Positions 1-37,729 of a stretch of 37,729 nt of DNA are shown here, one piece after another. The stretch lies in the NCBI GenBank assembly GCA_947459655.1, contig CANHEE010000016.1, positions 1-37,729 on the forward strand, given 5' to 3'. The notes under the pieces were generated by a model, which was not told the origin of the DNA, ran no database searches, and was given only the letters and a program-made list of their open reading frames with translations. The DNA comes from Lewinellaceae bacterium (GTDB lineage: Bacteria; Bacteroidota; Bacteroidia; Chitinophagales; Saprospiraceae). How positions within the stretch are numbered: position 1 is the stretch's first letter; the number at the start of each line of letters is the position of its first letter. The translations under genes and the position numbers were made by a program.

Positions 1-134
1 CCATTTCCTACATGGAAGGCGCTGACGTTGTTTTCAAAATGCCTGTGTCGGGGGTCGAAAATGTTCTGAATCCACATGATTCGGAACAAAGGTGATGTGG
101 CCTCGGCTGTCAGTGCAAGATGTTTTTGGAGCAT
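1..134 (-). CDS. N-terminal fragment of an unidentified protein running off the left edge
   Basis: On the minus strand an ATG at 134 follows an in-frame TAG by two codons and opens a frame with no stop for 44 codons, up to the window edge. The translation starts MLQKHLALTAEATS and ends with FENNVSAFHVGNG. There is no signal peptide. The ending vaguely resembles the region just before the catalytic histidine of trypsin-like peptidases, but this is only a resemblance. The reading frame looks protein-like (aromatic and charged residues well mixed), which is why it is listed. The function is not recognised. Confidence 0.5.
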   Translation of the reverse strand, partial: MLQKHLALTAEATSPLFRIMWIQNIFDPRHRHFENNVSAFHVGN

Positions 135-146
135 GGAGAGCTATTG

Positions 147-170
147 TTTAGGTGCTTAGGTGTTTAGGTG
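147..170. repeat. Three tandem copies of an 8-base unit, YTTAGGTG
   Basis: Units are TTTAGGTG, CTTAGGTG and TTTAGGTG. The same degenerate unit recurs three times at 9861-9884, where it overlaps the end of the Nramp-like gene. The two arrays are almost 10 kb apart, so the unit looks like a recurring intergenic microrepeat of this genome. Confidence 0.8.
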
Positions 171-174
171 AAGG

Positions 175-192
175 GGATGTGGATGTGGATGC
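175..192. repeat. Three tandem copies of GGATGY
   Basis: The sequence reads GGATGT, GGATGT, GGATGC. It is a simple hexamer microsatellite immediately after the 8-mer array. No function is evident. Confidence 0.7.
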
Positions 193-341
193 TCGTTTTT
201 AATTATTAGACATGGTTTCACAAAGATAGGATTTTGAATTTGCAGAATTTACGGCAGAGGGGAATTATTGCCAACTTTTTAAAGAGCCCATGGTTTACAA
301 AGGCTCACCCCTCTTCGTCATCATGAGAACGGAACCATTGA

Positions 342-370
342 TTGAACAATAATACCGATATTTACATTTA
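342..370 (+). promoter_or_regulatory. Possible Bacteroidota-type promoter for the oxidoreductase at 411
   Basis: TTG at 342-344 is followed after 18 bases by TACATTTA at 363-370, one base off the TAnnTTTG consensus of the Bacteroidota primary sigma factor. It would give a leader of roughly 35 bases before the ATG at 411. This rests on pattern match only. Confidence 0.3.
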
Positions 371-410
371 CTAAGGGGTTTCAGCTTTACTTTAAACTAA
401 AAAATCAGGT

Positions 411-1025
411 ATGAAAATAGCCATCATTGGAAGCGGAAATGTGGGCGGGGCGCTGGCCACTCGTTGGGCTGCAAAGGGTCACCACATATTTATCGGCGCA
501 CAAAGCAAGGATTTTAAAGGGAAAGATTTACTTGAAAATTCCAATACCACCGTCCATAGCGTGGCGGAGGCAGTGGAGATGGCAGATGTCATTTTGATCG
601 CCACCCCGGCGACGGCGACAATTGATGTGGCCAGGTCACTGGGTAAAACGGATGGCAAGGTCATCATCGATGCCATGAATATCGTCATGGGTCGTGGTCC
701 GGCAGGTTATAACTCTAGCAGTGCGGCCATTCTCGACCACACTGCAACCCGCGATGTCGTAAAGTGTTTCAACACCACCGGATTCAACAACATGCGGAAT
801 CCAAGATATGGCGATGTCGCTCTGGATATGTTTATGGCAGGTGATTCAGAAAAGGCCAAAGCAGTAGCCCACCAGCTCGCCCTCGACGCGGGATTCGAAG
901 CCTGCTATGATGTTGGTGGCAGTGACAAATTCGAGTTAATGGAGCAATTCGCATGGTTCTGGATAAATCTCGCCATGTTTCAGGGACAAGGCAGAGAAAT
1001 TGGCTTTAAATTGATGAAGAGGTAA
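411..1025 (+). CDS. NAD(P)-binding oxidoreductase of the F420-dependent NADP reductase (Fno/NpdG-like) family
   Basis: The 204-residue protein begins with a Rossmann nucleotide-binding loop, IGSGNVGGALA at residues 6-16. It is followed by the alternating strand/helix pattern of the NADP oxidoreductase coenzyme-F420-dependent family, including the VIIDAMN segment near residue 84. Members of this family include true F420:NADP reductases and many bacterial relatives that use other hydride carriers. Bacteroidota are not known to make F420, so a different acceptor is likely here (inference). The gene stands alone on the plus strand between two minus-strand genes. The start is supported by the Rossmann loop lying at its usual position close to the N-terminus. 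Confidence 0.8.
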   Translation: MKIAIIGSGNVGGALATRWAAKGHHIFIGAQSKDFKGKDLLENSNTTVHSVAEAVEMADVILIATPATATIDVARSLGKTDGKVIIDAMNIVMGRGPAGYNSSSAAILDHTATRDVVKCFNTTGFNNMRNPRYGDVALDMFMAGDSEKAKAVAHQLALDAGFEACYDVGGSDKFELMEQFAWFWINLAMFQGQGREIGFKLMKR

Positions 1026-1382
1026 GATTTGGTCGGCTAGCCTTCCGGTCTCTCATTAGTTTTGTTTCCACAATTATTGTTTTGTATATTTCCTGTTATT
1101 GATTCAATTGATGTCAGGGGACAGAAAAACTTTATAGGTACAATAGTCGATATTTTGAGGTTTATTAGTTCAGATGTATAATTTTTTTGTGTAAACTTAA
1201 CTGATGGTCGAAAATGCCATCTTGGAAGAAATTTGGCAAAAGACCATCTCGTCCCTTTGGGTCTTTTTATTAGAGCCTATCGAGGCTGTGCAGTTAACTC
1301 GTCTAGACGTTACTGTGTGAAGTCCTGTTATTCTGAATAATCCTAAAAATCGTGTTTATCGTGTTTATCGTGTTTATCATGT
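1026..1382. other. Intergenic region between convergent genes
   Basis: No coding potential was recognised in these 357 bases. They contain a hairpin that could end transcription (1238-1267) and, at the right end, a 9-base tandem repeat running into the mgtA stop codon. The stretch around 1325-1350 resembles the T/A-rich spacer text common in Saprospiraceae genomes. Confidence 0.6.
1238..1267. terminator. Possible bidirectional terminator hairpin
   Basis: AAAAGACC at 1238-1245 pairs with GGTCTTTT at 1260-1267, an 8-bp stem with a 14-base loop, followed by TTATTA on the plus strand. It lies between the convergent oxidoreductase and mgtA genes. The stem is short and A/T-rich at its base and the U-tract is brief, so the call is tentative. 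Confidence 0.35.
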
Positions 1383-1391
1383 TTATCGTGT
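1351..1391. repeat. 9-base tandem repeat CGTGTTTAT overlapping the mgtA stop codon
   Basis: There are four and a half units: CGTGTTTAT three times, then CATGTTTAT, then CGTGT. On the minus strand each unit contains TAA. The mgtA stop codon (1385-1383) lies inside the fourth unit, and the last gene codons (Thr-Arg) are written by the last unit. Confidence 0.85.
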
Positions 1392-3899
1392 TTGGTATTT
1401 CCTGAAGAACCAGACTTTTAGGACATCGGCGGTGAGCACATAAACAAGCACTATAGAAAGCATTGCCAGCAGGTATTCTGGTGGCAACGGAACAAATCCG
1501 ATATCTGCTGCGAAAGGCAGATAGAGCAATCCGATAGTCATGACAACTGCAAATATGCTGAGAAAAATCAGGAATTTGTGGGGCATACTTTTAAAAAAAC
1601 TTTTGTGGGTCCGGATGATGAAAAGTATGAATAACTCAGACAATGCCGACTCAACAAACCAGCTGGTCTGAAATACAGATTCACGTACGTTCAGAACGTA
1701 GAGCAAGGTCAGAAAGGTGACGATGTCAAAAATAGAACTGTGGATACCGAAAATGACCATGTATCTGCTGATGAGCTTCAAATTCCATTTGCCTGAGCGC
1801 TGCAACTGCTCCTCATCCACATTGTCGGAGGCCACCATCAGGTAGGGGAAATCTGAGATGAAATTGGTCAGCAGGATCTGCTTTGGAAGCATCGGTAAGA
1901 ATGGCAGAATAAGCGATGCCGCAGCCACGCTAAACATGTTTCCGAAGGTAGATCCGGTGCTGATGTAAATGTATTTGAGCGTGTTTGCGAAGGTCTTTCT
2001 CCCCTCTCTGATGCCTTCGGCGAGCACCATCAGGTCTTTTTCCAAAAAAACAAAATCGGCCGCTTCTCTTGCAATATCTACTGCATTTTCAACGGAAATC
2101 CCGACATCTGCTGCTTTGATGGCCGACACATCGTTAATACCATCACCGAGATAGGCCACCGTATGGCTTTTTCTGAGTGCCTGTATGATTCGTTCCTTTT
2201 GCTGTGGCTCTACCTCAGCAAAAATATGCGTTTTTCTAACGAGGTGATTGAGCGCTTCCGGGCTGGTTTTGATGAGCTCCTGTCCGGTCATGATGATAGG
2301 GTCGGATATGCCGATTTTCATAGCAATGGATTGTGCTACATTGCGGTTGTCTCCGGTGATGATTTTTAGGTTGACCTGCAGGTGTTTGAGTGCTGCGATG
2401 GTATCCTGAATACCTTGTTTGATCGGGTCTTCAAGTAAAATGAAGCCCGCAAAAGTCATTTCACTTTCTTTCTCTCGCGACACTGTGAGATCACTCAAAT
2501 TTCTGAATGCAACGCCTATGGCCCTTTTTCCTTCCTGACCATATTTTTCAAATTGCATATCAATATTATGAACATTTTCCGCAAGGGAAACGATGTGGCC
2601 ATCGGCAAGACGCATGGTACTACATACAGATATTGTCTCGCGGAATGCGCCTTTGGTAATCAGCAGTACATCCTGATCTTTCCTTACTGCGATGCTTAGT
2701 CTCTTTCGAATAAAATCATATGGAATTTCGGCGATTTTGACGACTTCTTCTTTTGTTGCGGGTGTGATTTTTCGCAAGGCATCGTCGATGGGATTGGCGT
2801 ATCCGGACTCCAGTCGGGCATTCCAGCAGGCCAGATTTTTTACAAAATCGTCCTCTTCCCCTTCACAATTTACGATCCCAAAAACGTTGATGGCACCTTC
2901 TGTGATGGTACCGGTTTTGTCGGTACAGAGCAGATCGACTTCGCCCAGGTTCTGGATGGAGGAAAGTTTCTTTACAATGACTTTTTTCTGTAACATTCGT
3001 TTGGCACCCGCGCTCATGGCGATAGTGGTAATGGCTGGCAACAATTCTGGTGCCATTCCCACGGCCAATGCGAGCGCAAACAGCGCCGAGTCAATTACGC
3101 TTTTGTGGTTGATGAGATTGACCAAGAGAATAAAAATCGACAAAACCATCGTGATTCGCATCAGAAAATAACCGAAGTCCTTGATTCCCTTCTCAAAGGT
3201 GGTTTCAATGTCGTTTGAAGCACTTTGGGCTATGGCACCGAATATGGTGTCTGCACCTGTTCGCACCACCAAAGCTTTTCCATCGCCACTTACGATACTG
3301 GAACCCTCCCAGAGGCAATTCGAGCGGTCTGAAAGCTCGGCACCTTCTGGCTTAACAGAAGGTGCCTTCCTGACCGGATAAGATTCACCCGTCAGACTCG
3401 ATTCGTTGGCGTGCAATTCATTAGATTCCAGCAACAGACAATCAGCGGGAATCATGTCACCGGCATTGAAGAGCACAATGTCTCCGGGCACAATCTGATC
3501 AGCGTTGATATCTTTCGGAACCCCGTCGCGCAAAACGGTGCTTTTCAGAGCAATCAGAGACTGTAGTTTTTCGACTACCCTTCCTGCATTTCGCTCCTGA
3601 AAAAAACTGAGCGTTCCGCTGGTTATAACAATGAAAAGGATGATGAAGACATCGGACAAATCGCCCAGAAATGCCGAAATCACAACCGCACCGATCAGCA
3701 GCAGCATCATCGGACTTTTGAACTGGCTAGCGAACAGTACAAGGTCTCTGCTTAATCGTGTTCCAGACATTCTACCTTTCGGGGAAATGGCCCGCATCTT
3801 AAACGCCTGCTTTTGCGACAGTCCATGCGGAGAACTTTCCAACCTTGTAAACAGCTGTTCGGGTGTGTTTTGCCAAAAGGCTTCACGAATTTCAGGCAT
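1383..3899 (-). CDS. mgtA: Magnesium-translocating P-type ATPase (MgtA/MgtB family)
   Basis: The 838-residue protein is a P3B-type ATPase that imports Mg2+ across the inner membrane. Visible landmarks are the actuator TGES at residues 170-173, the intramembrane MAPELLP at 282-288 (the Mg-ATPase form of the TM4 motif), the phosphorylation site DKTGT with Asp327, and a hinge GDGINDV further on. Further hydrophobic segments fill the C-terminal 200 residues. Escherichia coli MgtA is about 60 residues longer, mainly at the N-terminus. The ATG at 3899 gives a normal cation-ATPase N-domain (EQLFTRLESSPHGLS). No mgtL-like leader was recognised in the 87 bases upstream. The gene is probably monocistronic. 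The C-terminus is encoded partly by a 9-base repeat array. Confidence 0.93.
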   Translation of the reverse strand: MPEIREAFWQNTPEQLFTRLESSPHGLSQKQAFKMRAISPKGRMSGTRLSRDLVLFASQFKSPMMLLLIGAVVISAFLGDLSDVFIILFIVITSGTLSFFQERNAGRVVEKLQSLIALKSTVLRDGVPKDINADQIVPGDIVLFNAGDMIPADCLLLESNELHANESSLTGESYPVRKAPSVKPEGAELSDRSNCLWEGSSIVSGDGKALVVRTGADTIFGAIAQSASNDIETTFEKGIKDFGYFLMRITMVLSIFILLVNLINHKSVIDSALFALALAVGMAPELLPAITTIAMSAGAKRMLQKKVIVKKLSSIQNLGEVDLLCTDKTGTITEGAINVFGIVNCEGEEDDFVKNLACWNARLESGYANPIDDALRKITPATKEEVVKIAEIPYDFIRKRLSIAVRKDQDVLLITKGAFRETISVCSTMRLADGHIVSLAENVHNIDMQFEKYGQEGKRAIGVAFRNLSDLTVSREKESEMTFAGFILLEDPIKQGIQDTIAALKHLQVNLKIITGDNRNVAQSIAMKIGISDPIIMTGQELIKTSPEALNHLVRKTHIFAEVEPQQKERIIQALRKSHTVAYLGDGINDVSAIKAADVGISVENAVDIAREAADFVFLEKDLMVLAEGIREGRKTFANTLKYIYISTGSTFGNMFSVAAASLILPFLPMLPKQILLTNFISDFPYLMVASDNVDEEQLQRSGKWNLKLISRYMVIFGIHSSIFDIVTFLTLLYVLNVRESVFQTSWFVESALSELFILFIIRTHKSFFKSMPHKFLIFLSIFAVVMTIGLLYLPFAADIGFVPLPPEYLLAMLSIVLVYVLTADVLKVWFFRKYQTR

Positions 3900-3986
3900 C
3901 TTTTAAGTGATTGAGACCTTTGCTTTTTCCAAGAAAACAAGTCCCTGTGAAACAAAAAGAGGACTCACATAAGCCCGGTTGATTCG

Positions 3987-4472
3987 TTATTGGAGCTGCA
4001 CCAATTGCCCATCATACAATGCAAAAAGAACAGCATCACCGGCTTCGTTAACTTTTAATCCGGCATATTTCGCCCTGTTGAAATTTGCTGCATTTCCTTT
4101 CTGAAAATAGTAGGTTCCGGCTCCAATGGCGACACTGCCGTTTTTCACTAAGTATTTGATGGCCAATTCATGCTCTTGACGGGGCTGCATAGCTTCCTGG
4201 AAGTGCAAGGAATCTACCCGTCCCCTTTCATCGGTTCTCACCATACAAAAGCCTTTTTGTGGTAGGCTATCAGCTGGCATTGCATCCAATTGTTGATAGT
4301 TCAATTTTATGAAATCGCGCTGTGCGTCAGCGGTGCTATCCACGGGAAATATTTCCAGCAATACCAGTTTACCGGTGTTCAGGACATTTTCTTTTTCAAA
4401 TACTGAGCGGTTGAACAGCCACAACAGAACCGCCAGATTGAGCCATATCAGTAGGTGCCTATACTTTTTCAT
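3987..4472 (-). CDS. GDYXXLXY-family membrane-anchored protein
   Basis: The 161-residue protein has one N-terminal hydrophobic segment (about residues 7-21) that should anchor it, with the rest outside the cytoplasm. The family is named for the motif GDYxxLxY; here it reads RDFIKLNY at residues 52-59, with Gly replaced by Arg and the first Tyr by Phe. The function of the family is unknown. The gene overlaps the end of the DUF4401 gene by 14 bases and is third in the DUF2157-DUF4401-GDYXXLXY operon, an association I know from other bacteria. This suggests one membrane complex (inference). Confidence 0.75.
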   Translation of the reverse strand: MKKYRHLLIWLNLAVLLWLFNRSVFEKENVLNTGKLVLLEIFPVDSTADAQRDFIKLNYQQLDAMPADSLPQKGFCMVRTDERGRVDSLHFQEAMQPRQEHELAIKYLVKNGSVAIGAGTYYFQKGNAANFNRAKYAGLKVNEAGDAVLFALYDGQLVQLQ

Positions 4473-5535
4473 CTGCTTTCCAAAATTTGTTCGTAAAGAT
4501 GTAGAAAAGAATAAACACCAGCCCTACCAGTAACAATAGCCCTGATTTTTGTGGTAAACTAAGGTTAATATCGTAAAAATACCGTGCTACGACCGCTGCA
4601 AGAGAAATTAGCGAAAGTACTGTCCCGGACCGAAAATTAATGAAAAAACAAAGCAATACTGCAAGCATTGAACCGATTATTGCAGGTGCCTTGAAACAGC
4701 AGAAAACGACAATAAGGCTAATTGTGTAAACGGTAATTTTTACATTCATTCTGCTGATATTCAGCACATTTATGACTTTTGAAAATATCATTAATACCAT
4801 CAAACCCAGGAATAGTGCTGCCGGAGAAAGTAAGCTACCGGTCACCGGGATGTTGTCTTTTATTCCCGACCAAATGAGAACGGAGAGGAATGCCATTAAG
4901 ACAGCCAGTCGCAATGGCAGATAAATACGTCTGCAAATTGGCCATGCGCGGAGGATCTGCGCCTCAGCCATACAAGTATACCAGAGCGCAAGGGCAAGCA
5001 AAATCATGTAAATATACATGCCGTCATAGAATTTGTTGCTATGCAACAAATTCAACGCACCAACGTGAATAATCAGGAGTGAAACCAGCGAAAAAACGAA
5101 ATGCTGCACCAGCAAAAGAGCCAAAAAACCAGTCGCCATTAAAGCTGCAGGGATTAGATTCTGATCAATACCATATCTGCCCAACCCGATGCCAAAAAGG
5201 ATGAATCCCAATCCAAAAAAGGTAATGCCGATGGTATCGGTCAGTGGCTTGTTGTATATCCTTTTGATTAAAAGCGAAAGCGCTATCAGCAGCAGTCCGG
5301 TGAGAGTCATGCCAAAATTTGATTTATTCAAACCCGACATGGTAATGAAACTCAGAAAAGTTATTGCTCCCAACAATCCGCCCACAATAGAAAGAAGCCA
5401 AACAGCTACCCCACTGGCCGAATATCGGTCTTCAGAAACGGCAGTTTCCAATGCATTTTCATCAACTTGAAATGCCGTCGGGACTTCCTGTCGTATTGCG
5501 CTCAGTACCTTAACAATGTGCCGATGCTTATCCAT
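4459..5535 (-). CDS. DUF4401 multi-pass membrane protein
   Basis: The 358-residue protein has about ten hydrophobic segments after a soluble N-terminal stretch of some 40 residues, matching DUF4401, which occurs beside DUF2157. I start it at the ATG (MDKHRHIVKV) at 5535, which overlaps the end of the DUF2157 gene by 8 bases. A GTG 24 bases further upstream is possible but less likely. Its own end overlaps the GDYXXLXY gene by 14 bases, so translation of all three is probably coupled. No enzymatic motif is visible. Confidence 0.75.
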   Translation of the reverse strand: MDKHRHIVKVLSAIRQEVPTAFQVDENALETAVSEDRYSASGVAVWLLSIVGGLLGAITFLSFITMSGLNKSNFGMTLTGLLLIALSLLIKRIYNKPLTDTIGITFFGLGFILFGIGLGRYGIDQNLIPAALMATGFLALLLVQHFVFSLVSLLIIHVGALNLLHSNKFYDGMYIYMILLALALWYTCMAEAQILRAWPICRRIYLPLRLAVLMAFLSVLIWSGIKDNIPVTGSLLSPAALFLGLMVLMIFSKVINVLNISRMNVKITVYTISLIVVFCCFKAPAIIGSMLAVLLCFFINFRSGTVLSLISLAAVVARYFYDINLSLPQKSGLLLLVGLVFILFYIFTNKFWKADEKV

Positions 5536-6478
5536 TTTCTTTCCGATTTTGAAGAGCACTCAACATTTTAATCACAGCTGTAACGCTTAGGATGATAAAC
5601 AACCCTGTGACCAGTATCATGGACTGCGATTCAGAAATTTTCAGCATTATTGAAGCGATGATGATGATAACACTGAGGGAAATAAGTGAGAGCAAAAAAC
5701 TGCTCTTTTGCCGCAATCCGTAATCTACCCCAAACGCATAAACAATCAGCGTTCCTATGCACAAAAGTGCGAAGACGATGTCTGGTTCATGATGTATGCC
5801 ATTGGATATTCCCATTGTGGCAAAAATGGCGGTACCAATCGCTACGCACTGCAAAAACCACAGCGGAATCTTGGCTTTTCTCCATTTCAAGAGGAGAATA
5901 TTCAAGAAATAAGCAGCGTTATACAGTCCACTAAGCAGCGCATATACAGCTGACGGCGAACTATTTTTCTGCGCCTGTTCCATGTAAAAAATGATGGTAA
6001 TATGAACCAACATAAGGAAAAGTAACCACAGGTGTGGAAAGCCAGAAACAAATACCCAAATGGAAATGAAGAGCACCCATTGCAGGAAAAACTCATATTC
6101 CAGAGCACTTGTTTGGTACACCTGTCCGTAAACCAGCAACAAAACGCCTACCAAAGCCGGCGCAGCCGTACCGATTATTTTGCGCACAACGATTTTCTGA
6201 CCCGAAATCAGTGTTAAAATCAGACTGAGTACAACGAGTGATTCAACAATACCCAGTTTGAGGAATCTGTGGAGTCCGTTCCAGTTGTACGCGAAAAAGA
6301 AAACGATACCAGCTACTGTGAAGCCTACGCCAAGCGTGATGATAAAAAGCTGTAGAAACAGCTTCCATTGCTGTCTGTCGGGATAAACATGACGTCGGAG
6401 GATAGCAGACAGTGATTCCGTTGTCCAGTTGCTATACGTGTTAATCAGATGAATGTCCTCGCGACTGATTTTTGACAT
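5528..6478 (-). CDS. DUF2157 multi-pass membrane protein
   Basis: The 316-residue protein starts with a soluble segment of about 45 residues (SREDIHLINTYSNW), followed by roughly eight to ten hydrophobic helices. This layout is that of DUF2157 proteins, whose role is not known. It is the first gene of the three-gene overlapping membrane operon. A TAnnTTTG-type box (6528-6535) lies 50 bases upstream and may drive the operon. No catalytic residues can be pointed to. Confidence 0.75.
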   Translation of the reverse strand: MSKISREDIHLINTYSNWTTESLSAILRRHVYPDRQQWKLFLQLFIITLGVGFTVAGIVFFFAYNWNGLHRFLKLGIVESLVVLSLILTLISGQKIVVRKIIGTAAPALVGVLLLVYGQVYQTSALEYEFFLQWVLFISIWVFVSGFPHLWLLFLMLVHITIIFYMEQAQKNSSPSAVYALLSGLYNAAYFLNILLLKWRKAKIPLWFLQCVAIGTAIFATMGISNGIHHEPDIVFALLCIGTLIVYAFGVDYGLRQKSSFLLSLISLSVIIIIASIMLKISESQSMILVTGLFIILSVTAVIKMLSALQNRKENG

Positions 6479-6527
6479 TACTGCACGTTTTGAATGAATG
6501 AAATATCTAGAAAATAAATTTTCGATT

Positions 6528-6535
6528 CAAATTTA
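6528..6535 (-). promoter_or_regulatory. Possible -7 promoter element for the DUF2157 operon
   Basis: On the minus strand the sequence reads TAAATTTG, a match to TAnnTTTG. No TTG was found at the expected spacing upstream, so only the -7 half is supported. Confidence 0.3.
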
Positions 6536-6692
6536 CCACTTAAGGAGCAAAATAGGCAGCAATATGAGAAGAATCATACCCAAAGGAGCAAAGGTCACCC
6601 TAATCGCGTCTGATGGCTTTTGAGGCAGCCGATCAGAGGTAGTGTTTGATGTCATTAAAGACCGTTGCCGACAGAATCAGTAGCTTGTAAGG

Positions 6693-7163
6693 TTATGCGT
6701 TAAGGTACCAGATGGTGCCGTTCAATACGCTTGCGAAGCAAACCCAGAGGAGGTATGGTATCTGAAGGTATGCGGAAACGGGACTGATTTTGTAGAAAAA
6801 GCGAATCATAATGACGATACTGCCCAGCAGTACCAGAATTTCAATTAAGGCTAAACCTATCTGGTGCAGGTTGAAGAAAATTATCGACCAGAGCAGATTG
6901 AGTGCAAACTGAATGGAAAACCACAGGATAGCGTTGTTCTTGTTTTCTTTTCTGCGGTTCCACACCATGCCGAGCGAAATTCCCATCAGCATGTATAGGC
7001 CCGTCCACACTGGTCCGAACACCCAGTTTGGCGGATTCCAGGAAGGTTTTTCAATCATGGGATACCAGCTCAGGACGGCATTTATAGTGCTGAATCCACT
7101 GAACAAACCAAATGTAAGACAGAGGAATACGCAGATGGCAATAGTAAAAACCAGGTTTTTCAT
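6693..7163 (-). CDS. tspO: TspO/MBR (tryptophan-rich sensory) family membrane protein
   Basis: The 156-residue protein has five transmembrane helices and clear family signatures: WYPMIEKPSWNPPNWVFGPVW around residues 33-53, ALNLLWSIIFF near 87, and PYLLWVCFASVLN near 136. TspO proteins bind porphyrins such as protoporphyrin IX, and some degrade them in a light-dependent way; they also affect stress and tetrapyrrole homeostasis. I chose the ATG at 7163 because it follows the SRPBCC stop as TGAaATG and gives a normal length; a TTG start 48 bases upstream would lie inside the neighbour. The position at the end of a photolyase-type gene run fits a photo-oxidative stress role (inference). Confidence 0.9.
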   Translation of the reverse strand: MKNLVFTIAICVFLCLTFGLFSGFSTINAVLSWYPMIEKPSWNPPNWVFGPVWTGLYMLMGISLGMVWNRRKENKNNAILWFSIQFALNLLWSIIFFNLHQIGLALIEILVLLGSIVIMIRFFYKISPVSAYLQIPYLLWVCFASVLNGTIWYLNA

Positions 7164-7164
7164 T

Positions 7165-7620
7165 TCAATTTGATTTGAACATCTGTTCGAGTTTCTGGTA
7201 TCGAAAATCAAAGATAGCTTTTACTTTCCGATGAACAAACAAATGACCTGCAATCCAGCCAAGAAACGACATACCGATATCGTAGTGCAAAATATCTGTC
7301 ATGAGTACTCCCCCATCTACAGCTTTGAAATGGTGCTCATGGTGCCAGATGCTATAAGGCCCTTTGCGCTGTTCGTCCACAAAAAAGGCTCTATCCCTGA
7401 TGTGAGTGATTTCCGTACACCACTGAACAGGAATGTTTAACATGGGTTTCAGGCGGTATCTTATGAACATTCCTTCGTACATTTTTTCCGGTAAATCGGA
7501 CAAAATCTCGAAAACCATGTCATCGGGAGTAATCTCGTTGAGATTGCGCGGTGAGGAAAAGAAATCCCATGCCTCATCTAGAGACATTGGCAAAAATTGC
7601 TCCTGTCGTAGTATCTTCAT
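7165..7620 (-). CDS. SRPBCC (START-like) ligand-binding family protein
   Basis: The 151-residue protein fits the SRPBCC helix-grip fold. Its start MKILRQEQFLPMSLDEAWDF and central GPYSIWHHEHHF match the subfamily often found alone or as the N-terminal part of SulA/YfcH-like proteins. The ligand is unknown; a hydrophobic small molecule is the usual guess. The ATG at 7620 gives the usual family N-terminus; a GTG 30 bases upstream would add a lysine-rich extension. The stop sits one base before the TspO start, so the two are probably translated together. Members of this subfamily recur near photolyase genes (recalled). Confidence 0.75.
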   Translation of the reverse strand: MKILRQEQFLPMSLDEAWDFFSSPRNLNEITPDDMVFEILSDLPEKMYEGMFIRYRLKPMLNIPVQWCTEITHIRDRAFFVDEQRKGPYSIWHHEHHFKAVDGGVLMTDILHYDIGMSFLGWIAGHLFVHRKVKAIFDFRYQKLEQMFKSN

Positions 7621-7674
7621 TTTCTTTTTTTTAGGACAGCAATCTGCCACCTTGCTTTATTATTATTCAATTCA

Positions 7675-8385
7675 TCAAACCCTGAGCGAACCCAATCCGC
7701 CATCGACACCGATGACCTGACCTGTAATCCAAGCCGAGTTGTCGCCAACCAAAAAGGCAGCCATTTGGGCCATTTCCTCAGGTGTTCCCACTCGCTGCAG
7801 GGGGTGTCTTTTTGCAGCAGCATCTTTCTTCTCGGGTGTACTCAGCAGATTTGCGGCCAGTGGCGTCTCCGTCAGCGATGGCGCAATTACGTTGACCCTG
7901 ATGGCTGAAATTGCCAGCTCGGCAGCGAGGCTCTTCGCCAGTCCCTCAACAGCACCTTTTGAAGCGGCAATCGAAGCATGAAAAGGCATTCCAAGCTTGA
8001 CTGCGACTGTGCTAAAAAGCACTACACTGGCCCCATTAGCCCTTTTCATCGCAGGAAGCAATTTTTGGATTAACCTTACAGCACCCATTACATTCTGTTG
8101 AAAATCAGAAAGAAAATCCTGCTCAGAGAGTCTGTTGAAAGGTTTCAAAACAATGGAGCCGGGGCAGTAAATCAACCCGTGAATTTGATCCGGTAGCCCA
8201 TCCAGCACACCCAGGTCATCTTTACTGACATCTATGCCATAAAAAGATGTCCCAAGGGCACGGAGATCATCAGTTTCATTTCTGGAGATGGCGAAGACAT
8301 TGTTGCCCTCTGAAAGCAGTTCAGCAGTCTTTAGTCCGATGCCTTTACCGGCTCCCACGATGACAATATTCTTTGGATTACTCAT
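7675..8385 (-). CDS. Short-chain dehydrogenase/reductase family protein without the catalytic tyrosine
   Basis: The 236-residue protein has the Rossmann glycine motif GAGKGIG (residues 11-17) and the SDR C-terminal half, with TGQVIGVDGG near the end. The catalytic Ser is present (Ser125 in LFSTVAV) and so is Lys143, but the residue four before Lys is Ile139: the motif is IAASK instead of YAASK. The NNAG motif is also altered (IYCPGS). Classical oxidoreductase activity is therefore doubtful (inference). I start it at the ATG 17 codons into the longest frame, at 8385, which gives the standard N-terminus MSNPKNIVIVGAG. It sits between SRPBCC and DUF2256 in the photolyase-type run. Confidence 0.85.
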   Translation of the reverse strand: MSNPKNIVIVGAGKGIGLKTAELLSEGNNVFAISRNETDDLRALGTSFYGIDVSKDDLGVLDGLPDQIHGLIYCPGSIVLKPFNRLSEQDFLSDFQQNVMGAVRLIQKLLPAMKRANGASVVLFSTVAVKLGMPFHASIAASKGAVEGLAKSLAAELAISAIRVNVIAPSLTETPLAANLLSTPEKKDAAAKRHPLQRVGTPEEMAQMAAFLVGDNSAWITGQVIGVDGGLGSLRV

Positions 8386-8440
8386 GATTCGGTTGTATTT
8401 TGCCGTCAGGCAGATGTTAGATGAATTGTGATGCATTTAA

Positions 8441-8623
8441 TCAACCCTGAGTAGATTGTATATCTCCTACTGCATTGCTTGGTAGGTTTCTCATGTTTCG
8501 ACAACGTTGACTGCAGTATTTGAGCTCATCCCATACTTTTTCCCACTTTTTCCGCCAAGTGTATGGTCTGTTACAAACCGTGCAGATTTTCTTTGGCAGA
8601 TCTGCTTTTTTGGTATTTTTCAT
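8441..8623 (-). CDS. DUF2256 small cysteine-rich protein
   Basis: This 60-residue protein carries the DUF2256 signature: KICTVCNRPYTWRKKWEKVW, then KYCSQRCR. Four cysteines (14, 17, 37, 41) form a CxxC...CxxxC pattern that probably binds zinc. DUF2256 genes are typically next to cryptochrome/photolyase genes, and the function is unknown. The start is the ATG at 8623, which gives the normal short length; the open frame extends upstream but without family similarity. It follows the TIGR03643-like gene by 31 bases. Confidence 0.85.
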   Translation of the reverse strand: MKNTKKADLPKKICTVCNRPYTWRKKWEKVWDELKYCSQRCRNMRNLPSNAVGDIQSTQG

Positions 8624-8654
8624 CAGATAAATTGATTCTTCAAGGCAAAAAATG

Positions 8655-8972
8655 CTATCTTTTGCTGATTTTATTGTGGGTGATGGTCCGTTGCAGTTTG
8701 CAACGAAAACGGTTAATTCCCTCCTCGCGCTTGTGCAGGTGCTTCTGACTGACACCACTGTGCACCCGCTTGCGCCAAAGGTTAAAACTCGAACGTTTTA
8801 GATTGCGGCGCATGAGGGCAACTACCTCAGCCTCGCTCAGTCCGAACTGAAATTCAATTGCCTCAAAAGGCGTCCGGTCTTCCCATGCCATTTCGATGAC
8901 ACGGTCAACCGGAAAATTTTGCTGCTCCTGTTGTGCCAGGGTATCATTGTTGGTTATTACCTGTTGTTCCAT
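8655..8972 (-). CDS. TIGR03643-like small basic protein
   Basis: The 105-residue protein contains VDRVIEMAWEDRTPFEAI (22-39), then LSEAEVVALMRRNLKRSSF and WRKRV, the signature of TIGR03643. Its helical, basic middle part, with a helix-turn-helix-like LSEAEV segment, suggests nucleic-acid contact, but this is unproven. The family is found with photolyase/cryptochrome genes and DUF2256 (recalled). The ATG at 8972 was chosen over a TTG 78 bases further upstream. The C-terminal basic tail (about residues 77-105) is variable. Confidence 0.8.
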   Translation of the reverse strand: MEQQVITNNDTLAQQEQQNFPVDRVIEMAWEDRTPFEAIEFQFGLSEAEVVALMRRNLKRSSFNLWRKRVHSGVSQKHLHKREEGINRFRCKLQRTITHNKISKR

Positions 8973-9080
8973 ATCGGGAAAACTTAAATCAATCAGTGGA
9001 ACAACTGAATGCTGCCGTTGTTCAAGCGGAGCAGTTTTTGTGTGGCGCAAAAAAGATATGAAAATTGAAAAGGTCAGGAT

Positions 9081-9851
9081 TCAGATTTCCCAGATATCAC
9101 CCCACAGTCGCTGACCGCCATCAACGTATAGTGTGTCACCGGTAACGTATGCGGCCATCGGTGAGGCCAGGAAGAGGGTCGGCCATGCAATTTCATCGAC
9201 TGTACCCAGTCTCTTCATCGGGATTTTATCAGAGATACCATGCAGCAGCTCAGGCGGGTAATTTTCCAGTCCTGAGGACTGTATAATACCTGGAGCAACA
9301 CAGTTGACACGCACGCCGCGATTGCACCACTCGATAGCTAGGGTTTTGCTCATGGTCTCTATGCCACCGCGTGCTGCTGCTGTGTGCGCCATGCCGGGCA
9401 CTCCACGATATATATTCACGATGATGTTGACAATCACGCCCTGCTTTTGTGCCTCAAAGAACGATTTGAAAACCATTTGACACATATTCCACGTTCCATT
9501 GAGGTTGTTGTTGATCACTGCATTCCATCCGTTAGGACTGATGTCTTCAGCCGCCGAGGGAAACTGTCCGCCACTGTTGTTGATCAGGATATCAAGTCGG
9601 CCGCATTTGTCCTTAATTTTCTCCAATAGCACCTCAATAGCATCACGGTCGCGGATATCGACAGTGGTTCCATACACTTCGCCAAAAGTACTGAGTTGTG
9701 ATGTTGCCGCAGAGATTCGCTCCTCTTTCCGGGAGGCAATCCACACTATTGCTCCGCATTGCAGCATTTGTTTTGCAATGGCAAAACCTATTCCGCTACC
9801 TCCACCTGTAACGAGTACAATTTTGCCTTTGAAAAGATCTTTTGAGAACAT
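9081..9851 (-). CDS. SDR family protein, peroxisomal trans-2-enoyl-CoA reductase/AtuG-like
   Basis: The 256-residue protein has TGGGSGIG (15-22) and NNSGGQFPSAAEDISPNGW (91-109), the latter characteristic of the PECR/AtuG branch of SDRs acting on acyl-CoA or terpenoid substrates. The usual Ser-Tyr-Lys set is not in place: the Ser position reads NIIVNIYRG, and the YxxxK site reads HTAAARGG (156-163). This departure is shared by relatives, so it is likely a subfamily trait and not decay. The substrate is unknown. It is transcribed ahead of TIGR03643, with a 108-base gap. Confidence 0.85.
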   Translation of the reverse strand: MFSKDLFKGKIVLVTGGGSGIGFAIAKQMLQCGAIVWIASRKEERISAATSQLSTFGEVYGTTVDIRDRDAIEVLLEKIKDKCGRLDILINNSGGQFPSAAEDISPNGWNAVINNNLNGTWNMCQMVFKSFFEAQKQGVIVNIIVNIYRGVPGMAHTAAARGGIETMSKTLAIEWCNRGVRVNCVAPGIIQSSGLENYPPELLHGISDKIPMKRLGTVDEIAWPTLFLASPMAAYVTGDTLYVDGGQRLWGDIWEI

Positions 9852-9860
9852 TCAGAAGTG

Positions 9861-9884
9861 TTTAGATGATTAGGTGATTAAGTG
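9861..9884. repeat. Three tandem copies of an 8-base unit NTTAGGTG overlapping the Nramp-like stop codon
   Basis: Units are TTTAGATG, ATTAGGTG and ATTAAGTG. The Nramp-like stop codon TAA (9880-9878 on the minus strand) is read from the boundary of the last two units. The same unit family occurs at 147-170. Confidence 0.75.
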
Positions 9885-11149
9885 AATTGGAGATAAATAA
9901 GTGTTATGGCTGCAGCTGACATGATGATCATGGTTGCAAAACCGAGAATATTTGACTTTATTCCGTTGGTAAACCCGCCCATGACCGTTTTGTTGTTGCA
10001 GATGTGCATAATAATGGCAATCAAAACAGGGGCCGTTATTCCGTAGAGAATTGCAGCATAGAGCAGTCCCTGTATTGGAGTAATACCCACATAATTGAGC
10101 GACAATCCCAGTAATAGCGAAATGGCGATGATGATGTAAAATGGCTTGGCTTCATGGAACTGATTGTCGAGTCCTTCTTTCCACCCGAAGGTCTCGCAAA
10201 AAATATACGATAGTGAACCACTCAATACAGGAATAGCCAGTAGTCCTGTCCCGATGACACCGATTGCAAAAAGGAGGTATGCGAAATCGCCTGCCACGGG
10301 GCGGAGTGCTTTTGCTGCCTGCTCCACGGTATCAATCTGATGAACACCGCTGTTGAAAAGTACTGTTCCTGTGGTGAGGATGATGAACCAGGCCACTACA
10401 CCTGAGAAGCCCATTCCAAAGTCTACATCCTTTTGCATTTCATGTATGATTTTCTTGTTCACCATGATGTGCTTTTTCCGGTGTCGCATCTCCTCCACCT
10501 CCATCGTGGCCTGCCAGAAAAACAGATAGGGCGAAATGGTAGTACCCAAAATGGCCACTAGCATGCTCAAAAACTCCTTGTCGAACCTAATGACGGGAAC
10601 GAATGTGGCTTTCAGCACCGCAGCCCAGTCCTGCTTAAACAGAAAAGGCACAACGAAGTACACCAATAGCACGACACAGAGGTATTTAAGTATGGCTGCA
10701 ATTTTCTGATAGGGGTAATAGATGATGATGATCAGCAGTAAAATTGTGAAGAAAACGCTGAAATACGATGCATCAATGGACGGAAACAGCAGATTTCCCA
10801 CAGCACCCATGCCCGCGATATCGGCACCAATGTTCAGCACAATGGCGGGACAACTGAACAGCACCATCAGATACAAGACCGGTCTGGAGTAATACTGCTT
10901 GAGTGTACCTGTTAGCCCGAGAGAGGTGACCAGTCCAATCCGCGCACACATCTCCTGGATTGCTGCCATCAATGGAAAAGAGATAAGAATTGTCCACAGG
11001 GTGCTGAGGCCCAACAACGCTCCCGCCTGGGAATATGTGGCTATGCCTGAAGGATCATCGTCACTTGAACCGGTGACCAACCCCGGGCCCAGTTTTTTCC
11101 AGAATTTTTTAATCAGACTACCACGTGCGATACTTCCTTTACCTGACAT
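9878..11149 (-). CDS. Nramp-like divalent metal cation transporter
   Basis: The 423-residue protein has about eleven hydrophobic helices and an Nramp-type N-terminus, KKLGPGLVTGSSDDDPSG. The TM1 metal-binding motif, normally DPGN, reads DPSG (32-35), and the TM6 motif, normally MPH, reads SPY (206-208). The Met that favours transition metals is therefore absent. This resembles the non-canonical bacterial Nramp-related clades, some of which carry Mg2+ or have unknown substrates. It should import a divalent cation across the inner membrane with protons or without (family knowledge). The start is the ATG at 11149, 25 bases after a TACATTTG box. Confidence 0.85.
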   Translation of the reverse strand: MSGKGSIARGSLIKKFWKKLGPGLVTGSSDDDPSGIATYSQAGALLGLSTLWTILISFPLMAAIQEMCARIGLVTSLGLTGTLKQYYSRPVLYLMVLFSCPAIVLNIGADIAGMGAVGNLLFPSIDASYFSVFFTILLLIIIIYYPYQKIAAILKYLCVVLLVYFVVPFLFKQDWAAVLKATFVPVIRFDKEFLSMLVAILGTTISPYLFFWQATMEVEEMRHRKKHIMVNKKIIHEMQKDVDFGMGFSGVVAWFIILTTGTVLFNSGVHQIDTVEQAAKALRPVAGDFAYLLFAIGVIGTGLLAIPVLSGSLSYIFCETFGWKEGLDNQFHEAKPFYIIIAISLLLGLSLNYVGITPIQGLLYAAILYGITAPVLIAIIMHICNNKTVMGGFTNGIKSNILGFATMIIMSAAAITLIYLQFT

Positions 11150-11173
11150 TCATTTATGTACTGATGTGTACCA

Positions 11174-11181
11174 CAAATGTA
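11174..11181 (-). promoter_or_regulatory. Possible -7 promoter element for the Nramp-like gene
   Basis: On the minus strand the sequence reads TACATTTG, an exact TAnnTTTG match and the same octamer as in front of HMG-CoA reductase. The -33 TTG is not evident. A start of transcription here would give a leader of about 20 bases. Confidence 0.4.
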
Positions 11182-11230
11182 TCCAATATTTCTGAAAAGC
11201 ATATCCAGAACAAGGTTTTTGGCAGAATTT

Positions 11231-11989
11231 TCAGGAGGCTGTCCAACCACCATCAACTGTTAGTACAGCAGCATTGACAAAGCTCGCATCTGCTGAAGCC
11301 AGAAAAAGTGCCGCATTCGCAATTTCTTCAGGCTCCCCCATGCGTGGCATAGTTGCCATCCCCAGCATTCCCCTTTCCATTCCGAAAGAATCTGGTTTCA
11401 TGTCTGCACCGATATTGGTATTGACACCTCCGGGAGCAATAGCATTACATCGGATGCCATTTTTTGCATACATGAAACCAATGTTTTTGGTTAGTCCGAT
11501 AACCGCATGTTTGGAGGCTGTGTATGCAGCACCTGCCCTCGTTCCGAAAAGTCCACCTACCGAGGCTACATTGATGATGACGCCGCTTGACTGGTTGAGC
11601 ATGATCGGCACCGCAAGCCTACAGGTATAAAATGTTCCATTCAGATTAACACCCATGACCTTGTTCCAGAGTTCATCGCTGATTTTTTCTACCGGCATAA
11701 AATCATCCATCACACCGGCATTGTTGACGAGGATGTCAAGTGTTTTGAAATTTTTCAGCGTCATTTCCACGAGTCTGGCCACGTCTGTTTCGGAGGAAAC
11801 ATCAAAAACGACACCCAATGCCTTTCCTCCGCTGGCCGTGATGGCTTTTACCACCAAATCGATATGCTCAGGGTGCAAATCGGCAACAACTACATTTGCG
11901 CCCTCACGGGCAAAAAGTTCTGCAATGGCCTTGCCAATTCCGGAACCCGCTCCGGTGACAACAGCTGTTTTGTTCATTAATTTTTTCAT
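11231..11989 (-). CDS. SDR family oxidoreductase, classical type
   Basis: The 252-residue protein has a complete classical SDR set: TGAGSGIG (12-19), NNAG (89-92), Ser143, and YTASK with Tyr156 and Lys160, ending in VDGGWTAS. It should be an NAD(P)-dependent alcohol/ketone oxidoreductase; the substrate cannot be read from sequence. I chose the ATG at 11989 because it follows the PEP synthase stop as TAAtATG. The alternative ATG 30 bases upstream would overlap that gene. The tight spacing means co-translation with ppsA. Confidence 0.9.
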   Translation of the reverse strand: MKKLMNKTAVVTGAGSGIGKAIAELFAREGANVVVADLHPEHIDLVVKAITASGGKALGVVFDVSSETDVARLVEMTLKNFKTLDILVNNAGVMDDFMPVEKISDELWNKVMGVNLNGTFYTCRLAVPIMLNQSSGVIINVASVGGLFGTRAGAAYTASKHAVIGLTKNIGFMYAKNGIRCNAIAPGGVNTNIGADMKPDSFGMERGMLGMATMPRMGEPEEIANAALFLASADASFVNAAVLTVDGGWTAS

Positions 11990-11990
11990 A

Positions 11991-14369
11991 TTAAAAATGC
12001 TTTTTTTGTTCTGCTTCATTCATGTTATCTATGCCCTTCAGGAGCGCATCGGGATTAAAGGAAATACTGTCAATGCCCTCACTGATGAGAAATCTGGCAA
12101 AAGAGGGGTCATCGCTCGGCGCCTGTCCGCAGAGTCCAATTTTTGCGCCGCTGCTTTTTGCGGAGCGGATTACCCGTCTGATCATGTATTTTACCGCGGT
12201 ATTGTTTTCATCAAAAAGACCGCTTATGATGGATGAATCGCGGTCTATGCCCAAGGTCAGTTGGGTCAAGTCGTTGGAGCCGATGGAAAAGCCGTCAAAA
12301 ATCTTTGCAAATTCCTCGGCAAGGATGACGTTGCTGGGGATTTCAGCCATCACGTAAATCTCAAGGCCGTTATCGCCCCTTTTCAAGCCATATTCGGCCA
12401 TCAGGTCAACTACTTTATGGCCTTCTTCCAGTGTGCGACAGAAGGGAATCATAAGTTTGACATTGTGCAGTCCCATATCGTTTCGAACAACTTTCATGGC
12501 ATCGCATTCGAGCCTGAAGCCCTCTCTGTAACGTTCATGATAGTAGCGCGATGCACCCCTGAATCCAATCATCGGATTTTCTTCTTCTTCTTCAAACTGT
12601 CTGCCACCCAGCAGATTGGCATATTCGTTGGTTTTGAAATCACTCATACGAACGATTACCTCCCGCGGGTAGAAAGCGGCGGCAATGGTACCAATGGCCT
12701 GAGAGAGCTTGTCAACGAAATATTCGCGCTTGTCGGCATATCCGCAGCAGAGCGCAGCGATCTCCTTTTTCACGTACTCATCACTGAGCTCATCATATTT
12801 TACAAGTGCCATCGGGTGTACCCTGATGGAGTTGTTGATGACAAATTCAAGCCGCATCAGTCCGACACCTTTGTTTGGGTAAAACGATAGCTGGTAAGCC
12901 TTGTCCGGATCTGCCAGAATAAACATCGGCTTGGTGCTGGGCATCCGCATGTTCTTGAAATCGTGCTCAAGAACAGTCCAGTCCAGTTTTCCAGCATAGA
13001 CCGATCCGTATTTACCCTCCGCATTATCGACAGTGATCACATCTCCGTCTTTGATGTTTTCTGTTGCACCCGCAGCTCCTACAATGGCTATCGCCCCAAC
13101 TTCTCTTGCCACAATGGCAGCATGGCTGGTTCTGCCACCCTTATTGGTGATGATTGCACCCGCCTTTTTAAGAATGGGATCCCAGTCGGGATTGGTGATA
13201 TCCGTAACCAGAATTTCGCCTTGACCGAGTCTGTCAGATTCCGCAGGTGAGCTGATGATGCGTGCCACACCGGCTGCGACGCCAGCACCAACGGCATTAC
13301 CGCTGGCCAGAACCGGTCCTTTTTTACCCAACTTGTACTCTTTGACGATGTAAGGGTTTTTAAGTGAATGTACAGTCTCCGGACGGGCCTGAACGATGAA
13401 CAATTCGCCGCATTGTCCGTCTTTTGCCCATTCGATGTCCATCGGCATCCCATAATGGTTTTCTATGATGACCGCCCAACCTGCGAGGGTCACTATTTCT
13501 TCATTGCTGAGCGTAAAGATTGCCCTTTTGGGTTCGGATGTATCGGTGTTGATGATTCCCTCTTCCGCGTAAACCATGGTTTTGGACTTACTTCCCAGTT
13601 TTTTTGAAATAACGGGATTTTTGCATTTGCCGAGCGTAGGTTTGAATACATGAAACTCATCAGGCGTTACTGCACCCTGAACGATGTTTTCGCCTAGGCC
13701 CCAGCAAGCCGTAATGATGATGGAATTTTGAAAACCGGAATCCGGCTCTATGGAAAAACACACTCCAGAGCAGGAAAGATCAGATCGCACCATTAGCTGA
13801 ATTCCGGCCGAAAGCGCAACTTTCCGGTAGTCGAATCCATTGTCAATTCTGTATTTGATGGCGCGGGCATTAAAAAGAGAGGCAAAGCAACGGTGTACGG
13901 CATTCAATACAGCTGCATTTCCCTTTACATTCAGAAAGGACTCGTGCTGACCCGCAAAACTGGCAGTTGGGAGATCCTCTGCGGTAGCACTGCTTCGAAC
14001 AGCGACATCCACTTCCCGACCATTTTTTCTGCAAAGTTCTTCATAATGAGAGGTGATTTCTGCAACCAACTCTTCAGGCAACTTTGCATCGAGCATCAAC
14101 TTTTTTGCCCTTTGCGAAATTCCGTTCAAATTGCTGAAGCTGTGGAGGTCAATTTCTCCCATCAGTGCTTCTATTTCATTTCCGAGATGGTTCTCAGATA
14201 TGAAATTTCGGAAAGCAGCGGCCGTCGTAGCAAAGCCATCCGGAACCCTGACGCCCAATGGTTGCAGGTTTCTGAACATCTCTCCCAGAGAAGCATTTTT
14301 TCCTCCAACAACAGGTACATCTCCTATACCGATTTCGCTAAATACAACACACGATTTATCTGTATTCAT
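11991..14369 (-). CDS. ppsA: Phosphoenolpyruvate synthase (pyruvate, water dikinase)
   Basis: The 792-residue enzyme converts pyruvate and ATP to PEP, AMP and phosphate in gluconeogenesis. Its N-terminal ATP-binding domain has VVGGKNASLGEM and VAVRSSATAEDLPTASFAGQ (around 123-142). The swivelling phosphohistidine domain has GGRTSHAA with His416. The C-terminal PEP/pyruvate domain ends with GLCGQAPSD, where Cys747 is the catalytic acid/base. Length is standard (E. coli PpsA 792). The start ATG at 14369 fits the family; the frame continues 21 codons upstream without similarity. It is coupled to the following SDR gene. No PSRP regulator is seen in the window. Confidence 0.95.
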   Translation of the reverse strand: MNTDKSCVVFSEIGIGDVPVVGGKNASLGEMFRNLQPLGVRVPDGFATTAAAFRNFISENHLGNEIEALMGEIDLHSFSNLNGISQRAKKLMLDAKLPEELVAEITSHYEELCRKNGREVDVAVRSSATAEDLPTASFAGQHESFLNVKGNAAVLNAVHRCFASLFNARAIKYRIDNGFDYRKVALSAGIQLMVRSDLSCSGVCFSIEPDSGFQNSIIITACWGLGENIVQGAVTPDEFHVFKPTLGKCKNPVISKKLGSKSKTMVYAEEGIINTDTSEPKRAIFTLSNEEIVTLAGWAVIIENHYGMPMDIEWAKDGQCGELFIVQARPETVHSLKNPYIVKEYKLGKKGPVLASGNAVGAGVAAGVARIISSPAESDRLGQGEILVTDITNPDWDPILKKAGAIITNKGGRTSHAAIVAREVGAIAIVGAAGATENIKDGDVITVDNAEGKYGSVYAGKLDWTVLEHDFKNMRMPSTKPMFILADPDKAYQLSFYPNKGVGLMRLEFVINNSIRVHPMALVKYDELSDEYVKKEIAALCCGYADKREYFVDKLSQAIGTIAAAFYPREVIVRMSDFKTNEYANLLGGRQFEEEEENPMIGFRGASRYYHERYREGFRLECDAMKVVRNDMGLHNVKLMIPFCRTLEEGHKVVDLMAEYGLKRGDNGLEIYVMAEIPSNVILAEEFAKIFDGFSIGSNDLTQLTLGIDRDSSIISGLFDENNTAVKYMIRRVIRSAKSSGAKIGLCGQAPSDDPSFARFLISEGIDSISFNPDALLKGIDNMNEAEQKKHF

Positions 14370-14685
14370 AACAACTATATTGGGCAAATATGAAGTGGTT
14401 TGTTCATGTTGCAGATGACCGCTGTCATGCAAATCATTGACTTTTTATTGCTCTCTTTGCCTCTGAAAAAGCTTAAACATTAGCGAAAGCGAAATCTGAT
14501 TCCGGCACACAGATTAATGGGACTGAAATCGGCAAAAAGATTGTGTTTGCCAAATAGTAGCTTGGTGTTTGCTTACAATGTTATATCTCACTGAGAGAAC
14601 ATTGATGGCTGTTTGAAAATTATATCAGGTCGGAATATGCAAGCGGCGAAATCATGAAAAAATGCCGATAGATATTACAGCTTTT
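14370..14685. other. Non-coding interval with a decayed coding fragment
   Basis: These 316 bases separate the cupin and ppsA genes. Apart from the probable beta-barrel gene remnant at about 14480-14650, no gene, clear terminator or promoter was recognised. Confidence 0.5.
14480..14650 (-). pseudogene. Possible remnant of an outer-membrane beta-barrel gene
   Basis: On the minus strand, 14572-14480 reads TKLLFGKHNLFADFSPINL and then CAGIRFRFR before a TAA, which looks like the last strands of a beta-barrel ending in aromatics. A stop sits directly upstream in that frame, but the next frame continues plausibly upstream with YNFQTAINVLSVRYNIVS, and another frame before it with MISPLAYSDLI. The pieces join if one or two frameshifts are assumed. 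The fragment is too short to name a family. Chance cannot be excluded. Confidence 0.35.
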
Positions 14686-15243
14686 TCATTTTTCCAGGTT
14701 AGAGTATCTTCTGTAAATAGCCCTATAGCCATAATTTCTTGCGATTGGTGCTATTAGGTCTGCGAGCCATTTTTGAAGACGAATTGGTATACCTGCTGCA
14801 TAGGTGACGCTATCAAGGTATTTAAGCATTACCAATTGTTGAATCTTTACACGAATACTGTTGCGGGATTTGCCATCTGCGGCAAGACCGACCATATTTT
14901 CGAGTAGATAATCAAAATCCAGCGCCGGACTAATTTTGTGGAGGAAAACAAGCGGTGTATCCTCCATATTGAAGTGATTGTGGGCGTGGTTTTTTGGAAG
15001 GGTTGTCTGCTCACCCGCGGACAGGGTATTTGTCTGCCCTTCCAGCCAGATGGTCATTCTACCTTCGAGAATCTTGAAGTTCTCGTTTTGACGGGCGTGG
15101 ATGTGGTTAGGCACTAAGGGACCTTTGCTCTTGATGGTTGCCTTTATCAATACATATTCTCCGAAGGTTTCCTCAGAGGTGTCAATAAATTCGTAGCTGT
15201 TTCCGTTGAACGGATTGGTAATGATTTTTCCTGACTTTGGCAT
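14686..15243 (-). CDS. Cupin domain protein
   Basis: The 185-residue protein has a single cupin barrel in its first 110 residues. Candidate metal-binding residues are in HIHARQNENFKILEG (His and Glu of cupin motif 1, about residues 42-56) and HAHNHF (motif 2, around 85). The C-terminal 70 residues are helical and contain a weakly hydrophobic stretch (IRLQKWLADLIAPIAR). The substrate is unknown. Neighbours (CPA2 antiporter upstream, ppsA downstream) give no clear hint. It starts at ATG 15243. Confidence 0.8.
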   Translation of the reverse strand: MPKSGKIITNPFNGNSYEFIDTSEETFGEYVLIKATIKSKGPLVPNHIHARQNENFKILEGRMTIWLEGQTNTLSAGEQTTLPKNHAHNHFNMEDTPLVFLHKISPALDFDYLLENMVGLAADGKSRNSIRVKIQQLVMLKYLDSVTYAAGIPIRLQKWLADLIAPIARNYGYRAIYRRYSNLEK

Positions 15244-15400
15244 TATTTTGTTTTACAACTGAACTGCCCATCGGCAGTATTATTGGCAAAATGGCTTATT
15301 AGTGAAATACTAAAACGATGGTAAATTTAAATCAATTTTAACATTAACAAATATTTTATCAGAAAAAAGTACAAACAGGAAGACACAGACAGCTTAGTAT

Positions 15401-16648
15401 TTACATATTCGTATCGGTCGTCACCTGTTCGCTGCGTTTGAATGCACGCTTGAGGAGCATTGGTGTGGTAAGGGTGGTGAGAAGGCCCATCAGTACAAGC
15501 ATGGAGAAAATCTCTGTGTTGATCATTCCGGTCTGGTAAGCAATGTTTGCAATAACAAGTTCCATGATACCTCTGGCGTTAAGTCCGATTCCGATGGTCA
15601 GCGATACGTTCTTTTTAAGTCCCGCAAACAAGCCGCCCGTGAAACCACCGATTATTTTTGAAGCATAGGAAACGAAAATGATGGACAGAAAAAGACCGAT
15701 ATTGCTGATGGAATAGAAATTGAACTCCAGGCCGATACCGGCAAAAAAGATTGGCGTAAGAAAACCAATAGAAATGTTCCTGGTGGTTTTGTCAATGGCC
15801 TTGATGTTTTTCTTTCCAATAAGTGCTTCATTGATAAGTAGGGAAGCAAAAAAAGCACCCACGATAAAATGTAGACCGAGCGATTCGGTAAAAGTGGCAA
15901 ACAGCAGTACAAAGGCGAAGAAAATGGCAAAAAGGGACTCCTTTCCCTTGAGGATGACGACAATGTTGTCTAGCCACTCTTCGATGTAATTGCCTTTTGC
16001 AGTGCTTTTTCTGATGTAGAGATAGGCTGCACTGAGCAGCAAAATAAGGATTACCAGTTTGATTAAGGAAAAACCCACCGCATTGGCGATGGCACCAAAC
16101 GACATATCGGAATTTTTGATGTTCAGCAAAACGCCCAGAATAGTCAGCGCGAGAACGTCGTCAAATATCGCCACCGAAATAATTTTCTGTCCCGCTTCTG
16201 AGTTAATTTTTCCCAAATCCATCAAAATTCTGATGCTGACCGGTAACGCGGTGATGGCTACACAGAGGCCGATAAAAATGGTGGTTAATATATCCTCACC
16301 AAAGAAATATCCTACCGCAATCCCACTGAGCACGGGCAGGAAGAATGCCATTATGGAGATGATGATGCTTCGTCCCCGCAGTGATTTAAGAATGTCGTCA
16401 ATGTTGATTTCCAGTCCGGCAATGATGACCAGTAGGAAAATGCCCAGCTCAGAAATGACCTTAATGTCCTCTGTACGGTGAATTAGGTTGAGCAGACTGG
16501 GACCAAGAATAATTCCCGCAATGATTTCTCCGATCATTGAGGGTTGTTTCATCCGCTCAAACAGCTCTCCAAGGAACCTCGATGAGACCAGTAAAATCAG
16601 CAGATTGGTAAAGAATGGCAACTCAAATTGTGCCGCTAGTAAGGTCAT
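15401..16648 (-). CDS. CPA2-type cation:proton antiporter
   Basis: The 415-residue protein has about twelve to thirteen hydrophobic helices with CPA2 features: GEIIAGIILGPSLL (40-53), GLEINIDD (78-85), and the ion-binding Asp pair in FDDVLAL (Asp163-Asp164). It should exchange Na+ or K+ for H+ across the inner membrane. It stops after the membrane domain and has no C-terminal TrkA-N/RCK domain, so it is not a full KefB/KefC. It starts at ATG 16648. Upstream 88 bases separate it from the DUF4422 gene. Confidence 0.88.
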   Translation of the reverse strand: MTLLAAQFELPFFTNLLILLVSSRFLGELFERMKQPSMIGEIIAGIILGPSLLNLIHRTEDIKVISELGIFLLVIIAGLEINIDDILKSLRGRSIIISIMAFFLPVLSGIAVGYFFGEDILTTIFIGLCVAITALPVSIRILMDLGKINSEAGQKIISVAIFDDVLALTILGVLLNIKNSDMSFGAIANAVGFSLIKLVILILLLSAAYLYIRKSTAKGNYIEEWLDNIVVILKGKESLFAIFFAFVLLFATFTESLGLHFIVGAFFASLLINEALIGKKNIKAIDKTTRNISIGFLTPIFFAGIGLEFNFYSISNIGLFLSIIFVSYASKIIGGFTGGLFAGLKKNVSLTIGIGLNARGIMELVIANIAYQTGMINTEIFSMLVLMGLLTTLTTPMLLKRAFKRSEQVTTDTNM

Positions 16649-16736
16649 AGCTAATGTTTGCTGAGCATATAACTGCGCTGCATTTCATTTGTTCTTGAGA
16701 ATGGTAAAATATTTGGTTCTCATCCACAAATCCCTT

Positions 16737-17612
16737 TCAAGTACTTCTCCAGATGTACTTTTGTCTGAAATTCAAGTTTTTGATCATGTTTCCGATGTAG
16801 TAAATCGGTTTTGACTTCTTTTTTGCCCTTTGGTTGAACACAAAAAGGGGACACTCCTTCGCCCTCAGTTTATGGTGATGTATAAAAACCGCCAACAAGC
16901 GCTCACTCATGTAGCCAAAAATCCTGTGCTGGCCGCTGTCTTCCGGTAACCGAATCTGGGACTGCAGTTTCTGCAACACAGCAAATAGGAATGTGCAGTA
17001 TCGGTCAAAACAATCCCATCGGGTTAGGAACATGTTGTAAGGCGGAAGACGATTGGTTTGCTCCAGGACGGCCCGGAAACTCTCGCAATACTCCGGAAAA
17101 TCCTCCCGAATGGTTTTTTCCAGTGCCTTGTAGTGCTCTGCGTAGTGGTTTCGCTCGTAATTCCGCCGCAGAGAATGGGTCATGACCACATTAATGGGCA
17201 TGACTAAATCGCAGTCTCTCAAAATGTCATTAAAATCAATTGCCGGTATTTGCAGGTAAGCAGACTCATCGTCCTCTGAAAAAGCCTTGTAAGGCAAAGG
17301 GTATTTTTCTTTGTTAAGTACGTCAAAAAACCTGCGGTAGTGACAAAAACCAACATAATCGGTTTTGGGCCCATTTTTCCATACCCAGTAGAGAACTGTA
17401 AGTTCAGAGTAAATATAATTCTGTGCTGATATGTTGTCGCCTGTGTTCTCTCCTTTAATATTCAGGTCGATAGCCGCTGACGCTTTTCCCGCCTGAACCG
17501 GAACATATTGCGGATGTCGGAAAATGAAAAATGGATTGAAATAGGAGACGTAAACCGGCGCGTTCTCGGCTACATTCTCCTGATGAGAAAATTTTTGGTG
17601 TGGCAGCTGCAT
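16737..17612 (-). CDS. DUF4422 glycosyltransferase-like protein
   Basis: The 291-residue protein contains the DUF4422 hallmark: GENTGDNIS, then SELTVLYWVWKN and VGFCHYRRFF. Such proteins sit in polysaccharide loci and are predicted glycosyltransferases of GT-A-like fold. No direct assay basis is known to me. Start: I prefer the ATG (MQLPHQKFS) at 17612 to a TTG 30 bases upstream. There is no signal peptide, so it is cytoplasmic. It is isolated from other glycan genes here, which is unusual for the family. Confidence 0.8.
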   Translation of the reverse strand: MQLPHQKFSHQENVAENAPVYVSYFNPFFIFRHPQYVPVQAGKASAAIDLNIKGENTGDNISAQNYIYSELTVLYWVWKNGPKTDYVGFCHYRRFFDVLNKEKYPLPYKAFSEDDESAYLQIPAIDFNDILRDCDLVMPINVVMTHSLRRNYERNHYAEHYKALEKTIREDFPEYCESFRAVLEQTNRLPPYNMFLTRWDCFDRYCTFLFAVLQKLQSQIRLPEDSGQHRIFGYMSERLLAVFIHHHKLRAKECPLFVFNQRAKKKSKPIYYIGNMIKNLNFRQKYIWRST

Positions 17613-17733
17613 ATGTGGAAAAAATGCTGAAAGCAAAAGCAACGCAAATTAACAATTATTCCTACAAATGCTAATCGCGAGTGATATTTTATATTCGGTA
17701 GAAGGAAGGAAACTTTAAGCCATTTTGTTGACT

Positions 17734-19023
17734 TTAGCTCAGCCAAAGGTTTCTGAATCTACGGTCGGAATCGTAATCCGCAGCTTGTTTTTCGATATTG
17801 AAAATCCTTTTTCCCCTTGGATCGTTTCCCACTCCGGCCACATAGGCCCAGTTTCCCCAATTGCTGCACACATCGTAATCGATGAGCTGCTGTTCAAAAT
17901 ATGCTGCACCATAACGCCAGTCGAGCTGCAGATCGTTGCACAGGTAGCTGGCTACGTTTTGCCTGCCTCTGTTGCTCATAAAACCCGTTCGTTTCAGTTC
18001 CTGCATATTGGCATCTACAAAGTCATTACCTGTTTTGCCATTTTTCCATTGTTCAAACCTGGCGGCATTATGCTTGCCCGTTTGTTGTGTTGTGTTTTTT
18101 AATCCGTTCAGGAGAAAAAGCCGGTTGCCGTATTTGCGCATCATCCACCTGAAATAATCGCGCCACAATAGTTCGAAAAAAAGCCAATAGGTTGATTCGT
18201 TTGACCCCCTTTCAGCCTCATACGTTTTCAGTTGGGCGACAATTTCTCGCGCTGAAAGGCATCCCAAACTCAACCAGGCTGAAAATTTAGAAGAATAGTC
18301 ACTTCCGCACATCCCGTTGCGGGTTAGTTTGTAAGTAGAAACGGCACCGGTCCCAAAGAGGTAGTAATGTAGTCTTTCAAGACCTGCATTTTCACCTCCC
18401 TGAAATTTGATAGCGGCCCTGTCGTCAATGGTATCGTGCGCCAGTCCAAGTTCATTCAATTTCGGCAGTTTTATGGGACCGATTTCCGGAGAACTTATGA
18501 TTTCAGGTGCAATACGCGACTGCCTCACTGCCGACTCACTTTCGACCCGCTTTCTGAAAACTGTGAACACATCGGGCAATTGAGCAGGAGAAAAGGGCAG
18601 TTCGTGTTCTTCGTAGAGGGTGGCGGTATTGCAAGTGGTGAACTTGCAGTCAATGTCTTGCAGTGCCGCTTCCACCAGCTGCTGCGTTCTGAGTTCTTCA
18701 ATGGCAACTTCTTCCATCGCATACACCTGTTGTGCAGTAAATTCACGGGCAAGCATGCTTAGCTGTTCCGAAGGTTTCCCCTCGACCACGATCAAACCGG
18801 AACCCCTTTCTCTGAGGTTTCTGTCGAGGCACAACAGCGATTCCAGTAAAAACTGCGCTCTGAATACTCCAGTCTTCTGCAATCCAAGTTTTGTTGTCTT
18901 AAAATGATCATCATCAAAGCAGTACACAGGAACAATCCGGTCATTTTCCTGCATTGCCCGTAGCAGCGTCTCGTTATCGTGCAAGCGCAAATCATTTTTG
19001 AACCATACCAGCGCTGTTTTCAT
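17734..19023 (-). CDS. Cryptochrome DASH (photolyase/cryptochrome family)
   Basis: The 429-residue protein begins with the photolyase alpha/beta domain (ALVWFKNDLRLHDNETL, residues 4-20) that holds the antenna cofactor. It ends with the FAD-binding helical domain, with WGNWAYVAGVGNDPR (about 389-403) and FNIEKQAADYD, the CRY-DASH signature. CRY-DASH proteins repair cyclobutane dimers in single-stranded DNA and may be blue-light sensors. The start codon ATG follows the TAA of the preceding photolyase-family gene with no base between them (TAAATG), so the two are co-translated. Length is typical for bacterial members. Confidence 0.92.
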   Translation of the reverse strand: MKTALVWFKNDLRLHDNETLLRAMQENDRIVPVYCFDDDHFKTTKLGLQKTGVFRAQFLLESLLCLDRNLRERGSGLIVVEGKPSEQLSMLAREFTAQQVYAMEEVAIEELRTQQLVEAALQDIDCKFTTCNTATLYEEHELPFSPAQLPDVFTVFRKRVESESAVRQSRIAPEIISSPEIGPIKLPKLNELGLAHDTIDDRAAIKFQGGENAGLERLHYYLFGTGAVSTYKLTRNGMCGSDYSSKFSAWLSLGCLSAREIVAQLKTYEAERGSNESTYWLFFELLWRDYFRWMMRKYGNRLFLLNGLKNTTQQTGKHNAARFEQWKNGKTGNDFVDANMQELKRTGFMSNRGRQNVASYLCNDLQLDWRYGAAYFEQQLIDYDVCSNWGNWAYVAGVGNDPRGKRIFNIEKQAADYDSDRRFRNLWLS

Positions 19024-20589
19024 TTACAAATCGTTAATATTCTTCAGGTAATAATCGGCTTGCTCCAGCAACGCCGTCTTTTGGTCCGACTGCATCTTCT
19101 TCCAAAGATTGTATGCCATACCGATTCGCGGGTTTTTCGATAGCTTATCTTCATGTCGGTTGTAAAAATTCCAATACATGCTATTGAATGGACAGGCCCT
19201 TTCTCCGGTTTTTTTCGATTTGTCATAGTAACAACCTTGGCAATACGAACTCATTTTGCTGATATAGGCTGCAGAACTGACATAGGGCTTCGTTCCCACG
19301 ATACCTCCATCGGCAAACTGGCTCATCCCACGCGTGTTGGTGATTTCAACCCATTCTATTGCATCAATGTAAATACCCAGGTACCACCGATCGACTTCAT
19401 CAGGATCCACTCCTGCCAGCAGGGCGAAATTCCCGGTAATCATCAGGCGTTGAATGTGGTGTGCATAGGAAAATTGCAAGGATTGCTTTACTGCATTTTT
19501 GAGGCAGTTCATCCGAGTGTTACCATCCCAGAACCAACGGGGCAATTTTTCGCTGTGTGCGAAATAGTTCATCTCTGCATAATCAGGCATTTTCATCCAG
19601 TAGATACCACGCATGTACTCGCGCCAACCGATGATTTGCCTTACAAAACCCTCGAGCTGGTGGTATGCAATCTCGTCCGGCCGCTTTTGGTATTCCAATA
19701 TGGCACGATCGACCACCTCTTTCGGAGAGAGCATTTTGGTATTTAGCGAAAAAGAAATTCTAGAGTGATAAAGACTCCATTCTCCCGGTGCCATGGCATC
19801 CTGAAAGGTACCGAAAAGCGGGAGACAGTTGTCCATAAAAAATTCCAGCAACTTCAGCGATTGTGCACGATTGACTGGCCAAATAAAGTTACGGCTATCT
19901 ACCGCTCCAAGTGTTTTCACACCGGCTTTGTGAATTTCAGCCTCCAGATGAGTCAAATCGTTGTCAAAAAGCAGCGGAGGTGGAGGATGGTGACCTTTGG
20001 GAAGGCTTCGTCGGTTATCTTCATCAAAATTCCATTTTCCGTGCAACGGTTGATCACCGTTTTCTATCAGTACGCCGTGTTTTTTTCGCATATAGCGGTA
20101 AAAACTCTCCATTAGGTAAGTTTTTTTTCCGCTAAAAAACGACTGCAATTCGTTCCGTGTACTGTAAAAATGCTCAGTGTCGAGCGCTTCGTGCGGGATT
20201 TCAAGGCTTTCTGCAAATTGACGGAGGTGCTCATCAATCCTGAATTCATCTGGCTTCTGGTATTCAAATCTGCTGAAGTTGCCTGTTGAAATCAAACCTG
20301 CGCAGTTTCCCGCAAAGCTTTGCAGATTAGAAGCATCATTGAGCCGTATGTAGTGTACATTATGCCCCATTTGCTGCAGTTCAGCAGCAAAATGTCGCAT
20401 AGCAGCAAAAAAACCGATTACTTTCTGAATGTGGTGCTGCACATAATCTGTCTCGCTCCTCAGTTCCATCAGCACGTAGACAACTGATGTATCCACCGTT
20501 TTAAACCAGCTGTGGGCGGCGTTGAGCTGGTCACCCAGAACCAGTCTCAGCGTTTTTTTATTGTCGTTGGCCATGTTTGGTTCAGTCAT
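19024..20589 (-). CDS. FeS-type bacterial cryptochrome/(6-4) photolyase (PhrB-like)
   Basis: The 521-residue protein matches the FeS-BCP family: RLVLGDQLN (15-23) at the antenna domain, then HHIQRLMITGNFALLAGVDP (377-396), and the FAD region with WYLGIYIDAIEWV. Four cysteines, 362, 450, 453 and 466, show the spacing 88-3-13 seen in Agrobacterium PhrB, whose equivalents bind a 4Fe-4S cluster. PhrB repairs (6-4) photoproducts and uses a lumazine antenna with FAD. It is directly followed by CRY-DASH (TAAATG). The first ATG at 20589 is used; a second ATG six codons in would also work. Confidence 0.93.
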   Translation of the reverse strand: MTEPNMANDNKKTLRLVLGDQLNAAHSWFKTVDTSVVYVLMELRSETDYVQHHIQKVIGFFAAMRHFAAELQQMGHNVHYIRLNDASNLQSFAGNCAGLISTGNFSRFEYQKPDEFRIDEHLRQFAESLEIPHEALDTEHFYSTRNELQSFFSGKKTYLMESFYRYMRKKHGVLIENGDQPLHGKWNFDEDNRRSLPKGHHPPPPLLFDNDLTHLEAEIHKAGVKTLGAVDSRNFIWPVNRAQSLKLLEFFMDNCLPLFGTFQDAMAPGEWSLYHSRISFSLNTKMLSPKEVVDRAILEYQKRPDEIAYHQLEGFVRQIIGWREYMRGIYWMKMPDYAEMNYFAHSEKLPRWFWDGNTRMNCLKNAVKQSLQFSYAHHIQRLMITGNFALLAGVDPDEVDRWYLGIYIDAIEWVEITNTRGMSQFADGGIVGTKPYVSSAAYISKMSSYCQGCYYDKSKKTGERACPFNSMYWNFYNRHEDKLSKNPRIGMAYNLWKKMQSDQKTALLEQADYYLKNINDL

Positions 20590-20696
20590 TTTAAAGGCTG
20601 GATTTAATCAAAACCATATAGTGTACCCATGTATCGGTTTTTTGTGAAAACTGCAGCTGTACCGGAGCTGTGAGATATCAATCGCAAGCATGAAAA

Positions 20697-21338
20697 TCAA
20701 GCAATTTCATCGGGCCATTTATCTGGTTTGGCGTAGCTCAATCTTGCGAGCTGGCGGGTAGAATGATATGCATCCAGACCGGATATGGTGATAGTCGACG
20801 CTTTTTCAATATCGATGGCACCGTGCGGTAGAATACAATCTCCCGGCAGGATAACCTCAACCACTTTTCCAATGACCAGTATCGTTCCGTTGATGCTCAA
20901 ATCATGCCTTTCGGCAAATGAAAGTCCGAACCTGATGCGGCTTTCTTTGACGTAAGGTGCAGGAATGAGTGTTGAAAATTCGGTGGTCAGTCCTGCTGCA
21001 TCAAATTCCGAGGTTTCACGCGGGTACCGGGCAGATGTCTGATGTGCCTGTTTAAAGATGGCTTCATTGATGTGATTTATGGTGAAATATCCTGTCGCAA
21101 GAATATTTTCCAAGGTGTGGCGACTGCTGGAGTCGGGCCTGTTGATAAAGCCTATGAGTGCCGGATTGGAGCCAATGTGTACCACCGAACTAAAAATCGC
21201 CAGATTGGTATTGCCCTGACCGTCAACCGTTCCAATCAGCGAAGCGCTTTTAAAGCCACTTAATGCATTGATAAATGCTGCCCTTTTGCGGGTGTCCATT
21301 GCGGCTATGTCTTCCTCAAGATAATGATTGAACTCCAT
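20697..21338 (-). CDS. Flavin reductase-like (FMN-binding split barrel) protein
   Basis: The 213-residue protein fits the flavin reductase/flavoredoxin family: SASLIGTVDGQGNTNLAIFSS (32-52) with the FMN phosphate-contact pattern, and HTLENILATGYFTIN (74-88). It probably binds FMN and reduces or carries flavin with NAD(P)H. The partner is unknown. It is located between the moaCB end (65 bases upstream) and the photolyase gene start (107 bases downstream), all on one strand. A role in keeping flavin reduced for the photolyases is attractive but only inferred. Confidence 0.85.
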   Translation of the reverse strand: MEFNHYLEEDIAAMDTRKRAAFINALSGFKSASLIGTVDGQGNTNLAIFSSVVHIGSNPALIGFINRPDSSSRHTLENILATGYFTINHINEAIFKQAHQTSARYPRETSEFDAAGLTTEFSTLIPAPYVKESRIRFGLSFAERHDLSINGTILVIGKVVEVILPGDCILPHGAIDIEKASTITISGLDAYHSTRQLARLSYAKPDKWPDEIA

Positions 21339-21403
21339 TTCAAAGATTTTTAATGCAGTTCAAACACCAAATTACCACAAATGTTTGCGGCTAAAATCAA
21401 CTG

Positions 21404-22315
21404 TCAATCGTGCGAAAAAGACTGCATTACACGAAAGACATGCAGTATATGTGGGAATACTGCATCCATGCTTTCTTCGGCACCCTTCGTAGAACCGGGA
21501 AGCGCAAGCACCAGCGAGTCACCCATCAGTCCTGCAACAGAACGGGAGAGCATACTATATGGCGTTCGGCACTGTCCATAGCTACGGATGGCCTCCTCAA
21601 TGCCCGGGATATTTCTGTCCAGCAAAGAGCGAAGTGCTTCAGGAGTCACGTCACGGGGCGAAAGACCCGTACCTCCCGTGAATATGATAAGATTGGTTTT
21701 CATATCGGCGTGATGCATCGCCTTGGCGCGAATCTGCTCAGCCTCGTCGGGAATGATGCAGTACTCATCAACCGGGATTTCCAGTTTCTCCAGCTTGGCG
21801 ATGATGGCTTTTCCTGCAAAATCTGTTTTTTGACCAGCCGATATGGAATCGGAGCAAACAATCACGGCGGCACGCAGACTTTTTCGCAATTCAGCTGAAT
21901 AATCACTCTTGCCCCCTTTTTTTTCCAACAGTCTGATCGAGCAGATTTCAATCTCCTTATCGAGCGGCTTCAGCATATCGTAAACCGTCAGTGCAGCAAC
22001 AGAAGCACCATGCATGGCTTCAACCTCCACGCCGGTTTTGTAAATGGTCTTGATTTCTACTTCGATGTGTATTTCCTGTGCCGCTACGTGAAAATGCACC
22101 GCCGCAAACTCTATGGGAAGAGGGTGGCAGTCGGGAATCACATCGCTGGTTTTTTTGACTGCCAGCAGCGCTGCGGCTTTTGCCATCTCAAATACATCTC
22201 CTTTTGGAACGGTTTTACCGAGCACAGCTGCGATGGTCGCAGGACTACCCACCCGCACGATTGCCGAGGCTTTTGCGTAACGCAATGTATTGATTTTGTG
22301 CGTAATATCTACCAT
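21404..22315 (-). CDS. moaCB: Bifunctional molybdenum cofactor protein, MoaC-MoaB/MogA fusion
   Basis: The 303-residue protein joins two enzymes. Residues 1-137 are MoaC (cyclic pyranopterin monophosphate synthase), with CHPLPI (His64), TGVEVEAMHGASVAALTVYDM (94-114) and KKGGKS (132-137). Residues 145-303 are MoaB/MogA (molybdopterin adenylyltransferase fold), with VCSDSISAG and TGGTGLSPRDVTPEA (213-227). The fusion couples an early and a late step of the pathway and is common in Bacteroidota. It is the last gene of the cofactor operon, 12 bases after moaE. The MoaC N-terminus is short but begins at the usual MVDI. Confidence 0.93.
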   Translation of the reverse strand: MVDITHKINTLRYAKASAIVRVGSPATIAAVLGKTVPKGDVFEMAKAAALLAVKKTSDVIPDCHPLPIEFAAVHFHVAAQEIHIEVEIKTIYKTGVEVEAMHGASVAALTVYDMLKPLDKEIEICSIRLLEKKGGKSDYSAELRKSLRAAVIVCSDSISAGQKTDFAGKAIIAKLEKLEIPVDEYCIIPDEAEQIRAKAMHHADMKTNLIIFTGGTGLSPRDVTPEALRSLLDRNIPGIEEAIRSYGQCRTPYSMLSRSVAGLMGDSLVLALPGSTKGAEESMDAVFPHILHVFRVMQSFSHD

Positions 22316-22327
22316 TTTTTACATTGT

Positions 22328-22780
22328 TTAACGGTTTTCTTTCCACGTGTGATTCTGATCATCATAGCATTCCTTACCCCAGATGGGCAGCTTGCTTTTG
22401 ATGAGCTCTACCATTTCCATGCAGGCCATGGTGGCATCTCTCCTATGCTCTGATGAAACGAAGACAAACAGATTTATTTCGCCCGCATTTATCTTACCAA
22501 GACTATGGTAAACATGCATGCAGGTAAGAGCGTATTTTGCAAAAATCTGTTCGCGTATCTCCAAGTAAACATCGTACACCATTTCGGGATAGGCAGAAAA
22601 TTCGATGGCTCTGACCTCCCTGCTGTTCTTGATGTCATTTCTTATTTGTCCTAGAAAAATCTGATGTGCTCCTATGTTTGTCTTTGTGCTGTGTTTTGCA
22701 ATTGCTCCGGCAATGAATTCCGGCGAAACCGGACCCTCAACGAAAATGGAGGCAGGTTTCTTTTTTTCTTTATTGTTCAT
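22328..22780 (-). CDS. moaE: Molybdopterin synthase large subunit MoaE
   Basis: The 150-residue subunit converts precursor Z to molybdopterin with sulfur from MoaD. Family motifs are GAHQIFLGQIR (37-47), SSEHRRDA (109-116) and KSKLPIWGKE (128-137), with the catalytic lysines. I start it at the ATG overlapping the previous gene's stop as ATGA (22780), which gives MNNKEKKK; the frame is open a further 22 codons but that would cut into the neighbour. Length equals E. coli MoaE. Confidence 0.93.
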   Translation of the reverse strand: MNNKEKKKPASIFVEGPVSPEFIAGAIAKHSTKTNIGAHQIFLGQIRNDIKNSREVRAIEFSAYPEMVYDVYLEIREQIFAKYALTCMHVYHSLGKINAGEINLFVFVSSEHRRDATMACMEMVELIKSKLPIWGKECYDDQNHTWKENR

Positions 22781-23898
22781 ATTTTTCTTGTTAAAAGCAT
22801 TTCGAATTGAAGCCATGCGTCTATTCCCCCATCCAACTGAATGCATTTTGCAAACCCATATTTTTCTGAAAGAAGTTGCAGCGCGATGGCGCTTCTCCTA
22901 CCGCTTTTGCAGTAAACGACTACCCTTCGGGATGGGTCAATCTCTGCAAAACGTGACTCAAGTACAGAAAGCGGAATCCGATGTCCCGAAAGCAAATCTA
23001 CCTCCGGCAATTCGGCTTCCTCTCGGACATCTAAAAAGGAAAATCGCTCCTTTCGCTGAAGTGCATTATAAAGTTCAGCAGCGCTGATGGTGGAGATTTT
23101 TGAATCGCAGATTAATTCGTAATCCCATTGCATCAACTCTTCAATGTCTGCAGGCATATTTTTGATGGTTTCGGGATTTTTCTCCAGACCAATCTGCATA
23201 GTCTGCATGTTGAGTGCATCAAAAAAAAGCACCTTTCCAGTTAAAACCTCTCCAAATCCACAGATGATTTTTATGACTTCGGTAGCCTGAATCATCCCGA
23301 TGATTCCGGGGACAACACCCAATACACCAGTCTCGCTACAATTTTGAATACCTGACAATCCAGATGCTACAGGAAACAGGCAGCGATAAGTCGGAGCTTC
23401 AGGGTGGAGACTGAAAACGGTGACCTGACCCTGAAAACGATCAACAGCGCCGTAGACCACCGGTTTGCCCAGCAATGTGGCTGCATCGCTGATGAGGTAA
23501 CGCGTACCGAAATTATCACTGCAGTCGACAATAATATCAGCAACTTGAAACAGCGCAGAAACATTTTCCCTGGCCAGCCTGCTACAATAGCTATGTACAG
23601 CTATCAGTGAATTTTGTTTGCGAAGCTTAGTGGCTGCTACCTCAGCTTTAGGTTTTCCAATGTTGGCTTCATCGTACAAAACCTGTCTCTGCAGATTGGA
23701 TTCTTCTACCCGATCCCCATCGATGATGTGGATTTTGCCCACGCCGGCAGCAGCCAGATACTGCAGCACGGGACAACCCAATCCACCGGCACCGACAACG
23801 AGCACACTCGCTTCTGCTAGCTTTTTTTGTCCTATCTCACCTATTTCGGAGAGCAGAAGATGTCTGCTATATTTTATTTTGTCCCTTTTATCAGACAT
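22777..23898 (-). CDS. moeZ: MoeB/ThiF-type adenylyltransferase with C-terminal rhodanese domain (MoeZ-like)
   Basis: The 373-residue protein activates the MoaD C-terminus by adenylation. Residues 1-245 are the E1-like domain, with nucleotide loop GAGGLG (36-41) and NLQRQ (68-72). Residues about 265-373 are a rhodanese domain with active-site Cys330 in CKSGRRS, which can deliver sulfur. Odd point: the zinc-binding CxxC pairs are mostly missing (TYRC at 170-173, and no CxxC after NPE at 241-243). Start ATG 23898 is five bases after the moaD stop; a TTG nine bases earlier is possible. The end overlaps moaE by ATGA. Confidence 0.9.
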   Translation of the reverse strand: MSDKRDKIKYSRHLLLSEIGEIGQKKLAEASVLVVGAGGLGCPVLQYLAAAGVGKIHIIDGDRVEESNLQRQVLYDEANIGKPKAEVAATKLRKQNSLIAVHSYCSRLARENVSALFQVADIIVDCSDNFGTRYLISDAATLLGKPVVYGAVDRFQGQVTVFSLHPEAPTYRCLFPVASGLSGIQNCSETGVLGVVPGIIGMIQATEVIKIICGFGEVLTGKVLFFDALNMQTMQIGLEKNPETIKNMPADIEELMQWDYELICDSKISTISAAELYNALQRKERFSFLDVREEAELPEVDLLSGHRIPLSVLESRFAEIDPSRRVVVYCKSGRRSAIALQLLSEKYGFAKCIQLDGGIDAWLQFEMLLTRKI

Positions 23899-23903
23899 GA
23901 ATA

Positions 23904-24140
23904 TCAACCTCCTGCAAATGGTGGCAGCAATGCAAGTTCATCTCCCTGGGCAATGGACTGGTTGGCATTGATGACCTTCTTGTTGTGTGCAATAACGTAA
24001 GGATACATGTTCAGAGCCGGATAAGCTACGACAAGTTGCCTCCTTAAGGCATCGGTATCTTTCGCCTCCTCTACTTCTATGAACGGCTGACCGATGGCAT
24101 CTGCAAGTATTCCAAACAATAAAACCTTATTTTTTATCAT
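23904..24140 (-). CDS. moaD: Molybdopterin synthase sulfur carrier subunit MoaD
   Basis: The 78-residue ubiquitin-like protein ends in the required Gly-Gly (LLPPFAGG). The terminal glycine becomes a thiocarboxylate that supplies sulfur to MoaE. The start ATG at 24140 overlaps the end of mobA by 14 bases, and the end lies five bases before the moeZ-like start, so all three are translationally coupled. Confidence 0.93.
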   Translation of the reverse strand: MIKNKVLLFGILADAIGQPFIEVEEAKDTDALRRQLVVAYPALNMYPYVIAHNKKVINANQSIAQGDELALLPPFAGG

Positions 24141-24708
24141 ACAAAGATTGAAGATTTGCCAGGTCTACAGGCGTATTGATATTCAGAAAAGCTCCTTTAT
24201 AATCAGTACTATCAAAGTCGATTATCTTGGCATCCAAATCCTGCAGTACTTTTTTCATTTTGAAATTTCCGGAGCCAATGGCCTCCCTGAAATATGTCAG
24301 GCATTTTTTATCGTAGATTGCGCAAAGTGGCTGTATTTCTCCTTTGTGGGCCGCCGCCAGGACTTTCTCATCAGCTGATAGTCCGACCAACTTCTTCAAA
24401 ACGGAAGCACTCATCATTGGCACATCGCAACTCAAAACCAGTACTTTATCGACTTTTGCCTGCAACAAGGCAGTAAATATACCGCCTATCGGTCCACAAT
24501 CTATCTTTTCATCTGCAAAACAGGGATAGGAAAAATTGTCGTACACTTCATTGTTTGCGATGATAAAAATATCCTCTGCGATTTCTGATGCAGCGGTGAG
24601 CACATGCTCAATCATCGTTTTTCCGTTGAAAAGCATCATCCCCTTGTCCCTTCCCATTCGTGAACTTTTCCCACCTGCCAGCACAGCTACCGCTATTTTA
24701 CCCTTCAT
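24127..24708 (-). CDS. mobA: Molybdenum cofactor guanylyltransferase MobA
   Basis: The 193-residue protein transfers GMP from GTP to the molybdopterin cofactor to make MGD. The N-terminal signature LAGGKSSRMGRDKGMMLFNG (10-29) is the nucleotide-binding loop, and DCGPIGGIFTAL follows around residue 70. Presence of mobA implies that DMSO-reductase-type (MGD) molybdoenzymes are made in this organism. The gene starts 12 bases after moeA and overlaps moaD. Confidence 0.93.
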   Translation of the reverse strand: MKGKIAVAVLAGGKSSRMGRDKGMMLFNGKTMIEHVLTAASEIAEDIFIIANNEVYDNFSYPCFADEKIDCGPIGGIFTALLQAKVDKVLVLSCDVPMMSASVLKKLVGLSADEKVLAAAHKGEIQPLCAIYDKKCLTYFREAIGSGNFKMKKVLQDLDAKIIDFDSTDYKGAFLNINTPVDLANLQSLYDKK

Positions 24709-24720
24709 TTCGATATGGTT

Positions 24721-25926
24721 TTAGGGTAAAAAATGGGTTTCTACCAAAGTGCCTTTTTCTAGCGGAGTTGTGGAGACCGGAAGAAAAACAATCGCATTGG
24801 AAGCTGCAAAAGAATGCATCATATTGGATTCCTGACCTTCAAGTATTTTCACCACATCATTCGTTGCATATGCTCTTAAAAACAGTTCTCTGTCGCCCTT
24901 AACGACAAATTCATCTGCGAGCGGAAGCATGGCCGATCGAAGCGAAATATCGCTAAAACCACTCAATTTTTTCAGTACAGGCAAAACATATTCGTAAAAA
25001 CAAACCAGCGCAGCAGCAGGATTTCCGGGCAAAGCAAACACCCATTTGGGTGAGGTACTATGGAGATATTTCCCCGCGAACAAGGGTTTGCCGGGTTTCT
25101 GAGCAACCTTGTAAAAAACTTGCTCCACACCCAAAGAGAAGAGTGTATCTTTTACAAGATCGTACTTGCCCACAGAAATTCCTCCTGAAATGATGACTAC
25201 ATCCGATGACCAAAGCATTTTTTTTATGGTATCATAGGTCTTTTTGGGCTGATCAGGTACCGATTTTACAGCCGCCGTCCTGAAATTATCCCTATTTAGA
25301 GCTGCCTTTAAGGCAAAAGTATTGGACTCGTAAATCTGCCCTGCCCCGAGAGGGATGCCAGGCTTTTTCAGTTCATTTCCGGTTGCCAGCACCGATACCA
25401 GCGGCCTTGCCACTACTCGAATACTGGTGATTCCCAAAGCGCTTAGCCAGCCAATTGCTGCCGGATTGAGCAGCATTCCTGCAGACATAGCCTTCTCCCC
25501 CGCTTTAATTTGTGCACCTCTCTTGCGGATATTGGCATGGGGTTTCAGTTCGCTGGAGTGGAAGATCAACCTTTTTCCCTTGCGCTCAGCCTTTTCCTGA
25601 ATGACGATGCAATTAGCGTTTTTAGGCACAGGAGCGCCGGTAAAAATACCGATGGCGGTGTTTTTTTCTATGCATTCAACAGGCTTTCCGCCTGCCCTGA
25701 TTTCCCCTATCAGTGGCATATCAATCAACTGCTCAGCTTCCTGAAAATTTTCAACACATACCGCAAACCCATCCATAGCCGAATGATCAAAAGAAGGTAA
25801 ATCCAGAGCGGAATATACATCCTCCGCAAGAATATATCCTTGAGCATCAGCAACTTTCATGGAAACAGCGGGCATCTGCCCTATCTGACCGAACAAAACC
25901 GCCTTGGCTTCTTTTACGCTTAGCAC
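24721..25926 (-). CDS. moeA: Molybdopterin molybdenumtransferase MoeA
   Basis: The 401-residue protein inserts molybdate into adenylylated molybdopterin. The N-terminal half has LPSFDHSAMDGFAV (43-56) and GEIRAGG. The MoCF-biosynthesis domain has STGN-type VLATGNELKKPG, then ISGGISVGKYD and ALPGNPAA. The start is GTG at 25926, giving VLSVKEAKAV; no ATG exists upstream in frame within a plausible distance, and the family N-terminus aligns here. The length is as usual (about 400). The C-terminal domain IV is present. Confidence 0.92.
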   Translation of the reverse strand: MLSVKEAKAVLFGQIGQMPAVSMKVADAQGYILAEDVYSALDLPSFDHSAMDGFAVCVENFQEAEQLIDMPLIGEIRAGGKPVECIEKNTAIGIFTGAPVPKNANCIVIQEKAERKGKRLIFHSSELKPHANIRKRGAQIKAGEKAMSAGMLLNPAAIGWLSALGITSIRVVARPLVSVLATGNELKKPGIPLGAGQIYESNTFALKAALNRDNFRTAAVKSVPDQPKKTYDTIKKMLWSSDVVIISGGISVGKYDLVKDTLFSLGVEQVFYKVAQKPGKPLFAGKYLHSTSPKWVFALPGNPAAALVCFYEYVLPVLKKLSGFSDISLRSAMLPLADEFVVKGDRELFLRAYATNDVVKILEGQESNMMHSFAASNAIVFLPVSTTPLEKGTLVETHFLP

Positions 25927-25992
25927 GATTTTCGAATTTTGCTTTCAAACAACCTCATTTTTATCCATTTTCTTGTATTTTCTAGCATCACA

Positions 25993-26718
25993 TTACAAAA
26001 GCAACTTGACGACCGCAATAACCATCACTGCCGAAAGGATATATTTCAGAACCAGGGTGTTTCCCCTTACACCGGTATAGCCACCTGCCAGCCCGCCGAC
26101 GACTGCTGCTGCAACCATCACTAGCATATTTGGAGAAAAAGATATGTCGCTGGTATAAAGTCCTGCCATTCCTGAAACGGAATTAACGAGGATAAAAAGT
26201 GCCGCCACCGCTGCTGATTCTTTGAGGTCTGCCCAGTGGAAAAGCAGTAAAACCGGCGAGAGCAAAACTCCGCCCCCGATGCCAATCATTCCAGATATCA
26301 GACCAATAACTGCCCCAATCACGAGTGCTGCTCCAAAGGGCATTTTTTTCTTTTCTGATGAAAAATCTGCTTCCCTAAAAAAGAGCAGACGCGCCACCGA
26401 CAGAAGAAGGCAGAATGCCAGCAAAAATTTGAATAAAAAGTCGCTTACGGGCCATTTCGCCCCCAAATAGGCCATCGGCACCGAAAGAATAATAAAGGGA
26501 AAAAAAAGTTCCTTTCTGAAAAAACCTGAACGGTAAAAATGCAAAAATGAAATCGCAGAAACCACCATATTCAGGAGCAAAGCTGTCGGTTTGATGAACG
26601 CCACACCATAGCCCAGTAAAACCATCAGCGCCAGATAACCACTTGCCCCACCATGTCCAACGGCAGCATACAAAAAGGCAATAATAGCCACGGTTATCAA
26701 AACTACACTGAATGCCAT
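25993..26718 (-). CDS. TSUP (TauE/SafE) family sulfite/sulfonate exporter-like membrane protein
   Basis: The 241-residue protein has about eight hydrophobic helices with the family's paired glycine-rich motifs, GHGGASGYLALMVL near residue 20 and GMIGIGGGVLLSPVLLL in the second half. TSUP members export sulfite, sulfonates or related anions. It is the first gene of the cofactor operon (66 bases upstream of moeA), so an anion linked to sulfur transfer or molybdoenzyme activity is plausible (inference). The start is ATG 26718; a TTG 27 bases upstream would only add a charged extension. Confidence 0.85.
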   Translation of the reverse strand: MAFSVVLITVAIIAFLYAAVGHGGASGYLALMVLLGYGVAFIKPTALLLNMVVSAISFLHFYRSGFFRKELFFPFIILSVPMAYLGAKWPVSDFLFKFLLAFCLLLSVARLLFFREADFSSEKKKMPFGAALVIGAVIGLISGMIGIGGGVLLSPVLLLFHWADLKESAAVAALFILVNSVSGMAGLYTSDISFSPNMLVMVAAAVVGGLAGGYTGVRGNTLVLKYILSAVMVIAVVKLLL

Positions 26719-26849
26719 TTTCCCATCAATATCTTTCAAATGCAAAGCTCCTTAAGAAGCTAATTTTCGGAGCTAAAATTACATTATTTATTCAATTTCC
26801 TGCTGAAATCCGCAATGTTGCACGCAGACACCAATCAATCAAGACAAAA

Positions 26850-27329
26850 TTATTTGCTATTGAAATAATTATAGATTTCGATTTCAGAATTCATCAAACC
26901 GATAGGCTGCGGATCTTTGGCTGGGTCAAAAGCATACAAAGCGCATAGCTCCGGTGTGGCGTTCATGTCAATGCAGATTCTGCTTTTGTCGTTTTTTATG
27001 CAGAGCAAATAGCGGGCACCTTTGTTGTCTACGTCCCTCACTGTCGGCCAGTTTTTGCGCAGCGAAAGTTTCACCATTTCGGTGGATTTTGCGCATTCCT
27101 GCATGGTATTTCTGAATTCTGCATCCGGAACTTTTGCCTGAATCCGCTGAACCTGAAGTGTGTCGGGACGAAAAAAAAGCACCGCCTTTTCTACCAAAAC
27201 AATGGTATCTGACGGCGTTCCATTGAGCAGAGTCGCCCGCGAGGATAAATCTGGTCCATCCTTACAGGAAAATATCATCAAAAACGCTGCAAAAAGTACC
27301 AAGACTGCAGCAACTTGTACAACTTTCAT
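26850..27329 (-). CDS. Putative lipoprotein of unknown function
   Basis: The 159-residue protein starts with a signal peptide and a lipobox-like end, LMIFSC, with Cys22 as the likely lipidated residue. The mature part has no family I recognise; it contains three further cysteines (residues 78, 108 and 117-130 region), which might form disulfides. The start is well supported by AAGGAG six bases before the ATG. It is an isolated gene between the TSUP operon and the POR-like SDR. Confidence 0.7.
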   Translation of the reverse strand: MKVVQVAAVLVLFAAFLMIFSCKDGPDLSSRATLLNGTPSDTIVLVEKAVLFFRPDTLQVQRIQAKVPDAEFRNTMQECAKSTEMVKLSLRKNWPTVRDVDNKGARYLLCIKNDKSRICIDMNATPELCALYAFDPAKDPQPIGLMNSEIEIYNYFNSK

Positions 27330-27346
27330 AGTATCTCCTTTGGCCG

Positions 27347-27354
27347 CAAAAATA
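27347..27354 (-). promoter_or_regulatory. Possible -7 promoter element for the lipoprotein gene
   Basis: On the minus strand the sequence reads TATTTTTG, matching TAnnTTTG, 17 bases before the ATG. It lies just upstream of the Shine-Dalgarno sequence, so the leader would be very short. No -33 element was found at the right spacing. Confidence 0.3.
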
Positions 27355-27495
27355 GCTTTTTATTGGCTGTCGGGATAGCAAGACCCTCTAATTTGTTCTC
27401 CCAAAACCGCATACTGCATGAATACCTCCACAAACTTTTTATTTCCCCATGAAAATGCTCTTTTTGCTTCGGGGTGAATGTACAAGACTGCTCTT

Positions 27496-28446
27496 TTAGT
27501 CTGCATTTTCAAGTAAACGGCCGCTCAGGAACAACAGTTCGAGACTACTATCCCAAAGGTCTTTCATTTTTTGGGCATCATGAGATTCTTCAGATGCAGC
27601 GCTGGGTTTTTCCCTGTCAAAATACTTGCCGCTGATGCCCAGGTATTCATCCGACCACATAATTTTCGCTATGATCTCACCTGATTTTTCAGGGGTAGAA
27701 ACAGCTCCACGGGTAACTAACGGCAGTACATACTTCAAAAACCACTTTCGCAGCAGCTTTTTATTGAGTCCGCCCAGCCCGGTGTCGGGCATCAGTCCTG
27801 GATTGATGGCATTGACGGCGATGCCCCCAAAATTGTTCAGAGGAAGTCGCCTGGCAAGCATGTTTGTATACAAGACCATGCACAATTTTGAGGTTGAGTA
27901 CCGCTGCGATCCGGAATCCCTCCTACTGCTATCCGCAGGATTTGGATAAGCCAGTTGCTTTGCACTGGTATAATTTGGCCGAAATGCCCTCATCGGTCCG
28001 TCATTGCGATGCAACTCACTGCTGATGAGGATGATTCTGGCGTCTTTTACCATATCAGGAAGCAGAAGATACACCAACAAAAAATGACTTAGGTAATTTA
28101 CCTGAAATGTCATTTCGATGCCGTCTTCCGTAAACTCAGGTACATCATTACCTGAAAGACCAGCATTGCAGATGATTCCGTGCAAAGGTGGAAACTTACC
28201 CTGCTTGTATGCATCTACAAATGCCCTCACTTGGACGAGCGATGCCAGGTTGCAGGGCACGTAGCAAATGTTTCCATTTCCCGTCAGTCGAATCAAATCT
28301 GATACAGCAGCCGAGGCTTTAGACTCATCTCTGCAGGCCAGCACCAGCTGCCAGTCGGGTTTATGCAAAGCCAGGTGTTTTGCTGTGGCAAAGCCCAGTC
28401 CGGTATTTGCTCCAGTAATGATGACGGTTTTTATGACCTTACTCAT
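27496..28446 (-). CDS. SDR family protein, protochlorophyllide reductase/retinol dehydrogenase-like
   Basis: The 316-residue protein is longer than the other SDRs here. It has TGANTGLG (11-18), CNLASLVQVRAF (65-76), CNAG (93-96), ISSELHR (141-147) and YSTSK with Tyr183 and Lys187, as in the light-dependent protochlorophyllide reductase and retinol dehydrogenase-like branch. No chlorophyll genes are visible, so its substrate is open. I use the ATG at 28446, which overlaps the lipocalin end by 8 bases; a TTG start 30 bases upstream is the alternative. It is likely in one transcript with the lipocalin. Confidence 0.85.
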   Translation of the reverse strand: MSKVIKTVIITGANTGLGFATAKHLALHKPDWQLVLACRDESKASAAVSDLIRLTGNGNICYVPCNLASLVQVRAFVDAYKQGKFPPLHGIICNAGLSGNDVPEFTEDGIEMTFQVNYLSHFLLVYLLLPDMVKDARIILISSELHRNDGPMRAFRPNYTSAKQLAYPNPADSSRRDSGSQRYSTSKLCMVLYTNMLARRLPLNNFGGIAVNAINPGLMPDTGLGGLNKKLLRKWFLKYVLPLVTRGAVSTPEKSGEIIAKIMWSDEYLGISGKYFDREKPSAASEESHDAQKMKDLWDSSLELLFLSGRLLENAD

Positions 28447-28963
28447 GTATGGTTTTCTGTAATTTTGCAGTATCAAAACCCTGTTTTTTCAGTTTGCTGA
28501 GTATTTCAGTGTACAATTCTTCGGACATTACCGGTTTTCGGGATAAAATCCACAGATATTCCCTGTTCGGATGTCCCACAACCGCATAACTGTAGTCATC
28601 GGCAAGGCCAATAATCCAGTACTTACCTCTGAAGGGCCAGAAAAACTGAACCTTGAGTCGTGCATTACCGCTACTTTGGTCCACAAATGCTTTACCCTTG
28701 ATGTAGGATAATTTTCCGCGCAACCCATTTTTATTGCATCGATTTTCAACAATGATATAGCCCTTTTCTGTGGGTGTATAAGTAGCAGTAGTACAATAGC
28801 ATCCCTGCTGAAAACGCTGCGGGAAAGAAGCAATCTCATACCACTTCCCGGCATATTTCTGAAGGTCAACATAAGGCACGGTGGCCAGTGGTTGGGCGGG
28901 AGCGGACTGAAACAGGCGTAGAAACATAATGACAGGCAGGATGGTGGACAGATATTTTTTCAT
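28439..28963 (-). CDS. Bacterial lipocalin (Blc-like)
   Basis: The 174-residue protein has a signal peptide (MKKYLSTILPVIMF...APAQ, cleavage near residue 24) and the lipocalin signature GKWYEIA (39-45), with YLWILSRKP near residue 136 as in E. coli Blc. Blc proteins bind fatty acids or lysophospholipids and act in membrane maintenance under stress. Unlike Blc, it lacks a lipobox cysteine, so it is predicted soluble and exported. The ATG at 28963 is used; an upstream GTG/TTG-type extension lacks signal-peptide character. The stop overlaps the POR-like SDR start. Confidence 0.88.
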   Translation of the reverse strand: MKKYLSTILPVIMFLRLFQSAPAQPLATVPYVDLQKYAGKWYEIASFPQRFQQGCYCTTATYTPTEKGYIIVENRCNKNGLRGKLSYIKGKAFVDQSSGNARLKVQFFWPFRGKYWIIGLADDYSYAVVGHPNREYLWILSRKPVMSEELYTEILSKLKKQGFDTAKLQKTIHE

Positions 28964-29024
28964 TGCAAATTTTGAGACAATATACAACTAATTACAATAA
29001 ATATCAATATCCCAAACCAGTCTG

Positions 29025-30335
29025 CTATCTACCTAAAAATGCCCTGACGGTTGAAAAGGAAACTTTTTTGTCCTCAAAATAGTCCAGGGCTGCTATTACC
29101 TGCGCTTCCGAGGCCTGCAAATGGTTAAGAATATTGGTAAGGTGCATTTTCATGTGCCCTTTCTGAATACCTGTGGTAGTTAGCGAACGTACTGCAGCAA
29201 AATTCTGTGCCAGTCCGACTGCAGCAATGATCTGCATCAATTCAGTCGCACCGGGATTCCCAAGGATATCCAACGCACATTTTGCCATAGGATGCAGATG
29301 AGTCAATCCACCAACCGTGCCAACTGCCAGTGGGATATCCAACCAGAAGCGAAAGATTCCGTCCCGCACTTCGCAGTGACTAAGACTTCTGTACTGGCCA
29401 TCTCTTGCCGCAAATGCGTGACCACAGGCCTCAATTGCTCTAAAATCGTTGGCAGTGGCCAGTATCACCGCATCAACGCCATTGAATATTCCCTTGTTGT
29501 GCGTCGTTGCGCGGTAGGAATCTATTTCGGCAATCCGAATGGCTTTGGCAAATTTTTCTGCGAAGCAATCCGCTTCCATACCAAGATTTTTATCCCACAA
29601 TTTTTCGACTGGACATTCAACGCTCGCCCGCACTATACATTCGGGCGTAAAATTGGACAATATAGCCATGATGACTGTCGCAGATCCTGGTTGGTGCTGC
29701 AAACCATCTGCTTCTGCAAAAATATCGTTCAGCAGCATTCCAATTTCCTCAAGCACAGAGTTGATGAAATTGGCTCCCATCGTGTCGCAGGTTTCAAAAT
29801 TCACTCTTATCTGATAGTATTCCGGCTCCATGCTCGTCATGTCCAGCAGCTCCATATCGAGAATGCCACCACCCCTTTTTTCCATGTTTCGGGTAAGGTG
29901 TGCTGTTTCTTCAAGCAATTTTTGCCGAATTTCCGGAAAGGCGGCTAATAGTGCAGAAGCATCCCCAGGCCACGAAAAATGGAGCTGACCCACTTTTCTG
30001 GTACCCAGCACCTCACAGTTGAAACCACCGCGCTCCATCCAATATTTTGCGGATGCCGATGCCGCAGCTACAACCGAGCTTTCTTCTATGACCATCGGCA
30101 CGCAGTACACCTTTCCGTTGATGACAAAATTGGGTGCCAGTGAGAACGGCATCACGAAATTGGAAACGGTATTCTCGCTGAATCCATCAAGAACCTTCTG
30201 AACCTCACTGCCCGGCTGTTGAAATGATTTCATCAACTGAAGTGTTTCCTCCGGATTAGAGGCATAATGCTCTGCCACCCATTTGGCTTTGGCCTCTTTG
30301 GATAGTTTTGAAAAGCCGTTTACTGAAGTACCCAT
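29025..30335 (-). CDS. mvaA: Hydroxymethylglutaryl-CoA reductase, class II (bacterial type)
   Basis: The 436-residue enzyme interconverts HMG-CoA and mevalonate. Class II active-site elements are all visible: EESSVVAAAS with Glu85 nearby, DTMGANF (184-190), HNKGI with Lys281, ANDFRA with Asp297, and GHMKMH with His394. These spacings agree with Pseudomonas mevalonii HMGR. In Bacteroidota class II enzymes usually serve isoprenoid biosynthesis, but direction is not decided by sequence. The ATG at 30335 was chosen over a TTG 18 bases upstream. No other mevalonate gene is nearby. Confidence 0.93.
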   Translation of the reverse strand: MGTSVNGFSKLSKEAKAKWVAEHYASNPEETLQLMKSFQQPGSEVQKVLDGFSENTVSNFVMPFSLAPNFVINGKVYCVPMVIEESSVVAAASASAKYWMERGGFNCEVLGTRKVGQLHFSWPGDASALLAAFPEIRQKLLEETAHLTRNMEKRGGGILDMELLDMTSMEPEYYQIRVNFETCDTMGANFINSVLEEIGMLLNDIFAEADGLQHQPGSATVIMAILSNFTPECIVRASVECPVEKLWDKNLGMEADCFAEKFAKAIRIAEIDSYRATTHNKGIFNGVDAVILATANDFRAIEACGHAFAARDGQYRSLSHCEVRDGIFRFWLDIPLAVGTVGGLTHLHPMAKCALDILGNPGATELMQIIAAVGLAQNFAAVRSLTTTGIQKGHMKMHLTNILNHLQASEAQVIAALDYFEDKKVSFSTVRAFLGR

Positions 30336-30350
30336 TGTCAGATTTTTGCG

Positions 30351-30378
30351 CAAATGTACAATAATAGTCAGATATCAA
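30351..30378 (-). promoter_or_regulatory. Bacteroidota-type promoter for HMG-CoA reductase
   Basis: On the minus strand TTG (30378-30376) is followed after 17 bases by TACATTTG (30358-30351), both halves fitting the consensus. The ATG at 30335 lies 15 bases downstream, so the leader is very short. Confidence 0.5.
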
Positions 30379-30592
30379 CGCGGTTTGCTTTGACGGAGAG
30401 GAGAATTAAAAGGCTGACCCGCCTGATACGACCGGCGTCATTTTGACGAAAATGGAAACTCAAACATCTCTCAATGCAATTTTGTTGCGACTCGGCTGAT
30501 CAACTAATTTGAGGTAGTATGCCAGTAGGCATTGGTATTAGTGTGTAGAATGAGCGACCGATGTGCATTAGCAGTCTGATCAGGTGAAATAC

Positions 30593-30623
30593 TTTGATAA
30601 CTGATTTTCGATTTGTAGTTTTG
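30593..30623 (+). promoter_or_regulatory. Bacteroidota-type promoter for the sugar nucleotidyltransferase
   Basis: TTTG at 30593-30596 is followed after 19 bases by TAGTTTTG at 30616-30623. Both boxes and their spacing match the Bacteroidota consensus. The ATG at 30635 follows within a short leader. Confidence 0.55.
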
Positions 30624-30634
30624 CAGCTATTTTT

Positions 30635-31633
30635 ATGAAAGCAATCATTCCGGTAGCAGGTGCAGGCACGAGGCTACGTCCGCATACATACACACAACCC
30701 AAGCCACTGATTCCCGTGGCAGGCAAACCCATTATTTCGCATATAGTGGATACCCTGAGAGGTTCCGGCATCCGCGAATTTGTTTTCGTTATCGGCTATC
30801 TCGGTGAGAAAATCAGGGATTTTCTGAAAGAAACTTATGGCAGTGAAGACATCGAAATGAGCTTCATTCAGCAGGAACAACGTGAAGGGCTTGGCCATGC
30901 AGTATGGACGGCGCGACATTCCTTCTCCAAAGAAAAAGAAATTCTGATTGTAGTTGGAGACATCATATTTGAAGCCGATCTCGCCTCTGTACTCGCCTCT
31001 CCCTGCTCTATGCTGGGCATTAGAAAAGTAGAGGACCCACGCGAATTTGGCGTGGTAGAGATGAGTGAGGATGATGACTTTGTCAAAAAACTGATTGAAA
31101 AACCCAGAATACCGAAATCAGATCTTGCCATCACCGGAATTTACAAAATAAATGACATTCCGATGCTGCTTGATTGCCTTCAGATCAACATTTCCAACGA
31201 TGTACGAACCCACGGTGAAATTCAACTGACAGATGCGTTGGACAATATGATTGAGCAAGGCTGCAAATTCAGGACTTTCAATGTAGACATCTGGTTTGAT
31301 TGCGGCAAAAAAGAAGTACTCCTCGAAACCAACGTCATGCTTCTTGACAAACAACCTTACCAGGAAACCCCGGTCTTCGAAAACACCATATTCATTCATC
31401 CGGTAAGCATCGGAGATAACTGCAAAATAAGCAATTCCATCATTGGTCCACATGTTACTGTCGGGAAGGGCAGCTCGATAGACTCCGGTATCATCAAAAA
31501 CTCCATCATCGGAAGTTTCGCATCACTGAATGAGGTGGTCTTGCAACAGTCCATTATTGGAAACGACACTGCCGTACACGGTCTGCGTCAAAGTCTTAAT
31601 CTGGGCGACAACACAGAGATTGATTTCAGATAA
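30635..31633 (+). CDS. Sugar-1-phosphate nucleotidyltransferase (RmlA-like) with left-handed beta-helix tail
   Basis: The 332-residue protein begins with the pyrophosphorylase signature: GAGTRLRPHTYTQPKPLIPV (9-28). The catalytic region continues to about residue 240, then hexapeptide repeats (IGDNCKISNSIIGPHVTVG and similar) form a left-handed beta-helix. It should make an NDP-sugar, such as dTDP- or UDP-glucose, from NTP and sugar-1-phosphate; the exact sugar cannot be told. The longer form with a beta-helix differs from short RmlA and resembles regulated or thermophile-type enzymes. First gene of a plus-strand set with DUF4286 and queG. Confidence 0.88.
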   Translation: MKAIIPVAGAGTRLRPHTYTQPKPLIPVAGKPIISHIVDTLRGSGIREFVFVIGYLGEKIRDFLKETYGSEDIEMSFIQQEQREGLGHAVWTARHSFSKEKEILIVVGDIIFEADLASVLASPCSMLGIRKVEDPREFGVVEMSEDDDFVKKLIEKPRIPKSDLAITGIYKINDIPMLLDCLQINISNDVRTHGEIQLTDALDNMIEQGCKFRTFNVDIWFDCGKKEVLLETNVMLLDKQPYQETPVFENTIFIHPVSIGDNCKISNSIIGPHVTVGKGSSIDSGIIKNSIIGSFASLNEVVLQQSIIGNDTAVHGLRQSLNLGDNTEIDFR

Positions 31634-31658
31634 CTAATTTAAAGACACCAGATGCAGC

Positions 31659-31958
31659 ATGCTGATTTACAATGTAACCATTAATATTGACGAAAGTGTG
31701 GCCGATGAATGGGTGCAGTGGATGAAGAAAGTGCATATGCCGGAAGTCGTTGCAACAGGTTGTTTCCTTGAATCGAGGCTTTGCAGGGTATTTGGCGAAG
31801 AACAGGGAGGGCGCACCTACGCCGCACAGTACACTTGCAAAAATATCACCGACTTTGACCGTTACCAGCGTGAATTTGCATCTGCTCTGCAGGCGGATGC
31901 CCTGAAAAGATATGATGGCAAATTTGCCGCATTCCGCACCCTTATGGAAATCGTCTGA
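31659..31958 (+). CDS. DUF4286 family protein
   Basis: The 99-residue protein opens with MLIYNVTINIDESVADEW and continues with KKVHMPEVVATGCF, the pattern of DUF4286, a small ferredoxin-fold family almost restricted to Bacteroidota. Its function is unknown. It starts 25 bases after the nucleotidyltransferase stop and ends four bases before the queG start, so it is likely translated with queG. Confidence 0.85.
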   Translation: MLIYNVTINIDESVADEWVQWMKKVHMPEVVATGCFLESRLCRVFGEEQGGRTYAAQYTCKNITDFDRYQREFASALQADALKRYDGKFAAFRTLMEIV

Positions 31959-31962
31959 TGGC

Positions 31963-32886
31963 ATGACAAGGGAAAACACCATTTTTCTAAAACAAAAGGC
32001 CTACGAACTTGGATTTGAATTCGTGGGTGTAAGTAAGGCAGAGGAACTCACCGAAGAGGCCAAGCAATTGGAAAAATGGCTAAACAATCGCTACCATGGC
32101 GAAATGGCCTATATGGAAAACCATTTCGAAAAGCGCATTGATCCGAGAAAACTGGTTGAAGGCGCAAAATCGGTGGTGAGCCTGATGTTCAACTACCACA
32201 ATCCCCAAAAGCAAGCGGACAATGATGCACCAAGGATATCACAATACGCCTACGGAGAGGATTACCATCATGTCATCAAAGACAAACTGAAAACACTCCT
32301 TGACGCGCTCCGTGAAAAAGCTGGCGAAATTAGTGGCCGCTGCTTCGTAGATTCAGCTCCGGTTATGGAGAGGGAATGGGCAAAACGGAGCGGTAACGGC
32401 TGGATTGGAAAACACACATTGCTAATCCATCCCAAAAGAGGCTCATACTTTTTTCTTGCAGAATTAATCCTGGATATTGAACTGGAGGCGGATGGTCCGA
32501 TGAAAGACTATTGCGGTACTTGTAAGAGGTGCATTGATGCCTGTCCGACCGATGCCATCGCTCCTTCCGGTTATCTCCTGGATGCATCAAAGTGCATTTC
32601 CTATCTGACTATCGAACTAAAGGACGCCATCCCTGCTGAATTTAGCGGAAAAATGGACAACTGGATGTTCGGCTGCGATGTCTGCCAGGAAGTCTGCCCA
32701 TGGAACCGTTTCTCACGCAAACACCTGGAACCTGCCTTTGAACCCGAACCACGGCTGCTGAGTATGTCCCAAAAAGATTGGAAGGAACTCAACCGCGAGC
32801 TTTTTGGTCTGCTCTTTGCCAAATCTGCTGTGAAAAGAACAAAATTTGAAGGATTGATGCGCAATATCGTTTTCCTGGAGCAGTGA
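31963..32886 (+). CDS. queG: Epoxyqueuosine reductase QueG
   Basis: The 307-residue enzyme carries out the last step of queuosine synthesis, reducing epoxyqueuosine in tRNA with a cobalamin cofactor. The catalytic Asp130 is in VDSAPVMEREWA. Two 4Fe-4S clusters are bound by CGTCKRCIDACP (Cys184, 187, 190, 194) and by Cys211 plus CDVCQEVCP (Cys238, 241, 245). The ATG at 31963 gives the standard N-terminus; an ATG 51 bases upstream would overlap DUF4286. Length fits the shorter QueG class without HEAT repeats at the C-terminus. Confidence 0.95.
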   Translation: MTRENTIFLKQKAYELGFEFVGVSKAEELTEEAKQLEKWLNNRYHGEMAYMENHFEKRIDPRKLVEGAKSVVSLMFNYHNPQKQADNDAPRISQYAYGEDYHHVIKDKLKTLLDALREKAGEISGRCFVDSAPVMEREWAKRSGNGWIGKHTLLIHPKRGSYFFLAELILDIELEADGPMKDYCGTCKRCIDACPTDAIAPSGYLLDASKCISYLTIELKDAIPAEFSGKMDNWMFGCDVCQEVCPWNRFSRKHLEPAFEPEPRLLSMSQKDWKELNRELFGLLFAKSAVKRTKFEGLMRNIVFLEQ

Positions 32887-32957
32887 AAATGAACTGCGTT
32901 ACCCTACCACCACAAAACCGAGGAAAAAAGCCTTTTTCCCTCAACAACTATTTTTAA

Positions 32958-32965
32958 TATTTTTG
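32958..32965 (+). promoter_or_regulatory. Possible -7 promoter element for the outer-membrane protein gene
   Basis: The sequence reads TATTTTTG, 16 bases before the ATG at 32981. No TTG was found at the proper distance upstream. The leader would be short and A-rich, as is common in highly expressed Bacteroidota genes. Confidence 0.35.
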
Positions 32966-32980
32966 CAAAAAATTATAAAA

Positions 32981-33535
32981 ATGAAGAATGCATTTTTGAT
33001 GTTGTTTTTTTGCTGTGTTTTGTTTCCGTGTGCGCAATTGTCTGCACAACCCCGTCGTTATGTGGCAAGGACTTTTTACCTCGATCTCATTACTTTTCAG
33101 CACGCAGCGGGCCTTGGGATTTATGGCAGCAAGGATGCCTCCAACTGGGGCGTAAATTACGCTCCGCGGGCGAATTTTGTCATGATGGCCGACAACTCGA
33201 TTTCCTTCGGCAGCCACATTGCGCTCGGATTGAGTGGGAAAGGTTCAGACGGACTAAAACTGATGTACGACCTGCCAATGGTTTTTGAATACAATTTCGG
33301 GCATATGGCACTTCCTGACAATAGTCAATCCTTTGGTGGCTTTTTGGGCGCCGGATACGGATTTACTGCACTTCAGGGAGAATCAGGAACGGTAAAAAGC
33401 AACGGGCTTGTGCTCAATGCGGGTTTACGGGTTCTGATTTCAGATCGTTCTTTCGGACTTCGTGTTTCCTACATGCAGCCCCTCAAAAGTGCCCTCACCA
33501 ATGTCTACACTATAAGCCTGCAACGCAATTTCTGA
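32981..33535 (+). CDS. Putative outer-membrane beta-barrel protein
   Basis: The 184-residue protein has a signal peptide (MKNAFLMLFFCCVLFPCAQLSAQ, cleavage around residue 23). The mature part alternates short amphipathic strands with glycine turns, such as AAGLGIYGSKD and FLGAGYGFTAL, and ends in an aromatic residue (LQRNF), as in OMP beta-barrels. About eight strands fit the length. The function is unknown. The ATG at 32981 is preferred to a TTG 18 bases upstream because it leaves a clean signal peptide. Confidence 0.78.
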   Translation: MKNAFLMLFFCCVLFPCAQLSAQPRRYVARTFYLDLITFQHAAGLGIYGSKDASNWGVNYAPRANFVMMADNSISFGSHIALGLSGKGSDGLKLMYDLPMVFEYNFGHMALPDNSQSFGGFLGAGYGFTALQGESGTVKSNGLVLNAGLRVLISDRSFGLRVSYMQPLKSALTNVYTISLQRNF

Positions 33536-33560
33536 GCAAAGCAGACAGGAACTAAAAGTA

Positions 33561-33971
33561 TTATTCCTTGAAAGCAATTCTTCCGGCAAGATACGCCATA
33601 GGTAGATAGGCAAGCATTAAATCAGCAGCAACAAACCAAATAGGAGCGGGAATCATGTAAGCTGCCATTAAACCGCCTGAAAGAAATATGCCACCGATAG
33701 ACAATGCAATACGCATTTTATTGTTTGCAGACAGAAGAGAGGATAGGTAAGCACCTGCAAAGGTACCCAGTGCATGCGCCAGAAACGGCATTAAAAAATG
33801 CTTTGGCTGCAGAAGTGGCAAAGCTGCCTTGATACCATCTGGGGTCAGCATATCTGCACCTTCAGGAGGAGGTACAAGGTAGGCGCTACTTATAATGATG
33901 CCCTCATTGAGGGCCATACCAGCAAGAATTCCCGCCGCAGCGGCTAGTATGTTTCGAAGTATTGGATGCAT
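33561..33971 (-). CDS. Small multi-pass membrane protein of unknown function
   Basis: The 136-residue protein has about four hydrophobic helices rich in Gly and Ala (AAAAGILAGMAL, LAHALGTFAGAYL, GGIFLSGGLMAAY). No catalytic or family motif was recognised. It lies downstream of the T9SS protein gene, but a strong terminator separates them. A TACCTTTG box (34008-34015) suggests its own promoter. The ATG at 33971 is used; a TTG 39 bases further up is the alternative. Confidence 0.7.
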   Translation of the reverse strand: MHPILRNILAAAAGILAGMALNEGIIISSAYLVPPPEGADMLTPDGIKAALPLLQPKHFLMPFLAHALGTFAGAYLSSLLSANNKMRIALSIGGIFLSGGLMAAYMIPAPIWFVAADLMLAYLPMAYLAGRIAFKE

Positions 33972-34007
33972 TTCTGTTTTGTTGTATTTTGGAAACAAAT
34001 TTTGAAG

Positions 34008-34015
34008 CAAAGGTA
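34008..34015 (-). promoter_or_regulatory. Possible -7 promoter element for the small membrane protein
   Basis: On the minus strand the sequence reads TACCTTTG, matching TAnnTTTG, 36 bases before the ATG at 33971. No clear -33 TTG was found. Confidence 0.35.
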
Positions 34016-34082
34016 CGGAATCACCGAAAAATATTGTTCAGACAGAAGTATCAGTTCAGTTGCAAACCATCACATGTTCAGA

Positions 34083-34119
34083 CAAAAAAATAACGGCTAC
34101 ACCAAAATGCAGCCGTTAT
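34083..34119 (-). terminator. Rho-independent terminator of the T9SS protein gene
   Basis: ATAACGGCT (34090-34098) and AGCCGTTAT (34111-34119) form a perfect 9-bp stem with a 12-base loop. On the minus strand the stem is followed at once by a run of T (the AAAAAAA at 34084-34090 on the plus strand). It lies 28 bases after the stop of the 34147-37200 gene. Confidence 0.88.
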
Positions 34120-34146
34120 ATGCAATATCAAAGCTTCCGTAAATGC

Positions 34147-37100
34147 TTAGTTGAGTTTAAACATGCGTTTTGTTTCACTAAATCCGTAAGGTGTCTCGAG
34201 TCTATACAACATCAATCCGGCAGGAAGGTCACTCAATTCAACATAATTCAGTCCTTTGTTGAAATAACCTTCGATTTTTTTCAAAATTCTACCTGACTGG
34301 TCGAAAACAGTTATTGTTGCATCTGAGCTTTCCTCGAGGTCAAACTGAACCATTGTACGCTCTGCGAAAGGGTTTGGAACATTCTGTAGGTAACCGTTCA
34401 TATTGACTTTGGTACCGATATTTTCCTTGCGAACATTGTTGAATTTCAGTGAAATCCCGGCAATTTCGCCATCCTCATTGTAAGCCTCAGCTTTGGTCAG
34501 GTCTGAGCTAAATTGCAGACACTTGCTCAACTCTCCCTTCGCAATGGCTTTGAAATGAAGTGTAAAAACCATTTCACCTTTGTCCATTGGTAGTGAAGAC
34601 ACATTCATCCAGCTGGTAGTAGCCATTCCCTGATCTGCGTGTGTAGTACCAAATTCGACATCGGCACCATTGTTGGCGTTCATGATTCCGATGAGTTGTA
34701 GTTTGGTCGGATCAAATTTCATGGTAAACTGGTATGCGATAATGTCACCAAAATCCTTTACGCAAACGGGAACTTTAAAATCTTGTTTGTTCAGGAACGA
34801 TACGTCTTTTGCTTCAAATACCATCTCTGACAAAGTACCGCGTTGTCCGGCAGGCGTAGCTAAGCGATTTGCTTTAGCATTACCATTGAGGTCTCCTACT
34901 TTGACGCCTAAAAAGTCGTTGTTTGACGTTGCAGCACCTATCTTTCCCTCCGGAATTTTTGTAAGATCCGGATTCTGAGGATCGTCAAACTGATATGACT
35001 TGTCAACGAAGCGCCATGAGGTATTGCTTCCGAATCCCGGACTGATACCAAGAAGTGTTTTTCTCAGGAGAACGATATCGGCACTGGAAATTTTCCCGGA
35101 TTTGTCTATGTCAGCAGCGATATGCTGATAAGGAGAGGTAAATTTCTGTGTGCCAAGAACATGCTTTGAAATTAGGACAAGATCAAGTGTTGATACTCCG
35201 TTCAAAACATCATCGTTTTTGTCCGGCATCAATGTAAAGTTCGTTTTATTGTCAGCTTTGAATTCGTAATAGCCATTGCTCGTCGTTCTTGTTGAACTGG
35301 TGTTGTTGTTTTGGCGCAGTGTTACCACCACATCTTCAACTTTTGCACCTTTTGGGGTTTCAATGGCACCCGCCACAGATCTGGAGCAGGTACAATTGGA
35401 CGTTCCTTTCTGTACATCAACCTGAGCAGTTACAAACTGTACATTTCCGGCCTTGTCTTTTACATAGATGGTCACCCTCTGGTAATCACCTGCGCAGGAT
35501 CTGATATCTCTGCAACCATAGGTAACAAAGGAAGAATCTTTTGTAGGAGAGAATGAAAAAGTAAGGTCAGCAACTGCTGTACAGTTGTCACTCACACGGT
35601 CGATAAAAGCTGATATAGGCACCATAACTGTGCCGGTAGTTCCGACCGGCACCGCAAGTCTGTCGTAAACGGCAAGATATGGTACAGTTCTATCCTGAAT
35701 AGTCAGATTATAGCTGTGATGAGAGATGTTGTTTGATTCATCTCTGATGATGTAGGTTATCTTGTAGGTTCCGTTTGGTATATTCCTGAAGGTAAATGGA
35801 TTAGCAGGATCCTGGGTCATACCCATCGGCGCAGGACTGAAAGTAACAGTGAAAGCACTGTTCGGAAAAATACTGTTTCCGCAATCAGTAGCTGTAGGGC
35901 GTGGCAATGTCAGTACGTTTCTAATGCAGTTGTCATCACAAGACTCGGTCATATCTGCTGGTAGATTGCTGAGCACCGGACCAACATTGTCCATTACCAT
36001 GATGGTTTGCATTTTGGTATATGGCGCATCAAGAGAACCCATACCACTCATCTTACAGCAGTTTGCCACACTCCATTTCCTGACTAGTTTGAATGAGCAG
36101 GCTGTTGGTGAAACACGGATGACCATTTCTGTAAGAGAAGTTGCAATCAGTTCACATCCGTCGTTTACCCAGGTCGGAACACCGGTTATTGAAGTTGGTA
36201 GTAGCGAAGGATCGGTAATCAGCGGATTGATGATCACGGTATCCTTTGGCCATCTGATGGTTGCCGGATTGAACGGATTTGGATTAACTACAGTAAATTT
36301 TCTGATATAAGTCGTCTGGTTTCCGCTGTTGTCCTGTGCAACATATTCTATCTTAAACGAGCCTGTTCCGCAAGCGTTGTTGATTGAATCCTGGACAATC
36401 CTTCTGGAAACGATGCTGTATCCACAAGGCTCGCTAAAGGTAGGCAAACGGTAAAATGATGGATCTTTGATAGCTGGACAGTTGACGACTGTATCCGCAA
36501 CACTTCCGATATTGAAAACCGGACCAAAGTTGTCTTTCAAAATAAGCGTTGCGCTTACGCTTTGCGAAACACCACAGCCATTCGTGGCTCTGAGTACGAT
36601 GTTGAGCGATTGCGGATCAGTGCAATTCAATAAAATGGTATCCCTGAAACGAGAATCAGATTCAATGGCTCTTTTGATTTCAATTTTTTTAATACCTACC
36701 GGACAATTGGGAGGATTATTGATGACGTAATTCAAATCAGCAGGGCTGACAATTCCATCATAGTTGGTTGAGTACATGATTGGAGAAGCGAGCGCCATGG
36801 AGAAAACCCTGGAATCCCTAAAAACGATTTGTCCCGTGAACGTACAGTTTCCAAATAAATCCAATCTTGTAATCTGGTAGAGAAGGGTGTCACACGCGCG
36901 CATGGCCGGCATGATTGCCGGAAATGTATCAGTATCGCTGCCGATTCCAATAGGGTTCATCACATTGAATGCAAGTCCGGTTATACTGAGATTGTACTGG
37001 GTAGATGGATTTGCCGGGGGCAGATTAAACAGAAAATCGGTAGGTCTTAGGTTGACCTTGCAAGTACCTGAATAATCGTAAACAATAGGATTTGGTTTTT

Positions 37101-37200
37101 GCACTATGCCGAAGCACTGTGCATTTGCAGTGGAAGAGGCACCAATTAGGATTAGCACCAGGGTAATTAACACGAATAGTGGACGTTTGAAAGTCTTCAT
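34147..37200 (-). CDS. Secreted T9SS-dependent protein with dockerin and cohesin-like domains
   Basis: The 1017-residue protein has a signal peptide (cleavage near 28, NAQ). Residues 30-600 consist of several cysteine-containing repeats of HYR/Ig-like type (for example VKDKAGNVQF, VAQDNSGNQT, IRDESNNISH). Residues 605-655 resemble a carboxypeptidase-like regulatory domain. A dockerin-type pair of Ca-binding loops is at 658-719 (DKNDDVLNGVSTLDLV and DKSGKISSADIVLLR). A cohesin-like domain covers about 792-925. The C-terminal sorting domain is 938-1017 (NVPNPFAERT...KRMFKLN). It should be exported by Sec, then by T9SS and attached or released at the cell surface. A strong terminator follows. 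Confidence 0.92.
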   Translation of the reverse strand: MKTFKRPLFVLITLVLILIGASSTANAQCFGIVQKPNPIVYDYSGTCKVNLRPTDFLFNLPPANPSTQYNLSITGLAFNVMNPIGIGSDTDTFPAIMPAMRACDTLLYQITRLDLFGNCTFTGQIVFRDSRVFSMALASPIMYSTNYDGIVSPADLNYVINNPPNCPVGIKKIEIKRAIESDSRFRDTILLNCTDPQSLNIVLRATNGCGVSQSVSATLILKDNFGPVFNIGSVADTVVNCPAIKDPSFYRLPTFSEPCGYSIVSRRIVQDSINNACGTGSFKIEYVAQDNSGNQTTYIRKFTVVNPNPFNPATIRWPKDTVIINPLITDPSLLPTSITGVPTWVNDGCELIATSLTEMVIRVSPTACSFKLVRKWSVANCCKMSGMGSLDAPYTKMQTIMVMDNVGPVLSNLPADMTESCDDNCIRNVLTLPRPTATDCGNSIFPNSAFTVTFSPAPMGMTQDPANPFTFRNIPNGTYKITYIIRDESNNISHHSYNLTIQDRTVPYLAVYDRLAVPVGTTGTVMVPISAFIDRVSDNCTAVADLTFSFSPTKDSSFVTYGCRDIRSCAGDYQRVTIYVKDKAGNVQFVTAQVDVQKGTSNCTCSRSVAGAIETPKGAKVEDVVVTLRQNNNTSSTRTTSNGYYEFKADNKTNFTLMPDKNDDVLNGVSTLDLVLISKHVLGTQKFTSPYQHIAADIDKSGKISSADIVLLRKTLLGISPGFGSNTSWRFVDKSYQFDDPQNPDLTKIPEGKIGAATSNNDFLGVKVGDLNGNAKANRLATPAGQRGTLSEMVFEAKDVSFLNKQDFKVPVCVKDFGDIIAYQFTMKFDPTKLQLIGIMNANNGADVEFGTTHADQGMATTSWMNVSSLPMDKGEMVFTLHFKAIAKGELSKCLQFSSDLTKAEAYNEDGEIAGISLKFNNVRKENIGTKVNMNGYLQNVPNPFAERTMVQFDLEESSDATITVFDQSGRILKKIEGYFNKGLNYVELSDLPAGLMLYRLETPYGFSETKRMFKLN

Positions 37201-37729
37201 GATAAACAGATTGTTGATGATGGTTAAAAATTAAAATATGATGGGGGCTGCCTACATCGGAAGTCTCTGAAACGCGGTCAATTGATGAAATGTCAGTTAA
37301 CAACAATCACGCAGTTACAGCAACCGCCGGATATGGACATGCCCTTGCATCCGTCTACTGGTTTTGCTCAAAGCAAATAGTTTTCTCTAGTGTGGGTGTA
37401 AATCACCTTTCAGCGATTCCAGGAATGCGCTGTCAGGTGCAAGGTTGGTGTAAGGTTGGGTTGTAAGGTCAATTATGGCCATCGGAAAACTTCACCGAAA
37501 ACACATATTGATATTTTATTATATGACAAATGCCGTTCCAAATCCTGTTAATTATCTACCCAATTTAGGGTATTTTTGGGGTATTTTGAATTTTTTTTTG
37601 GCTTTTTTTCAGGCAGACCCATAAATGAGCACCAAATACATATAATTATTTACTATTTATAGAATTCAATAATTCTTGACATTAGTACCGTTTGTAATTT
37701 TATTATGGAATATAGAAATAAAATCAACC
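37201..37729. other. Upstream region of the T9SS protein gene, A/T-rich
   Basis: No gene was recognised with confidence in these 529 bases. They hold a short imperfect repeat (37438-37470), T-runs around 37590-37612, and at the far right a TTGACA-like string with an ATG at 37704 opening only eight codons before the edge. No TAnnTTTG box in front of the T9SS gene was seen. Confidence 0.5.
37438..37470. repeat. Imperfect three-copy repeat of TGTAAGGTTGG
   Basis: TGCAAGGTTGG is directly followed by TGTAAGGTTGG, then after one base TTGTAAGGTC. The third copy is diverged. Function is unknown; it may be a binding site array or a simple slippage repeat. Confidence 0.5.

Follow-up and report, generated by a model that had tools for sequence, protein, structure and literature searches.

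An operon of three overlapping genes encoding proteins of the DUF2157, DUF4401 and GDYXXLXY families is real and widespread, and the comparisons described below indicate that its three products probably form one complex. New here is a two-gene version of the operon, the one membrane protein of which is related in sequence to both DUF2157 and DUF4401. We propose an inner-membrane complex in which diverged copies, DUF2157 and DUF4401, act together with the GDYXXLXY protein, most likely in the cell envelope, and we would give this proposal as a whole an even chance of being correct.

The operon and its conservation

In the window, that is, the whole stretch of 37,729 nt that was analyzed (contig CANHEE010000016.1 of a Lewinellaceae bacterium), the three genes lie on the minus strand and encode a DUF2157 membrane protein (5528..6478, 316 aa; PF09925, E 9.1e-16), a DUF4401 membrane protein (4459..5535 from ATG, 358 aa; PF14351, E 2.2e-27) and a GDYXXLXY-family protein (3987..4472, 161 aa; PF14345, E 1e-19). 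The DUF4401 frame is also open at an alternative start codon, GTG at 5559. Each score lies above the curated cut-off of its Pfam family, with 58.3 bits versus 32.4 for DUF2157, 96.7 versus 30.4 for DUF4401 and 71.2 versus 27 for GDYXXLXY. PF09925 was matched by all 60 rows of the DUF2157 family alignment, and an NCBIfam scan returned no name for any of the three window proteins.

The genes are adjacent, in the order DUF2157-DUF4401-GDYXXLXY, and overlap by 8 nt (5528..5535, minus strand) and 14 nt (4459..4472, minus strand), exactly the lengths given in the initial annotation. The same arrangement was found in relatives. The survey comprised 81 loci, one from the window and 80 from relatives, almost all of them with Bacteroidota in their titles. 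In 76 of the 81 there is one match per family in the same order and on the same strand. The DUF2157/DUF4401 junction overlaps in 74 of these 76 loci, mostly by 8–14 nt, and the DUF4401/GDYXXLXY overlap has the identical length in 62, so that the order claimed for the window is indeed conserved and the overlap lengths are nearly identical.

The linkage extends to a phylum sample of 395 genomes. DUF4401 passed its cut-off in eight genomes, all eight with both partners, and 23 of the 23 GDYXXLXY genes lie directly downstream of a gene for a DUF2157 protein, with or without an intervening DUF4401 gene. In 15 of the 23 cases this is the two-gene version, that is, GDYXXLXY and a single larger DUF2157 protein with no DUF4401. 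Rare co-occurrence elsewhere, named by the initial annotation as one possible refutation, was looked for, and the families do co-occur by each of these counts. The strict coupling that it had postulated holds for DUF4401 and for GDYXXLXY with DUF2157. It does not hold for DUF2157 itself, which passed the cut-off in 15 of 118 genomes, nine of them with GDYXXLXY, and therefore also exists without a partner. Two loci appeared to have a lone GDYXXLXY gene, but both genomes carry adjoining DUF2157 and DUF4401 genes on another contig, and one of the two lone genes has a DUF4401 remnant immediately upstream.

Natural fusions were found at both junctions. DUF2157-DUF4401 fusions are present in three lineages, namely genome G178 (644-aa frame), Pantoea (735 aa) and Fusobacterium (611-aa frame), which are counted as occurrences and not as independent origins, and a DUF4401-GDYXXLXY fusion is present in one lineage (G030). 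All three domains occur together in Bacteroidota, Gammaproteobacteria (Pantoea, Aeromonas and Acinetobacter) and Fusobacteriota. Among close pairs of other relatives, none of which includes the window, purifying selection acts on all three genes, with median dN/dS values of 0.10 for DUF2157 (24 pairs), 0.15 for DUF4401 (18 pairs) and 0.10 for GDYXXLXY (31 pairs). Because order and near-identical overlaps recur, and because close pairs of relatives are under purifying selection, the operon is more than a chance arrangement. Pairwise distances between the subunits correlate with coefficients of 0.80, 0.80 and 0.93, values that are confounded by shared ancestry.

The three genes form a complete unit, because their neighbors are not conserved across the 81 loci: the commonest flanking family was found in 10 loci, in a survey in which the sequences of 64 of the 80 relatives were at least 12 kb long and the flanks of the other 16 were partly missing. 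The upstream TspO and light/molybdenum genes were rejected as operon members, as no flanking family occurs in more than 10 of the 81 loci. The immediate downstream neighbor in the window encodes an MgtA-type P-ATPase, and a link to magnesium transport was also rejected: when the ORFs of the 81 loci were clustered by BLAST (E 1e-8, half coverage), the protein grouped with no other, and it is separated from the operon by a weak terminator-like hairpin with a T-rich tail directly past the last gene (3961..3976, minus strand). Terminator-like sites within 3850–6750 number four, versus 2.5 expected (sd 1.9). Upstream of the operon, TAAATTTG (6528..6535, minus strand) matches TAnnTTTG, the consensus of the Bacteroidota promoter element, and is a weak candidate promoter, as the window has 32 such matches versus 28.7 expected. 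Spread by phages or plasmids was discarded as well. One scan, sensitive to close relatives only, revealed no viral relative. Large replicons of Pantoea account for most of the matches in plasmid collections (47 of 51 records and 47 of 59), some records filed under plasmids being of chromosome size.

A two-gene version links DUF2157 and DUF4401

The membrane protein of the two-gene version, represented by an alignment of only 11 sequences, matched DUF2157 with an hhalign score of 80.7 and DUF4401 with a score of 68.5. Reversed profiles and unrelated membrane proteins served as controls. Controls between families scored at most 27.9, with three of the unrelated families holding only 3–5 sequences; profiles compared with their own reverse reached 44.5, and scores in that range would not count. 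Direct homology between DUF2157 and DUF4401 was not supported, as their profile score of 12.4 gives no signal, and the relationship is kept only through the two-gene bridge.

Judged by single columns, the link to DUF4401 is thin. Of the conserved columns of the two-gene protein, 11 of 34 are kept in DUF2157, and two of the 45 that align to DUF4401 retain their residue there at a level of at least 0.8. Residues that are invariant in the two-gene protein are replaced in each family (R389 and F404 in DUF4401, L119 and S150 in DUF2157), and pattern counts over 60 DUF2157 and 65 DUF4401 rows show that the conserved motifs are split between the two. DUF2157 and DUF4401 are probably diverged copies that work as a pseudo-heterodimer. 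An ancestral membrane protein of ten or so helices would have given rise to both, and would persist undivided in the two-gene version.

Architecture and conserved motifs

An AlphaFold2 model of DUF2157 (mean pLDDT 83.7) has ten predicted transmembrane helices preceded by two short N-terminal helices, and the loop charges agree with an N-in, C-in ten-helix topology. For DUF4401, about 10–12 transmembrane helices are predicted; hydropathy of the family alignment has 12 peaks, two of them only 14 residues apart. The initial annotation had described two multi-pass proteins with soluble N-termini; the multi-pass character agrees with these predictions, but the N-termini are short (about 34–45 residues) and are not domains. 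The third protein was correctly described as having a single anchor: its model (AlphaFold2, mean pLDDT 86.1) shows one transmembrane helix (residues 5–33 by AlphaFold2 secondary structure; 4374..4460, minus strand), followed by a beta-rich domain. No known fold was found for this protein by sequence, the best Foldseek E-value was 0.099, and the best Z in a structural comparison was 2.3.

Several motifs are strongly conserved. In DUF2157, FAYNW (residues 62–66; 6281..6295, minus strand) lies at the predicted periplasmic end of the first transmembrane helix, and the pattern at this position is present in 59 of 60 DUF2157 rows, the sole miss being a 216-aa fragment, and in none of 65 DUF4401 rows. 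GQVYQTSA (residues 118–125; 6104..6127, minus strand), in a predicted periplasmic loop after the third helix, corresponds to the family motif GQxYQTGA, which all 60 rows except that of the window contain (59 of 60). In DUF4401, FYDINLSLPQKS (residues 320–331; 4543..4578, minus strand) is located in the loop before the last transmembrane helix, where the family has YYYDLxxTLxxKS; a loosened form of this pattern matches 61 of 65 DUF4401 rows, with the window among the four misses, and none of the 60 DUF2157 rows.

The GDYXXLXY protein deviates as well. PVDSTADAQRDFIKLNY (residues 43–59; 4296..4346, minus strand) is a degenerate form of the family motif PVDPRSLMQGDYMxLxY. The conserved GDYxxLxY-type motif noted initially reads RDFIKLNY, in which D, L and Y are kept and the literal signature is lost. 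The window protein, although it is devoid of most of the signature of PF14345, belongs to the family because the whole profile matches, not because of the motif. The other 65 rows of the 66-row alignment have GDY in 64 cases and GDF in one, and QGDYM is present in all eight further homologues with all three domains, four of which come from other phyla; genome G300, identical to L101 and already within the 66 rows, is not counted among the eight. A resemblance of the PRxxxxGDY stretch to a signal-peptidase box was considered and dismissed, since the 20 Pfam families that were listed for these 66 rows, with E-values as high as 10, include none of that kind.

A probable complex and its possible functions

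Co-occurrence, conserved overlaps and natural fusions make it probable that the three proteins form one complex. The initial suggestion of one complex, based on strict coupling and gene order, is therefore well supported, with the reservation that coupling is not strict for DUF2157; that the complex is stoichiometric is conjectural. In the three-gene version, DUF2157 and DUF4401 would pair as a pseudo-symmetric heterodimer, with the single helix of the GDYXXLXY protein anchored beside them and its beta-rich domain, according to the predicted topology, on the periplasmic side. Predictions place the conserved motifs of each subunit (FxxNW and GQxYQTGA in DUF2157, YYYDLxxTLxxKS in DUF4401, PxDPRxxxQGDYM and FxxEG in the GDYXXLXY protein) on or close to the periplasmic face of the membrane, where they may form one shared working site. 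The gene overlaps may couple translation, whereby the subunits would be made together.

Most likely, such a complex would help to construct or protect the cell envelope, its periplasmic domain serving as a gate or a sensor at the membrane surface. An envelope function is weakly suggested by two observations from Fusobacterium. A GDYXXLXY protein is among 16 proteins recovered with both tagged FtsX and EnvC (PMC5915739, Table 2), in a list that is derived from cross-linked samples, contains several proteins of unknown function and identifies no membrane partner; and a GDYXXLXY gene is upregulated in co-culture (log2 1.93) alongside ClpB, DnaK and DnaJ (PMC9848294). The open-access literature that was searched yielded no functional study of DUF2157, DUF4401 or GDYXXLXY, and no constant neighbor, regulator or phenotype hints at a function.

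The seven best structural matches of the DUF2157 model are all chains of ESX-3 or ESX-5 complexes (Z 13.0 to 10.3, rmsd 6.3–7.6, 255–268 residues). The best has a Z of 13.0 and an rmsd of 6.5 over 268 aligned residues, and a Z of 13 is attainable by unrelated helical models. Foldseek gave an E-value of 0.012 for this fold. The tool labels complexes only; from chain length and fold we infer that the chains are EccD. In EccD3, two copies of an 11-helix subunit are reported to dimerize around a hydrophobic cavity (PMC6986878), whereas the DUF2157 model has ten helices and, in place of the ubiquitin-like N-terminal domain of EccD, two short helices before the first transmembrane helix, modeled at low confidence (pLDDT blocks 57–69). 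Sequence searches gave no match between DUF2157 and EccD, and neither a secretion or EccC-type ATPase nor other Ecc genes were found among the 30 window proteins scanned. The model weakly suggests a resemblance of DUF2157 to EccD of type VII secretion. It seems very improbable that DUF2157 and DUF4401 are EccD-like and jointly surround a cavity filled with lipid within the inner membrane, over which GDYXXLXY forms a periplasmic cap, as a free-standing relative of the type VII membrane core that lacks a motor ATPase and serves envelope construction in several diderm phyla.

Alternatively, DUF2157 and DUF4401 might act as a transporter or flippase that carries a substrate, either lipid-linked or small and hydrophobic, across the inner membrane, with GDYXXLXY receiving it or handing it over in the periplasm. 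Two related many-helix subunits, or one that is presumably dimeric, are found in many transporters, and the conserved motifs at the membrane surface, which are polar and charged, would fit. Similarity to the undecaprenyl phosphate translocase-like PF04018 was seen in two of 65 DUF4401 rows (best E 0.0035) and similarity to MgtE in two of 60 DUF2157 rows (0.027), but these matches are weak and in a minority. No transporter family scored better than E 0.003 among the best 25 families each for DUF2157 and DUF4401 and all 17 for the two-gene protein, there is no ATPase and, in the 81 loci, no constant substrate-related neighbor, and transporters appear only below the top rows of the DUF2157 fold comparison. 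We regard this alternative as unlikely.

A complex that senses or signals envelope stress, in a role comparable to that of the LiaF and phage-shock membrane sensors, is quite unlikely. Its periplasmic domain on a single anchor and the rise of the Fusobacterium gene together with chaperones would suit such a role, as would a published account (PMC11237479) in which DUF2157 is assigned to the helices at the N-terminus of LiaF. However, the window DUF2157 protein has no C-terminal LiaF/Toastrack domain (PF09925 is the sole domain at E up to 0.1), and no cytoplasmic output domain is recognizable by Pfam. A Pfam scan of 30 window proteins revealed no Lia or Psp partner, including PspA and PspC, and no kinase, response regulator or sigma/anti-sigma factor; a constant neighbor is likewise lacking in the 81 loci.

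Of similarly low probability is that the window operon is in decay or has taken on a different role. RDFIKLNY, GQVYQTSA and FYDINLSLPQKS depart from motifs that almost every other row retains, and at 95%-conserved columns the window is the worst row for GDYXXLXY (17 of 44 deviating, next worst 5), DUF4401 (4 of 17, next worst 3) and DUF2157 (5 of 33, next worst 4). The comparison set had been chosen by similarity to another sequence, however, and homologues outside it deviate as much when roughly the same sets of columns are counted (8–18 for GDYXXLXY, 2–7 for DUF4401 and 5–14 for DUF2157). Furthermore, none of the three frames and neither overlap is disrupted, and the GDYXXLXY protein retains the core residues P43, D45, Q51, D53, L57 and Y59. 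Mere co-regulation of three proteins needed under the same condition, for which the lack of DUF4401 in the two-gene version could be quoted, is very unlikely in view of the fusions at both junctions, the near-constant overlap lengths and the co-occurrence in all eight genomes.

Taken together, three uncharacterized families would become one testable system, composed of a duplicated membrane subunit, with the motifs divided between its copies, and a periplasmic partner. If the resemblance to EccD is true, the unusual membrane subunit of type VII secretion would gain a relative outside secretion. As the domains occur together in Bacteroidota, Gammaproteobacteria and Fusobacteriota, many genes that are now known only by their DUFs could be annotated once the function is established in a single species.

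Conservation of the three-gene operon

On the reverse strand of the window, three open reading frames with Pfam matches above the cut-off follow one another, namely, DUF2157 (5528–6478, 316 aa), DUF4401 (4459–5535, 358 aa counted from the ATG) and GDYXXLXY (3987–4472, 161 aa). Overlaps of 8 and 14 bases had been claimed for these genes, and both were borne out by the ORF coordinates. A search of NCBIfam with the three window proteins returned no named family for any of them, and a profile search of the window's genome found one match per family. A TspO gene lies upstream of the trio on this strand, across a 214-base gap. Directly downstream of the trio, across an 87-base gap that holds a weak terminator-like hairpin, lies an MgtA-type (magnesium) P-ATPase gene (1383–3899, same strand); this P-ATPase has no relative among the available ORFs of the other 80 loci compared.

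Two other stretches of the window, 6693–11149 and 17734–20589, look like a light- or pigment-related group of genes; they encode TspO, a protein that weakly matches a polyketide-cyclase-type family, short-chain dehydrogenases, DUF2256 and DUF2805 proteins, an Nramp transporter, a photolyase and a further photolyase-related protein. At 20697–26745, a flavin reductase gene is accompanied by genes for the molybdenum cofactor (a MoaC–MoCF domain fusion, ThiF-rhodanese, MobA-like and MoeA), and a TauE/SafE-type exporter adjoins them. A 1017-aa protein (34147–37200) matches cohesin and dockerin and, with a score just reaching the cut-off, a Por secretion tail.

To collect relatives of the locus, genomes were scanned with an alignment of four GDYXXLXY sequences, and the best 80 of 416 relatives were used. 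Nearly all are titled Bacteroidota, the exceptions being MAGs named Ignavibacteria (L035), Thalassobius (L082) and Algicola (L089), and the sample is biased in that 21 of the 80 are titled Chryseobacterium. Exactly one match per family, in constant order and strand, was observed in 76 of the 81 loci (window plus relatives), including two in which DUF2157 is only a 107-aa fragment (L053) or a 216-aa piece (L067). Outside these 76, one gene is split over two frames in L042, L045 and L061, and GDYXXLXY occurs without the other two families at the locus in L038 and L079. In the genomes of L038 and L079, DUF2157 adjoins DUF4401 on a different contig and no second GDYXXLXY was seen, so that all three families are present in both; in L038, a DUF4401 remnant with an internal stop lies just upstream of the lone GDYXXLXY gene (L038 6001-6486; G395:C41:44980-45096). 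With script-chosen start codons, DUF4401 and GDYXXLXY overlap in 75 of the 76 loci, by 14 bases in 62 of them, and DUF2157 and DUF4401 overlap in 74, most commonly by 11 (38 loci), 8 (15) or 13 (10) bases. The commonest flanking family occurs in 10 of the 81 loci (for 16 of the 80 relatives, the flanks are incomplete). Thus, no flanking family is widely kept, and the operon unit consists of these three genes.

Two- and three-gene versions across the phylum

In an even survey of 395 genomes of the phylum, GDYXXLXY was above the cut-off in 23 and DUF4401 in 8, all of which belong to the 23. In all 23 genomes a DUF2157 protein is encoded upstream of GDYXXLXY, directly or with DUF4401 between them (the one in L138 being a 134-aa fragment close to a contig start). 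The remaining 15 genomes carry a two-gene version, that is, a DUF2157 protein of ~410–450 aa and GDYXXLXY. The strict coupling and order proposed in the initial annotation were thus upheld in part, by 76 of 81 loci, by DUF4401 having its partners in 8 of 8 genomes and by GDYXXLXY lying downstream of DUF2157 in 23 of 23. Co-occurrence is one-sided: DUF4401 keeps both partners and GDYXXLXY keeps DUF2157, whereas 15 of the 23 genomes lack DUF4401 and DUF2157 is more widespread, being above the cut-off in 15 of 118 genomes, 9 of which have GDYXXLXY. Of seven inspected DUF2157 regions that lie apart from GDYXXLXY, two (L143, L144) encode the two-gene type, with no GDYXXLXY match in the available stretch or genome; the others (L145–L149) match none of our own profiles and represent another subfamily. 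Eight sub-cut-off DUF4401 matches, in frames of ~1470 aa (seven genomes; L014–L017) or 1094 aa (one), reflect either a distant relative or chance.

Fusion of genes is a classical sign of physical partnership. DUF2157 is fused to DUF4401 in a 644-aa frame of G178, a genome that the survey assigns to the family of the window, in a 735-aa protein of Pantoea replicons, in a 611-aa frame of Fusobacterium and, apparently, in the Acinetobacter record L153 (6141–7935, two overlapping frames). DUF4401 and GDYXXLXY form a single open frame in G030. Both junctions are therefore fused somewhere. In Aeromonas, the trio is present as three separate genes. The L153 fusion is absent from the record's gene table, which is incomplete by design, and the records L154 and L155, with almost no annotation, are filed as plasmids though chromosome-sized (4.9 and 2.1 Mb).

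DUF2157 and DUF4401 as possible diverged copies

Direct comparison of the DUF2157 and DUF4401 profiles revealed no similarity. The membrane protein of the two-gene version (alignment A5, 11 sequences) matched both: DUF4401 with an hhalign score of 68.5 (E 2e-8) over almost the full length, and the DUF2157 of the three-gene version with a score of 80.7 (E 3e-10) over about the first 60%. Between-family controls, which included reversed profiles as well as three membrane families without relation to these (3–5 sequences each), scored at most 27.9, and profiles against their own reverse up to 44.5. DUF2157 keeps the conserved A5 columns G56, A62, N64, W65, K73, Q122 and Y164 at 0.97–1.00, whereas DUF4401 has them at 0.00, apart from A62 (0.42) and Y164 (0.02). 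In the C-terminal part, before which the DUF2157 alignment stops, DUF4401 keeps G408 at 1.00, G378 at 0.78 and K420 at 0.71, and the aromatic pair 390–391 is aromatic in DUF4401 as well (Y for F). In pattern searches, FxxNW and GQxYQTGA each matched 59 of the 60 DUF2157 rows and none of the 65 DUF4401 rows; conversely, a loosened YYYDLxxTLxxKS matched 61 of these 65 but no DUF2157 row.

The simplest reading is that one ancestral membrane subunit was duplicated and its conserved sites were then divided between the copies, so that DUF2157 and DUF4401 would jointly do the job of one protein in the two-gene version. Against this, DUF2157 keeps 11 of 34 aligned A5 columns at ≥0.8 and DUF4401 just 2 of 45. 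Invariant A5 residues are replaced on both sides, namely, L119 and S150 in DUF2157, and R389 and F404 in DUF4401. On balance, we lean slightly towards DUF2157 and DUF4401 being diverged copies in a pseudo-heterodimer.

Predicted structure and topology

DUF2157 was modelled by AlphaFold2 as ten long helices preceded by two short ones (mean pLDDT 84). The AlphaFold2 model of GDYXXLXY (mean pLDDT 86) joins one transmembrane helix (5–33) to a beta-rich domain, and the protein matched no solved structure by sequence or structure comparison. Residues 41–70 of GDYXXLXY, which hold the conserved motif, are the least certain (ten-residue pLDDT blocks 63, 78 and 73), as might be expected if this stretch needs a partner. 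The loop charges of DUF2157 are consistent with N-in, C-in, which would place FxxNW and GQxYQTGA on the periplasmic side; the DUF4401 motif, in the loop preceding the last helix, would likewise be periplasmic, provided that the C-terminus is inside.

In fold comparison, the seven best rows for DUF2157 were chains of ESX-3/ESX-5 complexes (Z 13.0–10.3, a range that unrelated helical models can attain; next row 8.7). We take these chains to be EccD, the many-helix membrane subunit of ESX type VII secretion; EccD3 of ESX-3 is described as a homodimer around a large hydrophobic cavity (PMC6986878). Sequence searches gave no support for kinship of DUF2157 with EccD, and the modelled resemblance may serve as a lead.

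Degenerate motifs in the window

The initial annotation ascribed a conserved GDYxxLxY-type motif to the window; Pfam confirms the family, but most of the signature is lost. The motif stretch (4296–4346, reverse strand) reads PVDSTADAQRDFIKLNY versus PVDPRSLMQGDYMxLxY in the family and is unique in a set of 66 rows: the window is the sole row to replace R47, S48, G52, M55 and E125, while P46, L49 and Y54 are each replaced in one further row besides the window. DPR and QGDYM are kept in eight further trio-domain homologues, including those of Aeromonas, Pantoea, Acinetobacter and Fusobacterium. The window partners deviate too, with GQVYQTSA in DUF2157 and FYDINLSLPQKS in DUF4401. Within a comparison set chosen by similarity, the window departs more often than any other row from the 95%-conserved columns of each family (17 of 44 in GDYXXLXY, 4 of 17 in DUF4401 and 5 of 33 in DUF2157); homologues outside this set equal or exceed its deviation. 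Only the loss of the GDYXXLXY motif itself is special to the window. Despite this loss, all three frames and both overlaps are intact.

Function and significance

In cross-linked samples of Fusobacterium nucleatum, 16 proteins were recovered with both FtsX and EnvC as tagged baits, one of them a GDYXXLXY protein (PMC5915739). In another study, a GDYXXLXY gene is listed as raised in Fusobacterium co-culture (log2 1.93) alongside ClpB, DnaK and DnaJ (PMC9848294). These observations would fit an envelope or stress role. A single paper connects DUF2157 with the membrane region of LiaF, a phage-shock-type membrane sensor (PMC11237479). The reading that we favour is a membrane complex with an envelope-related role, whose subunits would share one site on the periplasmic side. 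The observation behind the initial proposal of one complex is real and the reading is likely right: we regard a complex of the three proteins as quite probable, and its envelope role as a tentative suggestion.

DUF2157, DUF4401 and GDYXXLXY are uncharacterised families already in databases, so that novelty is modest. What is new is the relationship between the two- and three-gene versions, together with the motifs divided between DUF2157 and DUF4401; through these, what was a list of DUFs becomes a machine that can be tested.
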